A stretch of 48,484 nucleotides of DNA from Poseidonibacter ostreae (GCF_009208075.1 NZ_WFKJ01000021.1:1-48484); one strand, 5' to 3'; numbered from the stretch's first letter, positions 1 to 48,484 are shown. A program made the numbers and translations. Notes: generated from the letters alone by a model not told the origin.

Positions 1-6
1 AAATAG

Positions 7-219
7 TTAGAAAAATTTGTTTAATATTACCTTTAATTTTTTAGGTAAATGTGCATATACCATACTTCTTTTAGCAATAAAAGTTTCATTTTCATAGATT
101 TCAGTATCAATTGAAAGTGTTTGAGTTTTAAAGTTTATTAGTTTTATTATTTGACCTTTTTCTTCGAAAGATAAGTTCATCTTTTTTAAATCTACTAACG
201 CTGGTTTCTTTTTTGCCAT
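7..219 (-). CDS. Small basic hypothetical protein (70 aa)
   Basis: I do not recognise this protein. It is lysine-rich, starts MAKKKPALVDLKKMN, has no signal peptide or membrane segment, and ends at a TAA at 7-9. The ATG at 217-219 is preferred over an in-frame TTG two codons upstream, because an AAAGG ribosome site lies 6 nt before the ATG but touches the TTG. It is transcribed away from the SLAC1 channel gene, with which it shares a short divergent spacer. The clean ribosome site and complete frame suggest a real gene; no function can be assigned. Confidence 0.6.
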   Translation of the reverse strand: MAKKKPALVDLKKMNLSFEEKGQIIKLINFKTQTLSIDTEIYENETFIAKRSMVYAHLPKKLKVILNKFF

Positions 220-271
220 TTTCAACCTTTTTTCTAATTATAATAAATTAATTATAAATAGGATGTAATAA

Positions 272-1249
272 ATGAAAATAAATGAAAGTATTAAATCAAT
301 ACCATCAAATAGATTACAGTTTTTTCCTGTAATGATGTTTGCAATTATTATGGGATTAAGTGGTTTATCCTTAGTATTTAAAAAGTTGAGCGAAGTTTTA
401 TATTTTCCTTCAATTGTGGGAGTTTTATTAGGAATATTTTCTACAATTGTATTTTTTATAATTCTTTTTACTTATCTTTTAAAACTACTAAAATATAAAG
501 AAGAAGTGAAAAAAGAGATGACTCATCCAATAAGAGTTAATTTTTTTGCAGCTATTTCTATTTCAACACTATTATTATCAATTTTTTATAGACATACTTT
601 AGATGATTTATCCCAAATATTTTTTATTCTTGGTGCTTCTTTACATATATTTTTTACTTTTTATACAATGAAGTTTTGGATAAATAATAGCTTTGAAATT
701 CAACACTCTAATCCTGCTTGGTTTATACCAATCGTTGGTAATTTAATTGTTCCAATTGCTGGTAAAGGTTTTATTGATGACTCTGTATTATATTTTTATT
801 TCTCAATTGGTATTTTCTTTTGGATTATACTTTTTTCTATTATCTTAAATAGAATTATCTTTCATAAACAATTTGCACCAAAATTTATGCCAACACTTTT
901 TATTTTAATTGCACCACCTGCCATTGCTTTTCTTTCATATATAAAGTTAGCGGGAGAGTTAGATTTTTTTGCACATATTTTATATAGTTTAGGTTTATTT
1001 TTTACAATACTTGTATTTACAATGTATAAAAACTACATAAATATAAAATTTTTTATATCATGGTGGGCTTTTACCTTTCCAATGGCTTCAATAACACTTG
1101 CAACAATTTTAATGTTTGAATTAACTTCATATTGGTTCTATAGCTTATTATCATATATTTTCATGCTAATAACTTCAGTTATTGTTTATTTAGTTGCTAG
1201 AGAAACTCTTGCTCATATGACAAAAAAAGAAATTTGTATTATGGAATAG
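272..1249 (+). CDS. SLAC1/TehA-family anion channel or transporter
   Basis: This 325-aa membrane protein looks like the TDT/SLAC1 family (TehA, Mae1, plant SLAC1), which move anions or C4-dicarboxylates and related substrates across the inner membrane. It has about ten hydrophobic segments from residue 20 to 310. The family region HPIRVNFFAAISISTLLLS follows the second segment, as in Haemophilus TehA, and length matches the family. The start ATG lies about 8 nt after a weak AGGATG site. It sits alone upstream of the stress-protein operon, and the intervening 85 bp hold that operon's promoter. The substrate cannot be told from sequence; tellurite resistance should not be assumed. Confidence 0.8.
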   Translation: MKINESIKSIPSNRLQFFPVMMFAIIMGLSGLSLVFKKLSEVLYFPSIVGVLLGIFSTIVFFIILFTYLLKLLKYKEEVKKEMTHPIRVNFFAAISISTLLLSIFYRHTLDDLSQIFFILGASLHIFFTFYTMKFWINNSFEIQHSNPAWFIPIVGNLIVPIAGKGFIDDSVLYFYFSIGIFFWIILFSIILNRIIFHKQFAPKFMPTLFILIAPPAIAFLSYIKLAGELDFFAHILYSLGLFFTILVFTMYKNYINIKFFISWWAFTFPMASITLATILMFELTSYWFYSLLSYIFMLITSVIVYLVARETLAHMTKKEICIME

Positions 1250-1274
1250 TTTTAAAGATATATTATTTCTTGCT

Positions 1275-1307
1275 TGTCAGTATTCTGCCAGATATCTATC
1301 TTATAAT
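1275..1307 (+). promoter_or_regulatory. usp-tctDE promoter with tandem TGYCAG activator site
   Basis: The site reads TGTCAG-TATTC-TGCCAG (1275-1291): two TGYCAG half-sites in direct orientation with an 11-bp period, the arrangement OmpR-family regulators use. Ten bases later comes a perfect TATAAT -10 box (1302-1307). The second half-site sits where a -35 would be, and no good -35 is present, which fits an activator-dependent promoter. A near-identical copy with the same 10-nt spacing lies upstream of tctC at 8150-8166. The likely binder is the TctD-like regulator encoded in this operon; that is inference. Confidence 0.7.
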
Positions 1308-1334
1308 TTATAAAAATCTTTTAAAGGAATATAG

Positions 1335-2159
1335 ATGAATTATAAGAAGTTGTTTTTCCCAATTGGTGGTGGAGATGAATTAGAAGAGAGATTATATGGG
1401 GCATTATTAATTGCTAAAAAATTTGATGTTAAATTAGATGTACTAAAATGTGGACATAAATCTGATTCTAGTCTTTATAAAACATATGCTATTCCAAATG
1501 AAATAATAAAAGAAATTGATGAAATAGTTGAAAGTAAATATAAAGATGAAAATAAAGAATTTGAGAAACTTTTTAAAAAAGTTTCTCAAGAAATTAATAT
1601 AAATGATTCACTTGTTGATTTAAAAATAAAAGAGGGTGTTAGAAGTACTCTTGTTGAACAAGAATCAAAATTTTGTGATTTAGTTATAGCTGCTGCTCCT
1701 CCTTCTGGTATTACAACAGCAACATTTGAAACAGCAGTTCTTAAAAGTGGAAAATCTGTATTAATGTTTCCTCGAATTTTAAGAAAATTTTCTTTTGATT
1801 CAATTATTATAGGATGGAATAACTCTCCTGAAGTATCACGTGCTATTACATCATCTATAGAAATACTAAAACAGGCTCAAAAAGTGCATATTGTTTCTTC
1901 AATTGAATATACAAAAAACAATGAAACAATTGAAAATTTACTTTCTTATTTAAAACTACACCAAATTGAAGCAAGTTATGAGATTGTTAAAACAACAAGA
2001 ATTCCAGGTCAAGCATTATTGAATTCTGCATTAGATGGAAACTTTGATATGATAGTTGCAGGTGCTTATGGGCATAAAGGTTTAAAAGAACTTATGTTTG
2101 GTGGAGCTACAAGATATTTATTAGAAAACTCTAGCATACCAGTTTTTATGTCTCATTAA
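1335..2159 (+). CDS. Universal stress protein, tandem Usp domains (paralogue 1)
   Basis: This 274-aa cytoplasmic protein has two UspA-type halves: a degenerate N-terminal one (about 1-145) and a C-terminal one (about 150-274). The C-terminal half carries the nucleotide-binding signature GAYGHKGLKELMFGGAT, which matches G-x2-G-x9-G. The start ATG follows AAAGGAATATAG. It is the first gene of a likely operon with the response regulator (18 nt downstream) and sensor kinase. An equally long, clearly homologous copy lies at 37581-38405 beside the second tripartite transporter. Usp proteins bind ATP or other nucleotides and affect stress survival; the position suggests a role tied to carboxylate use. 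The family call is firm, the role unknown. Confidence 0.9.
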   Translation: MNYKKLFFPIGGGDELEERLYGALLIAKKFDVKLDVLKCGHKSDSSLYKTYAIPNEIIKEIDEIVESKYKDENKEFEKLFKKVSQEININDSLVDLKIKEGVRSTLVEQESKFCDLVIAAAPPSGITTATFETAVLKSGKSVLMFPRILRKFSFDSIIIGWNNSPEVSRAITSSIEILKQAQKVHIVSSIEYTKNNETIENLLSYLKLHQIEASYEIVKTTRIPGQALLNSALDGNFDMIVAGAYGHKGLKELMFGGATRYLLENSSIPVFMSH

Positions 2160-2177
2160 TTATGTTAGAATGATACT

Positions 2178-2840
2178 ATGAAAATATTATTAGTAGAAGA
2201 TAATGAAAAACTAGCAAATGCAGTTCTAAAAAAACTTGAAAACAATGGATATTGTGTAGACCTTTTTTTAAATGGAGAAGAAGGTCTGTACGCTATAGAA
2301 ACATCATTTTATGATTTACTTATTTTAGACTTAGGTTTGCCTGGTATTGATGGTATTGATATTATTAAGAAACTAAGAAATCTTCATAGGGTTATACCAA
2401 TACTTATAATTTCTGCTAGAGATGAACTTGATCAAAGAATATTTGGTTTAGACTGTGGGGCTGATGATTATTTATGTAAACCATTTGAACTAAATGAAGT
2501 AATTGCTAGAGTTCAAGCACTTCTTAGAAGAACAAAATATCAAGTACATAATAAGATAACTTATAATGACTTAGTTTACGATACTCAAAATAGAACACTT
2601 ATAAAAAGTAATGAATATGTTGAGTTAAGTAAAAGAGAATTAGCGATATTTGAAAATTTATTATTAAATGTAGATACTGTTTTAAGTAAAGAAAATATTG
2701 TTGAACATATTAGTACTTTTACAGATTCTATTGAACCATCATCAGTAGAAACTTATGTATCACGAATACGAAAAAAACTAGGAGATTCAATAAATCTTAA
2801 AACAGCAAGAGGTTTAGGTTATATTTTGAGTAGTAAATGA
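2178..2840 (+). CDS. tctD: OmpR-family response regulator, TctD-like
   Basis: This 220-aa regulator has an N-terminal receiver (1-115) with phospho-acceptor Asp51 in LILDLGLPGIDG and the conserved lysine in CKPFEL. A C-terminal winged-helix DNA-binding domain (about 125-220) ends in TYVSRIRKKLG and ARGLGYIL. It overlaps the sensor kinase gene by 4 bp (ATGA), so the two are translationally coupled. TctD/TctE pairs activate tricarboxylate transport genes in enterobacteria and pseudomonads, and a tctCBA operon lies 1 kb away. The tandem TGYCAG motifs before usp and tctC are its probable targets, which would include its own operon. The symbol rests on context and kinase type. Confidence 0.82.
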   Translation: MKILLVEDNEKLANAVLKKLENNGYCVDLFLNGEEGLYAIETSFYDLLILDLGLPGIDGIDIIKKLRNLHRVIPILIISARDELDQRIFGLDCGADDYLCKPFELNEVIARVQALLRRTKYQVHNKITYNDLVYDTQNRTLIKSNEYVELSKRELAIFENLLLNVDTVLSKENIVEHISTFTDSIEPSSVETYVSRIRKKLGDSINLKTARGLGYILSSK

Positions 2841-4201
2841 ATAATATACAATCAATTAAATCAAGACTTATAGTATCTTTAAGCTTACCTTTAACTATTG
2901 GGGCAATTTTACTAGTGTTGATTATTTATTTTGTAGTACAAGATAAAGTAAATAAACACTTTGATAATACATTAAATGCTACAGCAAAAAGTATGGAAGA
3001 TAGTATAAATATTAAAAATGGAAGATTAATTGTTGACCTTCCTTATTTTGCTATTGACCTATTAGCTTCCAATAATGATGGCTTAGTATTTTATTCTATT
3101 GTAAATAAAGATAAAAAAGTCCTTACTGGATATAAAAACTTACTAAGAGATGATTTATTAAAAAATAAAGATAAACTTTTTTATAATACAACATATGCAG
3201 GTGCAAGATTAAGAGCAGTATCTTTTAATACCTCACTTGCAAGTGCAGGAAAAACACATTTTGCAACAATTACAATAGCAGAAACACTAGAAGGAAGAGA
3301 AGAAACTATAAATGAAATTTTAACTATTCTTTTTATAGTTGTTTTTTCAGTGATTATTTTTACTTTACTAATATCTTTTTTTGCTGTTAAAAATGGTTTA
3401 CTTCCCTTATATAAATTAAAAGAGATAATTCAAAATAGAGATACTAAAGATTTAAAACCAATATATTTTGAGTCTCCAAAAGAGATTGAAGATGTTGTTA
3501 ATAGTATTAATATTTTATTAACAAGAAGTAGAGATACGATTAAATATATTGAACAATTTAACTCAGATGTTTCTCATCAATTAAGAACACCTTTAGCTGA
3601 ATTAAAAGTCCAATTAGAAGAGTATAAAGAAAACAATAATTGGGATTATGCTGAATTAAATAAAGTAGTTAATACAATGTCCCATATAACTGAACAACTA
3701 CTACTTTATGCAAAAACTAATCCAAATACAATAGATAAAACATATTTAAAAAGAATAAACCTTAATAATTTTTGTAAGGATTATGCTTTAAAAATTTCAT
3801 CAAAAGTATATTCAAAAGGGTTTGAATTTGCCTTTGAAAATATTGATGAAAATATATTCATAGAAGCTGATGAAATTATGTTAAAAAGTATGCTGAATAA
3901 TATTGTTAATAATGCTCTACATTATGCACTTGATGATTTAGGAAATCCAATAGGTACAATAACACTCTTTTTGAAAAAACATAATAATACTATTTGGTTA
4001 AATATAAAAGATGAAGGTAAAGGCATTGAAAAAAAAGATTTAAATACTATTTTTGATAGATTTTATAGAGTTGATTCTAAAAAAAGTGGAAATGGTTTAG
4101 GATTAAATATTGTAAAACAAATTGCATCTTTACACAATGCAAAAGTACAAGCTATAAACAATAATGGATTAGTTGTCTCTATTATTTTTCCACTAAATTA
4201 A
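2837..4201 (+). CDS. tctE: Sensor histidine kinase, TctE-like (2CSK_N type)
   Basis: This 454-aa inner-membrane kinase has a first membrane segment (about 15-35), a periplasmic sensor of about 130 residues resembling the 2CSK_N domain of TctE/QseC kinases, and a second segment (about 163-185). A HAMP-like linker follows. The dimerisation/phospho-acceptor helix has His247 in DVSHQLRTPLAEL. The ATPase domain carries an N box (NNIVNNALHYA) and the G boxes DEGKGIE and GNGLGLNIVK. It presumably senses a periplasmic carboxylate and phosphorylates the overlapping regulator at 2178-2840. It ends 9 nt from the stop of the convergent DUF5718 gene. The ligand is not predictable. Confidence 0.85.
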   Translation: MNNIQSIKSRLIVSLSLPLTIGAILLVLIIYFVVQDKVNKHFDNTLNATAKSMEDSINIKNGRLIVDLPYFAIDLLASNNDGLVFYSIVNKDKKVLTGYKNLLRDDLLKNKDKLFYNTTYAGARLRAVSFNTSLASAGKTHFATITIAETLEGREETINEILTILFIVVFSVIIFTLLISFFAVKNGLLPLYKLKEIIQNRDTKDLKPIYFESPKEIEDVVNSINILLTRSRDTIKYIEQFNSDVSHQLRTPLAELKVQLEEYKENNNWDYAELNKVVNTMSHITEQLLLYAKTNPNTIDKTYLKRINLNNFCKDYALKISSKVYSKGFEFAFENIDENIFIEADEIMLKSMLNNIVNNALHYALDDLGNPIGTITLFLKKHNNTIWLNIKDEGKGIEKKDLNTIFDRFYRVDSKKSGNGLGLNIVKQIASLHNAKVQAINNNGLVVSIIFPLN

Positions 4202-4210
4202 TATATAATC

Positions 4211-5044
4211 TTAAGATTTAATCACTTGATGAAGTTTTGAACATTCATCGAGTTTTATAGTTGAATCTATATTATTAATAATATCTTGATGACTGTATTT
4301 ACGGGCATTGTATACATATATAAAAAGTTCATCATCATTTTTTAAATAGTTCTTCTTTCCAAACTCACTATAAGCAGTTGCACCTGATGCTATTAGTATT
4401 CCTTTTGCTTCATTTGCTTTTTTCATAAATTGTGTAATCTCTTCAAGTGGACCACAATCCTCTTGAGTATTAAATTTATCTATAATCCAATTTTTTAATT
4501 GAGTAAAAAAGTATGAATAGGACTTAACAGCAGAAATAGTTCCATAATTATGAAGCTTTCCATCTCTTTTTATAAAAGAGGAAATATGATATTTACTTAA
4601 AATTCCATCTTCTGTAAAGTTATCAATTTCAATAATATCTTCTGATATACCTTTTGTTTTTATTCCCCAATTTTTCTTAGTACTTAATTTATCACCATTT
4701 TGTACCCTTAAAGAGCAGTCATTAAAAGCAGAAAAATATTTAGGAGTTATATCTATTAATTTTTCATTTTTATAAACAAAGTCACAAATCAATGCAAGCT
4801 CTGGTTCTGCTTGGATTTTATCATTTTCTCTTTGATGAGTATAAATAGTGTTAGTACAAATGGGATATGTTTTCAAAAAAGAGTCATGATCTTTTATATA
4901 AAAAGGGAATAATCCTTTTGGTTCGTTTTTATCTTTTGTTTTTATTACTGAAAACTCATCTGCTTCGCCAGCTTCTCCCAAATGCCCTGCAAAATTACCT
5001 GCTACAGCAAAACCTAAATAATCTTTTAATTTTTCTTTTAACAT
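4211..5044 (-). CDS. DUF5718 family protein, possibly FAH-fold enzyme
   Basis: This 277-aa soluble protein has no signal peptide. It resembles the DUF5718 proteins found in Campylobacterota. I also see a pattern like fumarylacetoacetase (FAH) superfamily enzymes: Glu80-Pro-Glu82 in AEPELAL, like the family's E-x-E metal pair, then Asn108-Asp109 in NDCSLR about 27 residues on, like the FAH N-D-x-S-x-R motif, then a lysine in KKNWG. That spacing matches bacterial FAH-family hydrolases and decarboxylases. It follows tctA on the same strand but lies beyond a hairpin terminator, so it may be transcribed separately. The FAH link is my inference; acting on the imported carboxylate is a guess from position. 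Confidence 0.65.
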   Translation of the reverse strand: MLKEKLKDYLGFAVAGNFAGHLGEAGEADEFSVIKTKDKNEPKGLFPFYIKDHDSFLKTYPICTNTIYTHQRENDKIQAEPELALICDFVYKNEKLIDITPKYFSAFNDCSLRVQNGDKLSTKKNWGIKTKGISEDIIEIDNFTEDGILSKYHISSFIKRDGKLHNYGTISAVKSYSYFFTQLKNWIIDKFNTQEDCGPLEEITQFMKKANEAKGILIASGATAYSEFGKKNYLKNDDELFIYVYNARKYSHQDIINNIDSTIKLDECSKLHQVIKS

Positions 5045-5073
5045 ATATATTATTCCTATTTGAAAGTTTTGTG

Positions 5074-5104
5074 AAAAAAAAAGAGACTTTTAGCCTCTTT
5101 TTTT
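5074..5104 (-). terminator. Rho-independent terminator after tctCBA
   Basis: A hairpin pairs seven A plus GAG (5076-5085) with CTC plus seven T (5095-5104) around a 9-nt loop. It lies 20 nt past the tctA stop and reads into a T run on the minus strand. It separates tctCBA from the DUF5718 gene, though some read-through is possible. Confidence 0.75.
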
Positions 5105-5123
5105 ATTTAGTTTGTAAGTTTAA

Positions 5124-6635
5124 TTATTTAGTAGAAAGTTTATTTTTAGTAAACTTTTCGATGATAGTAGAACCAAATAAAGATATAACTAATAAAGCTA
5201 AAATTACTAAGGTAATTGGTCTTTCAACTATATATGATATATCTCCGCCAGAAATTTGTAAAGACTGAACTAAATTACTTTCTCCCATACTACCAAGTAA
5301 CATGCCAATAACAGTTGCTGGAACTGAGAAGTTATATCTTCTAAATAACCATCCTATAAGAGCAAACACTAATACACTAATAGGACCTGCCATATTACCC
5401 GTTAATCCAAATGCTCCTGCAGTTGCAAGTACTAAAACAGAAGGAACAAGATAATTCATCTTTACTTTTATAATAGAAGCTAAAACAGGAATAAGTAATA
5501 ATCCTAAGATTATAAGTAAAAATACCTGTCCAAAGTTAGCAAAAATAATTGCATAAACTATGTCCATCTCTTCTCTAATAAACTGAGGACCACCTGTAAT
5601 GTTATGCATAGCAAAGGCTGCAAGCATAACTGCTGTTGCTCCACCACCTGGAATTCCAAGTGCTAATAATGTTGCCATTGAACCAGCTTCAGATGTACTA
5701 TTCGCAGCTTCTGAAGCAACTACACCTTTTGGATTTCCTTTTCCAAAGCTATCTGGGTCTTTATCTCTTCTTTTTGTTTCAATATATGAAAGTAAATTAG
5801 ATACAGAAGAACCAACTCCTGGAACAGCACCAATTAAAACACCAATAAAACTTCCTCTAATCAAAATTACTGGATACTTGAAAGCTTGTTTAAATCCTTT
5901 TAGAATATATGAAATTCTAACTTTTCTTTGACTTTCATCTTCAACTAAAAATTCAGAATTCACAAGTTTAAAAAGCTCAGATGCAGCAAACATTCCCATC
6001 ATTGCTGGAATTACAGGAACACCGTCAGCTAAAAGTTCAATATCCATTGTTCCTCTCATAACCCCAACTTCACTAAATCCTATTGTTCCAATTAAAAGTC
6101 CAAAAAGACCAGCAATTAAACCTTTAATCATATGCTTTCCAGTTAAACTTGCAATTAATGTAAGTCCCCAAAGAATTACCATAAACATTTCAGAAGGTCC
6201 AAGTTTTAACACAAATCCAGACATGGGTTTTATTAAAAAGAATAATAAAATATATCCAAGAAGTACTCCAAAAGTAGAAGAACCTAAAGCTAAACCTAAA
6301 GCTTCATTGTGTTTTCCGTTTCTTGCCATTGGATAACCATCAAAAGCTGTTGCAATAGCAGAAGAGGTTCCTGGTATATTCATTAAAATTGCAGGAACTC
6401 CTGCTCCAAAACCACCACCTGTAAATATTGCCGTTAAAAACAACATTGCCTGCAAAAAGTCCATATATAAAGTTATTGGCAAGAAAATTGCCATAGCCAT
6501 TGATGTTTGTAATCCTGGAGTTGCACCAAAAAATAGTCCAATCATAATACCAGGTATTACAACTAACCAATATTCAGGTTGCGAAAATAGTAAACTAAAG
6601 GCTTCTGAAGCAGAAGCTATATCAATTAAATCCAT
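5124..6635 (-). CDS. tctA: Tripartite tricarboxylate transporter, large permease TctA
   Basis: This 503-aa inner-membrane protein of the TctA family has about 11-12 hydrophobic segments. The two inverted-repeat signatures are ATPGLQTSMAMAIFLP near residue 40 and VPGVGSSVSNLLSYIETKRR near 270. The family motif around residue 100 (NIPGTSSAIATAFDGYPMA) is also present. Length is typical. It is the main transport subunit of a binding-protein-dependent, ion-gradient-driven carboxylate importer. The start ATG (6633-6635) lies 8 nt past tctB, and the order tctC-tctB-tctA is the family standard. It is clearly diverged from the second TctA at 33767-35275, so the two importers probably take different substrates. 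Confidence 0.95.
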   Translation of the reverse strand: MDLIDIASASEAFSLLFSQPEYWLVVIPGIMIGLFFGATPGLQTSMAMAIFLPITLYMDFLQAMLFLTAIFTGGGFGAGVPAILMNIPGTSSAIATAFDGYPMARNGKHNEALGLALGSSTFGVLLGYILLFFLIKPMSGFVLKLGPSEMFMVILWGLTLIASLTGKHMIKGLIAGLFGLLIGTIGFSEVGVMRGTMDIELLADGVPVIPAMMGMFAASELFKLVNSEFLVEDESQRKVRISYILKGFKQAFKYPVILIRGSFIGVLIGAVPGVGSSVSNLLSYIETKRRDKDPDSFGKGNPKGVVASEAANSTSEAGSMATLLALGIPGGGATAVMLAAFAMHNITGGPQFIREEMDIVYAIIFANFGQVFLLIILGLLLIPVLASIIKVKMNYLVPSVLVLATAGAFGLTGNMAGPISVLVFALIGWLFRRYNFSVPATVIGMLLGSMGESNLVQSLQISGGDISYIVERPITLVILALLVISLFGSTIIEKFTKNKLSTK

Positions 6636-6643
6636 AATCCCTC

Positions 6644-7090
6644 CTAATAATCTGTTGGTAATATCATCATAGGCATAGGATATGGAAGCATCTGTGAAAA
6701 GAAATATGCAATTATAAAACCATAAACTAAACTATAACCTAATATCCATGGTAATCTTTTTTCACCATGAAAAAATAAAAACAATCCTAAAAATAAAACT
6801 GTTCCTACGTCAAATCCTAATAACTCTAATGTTAATACATATAATGTAAATAGAATCATTACAGGTATCACTGAAGAGATACTATCCTTAGTCTCTTCTT
6901 TGCTTATATCTTTTTGAGTAAAAAACTCATAAATACATAAACAAAGTACTATTGCTGCAATAGGAAGAATTAAAATTATATTTTCAAGACTACTTGAAGC
7001 ATTATGTGTATCTATTGCATACCATAATACAAAAGTAGCTAAGCATAGTATGACTATGCTATTAGCTATTTTTTCTGTTGATAAAGCCAT
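6644..7090 (-). CDS. tctB: Tripartite tricarboxylate transporter, small permease TctB
   Basis: This 148-aa membrane protein has four predicted membrane helices: about 10-28, 35-52, 72-100 (a broad hydrophobic stretch containing LLGFDVGTVLFLGLFLFFHGEKR) and 112-135. That is the TctB layout. It lies between tctC (9-nt gap) and tctA (8-nt gap) and is expected to complex with TctA. TctB proteins are poorly conserved in sequence, so the call leans on topology and position. A ribosome site AAGGATAAGCC precedes the ATG. Confidence 0.88.
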   Translation of the reverse strand: MALSTEKIANSIVILCLATFVLWYAIDTHNASSSLENIILILPIAAIVLCLCIYEFFTQKDISKEETKDSISSVIPVMILFTLYVLTLELLGFDVGTVLFLGLFLFFHGEKRLPWILGYSLVYGFIIAYFFSQMLPYPMPMMILPTDY

Positions 7091-7099
7091 GGCTTATCC

Positions 7100-8104
7100 T
7101 TATTTTTTAAGTAAGTAAGAGTATGACTTAAAGATTTCAAATGATTCTTGAATAAGTTTATTAGATTGCTCAGGACCACTCCAAGTATAACCTATATCAT
7201 TCTTTTTAAGAAATTTTTGTACACCTTTATTCGCTAATGTTCTTTTAATTCCATCAACTAATTTTGTATATCTCTCTGGATATTTTTCTTTAAATGTAAC
7301 TGGAACTGCAAAACCTCTCATAGATCCACTAAATACTGGTAGTTTAATTCCAGATGAAGAAATAGCTTCATTTAAAGTTGGAGCATCCCATTGTTTCATT
7401 TTTTCATCTTTTACAATTGCAATTGGCTTAATGAACTCTCTTATACTTTCACTTCCTTGTGCTGAAATAGCAATTAAATCAACTTGACCACCTGCAACTG
7501 CAGTTCTTGCTTTTCCACCACTACTATATGTCACTAAATTAAGATTTTCTTGAGGAATGTCAAATTTTTCTAATAAAAGTTTTAACATTAAATGTCCACC
7601 GGAACCTTGAACAACGGCCGCTTTAACAGTCTTTGGTTTATTTTTAATTGCTTCAATAACTTCTAACATATTGTTATATTTTGAATTTTTATTTAAAGCA
7701 AATAGTTCAAAATCAAACCATTGTATATTTAAAAAATCAAAATCAGTCATTTGATATTTTGCATTACCTGAAAGGATAGTATTTGCTAAGTATGGAGCAA
7801 AAGTTGATGCAAATACAGTATAACCATCAGCAGGTTTTCTTAATACATAATTAGCAGCGATTTGTGTACCTGCACCTTTTTTATTAACAACTTTTACTCT
7901 TGTATCTAATTCATCAGATAAAAATGTTGTCATAGAACGTGTCATTCTATCTGCACTTCCTCCAATACCAAATCCTACAACCATGTTAACTGGTTTTTTA
8001 GTTGGATAATCGTCTGCTAATAGATTTGTTCCACCTACTAAGCCTAATCCTAATACTGTAGTAACAGCTATTTTCATTGTCGATTTAACAATATTTGTAT
8101 ACAT
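7100..8104 (-). CDS. tctC: Tripartite tricarboxylate transporter, periplasmic binding protein TctC (Bug family)
   Basis: This 334-aa secreted solute-binding protein has a signal peptide over about residues 1-31, ending near LLADD. The Bug-family start follows: a beta strand with VNMVVGFGIGGSADRMTR, the usual glycine-rich loop that binds the substrate carboxylate, and the VVNKKGAGTQIAANYV region. The first ATG is chosen because AGGAG lies about 6 nt upstream; an internal ATG at codon 10 lacks one. It heads the tctCBA operon behind the activator-type promoter at 8134-8166. Bug proteins bind citrate, other carboxylates or amino acids; the ligand is unknown here. Confidence 0.93.
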   Translation of the reverse strand: MYTNIVKSTMKIAVTTVLGLGLVGGTNLLADDYPTKKPVNMVVGFGIGGSADRMTRSMTTFLSDELDTRVKVVNKKGAGTQIAANYVLRKPADGYTVFASTFAPYLANTILSGNAKYQMTDFDFLNIQWFDFELFALNKNSKYNNMLEVIEAIKNKPKTVKAAVVQGSGGHLMLKLLLEKFDIPQENLNLVTYSSGGKARTAVAGGQVDLIAISAQGSESIREFIKPIAIVKDEKMKQWDAPTLNEAISSSGIKLPVFSGSMRGFAVPVTFKEKYPERYTKLVDGIKRTLANKGVQKFLKKNDIGYTWSGPEQSNKLIQESFEIFKSYSYLLKK

Positions 8105-8133
8105 AATCTCTCCTATATTTAAGTTATGATGAA

Positions 8134-8166
8134 ACTTTAACAGATGAATCTGGCAGAATGCTGACA
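8134..8166 (-). promoter_or_regulatory. tctC promoter with tandem TGYCAG activator site
   Basis: Read on the minus strand, 8166 to 8150 is TGTCAG-CATTC-TGCCAG. It differs from the usp site (1275-1291) at one base, and the next two bases (AT) also match. Exactly ten bases further is a -10-like TAAAGT (8139-8134), the same spacing as at usp. The identical geometry argues that one activator, probably the TctD-like regulator, drives both promoters. The divergent aldo/keto reductase has its own TATAAT at 8231-8236. Confidence 0.7.
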
Positions 8167-8267
8167 GTAATTATAAAGAAAAATCGTAATATTTCATAAA
8201 AAATTTATTGATATAAACTTTTTTTATAGTTATAATAATTCTTTATTAAAAATATGAAGGAAATATT

Positions 8268-9287
8268 ATGGATTTTAGATATATAGGAAATAGTGGACTT
8301 AGAGTTTCTTCTATTTGTATGGGAACAATGACTTTTGGTTCTAGTACATCAAAAAAAGAAGCTTTCAAGATTTTAGATAAAGCATATGACAATGGAATAA
8401 ATTTTTATGATACAGCAGAGTTATATCCAGTTCCACCTAAAAAATCTACAGCAGGTGATACTGAAGAGATTGTAGGAGAGTGGTTAAAAACAAAAGAAAG
8501 AGATTCTATTATATTAGCTTCAAAAGTAAGTGGAGCAGCTGCTGGTTGGTTTGTTCCACCTCAAAGACATGGTCTTACAGCTATTGATTCTTTTCATATT
8601 AAAAAAGCAGTTGAGGGTAGTTTAAAAAGACTTGATACAGATTATTTAGATCTTTATCAAATGCATTGGCCAGACCCAATTGTACCAATTGAAGAATCAT
8701 TAAGAGCATTTGATGAGTTAGTAAAAGAGGGTAAAGTACGATATATTGGAACTTCAAATGATACTGCTTATGGACTTACAAAAGCAAATGAAACATCTAA
8801 AAATAAAAATCTTTCAAGATTTCAATCAATTCAAAATAATTTCTCTTTATTAAACCCAAGATTTTTAGATGAACTTGCAACTGTATGTAGAAAAGAGAAT
8901 ATTTCTTTACTTCCATATTCTCCAATAGCAGGAGGTGTTTTATCAGGTAAATATAACAACAATTTCTATCCAGAAGATTCAAGATTTGCAGCTTATATAA
9001 ATAATTCAAATCCTAGAGTTCAAGCACAAGCTGCTAGGTTTGTAAATGCTAAAACAATTGAAGCTTCAAATGAATATACACAATTAGCTAAAGAGTATGG
9101 AATATCACCTGTTACATTAGCAGTTGCATATTCTAAACATTTTGACTTTGTAGCATCTACTATTATAGGTGCAAGAGAATTATCTCAACTTGATGAATCT
9201 TTAGAAGCTTTTAAATTTAGTATTGATAAAGAGTTAATGAAAAAAATTGAACAGATACAAAACAAAATAATGTATCCAATGGGATAA
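8268..9287 (+). CDS. Aldo/keto reductase (Tas/YajO-like)
   Basis: This 339-aa cytosolic NAD(P)H-dependent oxidoreductase has a TIM-barrel of the AKR family. The catalytic tetrad is visible as Asp48, Tyr53, Lys86 and His133 (FYDTAELY, ASKV, QMHWPD). The C-terminal STIIGARELSQLDESLEA fits the cofactor-binding end. AKRs reduce aldehydes and ketones; this long form, with an insert after Tyr53, resembles E. coli Tas. The start ATG follows AAGGAAATATT, and a TATAAT -10 lies at 8231-8236. It is divergent from tctC, so a link to the carboxylate island is possible, but no direct evidence fixes its substrate. Confidence 0.9.
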   Translation: MDFRYIGNSGLRVSSICMGTMTFGSSTSKKEAFKILDKAYDNGINFYDTAELYPVPPKKSTAGDTEEIVGEWLKTKERDSIILASKVSGAAAGWFVPPQRHGLTAIDSFHIKKAVEGSLKRLDTDYLDLYQMHWPDPIVPIEESLRAFDELVKEGKVRYIGTSNDTAYGLTKANETSKNKNLSRFQSIQNNFSLLNPRFLDELATVCRKENISLLPYSPIAGGVLSGKYNNNFYPEDSRFAAYINNSNPRVQAQAARFVNAKTIEASNEYTQLAKEYGISPVTLAVAYSKHFDFVASTIIGARELSQLDESLEAFKFSIDKELMKKIEQIQNKIMYPMG

Positions 9288-9376
9288 CTATAAAAATTAT
9301 TTAATCTTTTTGCTATTATTAAATTATAATATTTATTAATATATAATAAGTTAAAAATAGTTACAAGGTCTCAATA

Positions 9377-11932
9377 ATGAAGAGTTTTAGTCTTGCAAAA
9401 AAGTTTGCAATTGTTACAATTATCGTAACAGTAAGTATGTTAATTATTGGTTATTTTATTTTAAATAACTATAAGAATAATTTGAAAAATGAAGTTTATA
9501 ATGATTTAAATATCGAATTGAATTATTTAGCTGATCAAAAACTTAAATCAAAATTAGAAGTTGGTATATCAAATGCTATATCAATCTCTAATGATGGTAT
9601 GATAAAAAACTCTTTATCTTTAAATAACAGAGCCTTAGCAATAAAAGCACTCTCCTCTTTATCAAAAGATATGAAAACTCATACACCTTTTAAAAATATA
9701 AAAGTACATATTCATACAAAAGATAATAAATCATTTTTACGGTCTTGGAAAGATAAAAAATTTGGTGACGATTTAAGCTCTTTTAGATCAAGTGTTGTAA
9801 AAGTAAATAAAACAGTAAACTCTGTTAATACATTTGAAGTGGGTAAAGCAGGACTTAGTATAAGATCTGTTGTTCCTATTGTAGATGAAAATAGTAATCA
9901 TTTAGGTTCCTTAGAATTTATGCAAGGTGTTAATTCAGTTGCTAAATCTTTCGATAAAATAGGAGATGCTTTCTTTTTACTTATGGACAGTTCCTTAGCT
10001 GTTGCCAAAGTTGATGATAAATATAAATTAGGTAATTATATTATTTCACAAAAGTTTATCAATAAAGAAGTTTTAAATGATTTAAAAAATATTAATTTTA
10101 AAGAATTAATGGACAATAAATACTTAATGGATGATAAATATTTTTATTCATATATTGATATAAAAGACTTTAATGGTAAAAAATTAGGAATAGCTGTTAC
10201 TTCTCGTGATATAAAAAAAGTTGAAGTTGCTATAAATAATGCTTCTATAATAATCTGGGTAGCATTACTTATTTTAATTGTATCTTTACTATTAGCAATG
10301 ATTGTTTCTTTAATAAATATGAAAAAAAATATAATTGCACCAATTTTAAATCTTAAAAATGCAATAGATATTATTAAAAATAACACTACATTAGATTCAA
10401 CTAGAATAGAGATAAAATCAAAAGATGAAATTGGTGATGTTGTTCAAAGTTTTAATGAGTACTTAGACTCAATTGCAAGTGGTCAAGAAGAAGATAGAAT
10501 TGTTATTGAAGAGTCTAGAATAATTATTGGAAAAGTTAATGCGGGATTATTAAACGACAGAATTAAAAACAAAGCGCACTCTGCTGAAGTTGATTCTTTA
10601 GTTGGTGAAATAAACAATATGATTACAAGAATGCAAACAAATTTAACACAATTATCAGATGTATTAGTAGCTCTTGCTAATGCAAAATATGATCATCCTA
10701 TTCCACATATTGAAGGGCTAACAGGATTAATTGCATCTTTATTAAGTGGAACAAAAGTTACACAAGCAACAAGTAATGAATTGATGTGTTTAATTGATGA
10801 ATCAAATAACAAGCTTACAAATAGTGCTAGTGAATTATCAAATGCATCAAAAAGATTAAGTGATTCTTCAAATGCACAAGCAGCATCTTTAGAAGAGACT
10901 GCCGCAGCAATTGAAGAAATCTCTGCAACTATTGATAGAAGTAGTCAAAGTGCAACTAAGATGGCTTTATATGCACAAAATGTAACTAAATCAAATGAAA
11001 TAGGAAAAACTTTAGCTTATAAAACATCAGAATCAATGGAGCAGTTAAGTGTTGAAGTAAATGCTATTCATGAATCAATTTCTGTTATTGATCAAATTGC
11101 ATTCCAAACAAATATTCTATCATTAAATGCAGCCGTTGAAGCAGCAACTGCTGGTGAGGCTGGAAAAGGTTTTGCTGTTGTTGCTCAAGAGGTTAGAAAT
11201 CTTGCAAGTAGATCTGCAGAAGCTGCAAAAGAGATAAAAGATTTAGTAGAAAGTGCAACTTCAAAAGCAAAAGATGGTAAAGAGATTACTACTAAAATGA
11301 TTAGTGGTTATAATGAATTAAATGAAAATATTGAAGTAACTATTCAACTAATTGAGGATGTTGCAACAGCTTCAAAAGAACAACAACTTGCTATGGCTCA
11401 AATAAATGATACGGTAAATTCTCTAGATCAAGCAACACAACAAAATGCATCATTAGCTTCAAATATTAATAATATGGCAGGAGTTACAACATCTTTAGCT
11501 GTTCAGTTACAAAGTGTTGTGAATAAAACATCTTTTGATAAAAAAGCAAAAGCATTAATCTGTGATACAGATTTGATTTTTGATGTAAATAAATTAAAAT
11601 CAGACCATATTGTCTTTAAAAATACAAACTTTGCACAGTGTAAATCAAAACATACCTTTACCGTTAAAAATCATCATGAATGTAATTTAGGGAAATGGAT
11701 TGATGCTAATAAAGATAGTGAATTTGCAAAAAGTAATGAGTGGCAAGAATTATTAATTGCACACAGAAGAGTTCATTCTATGGTACAAGATACTGTAGAT
11801 TTATACGCGCAAGATTATGATAATGAACATATTTTTGCAGTAACTGAAAATATTGAAAAAAATATTGAAATAGTTTTTGAACTATTAAATAGAATTAGAG
11901 AAATTAATTGTAAAAGTCAGGATTTAAAATGA
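9377..11932 (+). CDS. Methyl-accepting chemotaxis protein with Cache sensor and CZB zinc domain
   Basis: This 851-aa chemoreceptor has a first membrane helix (about 10-30) and a periplasmic double-Cache-like sensor (about 35-285, with the telling [18 protein letters not shown]). A second helix (about 290-315), a HAMP domain (about 315-370) and a HAMP-like linker follow. The cytoplasmic signalling hairpin (about 470-720) has its tip around residue 590 ([20 protein letters not shown]). A C-terminal CZB domain carries likely zinc ligands His744, Cys769 (in CNLGKW), His796 and His800. CZB domains tune signalling to zinc or hypochlorous acid. It overlaps the next PAS gene by 4 bp, so the two are coupled. 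Confidence 0.92.
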
Positions 11933-12312
11933 GTAGTGAAACAGTATTAAAAGAAAATGCATTTTTAGTTAGTGAAACAGATTCTAAGGGTATAATAAAA
12001 TTTGCAAATGAAGAATTCTGTAATGTTGCGGGATATAGTTTAGAAGAATTGATTAATCAACCTCATAATATGGTTAGACACAAAGATATGCCAAAAGCTG
12101 CTTTTGAAGATTTATGGAAGACTGTAAAATCTGGAAATGTATGGCAAGGATATGTGAAAAATGCTACAAAACAGGGTGGATTTTATTGGGTTTTTGCAAC
12201 TGTTTATCCTTATAAAGATGCGAATAAAAATGACTGTTATATATCATGTCGAAGAAAACCATCACGAGAAGATATTCAAAAAGCAGAAGAGCTTTACTCA
12301 ACTATGAGATAA
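11929..12312 (+). CDS. PAS domain protein, Aer/CetB-like energy-taxis sensor
   Basis: This 127-aa cytosolic protein is essentially one PAS domain. It has the Aer-type features [39 protein letters not shown] and [12 protein letters not shown]. In Aer this fold holds FAD and senses redox state. Campylobacter CetB is a stand-alone PAS protein of the same kind that signals through the separate membrane partner CetA. Here it overlaps the chemoreceptor stop by 4 bp (ATGA), suggesting the two act together. Unlike CetA, this partner has its own periplasmic sensor. FAD binding is inferred from family resemblance. Confidence 0.85.
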
Positions 12313-12325
12313 GCTCTTCTTTATT
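12285..12325 (+). terminator. Terminator hairpin at the end of the PAS gene
   Basis: Ten-base perfect arms AGAAGAGCTT (12285-12294) and AAGCTCTTCT (12311-12320) enclose a 16-nt loop and are followed by TTATT. The left arm and loop lie within the last codons of the PAS gene. This ends the chemoreceptor-PAS unit before the 238-bp spacer to the ABC importer. Confidence 0.7.
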
Positions 12326-12463
12326 AAATTAGTTCTAAATACAACTTACCTAGATACTTTTAGCTTTTCATAGACTTCATAACAAACTACAGTTATAACT
12401 ATATCAAATATACTTACTATATTATTTTATTATCATTAATTAAATATATCAGAAGGCAAATAT

Positions 12464-12523
12464 TGCAACTAAGTTGCATTTAAGTCATTTTATTTATAAT
12501 TCCATTATTGCAACTAGGTTGCA
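12464..12523 (+). promoter_or_regulatory. ABC-operon promoter flanked by two TGCAAC-N3-GTTGCA palindromes
   Basis: Two 15-bp palindromes, TGCAACTAAGTTGCA (12464-12478) and TGCAACTAGGTTGCA (12509-12523), differ at one central base and have centres 45 bp apart. A TATAAT (12495-12500) lies between them. A possible -35 TTGCAT (12474-12479) overlaps the first palindrome with a rather short 15-bp spacer. Two operators bracketing the -10 suggest repression by a dimeric regulator, but I cannot name it; the sequence is not a NikR, Fur or Zur site I know. The rest of the 12313-12550 spacer is AT-rich with no gene seen. Confidence 0.65.
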
Positions 12524-12550
12524 TAAAATTAAATATTAAAAAGGGATTTT

Positions 12551-14053
12551 ATGAATAAAAATATATTCTATAAATTTATGTTAATTAGCATGTTGTTCTT
12601 ATTTGCAAATGCAAAGGAATTAAAAGTTATTGCTCCTTGGGAAGTAACAGGACTTGAACCTACACAATCAGGTAAAATTTTTCAATCAATGCAAGTTGCA
12701 GAAAACTTAGTAGGTGTAAATGAAATAGGTGAATTAATACCTGCCTTAGCTACTACTTGGTCTGTTTCTAATGATGGTTTAGTTTGGACATTTAATCTAA
12801 GAGATGGTGTAAAGTTTCATGATGGAAGTTCTTTAAATGCAAGTATTGTAGAGTATAACTTAAATACAAATGCAGTACTTAAAAAAAGTATTTTAAGTTA
12901 TCTTCCTTTAAAAAGTATAAAAGCAAAAGGAAAGACAATTGAAGTAACTTTAACTTCTAAATTTAATTCTTTACCTGCTTATTTTGCACACTATAGTACA
13001 GTGATTCTAGCAAAAAAATCTTTTGATGAAAATGCAAAGGTTATAAATATGATTGCAAGTGGTGCATATGAAGTTAATAAAATAACACTACCTTTAAAAG
13101 TTAAACTTATTAGAAATGAAAATTGGTGGAATGGTAAAGCGAATATAAAAGAAGCTTCATATTTAGCTGTAGGAAAGGGCGAAACTAGAGCTTTAATGAT
13201 TAAAAGTCAAGAGGCTGATATTGCATATAATATACTTCCAACTTCAATAAAATCTTTAAAGAAAAATCCAAATTTGAATGTAGAGTTTAAAGCAATACCA
13301 AGAGCAAGAATGCTGAAGGTTAATTCTGGTTCAGAGTTTTTTAATACAGCAGAATTAAGAGAAGCAATAAGTTTAGCAATAAATAGAAAAGCTATTGCAA
13401 AAGTTATCTTAAAAAATGAGGATTTAGCAGCAACACAGATGTTTCCAGTTTCTATGAGCCTTTGGTATAATAAAGAGTTAAAACCTTTATCTTATGATAT
13501 AAAAAAAGCAAATAAATTATTAGATAATGCTGGTTGGAAGAAACAAAGCGATGGGTTTAGGTATAAAGATGGGAAAAAGTTTGAAATTACTTTAGATACT
13601 TATAATGATAGACCAGAACTTCCTGTAATTGCAACAGCTATTCAAGCTCAGTTAAAAAAGATTGGTGTTGATTTAAAACTATTAATAGGTAGTTATACAG
13701 AAATTATTAGAAAACATAAGAATAATACTTTACATTTAGGATTAATTTCTAGAAACTTTGTTTTAGTACCAAACCCATTAGGAACTTTACTTCAAGATTA
13801 TGGTAAAGGTGGAGCAAACTGGGGTGCAATGAACTGGAAAAATGAAACGATGTTTAAATATTTAGATGAGTTAAAGTCATCTGATAATAGACAGTTACAA
13901 TACAAAGTTACTGAACTTTTACAAAATGAATTACCCTCTATTCCATTAGCTTGGACTGAGAAAACTGTTGTTTCAAATAAAAGAGTTAATAATGTTAAAG
14001 TTGACCCTTTAGAAATAAATTTCTTTTTAGCACAAATTAAATGGACTAAATAA
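12551..14053 (+). CDS. ABC transporter substrate-binding protein, family 5 (nickel/peptide/opine type)
   Basis: This 500-aa periplasmic binding protein has a signal peptide over residues 1-21 (hydrophobic core then FANAKE). Family 5 hallmarks are LVGVNEIGELIPALATTWSVSNDGLVWTFNLRDGVKFHDG near the N terminus and ELREAISLAINRKAIAKVIL near residue 280. It has no lipobox cysteine. Two permeases and an ATPase follow at short distance, giving a complete importer layout. NikZ-type nickel importers in Campylobacter belong to this family, but peptides and opine-metal complexes are equally possible. The start follows AAGGGATTTT. The two palindromes upstream suggest control by a metabolite- or metal-responsive repressor. 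Confidence 0.88.
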   Translation: MNKNIFYKFMLISMLFLFANAKELKVIAPWEVTGLEPTQSGKIFQSMQVAENLVGVNEIGELIPALATTWSVSNDGLVWTFNLRDGVKFHDGSSLNASIVEYNLNTNAVLKKSILSYLPLKSIKAKGKTIEVTLTSKFNSLPAYFAHYSTVILAKKSFDENAKVINMIASGAYEVNKITLPLKVKLIRNENWWNGKANIKEASYLAVGKGETRALMIKSQEADIAYNILPTSIKSLKKNPNLNVEFKAIPRARMLKVNSGSEFFNTAELREAISLAINRKAIAKVILKNEDLAATQMFPVSMSLWYNKELKPLSYDIKKANKLLDNAGWKKQSDGFRYKDGKKFEITLDTYNDRPELPVIATAIQAQLKKIGVDLKLLIGSYTEIIRKHKNNTLHLGLISRNFVLVPNPLGTLLQDYGKGGANWGAMNWKNETMFKYLDELKSSDNRQLQYKVTELLQNELPSIPLAWTEKTVVSNKRVNNVKVDPLEINFFLAQIKWTK

Positions 14054-14057
14054 TTAA

Positions 14058-14999
14058 ATGCTAAAAGTTTTATTTTCAAAAGTACTGCAAGTTTTTACAC
14101 TTGCAGTATTTATAAATACTATTTGTTTTATTTTAATACATGCACTTCCTGGAGATAAGGCTTTAAAAATTGCTGCTGGAAGATACGGACCTGATGTTGT
14201 TACAAATGAGATTGCTCAAAATGTTGCACAAGAACTTGGATTAAATAGACCTTTATATGAACAATATTTTGATTCACTATTTCAACTTCTACAATTTGAT
14301 TTAGGATATTCTTTAGTTACAGGTCAAAAGATTATAGATGAACTTCAAACTCAATTTGGATACTCTTTATACCTTGCACTTTTTGCTTTTATTTTAAGTT
14401 TGATTATTTCTTTTCCTTTGGGTATATATTCAGGAAGTAAAAATAATGGATTTATTGATAAACTAAGTCTTTTTTTCTCTATAGTTTTTAAAGCAATTCC
14501 ACCTTTTGTCTTAGCAATTATTTTAATAATCATATTTAGTATACAGTTAAATATACTACCACCTGCTGGTTTTGATGATTGGACATACTTTATTTTGCCA
14601 GGATTAACTCTTGCTTTAGCTCTTAGTGCTGTTTCAAATAGGTTAATTAGAGAATCAATGAGTGAAGTTACAAAATCAACTTATTTTACATATGGAAAAT
14701 ATAAAGGATTATCAAATTACGTTTTAGTAAAACGACATGCTTTAAAAAATGCCTTTATTCCTATCTTGGCTTTTTTAGGACTTCAATCTATTTATTTAAT
14801 AGAAGGTGTGGTTGTAGTTGAATCATTATTTGCTTTTCCAGGTATTGGACATGCTTTAGTTCATGCCGTTTTATCAAGGGATGTACCAATGATTCAAGGT
14901 ACAGTTTTATTAATGGGAATATTTTTTATTTTAATAAATCTTTTTACGGACATCTTATCAAAATATTTAGACCCTAGATTAGGAGTTAAACATGATTAA
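14058..14999 (+). CDS. ABC transporter permease, DppB/NikB type
   Basis: This 313-aa inner-membrane permease has about six helices. The N-terminal stretch HALPGDKALKIAAGRYGPD and the following QELGLNRPLYEQY are typical of DppB/NikB subunits. The ATPase-contact EAA-like loop is around residue 220 (KYKGLSNYVLVKRHALKNAFIP), and EGVVVVESLFAFPGIGHALVHAVLSRD is near the end. It begins 4 nt after the binding protein and overlaps the next permease by 8 bp. It should form the membrane channel as a heterodimer with that protein. Confidence 0.92.
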   Translation: MLKVLFSKVLQVFTLAVFINTICFILIHALPGDKALKIAAGRYGPDVVTNEIAQNVAQELGLNRPLYEQYFDSLFQLLQFDLGYSLVTGQKIIDELQTQFGYSLYLALFAFILSLIISFPLGIYSGSKNNGFIDKLSLFFSIVFKAIPPFVLAIILIIIFSIQLNILPPAGFDDWTYFILPGLTLALALSAVSNRLIRESMSEVTKSTYFTYGKYKGLSNYVLVKRHALKNAFIPILAFLGLQSIYLIEGVVVVESLFAFPGIGHALVHAVLSRDVPMIQGTVLLMGIFFILINLFTDILSKYLDPRLGVKHD

Positions 15000-15777
15000 G
15001 TATTTTGACTCAAAGTTTATTGGAATTATCTTACTTGTTCTTTTATGTTTATTTTCAGTGTTAGTTCCTTTTTTTAGTGGATATGAGCCTCATGAACAAG
15101 ATTTAATGAAAAGTTTTTCAGGAATTACTAATGCAAATCTATTGGGAACTGATCATTTTGGAAGAGATATGCTAACAAGAATTGCTTATGCAATACAATT
15201 ATCTTTTTCTTTAGCTTTTCTTACTATGTTAACATCTGCAATTCCTGGGATTTTATTAGGGGTTTTAGCAGCATATAAAAGAGGAATAATAGAAAAAATA
15301 TTAGTTCTTTTTTCAGATATTATATTAGCACTACCAGGATTACTTTTAGTTTTACTTTTTGTTGCTTTTGCTCCTGGAAATTTTTTATATTTATATTTAG
15401 GCCTATCTTTATCTTTATGGGTAGAATTTTTTAGGGTAAGTAGAGCTAAAACAAAATCTATTTTAGTTGAGCCTTATATTGAATCAACGAGGCTTTTAGG
15501 CTTTTCATCATTTTATATTCTTAAAAAACAAATTTTACCAAGCTTATATCCAGTTATGTTAACTCTTTGTGCTTTTGCTATGAGTACAGCAATTATTGCA
15601 ATCTCAACTCTAAGTGCTATTGGAGTAGGACTTCAACCTCCAACTGCAGAACTTGGTAGTATGATTGTTGAATTAATGCCTTATTTTGAAGAAGAACCAT
15701 TTTTAGTTGTTTTACCATCTATATTTATATTTTTATTAGTTTTATCTTTACAACTAATAGCAAAAAAGGATTACTAA
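14992..15777 (+). CDS. ABC transporter permease, DppC/NikC type
   Basis: This 261-aa permease has six helices. The DppC/NikC motifs LLGTDHFGRDMLTRIAYA (about 45-60) and the coupling loop ESTRLLGFSSFYILKKQILPSLYPVM (about 165-190) are present. It ends with LSAIGVGLQPPTAELGSMI, typical of the subunit. It is slightly short at the N terminus compared with enterobacterial relatives, but the first helix is present. Its TAA overlaps the ATG of the following ATPase gene by one base (TAATG), so the operon is tightly coupled. Confidence 0.92.
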   Translation: MIKYFDSKFIGIILLVLLCLFSVLVPFFSGYEPHEQDLMKSFSGITNANLLGTDHFGRDMLTRIAYAIQLSFSLAFLTMLTSAIPGILLGVLAAYKRGIIEKILVLFSDIILALPGLLLVLLFVAFAPGNFLYLYLGLSLSLWVEFFRVSRAKTKSILVEPYIESTRLLGFSSFYILKKQILPSLYPVMLTLCAFAMSTAIIAISTLSAIGVGLQPPTAELGSMIVELMPYFEEEPFLVVLPSIFIFLLVLSLQLIAKKDY

Positions 15778-17163
15778 TGTATAAGAAATTAGAAATTAGA
15801 AATTTATCAGTTTCTTCTAAAAATGCTATTTTAGTTAAAAACATAAATCTTAGATTCCAAAGGGGAACTCCATTAGTTCTTTTAGGGGAATCAGGCTCTG
15901 GAAAATCTTTAATTATTGATGCTATTATGGGAAGTTTATCTAAAGATTTAGAAATTAAAGGAGAAATACTTTTAGATGAAATAGATTTACTAAAGCTTTC
16001 ACTTGAAGAAAGAAGAGCTTTGTGGGGAAAAGATATAGCACTTTTACCACAAGAACCTTGGCGCTTTAGACCCTACTATGAAAATAGTAGAGCAGGTTAG
16101 TGAAGTACATCAGTTTATTCATAAAAACAAAGAAAATGCAAAAGAAAAAGCATTAAAAGATTTAGAGGATGTATCATTAAAAGAGTTTTCTAACTCCTAT
16201 CCTTTTGAAATATCAGGAGGTATGTGTCAAAGAACAACTATAGCAATTACTCATGCTTTTAATTCTCAAGTACTTTTAGCTGATGAGCCAACAAAAGGTC
16301 TTGATAAAGAACTTTGTAAGCAAGTATCAAAAAGATTAAATAAAGAAGTTGAAGAGAATAGACTACTTTTTGTAATCACTCACGATATAGATATTGCAAA
16401 GAATATAAAAGGAAATCTTGGAATAATAGTTGATGGAGAATTAATTGAATATGGGAAAAGTGAAGAACTTTTTTTAAATCCTATAAATGAATATACAAAA
16501 AGACTTTTTCAAAGTCAAAGCTCTTTATGGGATGTTAAAAAACCAGATAGTATGAATGAAGAGCTAATTGAAGTAAAAAACCTTAATAAAGAGTATGGTA
16601 AAAATAGTCTCTTTAAGAATTTAAATTTCAAACTAAGAAAAGGTGAAATTACGTCAGTTGTTGGAGTAAGTGGAAGTGGGAAAAGTACTTTAGGAGATAT
16701 TCTTCTTGGAGTAAAAACTCCTACAAGTGGAGAGATTATAAAATCAAAAAGTTTTGATATATTAAAATTTCAAAAAATATATCAACAACCACCAAGTGCT
16801 TTTTTACCAAACCAAATTTTAGAAGAGGGCTTTAAAGATTTAGTAAAACTTCATCATTTAAGTATGAAAAAAGTTTATGAATACTTAAAAAAAGTAAATT
16901 TAGAAAAAGGATTACTAAAAAGAAAACCCCATGAAGTTTCAGGTGGTGAACTTCAAAGAATGGCGATAATAAAAGTCTTACTTTTAAAACCAGCTTTTAT
17001 TTTTGCAGATGAAGCAACTTCTAGACTTGACTCAATAAGTCAACAAGAAGTAATATATCTTTTAGTTGATATTGTAAAAAAAGAAAAACTCTCACTACTT
17101 TTAGTAACACATGATTTAGAAATAGCACAAAAGATTTCTAATAACATTGTTTATTTAAAATGA
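15777..17163 (+). pseudogene. Fused double ABC ATPase (DppD-DppF/NikD-NikE type) with a frameshift
   Basis: Two overlapping frames together encode one ATPase fusion of about 461 residues. Frame 1 (15777-16100) has Walker A GESGSGKS and the Q loop LLPQEPW, then runs to a stop. Frame 2 carries on with ALDPTMKIVEQVSEV, the first domain's signature SGGMCQR, Walker B VLLADEPTKGLD and THD switch. It then holds a whole second ATPase: GVSGSGKST, VSGGELQR, FIFADEATSRLD, VTHD. The break is at about 16059-16065 in TGGCGCTTTAGAC; one extra C, or loss of two bases from a GCGC run, restores EPW-(R)-ALDPTM. Either the importer is newly inactivated or this is a sequencing error. All other motifs are intact, so any loss is recent. 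Confidence 0.8.
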
Positions 17164-17166
17164 TTT

Positions 17167-17200
17167 AAAACTTCTAAATATTATATTTAGAAGTTTTATT
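17167..17200 (+). terminator. Terminator after the ABC importer operon
   Basis: Perfect 14-bp arms (17167-17180 and 17184-17197, AAAACTTCTAAATA and its complement) enclose a 3-nt TTA loop, giving an A-rich left arm and a T-rich right end. It lies 3 nt after the ATPase stop and could act on both strands. Confidence 0.8.
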
Positions 17201-17255
17201 GCTTTCTTTAATAAACTTATATTAGAATATGATTATTTTATATATAAGGCTAAAT

Positions 17256-17618
17256 ATGAAAGTACGTGTTTATTATGAAGATACTGATGTTGGTGGAGTT
17301 GTTTATTATGCAAACTATTTAAAATTTTGTGAAAGAGCAAGGTCTGATTTGTTTTTTAAAAAAGGTATGTCACCACATAATGAAGATGAGTTTTTTGTAG
17401 TTAAGCATGTAGAAGCTGATTATGTTAAGTCTGCTGTTTTTGGAGATGAATTAGATGTTACTTGTGAACTTATAGAAAAAAAAGCTGCATCGATAACTAT
17501 TTATCAAGAAGTTTTAAAAGATGGTGAAGTTTTATTTAAAGGTAAATTTAAACTTGCTTTTTTAAAAAGTTTTAAACCTCATAGAATCCCAAAGGAATTA
17601 ATGAATGTATTTATTTAA
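17256..17618 (+). CDS. ybgC: YbgC/4HBT acyl-CoA thioesterase
   Basis: This 120-aa hot-dog-fold thioesterase hydrolyses acyl-CoA in the cytosol; YbgC is often linked to the Tol-Pal envelope system. It carries the family signature YYEDTDVGGVVYYANYLKFCERAR with the catalytic Asp in DTDVGG. The ATG at 17256 is chosen because AAGG lies 6 nt upstream and family members start MKVRVYYEDTD; a TTA/ATG-rich upstream extension to 17229 has no good ribosome site. The 3' end overlaps the next gene by 14 bp. No Tol genes are in the window. Confidence 0.88.
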   Translation: MKVRVYYEDTDVGGVVYYANYLKFCERARSDLFFKKGMSPHNEDEFFVVKHVEADYVKSAVFGDELDVTCELIEKKAASITIYQEVLKDGEVLFKGKFKLAFLKSFKPHRIPKELMNVFI

Positions 17619-18108
17619 AATATCCCTACTAGTTGTATTACTATCTTTTAATCTTTATTCTAAAGAGAATAAAATAGATACTTTTACAAGTTTAAATCAG
17701 GTCTATTTCTTGCCAGATGAAGCTGATAAAACAAAAGATAATATTTTTAATTTGATAAAAAATGCAAAAAAAAGTATTTCAATAGGAATGTATAATTTTT
17801 CTTATAAGAAATTTGCAAAAGAACTAGTTTCTTCTTCAAAAAATGGTGTTAGCATTAAAATTGTATTAGATAGGTCAAAAATTAAAAAAGATGATAAAAT
17901 TTACAAGTATTTTAAAAATAATGGAATAGATGTAAAAATCGCAGATAAAAAACTACATACAAAAATTGCTATATTTGATAAAGAAATAGCAGTACTTGGT
18001 AGTATTAATTGGACAAAAGAGTCATTTAAAGATAATTATGAAGTTGTATTATTTACAAGGGATAAAAAAATAATAAATAAAATGTTTAATTTTTTAAGAG
18101 AGTTTTAA
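17605..18108 (+). CDS. Secreted phospholipase D-like nuclease with single HKD motif
   Basis: This 167-aa protein has a signal peptide (about 1-19, MYLFKISLLVVLLSFNLYS). One PLD active-site motif, HTKIAIFD (H-x-K-x4-D), sits near residue 118, followed by GSINWTKESFKDNYE. Size and single motif match the Nuc endonuclease type, in which two chains pair to make one active site. It is probably periplasmic and cuts nucleic acid or another phosphodiester. It overlaps the thioesterase gene by 14 bp in another frame, so it is likely cotranscribed with it. Confidence 0.82.
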   Translation: MYLFKISLLVVLLSFNLYSKENKIDTFTSLNQVYFLPDEADKTKDNIFNLIKNAKKSISIGMYNFSYKKFAKELVSSSKNGVSIKIVLDRSKIKKDDKIYKYFKNNGIDVKIADKKLHTKIAIFDKEIAVLGSINWTKESFKDNYEVVLFTRDKKIINKMFNFLREF

Positions 18109-18175
18109 TTAATCTAGAATTCATAAATTTATTTTAAATTAATATTGGATAATATCTTTCTTCGGAGAGTATTAA

Positions 18176-19183
18176 ATGAGTAAATATGTAATAGCATGTA
18201 TTAATAATGATGTTGAAATTCTTGACACTTTATACAATAAAATTTCAAGAATAGTAGATAGTGATTATCTTATAGAAAGTTATATTAATGCAGAGCAAGC
18301 ATTAATTGGATGTTTTAATAATATTATTGCAGGAAATGAAATTTTAATTACTATCAATGGGAAAAATAATTCAAGTATGACTTGTGATGACTTTTTAGTT
18401 GAGTTATCAAAAAACTCTCCAAATACTAAAAATATAATATTTAAAGATATTTTAACGTTAGGGAATATTCAAAATATTATTAATCATTCAAGCTTATATA
18501 AAATTATTCCAAAACAATTAAAAAAAGTAGATTTTGAATTAATAATCTTAGAAGCTATCAAATTAAATGCACAAGAAAGAAGATTAAAAGAGTATCAAAA
18601 TGTTCTAGAAGCTGCTGTTGATAAAAGAACAAAAGAACTAAACAAGATAAATGTTAAATTAAATATTTTAGCTACAACTGACTCTCTTTCTGGTGTAAAA
18701 AATAGAAGAAGCTTTTTTGAATCATGTGGACCAATAATCTCTTATAATAGACGAGAAAAAAAGAAATTAGCTGTTTTAATGATTGATATTGATAAATTTA
18801 AATTAATAAATGATTCTTATGGTCATGCTATTGGTGATGAAATTATTAGAATGATGGCAAGTAAGTGTAATACTACACTTAGAAATAGTGATATATTTGG
18901 TAGACTTGGTGGAGAAGAATTTGCTGCTGTATTGCCAAATACTTCAGAACGTGGTGCCTTACATGCTGCTGAAAATATTCGACAAGAAATGTCAAATTTA
19001 GAATATATAAGCCCTAAAAATCATAAAATAAAATTTACTGTAAGTATTGGTATTGCAATGCTTCGTCCTCAAGATGTAGATTTAGAAGCTATTTTGCATA
19101 AAGCAGACTTAGCTCTTTATGAAGCAAAAAGAAATGGCCGAAATAGGGTTGAGCTATCAAAAGAAGAAATGCCAAATAATTAA
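18176..19183 (+). CDS. Diguanylate cyclase with degenerate receiver domain
   Basis: This 335-aa cytosolic protein starts with a receiver-like domain (about 1-130). It keeps the acidic start (NNDVEIL) and the lysine region YKIIPKQL, but no aspartate occurs at the expected phosphorylation strand (residues 56-66). A coiled helix (about 135-165) leads to a GGDEF domain with intact GGEEF at 245-249. An RxxD inhibitory site (RNSD) lies five residues earlier, so it should make cyclic di-GMP and be product-inhibited. The start follows CGGAGAGTATTAA. The pseudo-receiver may bind a partner rather than accept phosphate. Confidence 0.88.
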   Translation: MSKYVIACINNDVEILDTLYNKISRIVDSDYLIESYINAEQALIGCFNNIIAGNEILITINGKNNSSMTCDDFLVELSKNSPNTKNIIFKDILTLGNIQNIINHSSLYKIIPKQLKKVDFELIILEAIKLNAQERRLKEYQNVLEAAVDKRTKELNKINVKLNILATTDSLSGVKNRRSFFESCGPIISYNRREKKKLAVLMIDIDKFKLINDSYGHAIGDEIIRMMASKCNTTLRNSDIFGRLGGEEFAAVLPNTSERGALHAAENIRQEMSNLEYISPKNHKIKFTVSIGIAMLRPQDVDLEAILHKADLALYEAKRNGRNRVELSKEEMPNN

Positions 19184-19263
19184 AGTCATAATTTTTAATA
19201 AATTCCAAGTAAAAATATAGTAATATATTAATTAAAATATATATATTACAAAAGGATTATTTA

Positions 19264-20514
19264 GTGTTAGAAATGTTTGTTATTGCATATTGTTTATACT
19301 TTTTATTTAATATTTACACATCGTTTATGCAAGTTAATTTTGTACAAAAAGCAAAAAACTTAAAACCTATTATTTTAGAAGAGTTGAAATATAAAATTGC
19401 AGCTGATTATTCAATTGAAAAAGAAAAAATGGCTATTTTATCTACTTTTTATGATTTCTTAATTTTTATGATGTGGATAAGTGTTGGTCTATCAGCATTA
19501 GATTCTGTTGTTACTGTTGAATCTTTTTGGTTAAAAGCGATTTTATTTGTTAATTTATTTATCATTGTAAACTGGATTCTAACATTACCTTTTGAATTAT
19601 ACTCAACATTTAAATTAGATAAAAAGTATGGTTTCTCTAATATGACGCTTTCTTTGTATATAAAAGATACAATTAAATCAGCTGTTTTATTTTTAGTTTT
19701 AGGTTCTATTGTTATTGCAGGAATTTCATTTATAATTGAGACTTTCCCTGCATGGTGGATTTGGGGGTTTGTTTTTATTTTTGCAATTATTATTCTAATA
19801 AATATGCTTTATCCTGTAATTAGAGATAAAATGTTTGATAAGTTTGAAAAATTAAAAGATAAAGAACTTGAAGTAAAAATAGAAAAACTTTTAGATGAAG
19901 TTGGATTTAAAAGCTCAGGAGTTTTTTCTGTAGATGCAAGTAAGCGTGATAATAGGTTAAATGCATATTTTGGAGGATTAGGTAGTACAAAAAGAGTTGT
20001 ACTATTTGATACTTTAGTTGAAAAACTTTCACATAATGAATTATTAGCTGTATTAGGTCATGAACTAGGACATTTCAAAAATGGTGATATTATAAAAAAT
20101 ATTGGTATTATGGGACTTGTAATGTTTGTGTTCTTTGCTATTTTTGGTAATTTACCAGAAGAGTTATTTTTAGGCTTATCATTAAATCAAGAAGCATCTT
20201 CAATTATAGTTGTGTTTTTAATTTTTTCACCAATATTATCATTTTTCTTAATGCCTTTAATTTCACTAATTTCAAGACATAATGAATATGCTGCTGATGA
20301 GTTTGGTTCAAATTTATCTTCAAAAGATGATTTAGTAAATGCTTTATTAAAACTTGCAAATGAAAATAAATCTTTTCCTTTATCACATCCTATATACATT
20401 TTCTTTTATTATTCTCATCCTCCTTTAACTGAAAGATTTAAAGAATTAGGTTATGATGTAAATAATAACAATTCAACACAAGCACTTAAAGAGGAGTTCA
20501 ATCATGATGAGTAA
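19264..20514 (+). CDS. M48-family membrane metalloprotease (Ste24-like)
   Basis: This 416-aa inner-membrane zinc protease has several N-terminal helices (about 5-25, 60-85, 95-120, 140-185). The zinc site is HELGHF (His266, Glu267, His270), and further helices and the third-ligand region NEYAADEFG follow. This is the full-length Ste24/CAAX-protease type rather than the short HtpX type. It starts at GTG with AAAGGA about 7 nt upstream. It overlaps rmuC by 11 bp. Bacterial relatives clear misfolded or damaged envelope proteins; the exact substrates are unknown. Confidence 0.9.
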   Translation: MLEMFVIAYCLYFLFNIYTSFMQVNFVQKAKNLKPIILEELKYKIAADYSIEKEKMAILSTFYDFLIFMMWISVGLSALDSVVTVESFWLKAILFVNLFIIVNWILTLPFELYSTFKLDKKYGFSNMTLSLYIKDTIKSAVLFLVLGSIVIAGISFIIETFPAWWIWGFVFIFAIIILINMLYPVIRDKMFDKFEKLKDKELEVKIEKLLDEVGFKSSGVFSVDASKRDNRLNAYFGGLGSTKRVVLFDTLVEKLSHNELLAVLGHELGHFKNGDIIKNIGIMGLVMFVFFAIFGNLPEELFLGLSLNQEASSIIVVFLIFSPILSFFLMPLISLISRHNEYAADEFGSNLSSKDDLVNALLKLANENKSFPLSHPIYIFFYYSHPPLTERFKELGYDVNNNNSTQALKEEFNHDE

Positions 20515-21922
20515 TGGCTTAATTGAAGTTAGTTATCTAACTTTAATTGTTTCAGTAATTGGTATATTGTCTGGTATATTAATTATATTACAGTTTTCAA
20601 GACAAAAATATGAGAACAAATTAAATAATCTTCAAGATGAAGCATTATTAAAATTAAAAGCTTTAAATGAAAAAATTGAATTAAATCATAGTTCTTACGA
20701 AGGGCAAATAAATACACTAAATACTTCAAATAGAAAGCTTGAAGAAGAAAAAAAGTTAATAAAAGAAAGCTTAGAAGATAAACTCTCAATGCTAGAAAAA
20801 CATACTGATGAAACTTTAGATAATATTACTGCTAATTATGAACTAAAACTATCTAGTCAAGAAAAAATGTCAAAAACTAAAGAAGAAAATCTTAATGAAA
20901 GAATTGCTTTATTAGAAGAATCAAAAGTTCAAATGAAAATAGAATTTGAAAACTTAGCAAATAAACTTTTTGATGAAAATCAAAAGAAATCAAATCTAAA
21001 TTTAACTCAAGTTTTAACTTCATTTAAAGATCAATTAGAATCTTTTGGAAAAAGAGCAAATGATATTTATAGTGAAGAGACAAAACAAAGATCATCTTTA
21101 TTAACAGAGATTAAAACTTTAAAAGATTTAAATAACAAGATTTCATCTGATGCTGTTAATTTAACAAAAGCATTAAAAGGTGAAAACAAGATACAAGGGG
21201 ATTGGGGAGAAATGATTTTATCTTCAATTCTAGATCAAACAGGTCTTAGAGAAGGTAAAGAGTATGATACACAAGGTTCTTATGTTGATAAAGATGGAAA
21301 AACATTAAGACCAGATGTAATAGTACATCTTCCATCTCAAAAAGATATTATTATTGATTCAAAAGTTTCTTTAAACTCTTATCTTTCTTATACTCAAACT
21401 GATGATAAAAATAAAAAAGATATTGCAGCAAAAGAGATTCTTAAATCAATTACAAGTCATATAAAAGGCTTAAGTTCTAAAAAATATGAAGATATTGAAG
21501 GTGTTAAGACATTAGATTTTGTTTTAATGTTTGTACCAATAGAAGGCGCTTTTTTACTAGCTTCAACTAAAGATAAGAACTTATTTAAAATGGCTTTTGA
21601 ACATAATATTATGATTGTTTCTCCTTCAACTTTATTTGTTACATTAAGAACAATTGAAAATATCTGGAGAAATGAACACCAAAATGAAAATGCAGAAATT
21701 ATTTCTAAAAAAGCTGCAGATTTATATGATAAATTTTATGGTTTTATAAAAGATATTGAAGATATAGGACATAATATAAATAAAACTCAAAAAGCTTATG
21801 ATAGTGCATTTTCAAAATTATCAACTGGTAATGGAAATCTTATTAAAAGATCTGAAGAGTTTATAGAGCTTGGTGTTAAGCCTAAAAAGCAAATTAATAC
21901 TAAAAATATCAATATTGATTAA
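20504..21922 (+). CDS. rmuC: DNA recombination protein RmuC
   Basis: This 472-aa protein has an N-terminal membrane anchor (about 8-28) and a long coiled coil (about 35-170). The RmuC core follows (about 190-440), with the nuclease-like region GDWGEMILSSILDQTGLREGKEY, DVIVHLPSQKDIIIDSKVSL and the downstream FVPIEGAF. RmuC limits inversions and other rearrangements between repeats and has a predicted endonuclease fold. It overlaps the M48 protease gene and is followed 3 nt later by the permease. Length and domain order are typical. Confidence 0.92.
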   Translation: MMSNGLIEVSYLTLIVSVIGILSGILIILQFSRQKYENKLNNLQDEALLKLKALNEKIELNHSSYEGQINTLNTSNRKLEEEKKLIKESLEDKLSMLEKHTDETLDNITANYELKLSSQEKMSKTKEENLNERIALLEESKVQMKIEFENLANKLFDENQKKSNLNLTQVLTSFKDQLESFGKRANDIYSEETKQRSSLLTEIKTLKDLNNKISSDAVNLTKALKGENKIQGDWGEMILSSILDQTGLREGKEYDTQGSYVDKDGKTLRPDVIVHLPSQKDIIIDSKVSLNSYLSYTQTDDKNKKDIAAKEILKSITSHIKGLSSKKYEDIEGVKTLDFVLMFVPIEGAFLLASTKDKNLFKMAFEHNIMIVSPSTLFVTLRTIENIWRNEHQNENAEIISKKAADLYDKFYGFIKDIEDIGHNINKTQKAYDSAFSKLSTGNGNLIKRSEEFIELGVKPKKQINTKNINID

Positions 21923-21925
21923 AAT

Positions 21926-23032
21926 ATGGAACTAGCTGTAGATTTTGCAAATAATTTTCTAATATTATTAGATGCAATGGCAATTTATATTTTAATAGGA
22001 TTATTAATTGCTGGAATATTAAAGCAATTAGTTCCTGATGATTTTGTTATAAAACATTTAGGAAAAGGTTCTATCTCTTCAGTTTTAAAAGCTACATTAT
22101 TTGGTATTCCTTTACCTGTATGCTCATGTTCTGTTATTCCACTTGCTCAAAGCTTAAGAAAAGAGGGTGCAAGTAAAGGTGCAGTTCAAAGCTTTTTAAT
22201 CTCAACTCCAATTACAGGTGTTGATTCTATTCTTGCAACATTTTCTTTTTTTGGATTAATTTTTACAATTTTTAGAGTTGTTTCTTCTGTTATTATTGCA
22301 ATAATAGTAGGATTAGTTCAAAATTTTGTAGAAAAAGAAAATCCAGCAGAGATAAAAGATACTACAGTTGTTGAATCTTGCTGTAGTAATTCTTCATGTT
22401 CAACTCCTTCAAATTCTGTAAATACAAAAAAGAAGTTTTCTTTTAAAAATGCATTTTCTTATGCATATGTAACTTTGTTTATTGATATGGTTAAACCTTT
22501 ATTTATTGGCTTACTTTTAGGGGCAATATTTACTACCTTTACTCCTAAAGAGTATGCTTCTATGCTTTTTGAAAATCAAATTCTTACATATTTTGTAATT
22601 TTACTATTTGCAATGCCTTTATATGTTTGTGCAACAGCATCACTACCAATTGCAGCAGCTTTTATTCTTCAAGGTATGAGTGGAGGGGCAGCTTTTATAT
22701 TTTTAACAGCTGGACCAGCTACAAGTGCTATTACTATGAGTGTTGTTTATAAAACACTTGGTAAAAGCTCATTAATAGTTTATGTTTCTACAATTGCTAT
22801 TTTATCTTTTGTTTTTGCGTTTATTTATGATTTTTTATTTGGAGATATAAATATAATTAACTTTACAAATGATATGGAACACTCTTCTTTATTTTCACAA
22901 ATAGCTTCTTTTATAATGCTAGCTTTAATGTCATATTATTTAATAAAGCCTTGGTTATATAGAAAGTCTAATAAAACTTCAACAACTTCAAAAAAAGATT
23001 TTTCTAAAATGACTTTTACAAAAGAAAAATAA
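21926..23032 (+). CDS. Predicted permease, SO_0444/ArsP-1 type (metal efflux)
   Basis: This 368-aa protein has about ten membrane helices and the twin signatures of the DUF318/ArsP_1 permease family. The first is GIPLPVCSCSVIPLAQSLRKEGA near residue 63, and the matching repeat MPLYVCATASLPIAAAFILQGMSGGAA lies in the second half. A cysteine-rich central loop (ESCCSNSSCST, about 150-160) is a likely metal-binding segment, as in the SO_0444 branch, which is predicted to export copper or zinc. It starts 3 nt after rmuC. The metal named is inference from family naming and the cysteines. Confidence 0.82.
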   Translation: MELAVDFANNFLILLDAMAIYILIGLLIAGILKQLVPDDFVIKHLGKGSISSVLKATLFGIPLPVCSCSVIPLAQSLRKEGASKGAVQSFLISTPITGVDSILATFSFFGLIFTIFRVVSSVIIAIIVGLVQNFVEKENPAEIKDTTVVESCCSNSSCSTPSNSVNTKKKFSFKNAFSYAYVTLFIDMVKPLFIGLLLGAIFTTFTPKEYASMLFENQILTYFVILLFAMPLYVCATASLPIAAAFILQGMSGGAAFIFLTAGPATSAITMSVVYKTLGKSSLIVYVSTIAILSFVFAFIYDFLFGDINIINFTNDMEHSSLFSQIASFIMLALMSYYLIKPWLYRKSNKTSTTSKKDFSKMTFTKEK

Positions 23033-23046
23033 ATTTAAGGTATAAA

Positions 23047-23934
23047 ATGAAATGGGAAGATAATAGACGTAGTTCAAATGTTGAAGATAAAAGAAGTGAA
23101 TCTGGAATGAATTTTGGTTCAAACCAAAAAGGTTCAATGATGATGCTTCTTCCTATTATAAAAATGTTAATAGGAACAAAAATAGGTAGAATAGTATTAG
23201 TTATAGGTGTAGTAGCATATTTTATGGGTTATAACCCTCTTGCACTTTTAAATCTTACTCAAACATCAAGTGCTACTTCATCTAAAGTTGTAAATAGTGT
23301 AAAAGATGATAAAAATGCGCAGTTTGTAAGTGCTGTCTTAGCACAAACTGAGGATATATGGAGTGAAGTATTTAAAAAACATGGAGCTATTTATAAAGAG
23401 CCTAAATTGGTTTTATTTAGAAACTCTGTAAAAAGTGGCTGTGGCTTTGCATCTTCACAAACAGGACCATTCTATTGTCCAAGTGATCAAAAAGTATATT
23501 TAGACTTATCTTTCTTTGATGAATTAGCAAAAAGACATGATGCTCCTGGTGATTTTGCTCAAGCATATGTAATAGCTCATGAAATTGGACATCATGTACA
23601 AAATATTACTGGAACTATTAATAAAGTACATAAAGCAAAACAAGGTGTTAGTCAAATAGCTGCAAATGCTTTACAGGTAAAAGTAGAATTACAAGCAGAT
23701 TGTTATTCTGGAATTTGGGCTCATTATAGTAAAAAGAATTTTAACTCTTTAGAAGAGGGTGATATAAATGAAGCTTTAAGAGCAGCAAGTGCAATTGGAG
23801 ATGATACTTTACAAAAGAAAGGACAAGGTTATGTTGTCCCTGATTCTTTTACTCATGGGTCTTCAAAAAATAGAATGAAATGGTTTAATAAAGGTTTTAC
23901 AACAGGCTCTTTAAGCGCTTGTAATACCTTTTAG
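23047..23934 (+). CDS. ypfJ: YpfJ-family neutral zinc metallopeptidase
   Basis: This 295-aa protein has the family start MKWEDNRRSSNVEDKR, then one membrane helix (about 45-65) and a peptidase domain. The domain carries HEIGHH (zinc ligands His178 and His182, catalytic Glu179) and a downstream ELQADCYSGIWAHY likely supplying the third ligand. SHGSSKNRMKWFNKGF closes the family pattern. The start follows AAGGTATAAA. It is probably anchored in the inner membrane with the domain outside the cytoplasm. Its biological substrate is not established. Confidence 0.92.
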   Translation: MKWEDNRRSSNVEDKRSESGMNFGSNQKGSMMMLLPIIKMLIGTKIGRIVLVIGVVAYFMGYNPLALLNLTQTSSATSSKVVNSVKDDKNAQFVSAVLAQTEDIWSEVFKKHGAIYKEPKLVLFRNSVKSGCGFASSQTGPFYCPSDQKVYLDLSFFDELAKRHDAPGDFAQAYVIAHEIGHHVQNITGTINKVHKAKQGVSQIAANALQVKVELQADCYSGIWAHYSKKNFNSLEEGDINEALRAASAIGDDTLQKKGQGYVVPDSFTHGSSKNRMKWFNKGFTTGSLSACNTF

Positions 23935-23949
23935 AAAAATACTTAATAA

Positions 23950-23987
23950 AGATATATTACTTTAATTGATTTAAAAGTAATATATCT
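23950..23987. terminator. Bidirectional terminator between ypfJ and moeA
   Basis: Perfect 14-bp arms AGATATATTACTTT (23950-23963) and AAAGTAATATATCT (23974-23987) enclose a 10-nt loop. The hairpin overlaps the moeA stop and lies 16 nt past the ypfJ stop. The two genes converge, so it probably serves both. Confidence 0.7.
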
Positions 23988-25177
23988 ACCAAATCTCCAG
24001 CTTTAATATCTTCACTATCTTCTTTTTGAATTAAAATTGCAGGATTTTCAAGCATATTTGTTAAAATTGCACTTGTTCCTTTTTTCTTTCCATCAAAGTT
24101 TATTGTATATTCGTTGTTTATATATTCAACATTACATGCAGTAAATACAGTTTTTGGCATTTTTCTTGGAAAATCTTCACTAATTCTTGCTTTTACAATT
24201 GGTAGAGATTCATTTGCTTCTCTAAATCTATAAATTAATGGTAATACGTAAAGAATCGCACATACAGTTGAAGAGTATGCAAAACCAGGAAGTGCTATTA
24301 TTGTTTTACCATCTTTAATAGCAACTAATATATGCATCCCAGGTTTTATAGTAACACCATGAAATAGTACTTTAGCATTTAATTTATCTTTAATTACATC
24401 TTGAACAAAATCATAATCACCAACAGAAACACCACCAGTAGTTACAACAATATCGGCTTTTTGTAAAGCAGTTTCAAGTAGATTTGTAATCGATTCAATA
24501 TCATCTTCAACTATTCCCATTTGAAGTGTATTTGCACCATTCTTTTTGCATAAAGCTTCAATTGTTAAATGATTTGAACTTCTAATTTGTGCTTCATTTG
24601 TTTGAACTTCACCTAAATCAAGTATCTCACTTCCTGTACTTGCAATTGCCACTGTAGGATTTACTATTACATTTATTTGAGCAATATTTAATGATGCTAA
24701 TACTCCAACTTCTGCAAAACCTATAACAGTACCTTTTTTAATAAGTACTTCATTTTTTGCGTAGTTTTCACCAATAGCTCTTGTTGCAAATCCCAAAGGA
24801 ACTGTTTTAGTAATTTTAATAGAATCTCCAATTACTTCAACGTTTTCAATTGGAACTAAAGTATCACTTCCTTTTGGCATTAAAGAGCCTGTAAACGTTT
24901 TAATACAAACACCAGAACTTACACTTGATTCAACAACACTTCCAGCTGGATTTTTATCTATAATAGTAATTGATTCATTATTTATATCTTCAAATCTTAT
25001 TGCATATCCATCCATTCCTGAAGTTGGAAATTCTGGACTATTGTGATCTGCAATTACGTCATTTGCTATTACTTTTCCAATAGCATCAATAATAAAAAGT
25101 TTTTGTGTTGTTGCTTTATTTAATTTAATAGTATTTAATATCTCTATTGATTTGTCATAGTTAATAAATTCTCTCAT
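23957..25177 (-). CDS. moeA: Molybdopterin molybdotransferase MoeA
   Basis: This 406-aa enzyme inserts molybdate into adenylated molybdopterin to complete the molybdenum cofactor. It shows the MoeA opening with ATTQKLFIIDAIGKVIANDV and the MPxSGMDGYA-like FPTSGMDGYAIR. The MoeA/MogA fold has TTGGVSVGDYDFVQDVI, and a C-terminal domain ends with GDLVDILLL. The start ATG follows AGGAAGAAAA. The small HTH gene ends 8 nt upstream on the same strand, so they may be cotranscribed. No Moco riboswitch is seen. Confidence 0.95.
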   Translation of the reverse strand: MREFINYDKSIEILNTIKLNKATTQKLFIIDAIGKVIANDVIADHNSPEFPTSGMDGYAIRFEDINNESITIIDKNPAGSVVESSVSSGVCIKTFTGSLMPKGSDTLVPIENVEVIGDSIKITKTVPLGFATRAIGENYAKNEVLIKKGTVIGFAEVGVLASLNIAQINVIVNPTVAIASTGSEILDLGEVQTNEAQIRSSNHLTIEALCKKNGANTLQMGIVEDDIESITNLLETALQKADIVVTTGGVSVGDYDFVQDVIKDKLNAKVLFHGVTIKPGMHILVAIKDGKTIIALPGFAYSSTVCAILYVLPLIYRFREANESLPIVKARISEDFPRKMPKTVFTACNVEYINNEYTINFDGKKKGTSAILTNMLENPAILIQKEDSEDIKAGDLVDILLLNQLK

Positions 25178-25185
25178 TTTTCTTC

Positions 25186-25506
25186 CTAATTATTTTGATT
25201 CTGTGTAATATAATCTTTATATTTTAATGCAGTATTATAACTTACTTGAGCTTCTTTTGCAACAGAATAAATTGTTATTTTTTGATTAAACATTCTCATC
25301 ATATTTACAGAAGCTTCTATTTTTCTTTTTGCAATTTCTTGTCTTGTTTTTGTAGCTTTTTTTGTAGCATTAGTTTTTTTATGTGTTATACTTTTGTTAT
25401 ATTTTTCTTCTTCAATATGTAACTTTTTATATAATTCTGCTTGTCCATGTTCTTTACATAATTCTTGTAAAACTTTTAATTCTTTTGGGGATATTGTAAT
25501 TCTAAT
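25186..25506 (-). CDS. Small HTH protein with no standard start codon (106 codons)
   Basis: An open frame ends at TAG 25186-25188, 8 nt before moeA. It encodes RITISPKELKVLQELCKEHG, a lysine-rich middle and a C-terminal helix-turn-helix-like ITIYSVAKEAQVSYNTALKY, like short DNA-binding proteins of the DUF6262 kind. An in-frame stop lies just upstream and no ATG, GTG or TTG occurs in the first 60 codons. The best start is ATT at 25504-25506, with AAAGG 8 nt upstream. Either initiation is at a rare codon or a start codon has been lost. A palindrome abuts its likely -10 box. The frame is clean, with no internal stops. Confidence 0.6.
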   Translation of the reverse strand: MRITISPKELKVLQELCKEHGQAELYKKLHIEEEKYNKSITHKKTNATKKATKTRQEIAKRKIEASVNMMRMFNQKITIYSVAKEAQVSYNTALKYKDYITQNQNN

Positions 25507-25537
25507 TTTTAAAACCTTTGATTATTTTTAACTTTGT

Positions 25538-25555
25538 TTTATATGGATATATCCA
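25538..25555 (-). promoter_or_regulatory. Promoter and palindromic operator of the small HTH gene
   Basis: A perfect 12-bp palindrome TGGATATATCCA (25544-25555) directly adjoins a -10-like TATAAA read on the minus strand (25543-25538), 32 nt before the proposed ATT start. A repressor site at that position would block the promoter. Autorepression by the encoded HTH protein is the simplest idea and is inference. Confidence 0.5.
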
Positions 25556-25593
25556 AATGAAATAGCTAATATTAACTATAAAAGGATATTAAT

Positions 25594-25622
25594 AATTGTA
25601 CATATTTGTTATATGTATAATT
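25594..25622. repeat. Imperfect inverted repeat between two minus-strand genes
   Basis: Arms AATTGTACATAT and ATATGTATAATT pair at 11 of 12 positions around a TTGTT loop. It lies just after the stop of the 66-aa gene at 25646 and upstream of the HTH promoter. It could be a weak terminator of the former; it has no strong GC core. Confidence 0.4.
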
Positions 25623-25645
25623 TTAAGAGCTAAATCTAATATACA

Positions 25646-25846
25646 TTAGATATTATTTACTTTATTATATTTATAAACCATAATTTGCTGAAATAACATA
25701 TCTGCAAAACCTATTGGTAATTCAGGGTTGTCTTTTTCTACTGATACCATGATTTGTTTTATTTGATCTTCAGTCATATTAGTTACTAAAGGTATTATTG
25801 TTTCCATAACTTTGTCTCTGAATTCTTGTTCTTCTTCTTTTGTCAT
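25646..25846 (-). CDS. Small acidic hypothetical protein (66 aa)
   Basis: I do not recognise a family. The protein (MTKEEEQEFRDKVMETIIPLV...) is acidic and predicted largely helical, with no signal peptide or membrane segment, and ends LFQQIMVYKYNKVNNI. The ATG has a modest AAGAG ribosome site about 7 nt upstream. It stands alone between the HTH promoter and the divergent acetyltransferase gene. The full frame and ribosome site make it a plausible real gene. Confidence 0.5.
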   Translation of the reverse strand: MTKEEEQEFRDKVMETIIPLVTNMTEDQIKQIMVSVEKDNPELPIGFADMLFQQIMVYKYNKVNNI

Positions 25847-26009
25847 TTTTAACTCTTATTATAATAAATTTTTCGATTTCGAATTATATAGTATTTAGAT
25901 AAAAGATTGGTAAAAAAATCATTATTTTTCACTTTTTTATGACTATATTAAAAAAAGGTTTGTTATTATAATAAAGTTAGTTAAAAAATATTATTTAAAG
26001 GCCTATTTC

Positions 26010-26426
26010 TTGAAAATAAAAATCGCAACAGAAGATGAATTAAAATATTGTTATAAGATTATGCACCAAGTTAGAGAAGATTTGAGTGAAAAAGATTTAT
26101 CTAAAATAATTTCAGAACAAATTAAAAATGGGTATAAATTAGCATATGTTTTACAAGATGAACAAGTGATTTGTGTTGCAGGATTTTCAATTTTACAAAA
26201 ATTATCTTTAGGAAAACATTTATATATTGATGACTTTGTTACTGATAAAAGTGTGAAATCTACTGATGCTGGAAAAGCTTTATTGGATTTTCTTAAAATC
26301 TATGCAAAACAGCAAGATTGTAGGTCTATTGAATTAGATTCTTTAGTTCAAAGATATGATGCTCATAAATTTTATTTAAGTGAAGATATGCAAATTGTAT
26401 CACATCATTTTAGTTTTGAACTATAG
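26010..26426 (+). CDS. GNAT-family N-acetyltransferase
   Basis: This 138-aa cytosolic protein has the GNAT layout. The N-terminal part resembles IATEDELKYCYKIMHQVREDL, the central strand is LYIDDFVTDKSVKSTDAGKALLDFL (the acetyl-CoA loop is weaker than the usual Q/RxxGxG/A), and the end is RYDAHKFYLSEDMQIVSHHFSFEL. The start is TTG (26010-26012), with AAAGG 8 nt upstream; no in-frame ATG exists before residue 19. Substrate unknown. It is monocistronic as far as can be seen, 71 bp before ttcA. Confidence 0.8.
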   Translation: MKIKIATEDELKYCYKIMHQVREDLSEKDLSKIISEQIKNGYKLAYVLQDEQVICVAGFSILQKLSLGKHLYIDDFVTDKSVKSTDAGKALLDFLKIYAKQQDCRSIELDSLVQRYDAHKFYLSEDMQIVSHHFSFEL

Positions 26427-26497
26427 CAAAATATTAGAAATAGATATTTGATAAACATTTAGATATAATTGCAAAAATTTCATATAGGATTTATATA

Positions 26498-27274
26498 TTG
26501 ATTGAATTAAGTAAAAAAATATCTTCATTAGTAGGTAAGACTAATGCAGAATATGAGTTAATAAAAGAGGGTGATAAAGTACTTATAGGCTTTTCTGGTG
26601 GAAAAGATTCTTTAACTTTATTACATACTTTAAATAGAATGAAAAAAGTAGCACGTTATAATTTTGATTTTAAAGCCGTTACTGTTACATATGGAATGGG
26701 TGAACAAGTTCAGTTTCTAGCAGATCACTGTAAAGAGCATGGAATAGAGCATGAGATTATTGATACACAAATTTTTGAATTAGCTGGGGAAAAGATTAGA
26801 AAGAACTCTTCATTTTGTTCATTTTTTTCAAGAATGAGAAGAGGGTACTTATATACAGCTGCACTAGAGCAAGGATATAATAAAGTTGCACTTGGGCATC
26901 ATTTAGATGATGCAATGGAATCATTTTTTATGAACTTCTTTTATAATGGAACAATGCGTACAATGCCACCTATTTATAAAGCTGAAAATGGTTTAGAAGT
27001 AATTCGTCCTTTAATTTTTTGTAGAGAGAGACAATTAAGAGCATTTGCAGATAAGAATGAAATTAATGTAATTGGTGATGAAGCATGTCCTGGTTTAAGA
27101 TTTGATGTTAAAATGCCACATGCAAGAGCAACAACAAAAGAATTATTAGCGAAACTAGAAGCAGATAATCCACAAATATTTGTATCAATGAAAGCAGCAT
27201 TCTCAAACTTCCAACCTGCAACATTCTTCAAAAAAGAAGATTTAAATAGAATTATAGAAGATGAAGATTTATAG
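26498..27274 (+). CDS. ttcA: TtcA-family tRNA 2-thiocytidine biosynthesis protein, variant cysteines
   Basis: This 258-aa PP-loop ATPase carries SGGKDS at 33-38 and the TtcA block FCSFFSRMRRGYLYTAA, ALGHHLDDAMESFFMN and GDEACPGLRFDVKMPHARA. TtcA puts sulfur on cytidine 32 of certain tRNAs using an iron-sulfur cluster held by a CxxC pair and one later cysteine. Here Cys107 and Cys197 are present, but the second cysteine of the CxxC is Phe110. The protein may be a diverged branch with different cluster ligation or function. It starts at TTG with TAGGAT upstream. It is followed immediately by the DUF523 gene (stop TAG then ATG). Confidence 0.82.
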   Translation: MIELSKKISSLVGKTNAEYELIKEGDKVLIGFSGGKDSLTLLHTLNRMKKVARYNFDFKAVTVTYGMGEQVQFLADHCKEHGIEHEIIDTQIFELAGEKIRKNSSFCSFFSRMRRGYLYTAALEQGYNKVALGHHLDDAMESFFMNFFYNGTMRTMPPIYKAENGLEVIRPLIFCRERQLRAFADKNEINVIGDEACPGLRFDVKMPHARATTKELLAKLEADNPQIFVSMKAAFSNFQPATFFKKEDLNRIIEDEDL

Positions 27275-27766
27275 ATGAAAGTTCTAGTCTCTTCTTGTCT
27301 TTTAGGTGAAGATGTAAGATATGATGGAAATAATTCATCAATAGCTATGGGTGCATCATTTACTTTTTCACAAAAAGAAATCTTTATGGATATTCTTTGT
27401 GATAATGAAATCTATTCTTTCTGTCCAGAAGTATCAGCAGGTTTAGGAACGCCTAGACTACCTGCTGAAATCGTAAGTGCTAATAAGCCATTTAAAGTAG
27501 AAACGAACAATGAAGAAGATGTAACAATTCCTTTTCTAATCGGAGCTAAAAATGCTCTTGATACATGTAAGAATGATGATATTAAAGTTGCACTTTTAAA
27601 ATCAAAATCTCCTTCTTGTGGAAATCTTAAAATATATGATGGAACATTCTCTAATACTTTAGTTGATGGACAAGGCTTAACAGCTAAACTTTTAGAAGAA
27701 AATGATGTTAAAGTGTTTAATGAAACACAATTAGAAGAGTTAAAAAAGTTTATAGAAACAAACTAA
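27275..27766 (+). CDS. DUF523 domain protein
   Basis: This 163-aa cytosolic protein is of the DUF523 (YbbK-like) family. It shows the conserved SSCLLGEDVRYDG, FCPEVSAGLGTPRLPAEI, LLKSKSPSCGN and YDGTFSNTLVDGQGLTAKLL. The paired cysteines (SCLLG, CPE, SPSCG) suggest metal or iron-sulfur binding. Its ATG directly abuts the ttcA stop, so the two are cotranscribed; a link to tRNA thiolation is possible but unproven. The 3' end overlaps a bidirectional terminator shared with trxC. Confidence 0.88.
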   Translation: MKVLVSSCLLGEDVRYDGNNSSIAMGASFTFSQKEIFMDILCDNEIYSFCPEVSAGLGTPRLPAEIVSANKPFKVETNNEEDVTIPFLIGAKNALDTCKNDDIKVALLKSKSPSCGNLKIYDGTFSNTLVDGQGLTAKLLEENDVKVFNETQLEELKKFIETN

Positions 27767-27779
27767 TTGTTTCTATAAA
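27749..27779. terminator. Bidirectional terminator between DUF523 gene and trxC
   Basis: Perfect 13-bp arms TTTATAGAAACAA (27749-27761) and its complement (27767-27779) enclose a 5-nt loop. The hairpin overlaps the last codons of both convergent genes, whose stops are only 6 nt apart. Confidence 0.75.
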
Positions 27780-28204
27780 TTCTCATTTACTAAGTTTGAT
27801 AATCTAAGTGGGTCAAGTGCTCCACTTACTCTTTTTTTCTCAATTCCCTCTTTATAAACTACTAGTGTTGGTATTGATCTAATATTAAATTTTGCACCTA
27901 AGTTTTGATGTTCTTGGGTATTTACTTTTACAAATAAAGCTTTTAATGGATATTTTTGAGCAACTTCTGAAAATATTGGAGCCATCATTTTACAAGGTCC
28001 ACACCAAGGTGCCCAAAAATCAACAATAACTGGAATATCAGAGTTTACAATTACATGATCAAAGTTTGACTCATCAAGTTCTATTGGAGTTGTATCTAAT
28101 AAAGAGTTCTTACAAGAACCACAGTTTGCTTTTGCATAAGAATCCTTTTTAGGAATAGAATTAACTTTTAAACAAGATGGACAAACTACATTTATTTTAC
28201 TCAT
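27773..28204 (-). CDS. trxC: Thioredoxin 2 (TrxC) with N-terminal zinc finger
   Basis: This 143-aa cytosolic thiol-disulfide reductase has two CxxC pairs (Cys8/Cys11, Cys28/Cys31) that make the zinc finger typical of TrxC. The thioredoxin domain follows, with active site WCGPCK (Cys68, Cys71) and the cis-proline region RSIPTLVVYKEG. The finger makes TrxC responsive to oxidative stress in E. coli. It begins 4 nt after the small rod-like protein gene, so it is the last gene of that minus-strand unit. Confidence 0.95.
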   Translation of the reverse strand: MSKINVVCPSCLKVNSIPKKDSYAKANCGSCKNSLLDTTPIELDESNFDHVIVNSDIPVIVDFWAPWCGPCKMMAPIFSEVAQKYPLKALFVKVNTQEHQNLGAKFNIRSIPTLVVYKEGIEKKRVSGALDPLRLSNLVNENL

Positions 28205-28208
28205 TTAT

Positions 28209-28448
28209 TTAAGCCTTTATATTTAATAATATATCACTTACAGCATCTTGTGTTTGTATACCTTGTGCATTTGCTTGGTAAGCTATAACTTCTGGGATTT
28301 GTCCTGTAATTGCATCAATTAAGTCTTGACTTACTTCTTGAAGTGCTGGATCACCAACTACATTTGCAACATTAGCTATTTTACTAGCATTATCGGCAAT
28401 TTGCATTTGTGATGAAAGCATTGCATTTAAATTATTATTGATTTCCAT
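28209..28448 (-). CDS. Small flagellar rod/hook-like protein (79 aa)
   Basis: This 79-aa protein looks like the two ends of a flagellar rod or hook protein joined with nothing between. The N-terminal part NAMLSSQMQIADNASKIANVANV recalls the basal-body-rod N motif. The C-terminal part DLIDAITGQIPEVIAYQANAQGIQTQDAVSDILLNIKA recalls the FlgE/FlgG C-terminal helix (M-I-x-x-Q-R-x-Y-Q-A-N...). The ATG at 28446-28448 is chosen because AAGGAG lies 7 nt upstream, inside the end of the previous gene; 14 bp overlap. It shares the leader and first codons with the metalloprotease. Export by the flagellar apparatus is a guess. Confidence 0.65.
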   Translation of the reverse strand: MEINNNLNAMLSSQMQIADNASKIANVANVVGDPALQEVSQDLIDAITGQIPEVIAYQANAQGIQTQDAVSDILLNIKA

Positions 28449-28932
28449 AATTAGCTCCTTCTTCAATACCTTGTAGTAATAATTTATTTAAACTTGCAGT
28501 TCTTGCAATTTGACTATCTGCAAAACTAAGTTCACCTGGCGCACTAGCAGCATCTTGAAGTTGATCTAACTTAACACTTGCAGCAGCTTCATTTTCTGGA
28601 ATACTAGTATCAAATCTAACACTACCACCATTTGCATATAAATTACCATCTGGTCCAACTTGATAAGAGTAATTAATAGGAGCAGTAGTAGGTGCTCCTG
28701 CAGCATGAGCTTGTTCGTGTGTTTTAACTTCAGCATCAAGCTCTTTATATTTGTCTAAAACTCTTTTATAGTCTTCTTCATCATAGTTTTTCCCAACAAT
28801 ATTAACACTATCATTTTTCTCGAATAATGATTTCTCATCTTCTTTTTTGTCAATACTAGATAGTTCTGCTTTTTTTACAGCGATTTGTTGGTTTAAAGAT
28901 GAAATGGTTTCAAAATTATTATTTATTTCCAT
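28435..28932 (-). CDS. SprA-related putative metalloprotease (CJM1_0395-like)
   Basis: This 165-aa protein has the zinc-binding-like HEQAH (72-76) in VKTHEQAHAAGAPTTAPINYSY. It continues with the conserved YQVGPDGNLYANGGSVRFDTS of SprA-related/CJM1_0395 proteins. There is no signal peptide; residues 1-65 are polar and probably helical and disordered. It starts MEINNN, the same as the overlapping 79-aa gene. Catalytic activity is not shown, and only HExxH-like residues support it. It is the first gene of a likely unit with the rod-like protein and trxC. Confidence 0.78.
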   Translation of the reverse strand: MEINNNFETISSLNQQIAVKKAELSSIDKKEDEKSLFEKNDSVNIVGKNYDEEDYKRVLDKYKELDAEVKTHEQAHAAGAPTTAPINYSYQVGPDGNLYANGGSVRFDTSIPENEAAASVKLDQLQDAASAPGELSFADSQIARTASLNKLLLQGIEEGANYGNQ

Positions 28933-29006
28933 AATTCACTCTATTCTAGATATTTATTAATTATTCTATCTGAAAAATAAAAAATAGTAAATAAAATGTA
29001 TTTATA

Positions 29007-29639
29007 CTAGTTTGAGTTTTTTAGTTGAAGTATTCCTACTCCTAATCCTATAAACATTCCACCAGTGATTCTACTGAACCAAGTTAATCTATTTTTATTA
29101 CTTAACCATTTTTTAGATTTTTTTGCTAAATATGCATAAAGACAAAGAGAAGTGAATGAAATAAATAGAAATATTCCAGTTAGAATAAAGAATTGAGGTA
29201 TGATATTATTTTGCATATCTAAAAACTGAGGGAAGATTGCTGTAAAAAATAATATAGGTTTTGGATTTGTAATAGCAAGAAAAAAAGATTCTAAAAAATA
29301 ACTCTTTTTACTTTTCTTTTCTTCTTTTTGACAATTATCATCTATTTTAAAACTACTTCTATTGAAAAGAAATTTAAAGCCTAAATATATTAAATAAAAA
29401 GCACCCACTATTTTTACAAGTAAGAATAAGTTTGAAGATGTTTTAAATAAAACACCTAAACCTAAAATTGAAGCACTTGATAAAATGAATAAACCTAATA
29501 CATTTGCAAATGATGTAATCATAACAGTTTTCATATTTGTCCTCATTCCATTTATAATAGCTAAGACTATAGCAGGACCAGGACTAGTTATATAGAAAAA
29601 AGCAACAACTGTATATATTAATAATGTATCAATATTCAT
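29007..29639 (-). CDS. LysE/RhtB-family amino acid exporter
   Basis: This 210-aa inner-membrane protein has six predicted helices and the LysE/RhtB opening FFYITSPGPAIVLAIINGMRTNMK. The mid-region FFLAITNPKPILFFTAIFPQFLD is the conserved block of the family. Members export amino acids such as lysine, homoserine or threonine. The ATG lies 18 nt after the sulP stop, with AAAGGA 8 nt upstream, so it is cotranscribed with sulP. Substrate unknown. Confidence 0.9.
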   Translation of the reverse strand: MNIDTLLIYTVVAFFYITSPGPAIVLAIINGMRTNMKTVMITSFANVLGLFILSSASILGLGVLFKTSSNLFLLVKIVGAFYLIYLGFKFLFNRSSFKIDDNCQKEEKKSKKSYFLESFFLAITNPKPILFFTAIFPQFLDMQNNIIPQFFILTGIFLFISFTSLCLYAYLAKKSKKWLSNKNRLTWFSRITGGMFIGLGVGILQLKNSN

Positions 29640-29656
29640 TTTTTTTCCTTTATTTT

Positions 29657-31198
29657 TTAGTAGTCATAAGCTACTTTATATTTTGGATCGTCTTCTTCAT
29701 AAGTACAAAATTGTCCAGCATTTTTCATAATAGATTTACATTCAGCACTTAAATGTCTAATTTTTACTGTTTTTCCAGCTTCTAGATATTTTTTAGTAAT
29801 TGCATCAACTGCTTCAACACCAGATATATCCATAACTCTAGCATCTTTAAAATCTAATACTATATTTTCAGGGTCATGTTTGATGTCAAAATTGTCATTA
29901 AAAGCTGTTACACTTCCAAAGAATAATGGTCCATCAAAGTCATATATTTTTGTTCCATCATCTTCTCTATGAGTTCTTGCTGTTACTTTTGCATGTTTCC
30001 AAGCAAATACAAGTGCAGATATAATTACCCCAGAGATTACAGCAATTGCTAAATCAGCAACAATTGTAATACATGTAACTGTAAGAAGTACAAAAGCATC
30101 ACTTTTAGGCATTTTAGTAATTCTAGCAAATGAACTCCATTCAAAAGTCCCAATAGAAACCATAAACATAATTCCAACTAAAATAGCAACTGGAATAATA
30201 TTTAAAAGATCTGTAAGTGTTGCAACTAATAAAATAAGACCAATAGATGCTACAACTCCTGATAATCTTCCTAAACCACCTGATGTATAGTTGATAATAG
30301 ATTGACCAATCATCGCACAACCTGGCATTGCACCAAATAAACCACAAGTAATATTTCCAGTTCCTTGAGCTATACACTCTTGATTTGCACTTCCTCTTGT
30401 TCCAGAAATTTCATCTAAAACAGAAAGTGTTAAAAGTGATTCAATAACACCAACAAGCGCAACAATTACGGCATAAGGAAGTACTAATTTTAAAGCTTCA
30501 AAATCTAAAATAACATCTGGAATGTGAAAGCTTGGTAATAAACCTTTAAACTCAGCTAAATTTGCTAAATCACCTACAAGTTTAGTATCTGCACCTGTTA
30601 TATAAACACCAAGTGTAAATACAATGATAGCAACAAGACCAGCAGGAACTGCAGCTGTAAACTTTGGTAAGAAATACATAGTTGCCATTGTTCCAAGTAT
30701 TATTGCATACATAATCATTCCCGCACCATCTAAAAACTTAAACTGACTAGTTGCAATTACAACTGCTAAACCATTTACAAATCCATGAAGTGCAGGTTGT
30801 GGAACTAAACGAATAAATTTACCCATTTTAAAAGCACCAATAGAGATTTGAATTATTCCTGCAACAATAGCTGTTAAAGTAATATATTGAACAATTCCAA
30901 AAGACAGTGCATCTCCACTTAAACCTTGAGCAATCAATATCTCTTTAGAAGCTAAACTAACTCCTACTAAAACAATAGCAACAGCACCAGTTGCTCCTGA
31001 AATCATTCCAGGTTTTCCACCCATTAAAGCAGTAATTAATCCTAGAATAAATGCAGCATATAATCCAACAATTGGACTAACTTGTGCGATAAATGAAAAT
31101 GCAATAGCTTCAGGAACAAGTGCAACTGCTACAACAAGTCCTGATAAAATATCACTTTTCGCATTATTTCCTATAAAAGTATCTTTTATATTTAACAA
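29657..31198 (-). CDS. SulP-family anion transporter with STAS domain
   Basis: This 513-aa transporter has about 12-14 membrane segments. The start (SGLVVAVALVPEAIAFSFIAQVSPIVGLYAAF) is the SulP signature region. PALHGFVNGLAVVIATSQ and GNITCGLFGAMPGCAMIGQS are further conserved blocks, and a cytosolic STAS domain (about 420-500, VMDISGVEAVDAI) closes it. SulP proteins carry sulfate, bicarbonate or dicarboxylates. The start is TTG with AAGG 8 nt upstream, and a TATAAT -10 read on this strand lies at 31246-31241. Substrate not determined. Confidence 0.92.
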   Translation of the reverse strand: MLNIKDTFIGNNAKSDILSGLVVAVALVPEAIAFSFIAQVSPIVGLYAAFILGLITALMGGKPGMISGATGAVAIVLVGVSLASKEILIAQGLSGDALSFGIVQYITLTAIVAGIIQISIGAFKMGKFIRLVPQPALHGFVNGLAVVIATSQFKFLDGAGMIMYAIILGTMATMYFLPKFTAAVPAGLVAIIVFTLGVYITGADTKLVGDLANLAEFKGLLPSFHIPDVILDFEALKLVLPYAVIVALVGVIESLLTLSVLDEISGTRGSANQECIAQGTGNITCGLFGAMPGCAMIGQSIINYTSGGLGRLSGVVASIGLILLVATLTDLLNIIPVAILVGIMFMVSIGTFEWSSFARITKMPKSDAFVLLTVTCITIVADLAIAVISGVIISALVFAWKHAKVTARTHREDDGTKIYDFDGPLFFGSVTAFNDNFDIKHDPENIVLDFKDARVMDISGVEAVDAITKKYLEAGKTVKIRHLSAECKSIMKNAGQFCTYEEDDPKYKVAYDY

Positions 31199-31274
31199 AT
31201 TTTAAACCTTTTTATTATTTTAATTTTCTATATATTCGCGATTATATCTAAGTGTTAATTAAAGTTCATTAATT

Positions 31275-31982
31275 TTATTTAAATGTTTTTTCAATATCTT
31301 TCCATCCAGTATTAAGGTGTTCTCTTAATGCTTTTTCTGCTTCATCAGGATCTCTATTTAATATAGCTTCAAATATTTTTTTATGAGCGTAATAATTTAG
31401 TTCATTTCTTTTTGATAGTCTTCCCATTTTTTTCCAATGGTTTGATAACCAGTTTACAAAGGCTTTTTGTACTGAGGGAAAGATTGGATTATTAGGAATA
31501 GAATATAATATAGAGTGAAACAACACATCTGTAGTATAAAACTCATCAGAATCATTAATAGCTAGATAGTTTGCTTTTAAAGCTTCTCGTAATGCTTTAA
31601 TATCATCTTTATTTGCATTTATAGCAGCTTCTCTTACAAGCATAGCTTCAATCATTAATCTTGTATCAAATAAATTTTTTACACCATCAGATTGACTTAA
31701 TAGATGAGTTACTATTCCATTAATAGAATCTAATGCTGAATCAATATTTGGTTTTCTAGCAATTGGTCTAAATCTTGGCTTTGTTATAATCAAACCCTTA
31801 CTTGACAAAGTAGCAATTGCTTCTCTAACAACTGTTCTACTTACATCATATTGATTCATTAATTCTCTTTCAGAAGGTAATTTTTCTCCATCTTTTATAT
31901 TGTTAGATAATATTTTTGCTTCTAGTTGAGTTACTAAATAATCAGAAATCCTTCCTTTTTGGGCTGACTCAGTTTTATTCAT
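31275..31982 (-). CDS. GntR/FadR (FCD)-family transcriptional regulator
   Basis: This 235-aa regulator has an N-terminal winged helix (about 12-80, with GEKLPSERELMNQYDVSRTVVREAIATLSSKGLI). A C-terminal FCD ligand domain (about 95-235) has the metal-binding-type residues in FYTTDVLFHSILYS and YAHKKIFEAIL. FCD regulators of this type respond to organic and sugar acids. It is divergent from the second tripartite transporter operon. Palindromes matching the family operator (TTGGT-N3-ACCAA) lie in the shared 315-bp spacer, so it probably controls itself and that operon. The start follows AAAGGAGCTAATAATT. Confidence 0.9.
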   Translation of the reverse strand: MNKTESAQKGRISDYLVTQLEAKILSNNIKDGEKLPSERELMNQYDVSRTVVREAIATLSSKGLIITKPRFRPIARKPNIDSALDSINGIVTHLLSQSDGVKNLFDTRLMIEAMLVREAAINANKDDIKALREALKANYLAINDSDEFYTTDVLFHSILYSIPNNPIFPSVQKAFVNWLSNHWKKMGRLSKRNELNYYAHKKIFEAILNRDPDEAEKALREHLNTGWKDIEKTFK

Positions 31983-32297
31983 AATTATTAGCTCCTTTAT
32001 ATTTTATAAATTATACCATAATTATACAAAAAGTAATTTTGGTAGAACTAAACTATAAAAACAATTGAATAATTTGTAAAATAAAATCAAAACTTTTTAT
32101 TATATATCTATATTTTATGTTTATTTAGAATAAAATGTATAAAAATTAAGCAATATTTAAAAAAAGTACTATAAGATGAAAATCTAATTTGGTCATACCA
32201 AAAAAGAGCTACGTAATTTTGATTGATACAAAAGAACAATTGAGTTCTCAATGGTTCAAATGTACGATTTAAATAAAATTTAACTAAGGAAGAGAAA
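31983..32297. promoter_or_regulatory. Divergent control region of gntR and the second TTT operon
   Basis: This 315-bp spacer has no gene. TTTGGTCATACCAAA (32188-32202) is a perfect inverted repeat of the GntR/FadR operator type (TGGT-N3-ACCA). TTGGTAGAACTAA (32039-32051) is a weaker copy next to gntR, whose -10 is a minus-strand TATAAT at 32015-32010. Another inverted repeat, TTGAGTTCTCAA (32240-32251), overlaps a possible -35 (TTGAGT) that is 17 bp from a TACGAT -10 (32263-32268) for tctC. The GntR binding role is inferred from family operator rules. The rest is AT-rich with no further pattern seen. Confidence 0.65.
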
Positions 32298-33251
32298 ATG
32301 AAAAAAGTAAAAAGTTTGTTGTTAGCTGTAAGTTTATCTGTAACATCTGCATTTGCAGCGTTCCCTGAAAAAGATATAACATTAATTGTGCCATGGTCAG
32401 CTGGTGGTGGTACAGATACTATTGCTCGTGCTTTAGTTAAAAATGCTAAAAAGCATATTGGTGTAAATGTAAACGTTATTAATAAAACTGGTGGTCAAGG
32501 TGTAGTTGGTATGAGTGCTGCTAAACGTGCAAGACCAGATGGTTATTCTGTAGGTATGATAACTTTTGGTCTTAGTACTTATAAATTAATGGGTTTATCA
32601 GGTCTTAATTATAAGGATTTTAAATTACTTCAATTATTAAATCAAAGTACACCTGCTTTAAGTGTAAAAGATGGCTCGAAATTAACTTCTATTGCAGAAG
32701 TAATTAAAGAAGCTAAAGCAAATCCTGGAAAAGTAACAATTGGACATACAGGTGCTGGTGTTGCTTGGCATTTATCTGCTGCTGCTTTAGGTTTAAAACA
32801 AGGTGTAGAGTTTAACTTTATTCCTTTTGATGGTGGAGCTCCTACGCGTGCTGCATTATTAGGTGGACATATTGATTTAGCTGCTACTGGAATTGATGAA
32901 ATGAAACAATTAAAAGAAGCTGGTCAAGTTAAAATTATTGCAACAGATGCAAGTACAAGACATCCATTATTCCCTAATGTTCCTACATTAGAAGAAGAGG
33001 GGTATTCAAAAAGTGCACCAATTTTAGATTGGCGTGGATTAGCATTACCAAAAAATGTACCTGCTGATCGTGCAGAAGTTTTAGCTGCTGGATTCAAAAA
33101 AATGTTTGATGATCCTGAGTTTGTTGAGTTTACAAAAAAAGTTGGTCTTAACTTAGTATACGAAGATGCAAAAGGGTTTGATAAGTTTTTAGGTGATATG
33201 GAAAATATTCTTAAACCGACATTAGATGCTGTTGGTCTACTTAAGAAGTAA
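32298..33251 (+). CDS. tctC: Second TTT periplasmic binding protein (TctC/Bug family)
   Basis: This 317-aa secreted binding protein has a signal peptide over about residues 1-20 (ending TSAFAAF). The Bug-type PWSAGGGTDTIARALV loop follows. Further family blocks are NKTGGQGVVGMSAAKRARPDGYSVG and FNFIPFDGGAPTRAALLGGHIDLAATG. The start follows AAGGAAGAGAAA. It is first in an operon with tctB and tctA and enzymes of sugar-acid metabolism. It differs clearly from the first TctC, so a different ligand is likely, possibly a sugar acid. Confidence 0.93.
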   Translation: MKKVKSLLLAVSLSVTSAFAAFPEKDITLIVPWSAGGGTDTIARALVKNAKKHIGVNVNVINKTGGQGVVGMSAAKRARPDGYSVGMITFGLSTYKLMGLSGLNYKDFKLLQLLNQSTPALSVKDGSKLTSIAEVIKEAKANPGKVTIGHTGAGVAWHLSAAALGLKQGVEFNFIPFDGGAPTRAALLGGHIDLAATGIDEMKQLKEAGQVKIIATDASTRHPLFPNVPTLEEEGYSKSAPILDWRGLALPKNVPADRAEVLAAGFKKMFDDPEFVEFTKKVGLNLVYEDAKGFDKFLGDMENILKPTLDAVGLLKK

Positions 33252-33259
33252 TAAAAAAA

Positions 33260-33715
33260 ATGTATAGTAAACCGATTGATATTGGTGTTGGTATATTCTT
33301 AAGTTTATTAAGTATTGCCATCTATACGTATGCAGAACAATATGTAGGAATTGGAGTTAACCGTTATGGTCCTAACTTCTTTCCTCAAGCATTATCTGCA
33401 TTGTTATTTATAGCCTCAATTGCTCTTATTGTTCAAGCACTAAAGGGAAATGCCTTAAAAAATTTAGAGTCAATAAATAAAAAAGGTTTTATTCGTACTT
33501 CAGTTACTTTAGTAATTGCAGTTTCATATTTATACCTTATGCAGGTTATAGGATTTTATATTTCAACAGTGATGTTTTTATTTGTAACTATGAGATATTT
33601 AGGTCAAAGAAATAATTTAGTGACTTTTTTTATTAGTCTTGCAATTGCTTCCGTTGTGTACGGTATTTTTAGTATGTTTCTAAAAATTCCTTTACCAGAG
33701 GGGATGTTATATTGA
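33260..33715 (+). CDS. tctB: Second TTT small permease TctB
   Basis: This 151-aa membrane protein has four helices (about 8-25, 38-55, 75-95, 100-140) and the TctB-type GIGVNRYGPNFFPQALSALLFI near the start. It lies 8 nt after tctC and 51 nt before tctA. TctB is a small partner of TctA with no known separate activity. Confidence 0.88.
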   Translation: MYSKPIDIGVGIFLSLLSIAIYTYAEQYVGIGVNRYGPNFFPQALSALLFIASIALIVQALKGNALKNLESINKKGFIRTSVTLVIAVSYLYLMQVIGFYISTVMFLFVTMRYLGQRNNLVTFFISLAIASVVYGIFSMFLKIPLPEGMLY

Positions 33716-33766
33716 AAAGGTTTATAAATTATTTAAAAAAGATATCTTATTTTGTAGGAGGTTATA

Positions 33767-35275
33767 GTGAGCTTTGATTATTTAATGAATGCATTTATAC
33801 TAATTTTTTCTAACCCTTCTAGTTTATTATTTATTATAGTTGGAGTAACAGCTGGAATTATAGTTGGATGTCTACCAGGATTAACTGCAACTATGGGTTG
33901 TGCTTTACTAATTCCTTTTACATATAGTTTACCTCCTGTTGAGGGTTTACTATTATTAATGGGAATATTTAGTGGAGGTATTTATGGTGGTTCTATTTCT
34001 GGTATTTTAATTAGAACACCAGGAACACCAGCAGCAGCAACATTACTTGATGGATATCCACTTTCTCAAAGAGGAGAAGGTGGTAAAGCTATAGGTATTT
34101 CTACTATTGCTTCATTTATTGGTGGAACTATTGGGGCTTTAATAATGGCATTTTTAGCACCTGAAATTGCATCATTTGGTCTACGTTTTGGTCCACCTGA
34201 GTTTTTTGCATTAGCTGTTTTTGGACTTACTATGATTATATCAATTTCTGGAGAATCATTACTTAGAGGTGCAATTGTAGTTTTAATTGGATTACTTCTT
34301 ACAACTATTGGTTTTGATCCACTATCAGGAGTTCCTCGTTTTTCTTTTGAAAATGAAGATTTATTAGGTGGTATTACATTTATTCCTGTATTAATTGGTC
34401 TATTTGGTTTTGCACAAGTATTTAGAAATGTAGAGAATATGGAAATTGTTCCTCAAGTAAAATCAAAAGTTGGCAAAATTTTACCAAAAATAAGTGAAAT
34501 TAAACCACTTCTTTTTACAATGTTTAAATCAGGTAGTTTAGGTTCTTTTCTAGGGAGTGTTCCTGGACTTGGTAGTGATGTTGCTGCTTTTGTAGCATAT
34601 GGTGAAGCTAAAAGAACATCTAAAGAACCAGAAAAATTTGGTAAAGGTTCACATGAGGGAATTGCAGCTCCTGAGTCTGCAAATAATGGTGCTACTGGTG
34701 GTGCAATGATTCCTATGTTAACTTTAGGAGTACCAGGTGATGCAGTTACTGCTGTTTTATTGGGTGCTTTAACAATCCATGGGCTTCAACCTGGACCTTT
34801 ATTATTTAGAGATCATATTGATATTGTGTATCCAATTTTTGCAGGTATGATTTTATGTCAAGTTGTATTACTAATTATTGGTTTAGGTGGAGCAAGAATA
34901 TTTTCAAAATTAATTAATATTAATCAAAATATATTAACTCCTGTAATATTTTTATTATGTATTACTGGTGCTTATGCAATAAGATTTAGTTTTTTTGATG
35001 TTGGATTAGCTTTTATAGTAGGTGTGATTGCTTATTTTATGGATAAGGCAAAATTTCCAATTTCTCCAATATTATTAGCTCTTATTTTAGGCCCAATGGC
35101 TGAACAAAATATGCGTCGTTCTTTATTATTATCTCGAGATGATTTTATGATTTTTATTGAGAGACCAATTAGTGCAGTATTTTTAGGATTAGCTCTTATT
35201 ATGCTTGTATCTAGTTATAGAAAATTTAAAAAATTACGTAGTATAGAAAAAGAAATTGAAGAAAAGACTTCTTAG
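33767..35275 (+). CDS. tctA: Second TTT large permease TctA
   Basis: This 502-aa permease has the canonical TctA signatures: GCLPGLTATMGCALLIPFTY near residue 35, RTPGTPAAATLLDGYPLSQRGEGGKA near 80-110, and the second-half repeat VPGLGSDVAAFVAYGEAKRTSK. It has about eleven helices. It starts at GTG with a very strong TAGGAGG ribosome site, so the 51-nt gap after tctB is probably no barrier to translation. It is the transport core of the second importer and is closer to the family standard than the first TctA (5124-6635). Confidence 0.95.
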   Translation: MSFDYLMNAFILIFSNPSSLLFIIVGVTAGIIVGCLPGLTATMGCALLIPFTYSLPPVEGLLLLMGIFSGGIYGGSISGILIRTPGTPAAATLLDGYPLSQRGEGGKAIGISTIASFIGGTIGALIMAFLAPEIASFGLRFGPPEFFALAVFGLTMIISISGESLLRGAIVVLIGLLLTTIGFDPLSGVPRFSFENEDLLGGITFIPVLIGLFGFAQVFRNVENMEIVPQVKSKVGKILPKISEIKPLLFTMFKSGSLGSFLGSVPGLGSDVAAFVAYGEAKRTSKEPEKFGKGSHEGIAAPESANNGATGGAMIPMLTLGVPGDAVTAVLLGALTIHGLQPGPLLFRDHIDIVYPIFAGMILCQVVLLIIGLGGARIFSKLININQNILTPVIFLLCITGAYAIRFSFFDVGLAFIVGVIAYFMDKAKFPISPILLALILGPMAEQNMRRSLLLSRDDFMIFIERPISAVFLGLALIMLVSSYRKFKKLRSIEKEIEEKTS

Positions 35276-35329
35276 TATTTAAGAAGATTATAAAAATATA
35301 AATAAATATAAATAAAAAAGGATAAAAAT

Positions 35330-36238
35330 ATGTCAAATACAAAACTTCCAAAAATTGGTTTCATTGGTTTAGGATTAATGGGATCAGCAATAGTAAATAG
35401 ATTACAAGATTTAAATTATACATTAACAGTTTTAGGTAGAAAAAGAAACGATGGAATTAATAAAGCAGAATCAAGAGGTGCAACAGTTGCAACAAATGCT
35501 AGTGAAGTAGCACAAGCATCAGATATTATATTTATTTGTGTTGATACATCTAAATCAGTTGAATCAATTATGTTAAATGAAAATGGTTTATTAGAAGGAT
35601 TAAAAGCTGGTTCACTAGTTATTGATTTAGGTACATCTCTTCCTGAATCAACTAAAATGCTTGGAGATAAAATCAAAGAAAAAGGTGCAAGTTATATGGA
35701 TGCTCCTTTAGGGAGAACTCCAAAACATGCACTTGATGGCTTACTAAATATTATGAGTGCTGGTGAAAAATCAGATTTTGATAGAGTTAAACCTGTTTTA
35801 GAAGATATTGGTGAAAACGTTTTTCATGTTGGAGCATTAGGTGCAGGACATACTTTAAAACTTATCAATAACTTCTTTGGAATGACATTAGCAACTGCTA
35901 TGTCAGAATCATTTGCAATGGCTGATTTAGCTGGTATAAAAAGAGAAGATCTATATGGAATTATGTCTGCTGGTCCACTACACTCAATGATGATGGATTT
36001 TGTAAAGGCAAATGCCGTAGATGGAAACTCTAAATCTTTAGGTTTTTCTATTGGAAATGCACATAAAGATTTATCTTATTATGTAAGTATGACTGAGGCT
36101 TTAAATGTAACTAGTGGTATTGCTACTGGTACAAAAGCAACACTTGGAAGTGCTGTAGATCAAGGAAAAGGTGACCTTGATGTTCCTGATATGGTATCTC
36201 ATCTTGCAGGTGAATTTGCAAAGACTGTAAAAAAATGA
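35330..36238 (+). CDS. NAD(P)-dependent beta-hydroxyacid dehydrogenase (GarR/LtnD-like)
   Basis: This 302-aa enzyme is of the 3-hydroxyisobutyrate/tartronate-semialdehyde reductase family. The nucleotide fold is IGFIGLGLMGSAIVNRL. The catalytic lysine lies in GAGHTLKLINNFF. The substrate loop is unusual: DAPLGRTPKHA replaces the usual DAPVSGG. Family members oxidise or reduce short hydroxy-acids such as tartronate semialdehyde or L-threonate. It overlaps the next gene by 4 bp and belongs to the TTT-sugar-acid operon. The changed loop fits a non-standard substrate, which cannot be named here. Confidence 0.85.
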   Translation: MSNTKLPKIGFIGLGLMGSAIVNRLQDLNYTLTVLGRKRNDGINKAESRGATVATNASEVAQASDIIFICVDTSKSVESIMLNENGLLEGLKAGSLVIDLGTSLPESTKMLGDKIKEKGASYMDAPLGRTPKHALDGLLNIMSAGEKSDFDRVKPVLEDIGENVFHVGALGAGHTLKLINNFFGMTLATAMSESFAMADLAGIKREDLYGIMSAGPLHSMMMDFVKANAVDGNSKSLGFSIGNAHKDLSYYVSMTEALNVTSGIATGTKATLGSAVDQGKGDLDVPDMVSHLAGEFAKTVKK

Positions 36239-36666
36239 AACATCTAGATGTTGCAAAACAAGCTGTTGAATTAGTAAAACCATCTATTAATGAGTTATTT
36301 AATAAAACTAATAGAAAAGAGCTTCACATAGTTATTATGGACCCAAGGTTAAAACCTTGGGAAGCTAAGTTTGATGAAGCAATTTTATATGAAGAATCTA
36401 TTAAAAACTCTACTTGGGAAAAACCTTTTGATGATTTTGCAAGAAGTAAAGCCGAACAAGCTTGGCGTGAGAATCAAGCAAATATTGTTACACAAACACA
36501 ACACCCATCCTCTTTAAGAGAAGGGGATTTACCATTTTACGGATCTTTTGTATATGGGAATATTGTAGTTGCTTGTAGTGGAGTTGAACAATGGTTTGAT
36601 ATGTTAGTTAGTTCTTGGATTGCATTAGCTTTTGAACAACTTATGATACATGAACATCAACAATAA
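36235..36666 (+). CDS. Uncharacterised 143-aa protein of the sugar-acid operon
   Basis: I do not recognise the family firmly. The cytosolic protein has no signal or membrane segment. Its order (helix, LHIVIMDPRLKPWEAKFDEAI, ARSKAEQAWREN, GDLPFYGSFVYGNIVVACSGVEQWFDMLVSSWIALAFEQL) loosely recalls GlcG/HbpS-like proteins, which have a helix, a beta sheet and a final A-x-SG block. Such proteins sit next to carboxylate-use genes, so the match is plausible but weak. It overlaps the dehydrogenase by 4 bp and precedes KDG kinase by 9 nt, so it is part of the operon and not a spurious frame. Confidence 0.6.
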   Translation: MKHLDVAKQAVELVKPSINELFNKTNRKELHIVIMDPRLKPWEAKFDEAILYEESIKNSTWEKPFDDFARSKAEQAWRENQANIVTQTQHPSSLREGDLPFYGSFVYGNIVVACSGVEQWFDMLVSSWIALAFEQLMIHEHQQ

Positions 36667-36675
36667 AGGCAAATA

Positions 36676-37563
36676 ATGGCAAAAATAGCAGTTGTTGGCG
36701 AATGTATGGCAGAACTATATATGCAAGGTGATGGATATAAACAGACTTTTGCAGGAGATACTTTTAATTGTGCTGTTTATTTAAAAAGAAGTTCACCTAA
36801 AGATAGTGTTGAATATATAAGTGTTTTAGGTAAAGACTCATGGTCTAAAAAAATGACCTCTTGTTTTAAAGAACATAATTTAGATACTAATTATTTAGAT
36901 TTTAAAGATGATAAAACTATAGGACTTTATATAATTACTACAGATAATGGTGAGAGAAGTTTTTCTTATTGGAGAGGTGAATCTGCAGCAAAAGAACTTT
37001 TTACAACTCCTGTTTTAGAAAAAATTAAAGAGGATATATCTTCTTTTGATATGATTTATTTCTCTGCAATCTCTTTAGCTATTATGAATGAAAAAGGAAG
37101 AAATAGTTTTTTTGAAACTATTCAAAAAGCCAGAGAAACTGGAGTAAAAATAGTTTTTGATACTAATTATAGACCAAAACTATATACGAATACTCAAAAA
37201 GCAAAAGATATATATAATGAAGTTATTAATTACTGTGATATTGTTCTTCCCTCTATTGAAGATGAAGAAGATTTATGGGGTGTGAGCGATTCAAATAAAA
37301 TTATTGAAAAACTTAAAACAGCTGGCGTAAAAGAGATAATACTTAAAGCTGGAAAAGAAGATATTATGTATTATTATCAAAATGAGATAAAGATAGTAAA
37401 AATAAAAGCCTTGGAAAATATTGTAGATTCTACATCAGCAGGTGATTCTTTTAATGGTGCTTATTTATCAGCAAGATTAAATGGTGATAATATTGAAGAT
37501 TCTATTCTTAAAGGTCAAGAATTAGCATCAAAAGTGATTATGCATAAAGGTGCAATTGTATAA
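36676..37563 (+). CDS. kdgK: 2-keto-3-deoxygluconate kinase (PfkB family)
   Basis: This 295-aa ribokinase-type sugar kinase opens with AVVGECMAELYMQGDGYKQTFAGDTFNCAVYL, typical of KDG kinases. The C-terminal PfkB signature is DSTSAGDSFNGAYLSARLNG with the catalytic base in SAGDS. It should phosphorylate KDG to KDPG, the substrate of the aldolase encoded two genes downstream. Length is slightly short for the family but both termini are present. The start follows AAGGCAAATA. Specificity for KDG over a related 3-deoxy sugar acid is inferred from sequence and context. Confidence 0.85.
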   Translation: MAKIAVVGECMAELYMQGDGYKQTFAGDTFNCAVYLKRSSPKDSVEYISVLGKDSWSKKMTSCFKEHNLDTNYLDFKDDKTIGLYIITTDNGERSFSYWRGESAAKELFTTPVLEKIKEDISSFDMIYFSAISLAIMNEKGRNSFFETIQKARETGVKIVFDTNYRPKLYTNTQKAKDIYNEVINYCDIVLPSIEDEEDLWGVSDSNKIIEKLKTAGVKEIILKAGKEDIMYYYQNEIKIVKIKALENIVDSTSAGDSFNGAYLSARLNGDNIEDSILKGQELASKVIMHKGAIV

Positions 37564-37580
37564 TAATAAAGGATTTATAA

Positions 37581-38405
37581 ATGTCTTATAAAAAACTTTT
37601 TTTTCCAATTGGTGGAGGAGAAGAACTTGAAGAAAGAATATATGGTGCATTATTAATTGCAAAAAAATTTAATATTAAGTTAGATGTTTTACAGTCTATT
37701 CTAAAAGAGAGTAATAGCTTTTATAGAAGTTTTGCAATTCCTGATAATATTAAAAATGATATTGATAAAATAGTTGATATAAAATATAAAGAAGAAAATG
37801 AAGCCTTTGTTAAACTTTTTGAAAGAGTTTCCAAAGAAGTAGAAGTTGATATTTCAAAAGTAAGTTTAAAAATAAAAGAGGGATTAAGAAGTAATTTAGT
37901 AGAACAAGAATCAAAGTTTTGTGATTTAGTAATAGCAGCAGCTCCTCCCTCAGGACTTACTACTGCAACATTTGAAACAGCAGTACTAAAAAGTGGAAAA
38001 CCTGTTTTAATGTTTCCTAGAGTATTAAGAAAATTCTCTACTGATTCTATAATAATTGGTTGGAATAATTCAACTGAAGCTTCACGATCTCTTACTTCAT
38101 CTATACAGTTATTAAAACAAGCAAAAAAAGTACATATTATTTCATCTATAGAATATGTAAAAGATTTAGGAGTTATGGAAAATCTTATTTCTTATTTAAA
38201 AGAGCATAATATAAATGCTAGTTATGAGATAATTAAAACTACAAGAATACCTGGCCAAGCCTTATTAAATGCAGCACAAGAAGGTAATTTTGATTTGATA
38301 GTTGCAGGAGCTTATGGACATAAAGGCTTAAAAGAACTAATGTTTGGTGGAGCTACTAGATATTTATTGGAAAACACTACTATTCCTGTTTTTATGTCAC
38401 ACTAA
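37581..38405 (+). CDS. Universal stress protein, tandem Usp domains (paralogue 2)
   Basis: This 274-aa protein has the same length as the copy at 1335-2159 and is very similar through most of its sequence (for example VEQESKFCDLVIAAAPPSG and the identical C-terminal GAYGHKGLKELMFGGATRYLLEN). Differences cluster in the N-terminal third (residues about 38-90). The nucleotide-binding glycines are intact. It lies inside the TTT-KDG kinase-aldolase operon, 17 nt after kdgK. A stress protein coded within each tripartite transporter locus suggests these Usp proteins act with that carbon use. Confidence 0.9.
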   Translation: MSYKKLFFPIGGGEELEERIYGALLIAKKFNIKLDVLQSILKESNSFYRSFAIPDNIKNDIDKIVDIKYKEENEAFVKLFERVSKEVEVDISKVSLKIKEGLRSNLVEQESKFCDLVIAAAPPSGLTTATFETAVLKSGKPVLMFPRVLRKFSTDSIIIGWNNSTEASRSLTSSIQLLKQAKKVHIISSIEYVKDLGVMENLISYLKEHNINASYEIIKTTRIPGQALLNAAQEGNFDLIVAGAYGHKGLKELMFGGATRYLLENTTIPVFMSH

Positions 38406-38437
38406 ATAAATTAACAACAAAAGTAATAAGGATAATA

Positions 38438-39043
38438 ATGATTAATGAATTTAAAAATTCACCAGTAATTCCCGTATTAACATTTAATGATGTAAATGAA
38501 AGTTTAAAAATATCAGAAATATTAATACAAGAGGGTTTAACAAATTTAGAAATTACACTAAGAACACCAAATGCAATGTCATGTATAGAAGCAATTGTTA
38601 AAGAGTTTCCAATGGCAAATGTTGGAGCTGGAACAATTATAAAAAAAGAACAATTATTACAAGTGCAAAACATTGGATGTACTTTTGCAGTAAGTCCAGG
38701 AGCTACATCTTCTTTAATTCAAGAAGCAAAAAGAATAGATATGAACTATTTACCAGGAGCTTCAACTCCAAGTGAAATTATAAGCTTAATAGAAGATGGG
38801 ATTTTCTTTCAAAAGTTTTTTCATGCAGGAAATTCAGGAGGCTATAAAATGCTTCAAGCTTATGCTAATATTTTTGAAGAAGTACAGTTTTGCCCAACTG
38901 GTGGAATTGGTCAAAAAGACTTTCAAGATTATTTAAATCTGAAAAATGTAGTATGCTTAGGAGGTTCATGGATGGTTAATACAAAAACTATGTCTTTAAA
39001 TGATATACAAATTGAAGCTAAAAGTATTACTTCTGTAATTTAA
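38438..39043 (+). CDS. eda: KDPG aldolase (Eda)
   Basis: This 201-aa class I aldolase splits 2-keto-3-deoxy-6-phosphogluconate to pyruvate and glyceraldehyde-3-phosphate. The Schiff-base lysine is Lys126 (E. coli Lys133), with Glu38 and Arg42 in LEITLRT (E. coli Glu45, Arg49). GAGTI and PG-x-STPSE are present. The usual FFPAE after the lysine is FFHAG here, a change near the phosphate and sugar site. It is the last gene of the cluster; with KdgK it makes the lower Entner-Doudoroff branch. The next gene starts 68 bp on and has its own leader. Confidence 0.92.
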   Translation: MINEFKNSPVIPVLTFNDVNESLKISEILIQEGLTNLEITLRTPNAMSCIEAIVKEFPMANVGAGTIIKKEQLLQVQNIGCTFAVSPGATSSLIQEAKRIDMNYLPGASTPSEIISLIEDGIFFQKFFHAGNSGGYKMLQAYANIFEEVQFCPTGGIGQKDFQDYLNLKNVVCLGGSWMVNTKTMSLNDIQIEAKSITSVI

Positions 39044-39110
39044 TAAACAAGTCTTTATGTAGTACAACTTAATTAACCTAATTTAAATAGTTTTTAGATA
39101 AAATCTTACA

Positions 39111-40217
39111 ATGAAATTTAAGCTATTTAAGACAGTTACATTTAAGCTTGTACTTTTAGTATTTGTTGCTCTTCTTGCACTAATTGGTACATCCCTTTTA
39201 TTTAATTCCCAAATTGATAAACTAAAATCACAAATTGATAATCTTTACTTTGGTAACTTTGTACCTATTGTAAAACTAAACAATATTAAAAACAATTATA
39301 AATCAATAATTTCTTGTAGAACAATGAAATATATTTGCGATTTTAAAAAAGAAGAAAAAATCATTTTAGATGAATGGGATTATTATTATAATTCTTACAA
39401 AAATGAAAAAGAAAGAAATGTTATCAATAATGTTGATTTAGCACTAAAAGAGACTTTTAAAGTAAATAAACTACATATATTTAAAAATATTGTTAAAAAA
39501 ATAGAATTTTTAATAGATTATGAGACAAAAACTGCATTTAAACAAAGAAAACTTTTTGTAGAAGAGTATAAAAAGATGAAAGATTATCTATTTTTTAATA
39601 TACTTCTTCTTTTAATACTAACTTTTGCTATGCTTGCATATATTATTTATCAAGTTGTTAAAAAAGACAATCAGTTAAGAGTTTTAAATACTAAGTATAA
39701 AATTGATTCAATCACAGATTCAATGACAAAACTATATAACAGAAAATATTTTGATACAATATTTGATAATATGCCTTTTATTTCAAATGCAAATAATTGG
39801 GAATGTGCTTTTATAATGTTTGATATTGATTTCTTTAAACAATATAATGATACTTATGGACATGACTTAGGAGATGAAACACTTAAAAAAGTTGCAAATG
39901 TTTTAAAAGAATATTTCAATAATAAATATGAATTTGTATTTAGATTAGGTGGAGAAGAGTTTGGTGTAGTATTATTCGATATTGACATTGATATTTTAGA
40001 ATCATGTTTAAAAGAGATAAATAAAAAAATTGTTGACTTAAAAATTGAGCATAAAACAAGTGAAGTTTTAGACTTTGTTACTATTTCAATAGGTGCTATA
40101 ATGTATAGACCAAATACATATATATCTGCTAATAAACTTTATAAAAGAGCAGATGATTGTCTTTATAAATCAAAACACAATGGTAGGAATCAATACCATA
40201 TATTCAAAGGAGAATAA
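39111..40217 (+). CDS. Membrane-anchored diguanylate cyclase
   Basis: This 368-aa inner-membrane protein has a first helix (about 10-30) and a mostly helical periplasmic sensor of about 135 residues, resembling four-helix bundle chemoreceptor-type sensors. A second helix (about 165-185) and a GGDEF domain with GGEEF at 280-284 follow. No RxxD inhibitory site is seen five residues before it (the stretch is KYEFVFRL), unlike the enzyme at 18176. It should make cyclic di-GMP on an external cue. Its TAA overlaps the pssA ATG by one base, so it may be cotranscribed with lipid synthesis. Confidence 0.88.
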   Translation: MKFKLFKTVTFKLVLLVFVALLALIGTSLLFNSQIDKLKSQIDNLYFGNFVPIVKLNNIKNNYKSIISCRTMKYICDFKKEEKIILDEWDYYYNSYKNEKERNVINNVDLALKETFKVNKLHIFKNIVKKIEFLIDYETKTAFKQRKLFVEEYKKMKDYLFFNILLLLILTFAMLAYIIYQVVKKDNQLRVLNTKYKIDSITDSMTKLYNRKYFDTIFDNMPFISNANNWECAFIMFDIDFFKQYNDTYGHDLGDETLKKVANVLKEYFNNKYEFVFRLGGEEFGVVLFDIDIDILESCLKEINKKIVDLKIEHKTSEVLDFVTISIGAIMYRPNTYISANKLYKRADDCLYKSKHNGRNQYHIFKGE

Positions 40218-40774
40218 TGTCTTTTTTATTCAATAAGTATAACCATTTTAACTTAGCTAATATTGTAACTTTTTTCAATATTGCATCAGGAATTTTCGCA
40301 ATTTATTTTTTAACTCATCAAGAGTTTTTTGCAGCTGCACTATTTGCATGGCTTGCAGGAGGTTTTGATATTATTGATGGAAAAATTGCTAGAAAATATG
40401 AACTTTCTACTGAATTTGGAATTCAATTAGATTCTTATGCCGATTTCTTATCTTTTGTAATAGTTCCAACAATGTTTATATATTTTGCAGTAATTGATAC
40501 AAAAGAGTTAATGCTTTACACACCTTTAATTGTATTTGCATTTATTTATTATGTTATTTCTGGTTTAAGAAGATTAATTCAGTTTAATATAAATGCCGAA
40601 GAAGGTGAAGTAGCTAAGCACTTCGTGGGTATTCCTACACCTTTAGGAGCTATTTTATTATGGCTTGTATATCTTATTTATTTGACTGGATTTATACATG
40701 AAAATGTTGTATTAGGTTTAATGATAGTTATAGGATATTTACTAAACTCTAAAATTAAAATCCCTCATTTATAA
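40217..40774 (+). CDS. pssA: CDP-diacylglycerol--serine O-phosphatidyltransferase (PssA-like)
   Basis: This 185-aa membrane enzyme of the CDP-alcohol phosphatidyltransferase family joins CDP-diacylglycerol to serine. The active site is intact: Asp51, Asp54, Gly55, Ala58, Arg59, Gly68, Asp72, Asp76 (D-x2-DG-x2-AR-x8-G-x3-D-x3-D). About six helices follow the expected layout. Serine specificity is assigned from resemblance to short PssA forms of Campylobacterota. It overlaps the diguanylate cyclase stop by one base and lies 13 nt before ppx/gppA. Confidence 0.85.
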   Translation: MSFLFNKYNHFNLANIVTFFNIASGIFAIYFLTHQEFFAAALFAWLAGGFDIIDGKIARKYELSTEFGIQLDSYADFLSFVIVPTMFIYFAVIDTKELMLYTPLIVFAFIYYVISGLRRLIQFNINAEEGEVAKHFVGIPTPLGAILLWLVYLIYLTGFIHENVVLGLMIVIGYLLNSKIKIPHL

Positions 40775-40787
40775 GACTTATTAACAA

Positions 40788-41711
40788 ATGAATAATGAAG
40801 TTGTAAGTATTGATTTAGGCTCTAATTCTTTTAGAGTCTTAAAATATGACTGTCTAAATAATAAGATAATAAGCGATTACCATGAAGTAGTCGGAATGGC
40901 AGATGGTTTAATTGATACGGGTCTTATCTCATCAGAAGCTCAACAAAGAGTTATTAAAGCTTTAAAGCAATCAATTAAAGAAATAAATTATGATCCTAGT
41001 ATTGCAGTTGCAGTTACAACAGCAGCAATGCGTAAAGCTAGTAATAATAAAGAAGTTTTAAAAAACTTTGAAGAAAATACAGGTGTTAAGTTTACAATAA
41101 TTGATGGAATTGAAGAAGCTAGACTTACTTTACTTGCAATAAAATATGCTTTAAAAAGAGAAAAAATTGACTCTTCTAAATTCATACTTTTAGATATTGG
41201 TGGAGGTTCTACTGAGATTATTGTAAATACCAAAGAGAAATATGAATCGCATAGTTTTGATTTTGGAATAGTTACAATGACACAAAAGTTTTTTAAACAT
41301 AATGATTTACAAAAAGATTTAAATTCAAGAAAATTAGAAATTAAAAAATACTTAGACTCTTTAGATTTAAATCTTAATGATTATACTTTTGTTGCAACTG
41401 CTGGAACTCCAACTACTATTGCAGCAGTTAAACTAGGTCAAGACTTTTTTTCTTATGATAAAGAAGTTGTTAATGGAACAATTGTAAATTTAGATGATTT
41501 AAAAGATTGTTTAAGTATTTTTGATAATAGTAATAAAAATGAAATCACTAAACTTGTTGGTAAAGGTAGAGTTGAATTTATACAAGTTGGTATTTATATA
41601 TATCAAGCCATTTTTGAAGTTTTAAAAAAAAATGAATCAATAGTTTTAGATGATGGGTTAAGAGAAGGTGTTGCTATTAATCATTGTTTAGAAACAAAAT
41701 GTGAAGGTTAA
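40788..41711 (+). CDS. Ppx/GppA phosphatase family protein
   Basis: This 307-aa protein has the actin-like fold of exopolyphosphatase/guanosine pentaphosphatase. The phosphate-1 loop is IDLGSNSFRVLKY, VTTAAMRKA lies in the middle, and LLDIGGGSTEIIV is the second loop. It is the short form without the C-terminal HD part found in E. coli Ppx. It hydrolyses polyphosphate or pppGpp. Its end overlaps the convergent flagellin-like gene by 4 bp (41708-41711). Confidence 0.88.
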   Translation: MNNEVVSIDLGSNSFRVLKYDCLNNKIISDYHEVVGMADGLIDTGLISSEAQQRVIKALKQSIKEINYDPSIAVAVTTAAMRKASNNKEVLKNFEENTGVKFTIIDGIEEARLTLLAIKYALKREKIDSSKFILLDIGGGSTEIIVNTKEKYESHSFDFGIVTMTQKFFKHNDLQKDLNSRKLEIKKYLDSLDLNLNDYTFVATAGTPTTIAAVKLGQDFFSYDKEVVNGTIVNLDDLKDCLSIFDNSNKNEITKLVGKGRVEFIQVGIYIYQAIFEVLKKNESIVLDDGLREGVAINHCLETKCEG

Positions 41712-41723
41712 GATAATAACCTT
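41704..41723. terminator. Weak bidirectional hairpin at convergent gene ends
   Basis: AAGGTTA (41704-41710) pairs with TAACCTT (41717-41723) around a 6-nt loop, and flanking bases extend the pairing imperfectly (GTG with CAC). It sits at the overlap of the ppx/gppA and flagellin-like stops. It is too short to be certain. Confidence 0.45.
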
Positions 41724-42517
41724 ACACTTTGTGCTTGAACAATATTAGCTTGCGATGCTGCTAGGTATCCAAGGTTTGCAGAGATATTGTTTTTTGAAAA
41801 ATCTACAGACTCTTTTCCAAAATTTTTATCTTTATTTACTTTATTATCATTATATAGATCAACTTGCTCTTTAATAGTCTCTCTAGCACTTTCTTCAACT
41901 TTATTTCCAAACTCAGTAAATGTATCTGAAATATTTTGAAGTTGATTTGAACTAGTTTCAACTTTTGATATAGCTTGACTTAATTGTGCTGGATCATTTA
42001 AATCTGCACTATTAATAGTTTCAAAAATTTGATTTGCGAAGTCTGGTGTATTTGTTTTTTCAATTGAAAAACTTGTATTATCTGTATCGATAATAATACT
42101 TTTTAAATCATCATATTGATCTATACTTAATAAGTTTTCATTTTTATATTTAGTCTCATAAGCTACTTCATTAAAACTTCTAAGGTTTTCATTTATTGAT
42201 TGTTTAATGTCATTTTTATCTTGAAGTTTATTTTCATCACTACTAACATTTTCTAGCTCTTTTTGAATATTATTTAAGAACTCTTGTTGTTTTTCTATTG
42301 AATTATTTGCAATATTACTAATTGCAATACCGTTATTTAAAGATTGTACATTTAAAGATAATTCATCTCTTTTTTGATTATATTCATTTATAGATAAAGA
42401 GGACGCATTTTCATTATCGACTTTTTGTACTTCGTTACTTTGTAGAGACTTGTCAATCTGTAATTGAGAGGATTGATTAAGGTTATTAATATTATTATTT
42501 ATGTTACTTACATCCAT
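41708..42517 (-). CDS. Orphan flagellin-like protein (269 aa)
   Basis: This protein resembles flagellin ends with an odd start. Residues about 55-95 (LNVQSLNNGIAISNIANNSIEKQQEFLNNIQKELENV) recall flagellin's second helix, and the C terminus ANLGYLAASQANIVQAQSVRLLS matches the flagellin D0 helix (SQAN-x-VQ-x-x-x-x-LL). The first 50 residues are a low-complexity Asn/Ser/Gln stretch (MDVSNINNNINNLN...) instead of the usual N-terminal D0. A strong AAGGAG precedes the ATG, and a minus-strand TATAAT lies at 42553-42548; I see no sigma-54 or sigma-28 box. FlaC-like secreted flagellins are a parallel. No other flagellar gene is nearby. Confidence 0.72.
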   Translation of the reverse strand: MDVSNINNNINNLNQSSQLQIDKSLQSNEVQKVDNENASSLSINEYNQKRDELSLNVQSLNNGIAISNIANNSIEKQQEFLNNIQKELENVSSDENKLQDKNDIKQSINENLRSFNEVAYETKYKNENLLSIDQYDDLKSIIIDTDNTSFSIEKTNTPDFANQIFETINSADLNDPAQLSQAISKVETSSNQLQNISDTFTEFGNKVEESARETIKEQVDLYNDNKVNKDKNFGKESVDFSKNNISANLGYLAASQANIVQAQSVRLLS

Positions 42518-42547
42518 AATTAACTCCTTAAAATAGTTGTTATCATG

Positions 42548-42636
42548 ATTATATGTTAATTAAACTAAAACTAATCTAAAATGAAATATTTAAACCTAAA
42601 GTGTTAACCCACAATTAATATTTTTTTTTGTAGAAT
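42548..42636. promoter_or_regulatory. Divergent promoters: flagellin-like gene and ilvB
   Basis: Minus strand: TATAAT at 42553-42548, about 30 nt before the flagellin-like ATG. Plus strand: TAGAAT at 42631-42636 after a nine-T tract (42621-42629), with no convincing -35, as is common in Campylobacterota. An ACGGAG ribosome site at 42653-42658 precedes the ilvB ATG by 7 nt. No branched-chain leader peptide or attenuator was seen. Confidence 0.55.
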
Positions 42637-42665
42637 ATCTGCTTATTTTAAAACGGAGAAAGACA

Positions 42666-44363
42666 ATGAAAATGAATGGCGCAAAAATGGTTGTAGAATC
42701 ATTACATCAAGAAGGGGTAGAAGTAGTATTTGGATATCCTGGAGGCGCTATTATGAACGTCTACGATGAAATTTATAAGCAAAATAATTTTGAACATATT
42801 TTAAACAGACACGAGCAAGCATCTATTATTGCCGCTCAAGGTTATGCAAGATCAACAGGTAAAATTGGAGTAGCTATTGTTACTTCAGGTCCTGGATTTA
42901 CAAATGCAGTTACAGGCTTAGCAGATGCATATATGGATTCAATTCCATTAGTTGTAATTTCTGGACAAGTTCCAACACATATTATTGGAACTGATGGTTT
43001 TCAAGAAATCGATGCAGTAGGAATTTCTAGACCATGTACAAAGCATAATTATTTAGTTAATAGTATAGAAGATTTACCAAGAATTATTAAAGAAGCGTTT
43101 CATATAGCAAGCACTGGAAGACCAGGTCCTGTTCATGTTGATATTCCAAAAGATATTACAGCTCAAATTGCTGAGTTTGTTTATCCAAAAGAGATAAATT
43201 TACCTACATATAAACCAACTGTTAATTACAATAAAAAACAGTTAAAAAGAGCAATGGTTGAGCTTAGTAAAGCTAAAAAACCGTTACTATATATTGGTGG
43301 TGGAGCAATTTTATCAAATTGTGCTTATGAGATAAGAGATTTAGCAAAAAAATTAAATATTCCAGCAGTTGAGACATTAATGGCAAGAGGAGCAATGGGT
43401 GATGAAAATCCATTGTTCTTCGGAATGCTAGGTATGCATGGAGAGTTTGCAGCTAATATGGCAGCCCATGAAACGGACCTTTTAATTTCACTAGGTGCTA
43501 GATTTGATGATAGGGTAACTGGAAGATTAGATGAATTTGCTTCAAAAGCTAAAGTAATTCATGTAGATATTGACCCTACAAGTATTAGTAAATTAGTTGA
43601 TGCAAATTATCCAATTGTTGGAGATTTAAAGAAAACTGTATTAGGTATGCTTGAATCATTAGAAGATTATGATTTTAATGACTTTTCTAATTGGGTTGAA
43701 TTATTAACTGAATATAGAGAAAAAGAGCCATTAAGATATAACGATTCAAATGAAGTTATTAAACCTCAATGGCCAATTCAAAGACTTGGAAAACTATTAG
43801 GTTCTAAAGCTGTTATTTCTACAGATGTTGGACAACATCAAATGTGGTCTGCACAATTTTATCCATTTTCACATCCAAGACAATGGATAACATCTGGTGG
43901 TTTAGGAACTATGGGGTTTGGTTTACCAGCAGCATTAGGAGTTGCTCGCGCAATGCAAGGAACTGATAAAGTTTCTATAAATGTTACAGGTGATGGTTCA
44001 ATCTTAATGAATATCCAAGAGCTTATGACTTGTGCTGAGTATAAACTACCTGTAATAAATGTTATTTTAAATAATAACTATTTAGGAATGGTTAGACAAT
44101 GGCAAACAATGTTCTATGAAAACAGATTATCAGAAACTGATTTATCTGCACAACCTGATTTTAAAATGTTAGTTGAATCATTTGGTGGAGTAGGTTATAG
44201 AGTTACAACTAAAGATGAATTTGATGCAGCAGTAAAAGATGCAATTGAACAAAAGAAAGTAGCAATGATTGAAGTAATTGTTGCAAGAAATGAAGAAGTT
44301 TTACCAATGGTTCCAAATGGCCATGCATTAAATGAAATGACATTATTAGAAGGAGGTGAATAA
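42666..44363 (+). CDS. ilvB: Acetolactate synthase large subunit
   Basis: This 565-aa thiamine-diphosphate enzyme condenses two pyruvates (or pyruvate and 2-ketobutyrate) in branched-chain amino acid synthesis. The catalytic Glu lies in NRHEQASIIAAQGYARSTG. The FAD-binding middle and GDGSILMNIQELMTCAEYKLPVINVILNNN (thiamine-diphosphate motif) are intact. Length is typical. Its TAA overlaps the ilvH ATG by one base, and the two subunits are made together. The same ilv-lpxD gene order is known in Campylobacter (there called ilvI). Confidence 0.96.
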   Translation: MKMNGAKMVVESLHQEGVEVVFGYPGGAIMNVYDEIYKQNNFEHILNRHEQASIIAAQGYARSTGKIGVAIVTSGPGFTNAVTGLADAYMDSIPLVVISGQVPTHIIGTDGFQEIDAVGISRPCTKHNYLVNSIEDLPRIIKEAFHIASTGRPGPVHVDIPKDITAQIAEFVYPKEINLPTYKPTVNYNKKQLKRAMVELSKAKKPLLYIGGGAILSNCAYEIRDLAKKLNIPAVETLMARGAMGDENPLFFGMLGMHGEFAANMAAHETDLLISLGARFDDRVTGRLDEFASKAKVIHVDIDPTSISKLVDANYPIVGDLKKTVLGMLESLEDYDFNDFSNWVELLTEYREKEPLRYNDSNEVIKPQWPIQRLGKLLGSKAVISTDVGQHQMWSAQFYPFSHPRQWITSGGLGTMGFGLPAALGVARAMQGTDKVSINVTGDGSILMNIQELMTCAEYKLPVINVILNNNYLGMVRQWQTMFYENRLSETDLSAQPDFKMLVESFGGVGYRVTTKDEFDAAVKDAIEQKKVAMIEVIVARNEEVLPMVPNGHALNEMTLLEGGE

Positions 44364-44860
44364 TGAATAATTTTAATCACTATTATGATACTGAGACTAC
44401 AAGACAGGTTATTTCTGTTGTTGTTATGAATGAACATAATGTTTTATCAAGAATTGTTGGATTATTTTCAGCCAGAGGATATAATATTGATTCATTAACG
44501 GTTGCTCCAATGGAAGAGAGTAAATACTCTAGAATGACTATTGTTACAACTGGAGATAAAAGAGTAATTGATCAAATTGTTAAACAATTAAATAAATTAA
44601 TTCCTGTATTAAGAGTAAATGAACATAGAAATGTAGTTGAAAAAGATACAGTTTTAATGAAGTTTTCTATTGAAAACAATTTATCAGATATTGATGTAAT
44701 TGCACGTGCTTATCATGGTTCAATACAAAATGTTACTGATGAAGCTATTATTGTTTCTGCTACTGATTCAAGTGCAAGAATAATGAACTTTATTAAAGTA
44801 ATGCAAAAATTCAATCCACTTGAAGTAGTAAGAAGTGGTATTGTAGCAATGGAAAGATAA
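44363..44860 (+). CDS. ilvH: Acetolactate synthase small (regulatory) subunit
   Basis: This 165-aa subunit has an N-terminal ACT domain (ISVVVMNEHNVLSRIVGLFSARGYNIDSLTVAPMEESKYSRMTI) that binds valine for feedback control. A C-terminal domain (about 85-160) completes the family pattern. It is coupled to ilvB by a one-base overlap (TAATG). Its stop overlaps a hairpin before lpxD. Length fits the family. Confidence 0.95.
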   Translation: MNNFNHYYDTETTRQVISVVVMNEHNVLSRIVGLFSARGYNIDSLTVAPMEESKYSRMTIVTTGDKRVIDQIVKQLNKLIPVLRVNEHRNVVEKDTVLMKFSIENNLSDIDVIARAYHGSIQNVTDEAIIVSATDSSARIMNFIKVMQKFNPLEVVRSGIVAMER

Positions 44861-44898
44861 GAAAACTTTTTCTTATCTTATCCTTAAAAAAAGGATAA
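44856..44898 (+). promoter_or_regulatory. Two adjacent hairpins between ilvH and lpxD, one covering the lpxD ribosome site
   Basis: Hairpin 1 (44856-44877) pairs GATAAGAAA with TTTCTTATC and starts in the ilvH stop. Hairpin 2 pairs TTATCCTT (44878-44885) with AAGGATAA (44891-44898) around five A. The AAGGA at 44891-44895 is the lpxD ribosome site, 6 nt before its ATG, so hairpin 2 would hide it. This could lower lpxD translation, or be released by coupling to ilvH translation. A role as partial terminator is also possible. Confidence 0.55.
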
Positions 44899-44901
44899 AA
44901 A

Positions 44902-45849
44902 ATGACTCTACAAGAGATTGCACAATCAATTAATATTGAATGTGATAACACAAAAGAAATTTCAGGGTTAAGTACCTTACTTGATTCAACACAAACAGAA
45001 GTTACATTTTTAGAAAATAAAAAATACCTTAATGATTTAAAAAAGACAAAAGCTGCAGCTGTTTTAATAAATGAAGAGTTTGCAAATGAAGTACCAGAGG
45101 ATACTATTGCTCTTATTTGTGATGAACCATATTTAAATCTTGCAAAATTATCAAAATTATTTGCTCCAGAAGTAATTGAAATTGAGGGTGAAAAACCTGT
45201 TATTGGTGGATTTACAAAAGTTATGCCAAATGTGTATATAGGAAAAGGTTCAAGTATTGGATCTGATTGTACTATTATGTCAGGTGCTTATATTGGAGAT
45301 AATGTAAAAATTGGTAATAACACAGTAATTCATCCAAATGTTGTAGTTTATAGAGATTGTAATATTGGTAGTGATTGTATTATTCATGCAGGAACTGTAA
45401 TTGGATCTGATGGTTTTGGCTTTGCAAATACAAAAGATGGTAAATATATAAAAATTTATCAAAATGGTAATGTAGAAATTGGTGATGATGTTGAAATTGG
45501 AGCTAATTGTGCAATTGATAGAGCTGTTTTTAAATCAACAGAAATTGCAAATGGAGTAAGAATAGATAATCTTGTACATATTGGACATAATTGTAAACTT
45601 GGAATGGGATGCATCTTAACAGGACAGGTTGGGCTTTCTGGTTCAACAATTCTAAATCATTATGTAATAATGGGTGGGCAAAGTGCAACAGCAGGTCATT
45701 TAGAAATTGCACCTTTTACTACAATTGCAGCTCGTGGTGGAGTTACAAAAAGTATTACAGAAGCTAAAAAATCATGGGCAGGTTTTCCTTTAATTGAGCA
45801 TAGAAGATGGCTTAAATTACAAAGTAAAATTGCTAAACTATTAAAATAA
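44902..45849 (+). CDS. lpxD: UDP-3-O-acylglucosamine N-acyltransferase
   Basis: This 315-aa enzyme adds the second acyl chain in lipid A synthesis. It has an N-terminal uridine-binding domain (about 1-100) and a left-handed beta helix of hexapeptide repeats (about 100-260; examples IGSDCT, IGDNVK, IGNNTV). The catalytic His is in LVHIGHNCKLG and the HAGTVIGSDGFGFAN region is conserved. A C-terminal helix with EHRRWLKLQSKI closes it. It follows ilvH by 41 nt with the ribosome site in a hairpin. The ftsK ribosome site overlaps its stop. Confidence 0.95.
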   Translation: MTLQEIAQSINIECDNTKEISGLSTLLDSTQTEVTFLENKKYLNDLKKTKAAAVLINEEFANEVPEDTIALICDEPYLNLAKLSKLFAPEVIEIEGEKPVIGGFTKVMPNVYIGKGSSIGSDCTIMSGAYIGDNVKIGNNTVIHPNVVVYRDCNIGSDCIIHAGTVIGSDGFGFANTKDGKYIKIYQNGNVEIGDDVEIGANCAIDRAVFKSTEIANGVRIDNLVHIGHNCKLGMGCILTGQVGLSGSTILNHYVIMGGQSATAGHLEIAPFTTIAARGGVTKSITEAKKSWAGFPLIEHRRWLKLQSKIAKLLK

Positions 45850-45859
45850 AGGCCAAGTT

Positions 45860-48070
45860 ATAGCTAAAAAAATCATATCATTAATTGTTTTATTTATTAT
45901 TGTTTATTTTGAATTTGCTACATTTTTTAGTACAAAAGATGTAGTTGGAAAAGTAGGATTTATATTTGCAAAGAACTCAAATGAGTACTTTGGTTTATTA
46001 TCTTATGTATATCTTTTAATGTTCCTTTATCCTTTATATATTATAAATTTCAAGGAAAATATTAAGGGTAAAGATTTAACTTTAAATATTATTGTAGTGT
46101 TATTAATCCTTTTTGTATCTTTGATATTTCAGTCACTTATTGTCGAAAACGGTATATATAGTGGAAAAATAGGGAATATACTTGTTGAGAGTTTAAGCCC
46201 CTTTATTGGTAATGCTGGGCTTTATATTTTTGTTTTAGTTGGTTTTGTAATCTCTTTTCTAGTTTTATTTGAAAATTCAGAAATGGATGTTACAAAATTA
46301 GTTAATAAGTTTAAATTTGATAGAAGCTCTAATATTAAAAGAATAGAAAATACAAGTAGTAAAAGAAAGAAAAGAAAAGAAGAGAGTGTTGTAGTAAAAG
46401 AAAGTGGTAATACAGCTGAGATTACTATAGATAATCCAATTATCACTCCAGTTGCTCCTGTTGAAACAGATTTTATAAATGAACCTGAGATATTAGAAGT
46501 TATTGATGAGATAAAAGAAAATACTTCTAAAGAAGAGAATAATCAACTTGAAGAACAAATCTTAAGTACACAACATGAAGCACATGGAATAATTGTAGAA
46601 GAGTTAGAAGAGAATAAAAAACTTCTTGATGAAATTGAATTAGGTGCTACAGAAAAACCAAAAGATTTCAAGCTTCCTCATACAAACTTTTTCCAAGCAA
46701 CACCAAAAGAGAAAAAATCTAAGGTTTCTGAGTCTGTGATTGACCAAAAGATTTGTGATTTATTAGATAAACTTTCAATGTTTAAAATTGAAGGTGATGT
46801 TGTAAGAACTTATACAGGTCCCGTTGTTACTACTTTTGAATTTAAACCTGCTCCAAATGTTAAAGTATCTAAGATTTTAAATTTACAAGATGATTTAGCA
46901 ATGGCTTTAAAAGCTCAAACTATCAGGATCCAAGCTCCAATTCCTGGTAAAGATGTTGTTGGTATTGAAGTTCCAAATGAAGATACTCAAACTATTTATT
47001 TAAAAGAGATGTTAGAAAGTGATTTATTTCAAAATTCTAAATCTCCATTAACAATGATTTTAGGAAAAGATATTGTTGGAAAAGCATTTATTACAGACCT
47101 TAAAAAACTTCCTCATTTACTAATTGCAGGGACTACAGGTTCAGGTAAATCAGTTGGTATCAACTCAATGATTCTTTCACTATTATATAAAAACTCGCCA
47201 GATAATTTAAAATTAGTAATGATTGATCCAAAAATGCTTGAGTTTTCAATGTATAATGATATTCCACATTTACTTACTCCTGTTATTACAAAAGCAGGGG
47301 ATGCTGTTAATGCCTTAGCAAATATGGTTGGTGAAATGGAGAGACGTTATACTTTAATGTCTCAAACAAAAACTAAAAATATTGAAAACTATAATGAAAA
47401 AGCTAAAAAAGAAGGCTTTGAGACACTACCTTATATTGTTGTTGTAATTGATGAGCTAGCTGATTTAATGATGACAAGTGGTAAAGATGTTGAATACTCA
47501 ATTGCAAGACTTGCTCAAATGGCAAGAGCTTCAGGTATTCACTTAATAGTTGCAACTCAAAGACCATCTGTTGATGTAGTTACTGGTCTTATTAAAGCGA
47601 ATCTTCCAAGTAGACTTTCATATAAAGTAGGTCAGAAAATTGATTCTAAAATTATCTTAGATTCAATGGGAGCTGAGTCTTTACTTGGTCGTGGGGATAT
47701 GTTATTTACACCACCTGGAATGTCTGGATTAGTTAGAATTCACGCACCTTGGTCAAGTGAAGATGAAATCGAAAAAGTTGTTGATTTCTTAAAAGAGCAA
47801 AGAGATGTTGAATATGATATGAATTTTATCAAGGATAGAAATTCTCAAAACTCTTCAAATACTTCTACAAGTGCTGAGTTAGGAGAATTAGATGAATTAT
47901 ACGAAGCAGCAAAAATGGTTTGTATTAATGATAAAAAAACATCTATTTCTTACATTCAAAGAAAACTTAGAATTGGATATAACAGAGCAGCTACCATTGT
48001 AGAGCAGTTAGAACAAACTGGAGTTTTATCTGAAGCAAATATTAAAGGTAATAGAGAAATACTAGTTTAA
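45860..48070 (+). CDS. ftsK: DNA translocase FtsK, apparently started at ATA
   Basis: This protein couples division to chromosome segregation as a membrane-anchored DNA pump. The N-terminal part has four helices, then a charged linker (about 145-280). The motor has Walker A GTTGSGKSV (about residue 424) and Walker B VVVIDELADLM. A C-terminal gamma winged helix (SISYIQRKLRIGYNRAATIVEQL) is present. The first ATG (46019) lies inside the second membrane helix. The first helix is encoded from ATA at 45860 (AKKIISLIVLFIIVYFEFA), with no ATG, GTG or TTG in frame before 46019. AAAGG lies 7 nt before the ATA. This gives 736 residues; the ATA start is inferred. Confidence 0.85.
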   Translation: MAKKIISLIVLFIIVYFEFATFFSTKDVVGKVGFIFAKNSNEYFGLLSYVYLLMFLYPLYIINFKENIKGKDLTLNIIVVLLILFVSLIFQSLIVENGIYSGKIGNILVESLSPFIGNAGLYIFVLVGFVISFLVLFENSEMDVTKLVNKFKFDRSSNIKRIENTSSKRKKRKEESVVVKESGNTAEITIDNPIITPVAPVETDFINEPEILEVIDEIKENTSKEENNQLEEQILSTQHEAHGIIVEELEENKKLLDEIELGATEKPKDFKLPHTNFFQATPKEKKSKVSESVIDQKICDLLDKLSMFKIEGDVVRTYTGPVVTTFEFKPAPNVKVSKILNLQDDLAMALKAQTIRIQAPIPGKDVVGIEVPNEDTQTIYLKEMLESDLFQNSKSPLTMILGKDIVGKAFITDLKKLPHLLIAGTTGSGKSVGINSMILSLLYKNSPDNLKLVMIDPKMLEFSMYNDIPHLLTPVITKAGDAVNALANMVGEMERRYTLMSQTKTKNIENYNEKAKKEGFETLPYIVVVIDELADLMMTSGKDVEYSIARLAQMARASGIHLIVATQRPSVDVVTGLIKANLPSRLSYKVGQKIDSKIILDSMGAESLLGRGDMLFTPPGMSGLVRIHAPWSSEDEIEKVVDFLKEQRDVEYDMNFIKDRNSQNSSNTSTSAELGELDELYEAAKMVCINDKKTSISYIQRKLRIGYNRAATIVEQLEQTGVLSEANIKGNREILV

Positions 48071-48085
48071 CAATTGTTACTTTAT

Positions 48086-48120
48086 GTTTACAAATAAATA
48101 TTATAATACTATTTGTAAAC
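48086..48120 (+). promoter_or_regulatory. Inverted repeat around the -10 box of the terminal response regulator gene
   Basis: Perfect 11-bp arms GTTTACAAATA (48086-48096) and TATTTGTAAAC (48110-48120) enclose 13 bases that contain TATAAT (48102-48107). An AGGAG ribosome site and a TTG start follow within 15 nt. It may be the ftsK terminator, or an operator over the regulator promoter, or both. Confidence 0.55.
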
Positions 48121-48132
48121 TAGGAGTAATAA

Positions 48133-48484
48133 TTGATAAATATCTTAATGATCGAAGATGATGCTGAACTAGCTGAAATCTTAGGCGAATACTTAAATGA
48201 ATATAATATAAAAGTGACAAACTTTCTAAGACCCGAACTTGGGATTAAAGCTTTAAATGAAAAAAAATATGACTTATTGATTTTAGATTTATCTTTACCT
48301 GATATTGATGGTATTGATGTTTGTAAGATGATTCGTAAAAAACATAGCATTCCTATCATAATATCTTCAGCAAGATCTTATATTGGAGATAAAATAGCAT
48401 GTTTTTCTTATGGCGCTGATGATTTTATGCCAAAACCTTATGATACGCAAGAACTAATATATAGAATTAAATCTATTCTTAGAA
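48133..48484 (+). CDS. Response regulator (receiver domain), cut by the window end
   Basis: The first 117 residues are a receiver domain: IEDDAELAEIL with the acidic pocket, LLILDLSLPDIDGIDV with the phospho-acceptor Asp, IIISSARS with the switch Ser, and the lysine in MPKPYDTQEL. OmpR-type output is likely from the sequence style but lies beyond the window. The start is TTG (48133-48135), with AGGAG 6 nt upstream, giving M-INILMIEDDAE. It is encoded 62 bp after ftsK, with an inverted repeat over its -10. Confidence 0.85.
   Translation, partial: MINILMIEDDAELAEILGEYLNEYNIKVTNFLRPELGIKALNEKKYDLLILDLSLPDIDGIDVCKMIRKKHSIPIIISSARSYIGDKIACFSYGADDFMPKPYDTQELIYRIKSILR

Follow-up and report, generated by a model that had tools for sequence, protein, structure and literature searches.

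Organization of the locus

The window, by which is meant the whole 48,484-nucleotide stretch of Poseidonibacter ostreae DNA that was analysed, contains a usp-tctD-tctE operon and a tctCBA operon, each preceded by a copy of a 17-bp repeat. The features of the locus are as follows; A1 denotes the lineage of three loci defined below.

1275..1291, plus strand: predicted regulator operator of the usp-tctD-tctE promoter, a direct repeat of TGTCAG and TGCCAG with an 11-bp period and the spacer TATTC (TGTCAGTATTCTGCCAG)
1302..1307, plus strand: -10 box TATAAT of usp-tctD-tctE, 10 nt past the operator, read from the sequence
1335..2159, plus strand: usp, encoding a 274-aa universal-stress-protein-like protein (PF00582), first gene of the regulator operon
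2178..2840, plus strand: TctD-like response regulator of the OmpR/PhoB family (PF00072 receiver and PF00486 Trans_reg_C)
2712..2768, plus strand: recognition-helix region of the regulator, codons 179-197, to which the seven A1-specific changes at positions constant in the other orthologues are confined
2742..2744, plus strand: regulator codon 189, equivalent to PhoB Thr194
2837..4201, plus strand: TctE-like sensor histidine kinase with a 2CSK_N domain (PF08521, E=4.7e-30)
4211..5044, minus strand: DUF5718 gene
5124..6635, minus strand: tctA, large membrane subunit of a tripartite tricarboxylate transporter (TTT) (PF01970)
6644..7090, minus strand: tctB, small membrane subunit (PF07331)
7100..8104, minus strand: tctC, periplasmic solute-binding protein (PF03401), first gene of tctCBA
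8134..8139, minus strand: -10 box TAAAGT of tctCBA, 10 nt past the operator and kept in the A1 loci
8150..8166, minus strand: predicted regulator operator of the tctCBA promoter, TGTCAG and TGCCAG with the spacer CATTC (TGTCAGCATTCTGCCAG)

Against the NCBIfam models, the regulator scores 183.8 bits with PmrA, 181.6 bits with TctD and 179.0 bits with QseB, in each case below the cut-off, which for the curated TctD equivalog (NF012023) is 337 bits. Since these scores are nearly equal and all sub-threshold, the label of appropriate strength, judged from the family models, is TctD-like and not TctD sensu stricto. The sensor is the only 2CSK_N kinase in the whole genome, and its gene lies close to tctCBA.

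Architecture of the two promoters

An earlier interpretation of this DNA, made without database searches (the sequence-only reading), had reported that the 17-mers at the two promoters differ by one mismatch, and that each lies exactly 10 nt before its -10 box. Both statements were verified: 16 of 17 bases are common to the two sites, spacer counted, and the gap is exactly 10 nt at each promoter. Assuming a transcription start 7 nt after the -10 box, the operators span about -39 to -23. Neither window promoter has a recognisable -35 hexamer; at the usp promoter, the hexamer 17 bp upstream of TATAAT, AGTATT, matches TTGACA at one position of six.

The sequence CTGNCAG is self-complementary, and the window sites thus resemble an inverted repeat as well. 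The inverted-repeat reading was dropped, as the orthologous sites described below (TGCAAG...TGACAG) have no palindrome and keep the direct repeat, which is therefore the conserved architecture.

Regulators of the OmpR/PhoB family bind as tandem dimers on direct repeats (PMC4832192). Sites for PhoB overlap the -35 region, where, in a model, the dimer touches sigma and alpha (PMC3348028). The window operators resemble both the Pho box of PhoB and the PmrA box of PmrA, on which head-to-tail dimers occupy direct repeats of 11-bp period, and as with PhoB the repeat overlaps the -35 region; what is shared is the layout, not membership of the Pho regulon. The two known systems differ in half-sites, sensor and targets, and the window regulator scores far below both equivalog cut-offs. 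A PhoB/PmrA-like promoter layout nevertheless appears to be the best reading of the two sites.

Because the operators overlap the -35 region and no -35 hexamer is present, activation is the likely sign of regulation. The same overlap would allow a bound protein to exclude polymerase, and sign is not readable from sequence; the regulator might thus bind but repress, or autoregulate weakly, with tctCBA mainly under another factor. However, the lack of a recognisable -35 at both promoters is what activator dependence would predict, and the TctD/BctD-type regulators so far described activate tct genes (PMC5812351, PMC4513871). Repression or weak autoregulation is therefore considered unlikely.

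Conservation of the locus and its operators in Arcobacteraceae

Among 104 Arcobacteraceae genomes, the sensor was found in 18 and tctC in 16, mostly at the same locus, and a usp gene precedes the regulator at 19 of 21 regulator loci. The usp-regulator-sensor operon is conserved, with one of two kinds of TTT operon beside it. In subtype A this is a close tctCBA, whose TctA is 85-95% identical to that of the window; in subtype B it is another TTT operon, with a TctA of about 31% identity. At nearly all of the other loci, a repeat of the same geometry occupies the same place at the usp and tctC promoters, in the form TGCAAG-N5-TGACAG or a near variant, and in the orthologous usp/regulator and tctC promoters that carry a site, the 10-nt spacing to the -10 box is exact. 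For the regulators of G070 and G088:C6, which are without usp, no site was seen directly upstream of the regulator, and one lies nearby in each. Related systems in another family of the same order share the geometry and differ in their half-sites.

The sequence-only reading had proposed TGYCAG-N5-TGCCAG as a general motif, to be checked by its conservation at orthologous promoters. The literal motif fails this comparison, being the variant of three loci in one clade, but the site, its position and its spacing are conserved, and the proposed motif is, as judged from the orthologous promoters, a lineage variant of a conserved operator. Comparative genomics also supports the central suggestion, that the usp-regulator-sensor operon and tctCBA have an OmpR/PhoB-family operator in common and flank it on either side of the TctD-like gene's locus, the gene lying between the two sites. 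As the shared operator stands at the regulator's own promoter, it points to autoregulation. We consider it highly probable that the locus is an autoregulated TctD/TctE circuit, in which the product of the intervening TctD-like gene is predicted to use both 17-bp repeats as its operators.

Genome-wide scans

Within the window, a search allowing two mismatches gave three matches against a shuffled mean of 2.0, which is not above chance, and the case therefore rests on larger scans. Throughout the assembly (2,958,551 bp, at most one mismatch), TGTCAG-N5-TGCCAG occurs twice, both times at this locus, and the reversed control gave no match; the earlier remark that the window holds no third copy thus extends to the entire assembly. 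The exact pattern was found in 14 of the 104 Arcobacteraceae genomes, and its reversed control yielded 3 matches over all 104, or about 0.03 per genome.

A degenerate 33-bp pattern, TGNNAGN5TGNCAGN10TANNNT, was also scanned over the 104 genomes. By a manual count of the table, those holding the module gave 62 matches, of which 60 lie no more than 20 kb from a regulator gene, and the 86 genomes without the module gave 13; the reversed control produced a single match over all 104. In the genome of the window, this pattern matches exactly the two sites described above. Base counts at positions fixed in the search pattern are circular, and evidence comes only from the free positions 3, 4, 7-11, 14 and 15. 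The genes downstream of 71 sites comprise usp-regulator operons, tctC-type genes, TctAB-type permeases and genes for porin-like proteins, further binding proteins, a chemoreceptor and a protein resembling RraA.

The near-random window count would suit a chance co-occurrence of the 12-base pattern at two promoters, yet this explanation is refuted by the family-wide scans, the low control rate and the conservation of both position and exact spacing at orthologous promoters, and its probability is negligible.

A different member of the OmpR family, for example PhoB, might instead occupy the sites, with the adjoining TctD-like gene incidental. TGTCAG resembles the Pho-box half TGTCAT, the Pho box CTGTCAT(A/T)4CTGTCAT has the same period (PMC4832192) and likewise overlaps the -35 region (PMC3348028), and PhoB and TctD have promoters in common in P. 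aeruginosa (PMC4513871). However, no match to the PhoB equivalog was found in the genome at E<=1e-60, for which reason the Pho-box reading was rejected; the window regulator itself reaches 144.6 bits with this model, against a cut-off of 296.2. In addition, this genome has no site away from the locus, and across genomes the sites vary in parallel with the linked regulator, both with its presence and with its recognition helix. Control by such an unlinked regulator is thus very improbable, and the linked TctD-like protein remains the preferred candidate.

A lineage in which both operators changed

The A1 lineage consists of three loci, those of the window's genome (G000) and of two other Arcobacteraceae genomes (G055 and G093), and was compared with 18 non-A1 regulators. 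Its members group together as a clade both in the tree of regulators and in that of sensor and USP, each time with 100/100 support. Only these three loci have switched to TGTCAG...TGCCAG, which they did at both promoters, with the same half-sites in all six sites. Site positions 3-4 are TC in 6/6 A1 sites versus 0/65 others, and spacer position 2 is A in all six versus T in 65/65 others. The second half-site change, from TGACAG to TGCCAG, is also present in some sites of the paralogous B circuit described below, which leaves the first half-site and position 2 of the spacer as the only discriminating features.

At each promoter, the half-site bases are identical across the three A1 genomes (12/12), whereas in the 60 bp upstream of the operator only 12 (usp) or 7 (tctC) positions are identical. 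Such identity amid diverged flanks indicates that both A1 operators changed and were then kept. As in the window, G055 and G093 each contain exactly two exact-pattern sites, divergent and about 6-7 kb apart. The divergent aldo-keto reductase gene at 8268 was considered as a co-target and set aside, as it has no match in these two loci.

Accompanying changes in the recognition helix

The 18 non-A1 orthologues have 89 invariant regulator positions. Seven of these are altered in A1, all within residues 176-203: T179S, D182T, F185I, N186E/H, T188S, A189S and L197I. The changes thus affect 7/16 invariant positions inside this interval and 0/73 outside it (Fisher p=1.7e-6). This value should be read in the light of two points: the interval was chosen to enclose the helix after the alignment had been inspected, and A1 is a single lineage. 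In an alignment to PmrA structures combined with published contacts, position 189 corresponds to PhoB Thr194 and position 188 to PmrA Asn188, while the equivalents of PhoB Arg201 and Arg219 (regulator residues 196 and 211) are conserved. Thr194 of PhoB contacts thymine bases (PMC3973317, PMC3264566), a further likeness, in that the base contact arises from the helix position equivalent to 189.

Taken from these alignments, the A1 operators and recognition helix changed together in a concerted switch, which, A1 being one lineage, counts as one event, with one parallel case. That case comes from the other family of the same order mentioned above, in which the sister regulators G261_1 and G418_2 (support 98/92) differ at position 189. 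With Thr189 in G261_1, the tctC site is TGTCAGTTTCGTGCTAG; with Ala189 in G418_2, it is TGCAAGGTTCGTGCTAG. Neither of these two loci showed a comparable site at its regulator promoter. As G261_1 is far from A1 in the tree, TGTC has here become paired with a hydroxyl residue at 189 for a second time, independently of A1.

Neutral drift in a tolerant regulator, with no change of specificity, might also account for the A1 differences and would be compatible with the autoregulated circuit. The stem branch of the A1 regulators is indeed long (0.45 changes per column), they have changes elsewhere too, and only three related loci are involved. Against drift stand the invariant positions beyond the helix region, all of which are untouched, the six half-site pairs that are identical at two promoters despite their flanks, and the parallel Ala189Thr exchange with the same first-half-site change in G261. 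Drift is accordingly judged rather unlikely, although it retains more weight than the other alternatives, and the concerted switch is preferred.

Two circuits in one cell and probable movement of the module

Both kinds of circuit, A1 and B, are present in G055 and in G093, and in G055 the two loci are neighbours. In both genomes, the A1 promoters carry only TGTCAG-type sites and the B-circuit promoters only TGCAAG-type sites, a partition that suggests insulation of the paralogues as the reason for the operator switch. No B circuit was found in G000, where insulation would therefore be a relic. On such insulation, nothing relevant was found in the literature.

By rpoB-fragment identity, G000 is closer to G093 (92.1%) than to G055 (84.5%), yet its A1 genes are nearer those of G055 than those of G093 (sensor, 88.3% versus 79.7%). 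As these identities conflict, the module has probably moved between genera, together with its operators. A more far-reaching proposal is that a horizontally mobile TctDE/TctCBA module was rewired in concert, Ala to Ser/Thr at 189 with TGCA to TGTC in the first half-site, separating it from a paralogous TctDE circuit within the same cell, and that this arose at least twice; we hold it tentatively, at slightly short of even.

The universal-stress-protein-like protein

The sequence-only reading had called the usp product a stress protein, which is probably a misnomer. The same USP subfamily has 46 copies in Arcobacteraceae, of which 24 have a TctA gene no more than 10 kb away (manual count), and other copies adjoin unrelated genes or other transporter types. 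A paralogue, 75% identical, occurs in a second TTT cluster of the window under a GntR-type regulator, and a pattern scan with at most one mismatch found no operator in that cluster. Given the repeated TctA neighbourhood, a link to transport is more likely for the window USP than a role as a general stress protein.

TeaD, a USP, regulates the TRAP transporter TeaABC of Halomonas, and there too a USP-type protein has a genetic link to a secondary transporter that depends on a binding protein. The differences are that TeaABC is a TRAP and not a TTT system, and that the window USP is encoded in the two-component operon and not in that of the transporter. We know of no usp gene in the tctD/tctE operon of P. 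aeruginosa.

Discussion

TctD-type control of tctCBA was already known, and what is new here is the concerted change of operator and helix. In P. aeruginosa, TctD regulates tctD itself and opdH-tctCBA (PMC4513871). The TctD/TctE system of that organism (PMC4513871, PMC6403454) thus resembles the present one in having an OmpR-family regulator of its own gene and of an adjacent TTT importer, a small regulon and a TctE-type sensor, but differs in that its regulon is partly shared with PhoB. Its motif is published as a logo only, and the likeness to the window operator is drawn without letter-by-letter comparison. In Bordetella, BctDE activates bctCBA, and substrate-bound BctC contributes to signalling (reviewed in PMC5812351). 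In Bordetella pertussis (BctDE-bctCBA) and in Salmonella (TctD), a two-component regulator thus activates the tctCBA-type operon next to it (PMC5812351), an arrangement like that predicted for the window; bctDE, however, forms an operon of its own whose basal expression does not depend on citrate, with no reported positive autoregulation (PMC5812351). No description of the operator in Arcobacter or Campylobacterota was found in the literature searched.

In the proposed mechanism, the 2CSK_N sensor would detect a (tri)carboxylate, possibly via substrate-loaded TctC, and phosphorylate the TctD-like regulator, two molecules of which would bind head-to-tail on the 11-bp direct repeat. The bound repeat would replace the -35 element, and RNA polymerase would be recruited as by PhoB and PmrA, switching on tctCBA and the regulator's own operon. 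In A1, both operators would have changed from TGCAAG-N5-TGACAG to TGTCAG-N5-TGCCAG along with the recognition helix (Ala189Ser and neighbours), which probably separated this circuit from the paralogous usp-TctD/TctE circuit with the ancestral operator that coexists with it in G055 and G093. Regulator binding, the activating sign, the inducer, the residue-base contact and insulation as the selective cause are what we infer from sequence comparison.

The analysis yields a defined 17-bp operator and a predicted regulon of about 70 sites at some 20 loci, and it ties a USP subfamily to transporter loci instead of general stress. With a candidate specificity code as small as one protein position and two bases, the marine Arcobacteraceae may offer a compact natural experiment in how the DNA specificities of paralogous response regulators come to differ.

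Features accompanying the usp-tctDE circuits

At the three A1 loci, which combine a variant operator with an altered recognition helix in the regulator, A1-only states are also found at regulator codons 11, 16 and 17 (window 2208-2228), in receiver helix 1. This helix is the usual place of kinase-pairing residues, and it is possible that kinase pairing has co-diverged in these regulators. A DUF5718 gene (window 4211-5044) is flanked by the sensor gene and tctA; it occupies the same position in genome G093, and was not found at the corresponding place in G055.

The window also contains a second tripartite tricarboxylate transporter (TTT) cluster, at 31275-39043, whose genes were named by eye, apart from TctA and the comparison of the universal-stress-protein-like protein (USP):

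Regulator and transporter: GntR-type regulator, tctC, tctB, tctA
Further genes: tartronate-semialdehyde-reductase-like dehydrogenase, PfkB-type kinase, USP, KDPG-aldolase-like protein

This USP is 75% identical to the first USP of the window, and the cluster looks like one for sugar-acid uptake and breakdown.

Paralogous circuits in other genomes

Among order-level relatives (L097-L104, L118-L120), the half-site combination varies by circuit in genomes with three TctDE-like paralogues, the pairs being TGCAAG/TGCAAG, TGACAG/TGCAAG, TGACAG/TGACAG and TGAGAG/TGCAAG; some sites lie upstream of predicted anion-symporter-type permeases. In G091, a B-type tctC adjoins the sensor gene (L087, C17:19648-20565), with one in-frame TAA reported. 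Among the predicted regulon members of the paralogous B circuit in G055 (L067, 9094-16260) are a porin-like and an RraA-like protein, along with a PrpF-like isomerase and a TauE-like permease, all named by eye; this set suggests an uncommon tricarboxylate, for example one of the aconitate isomers.
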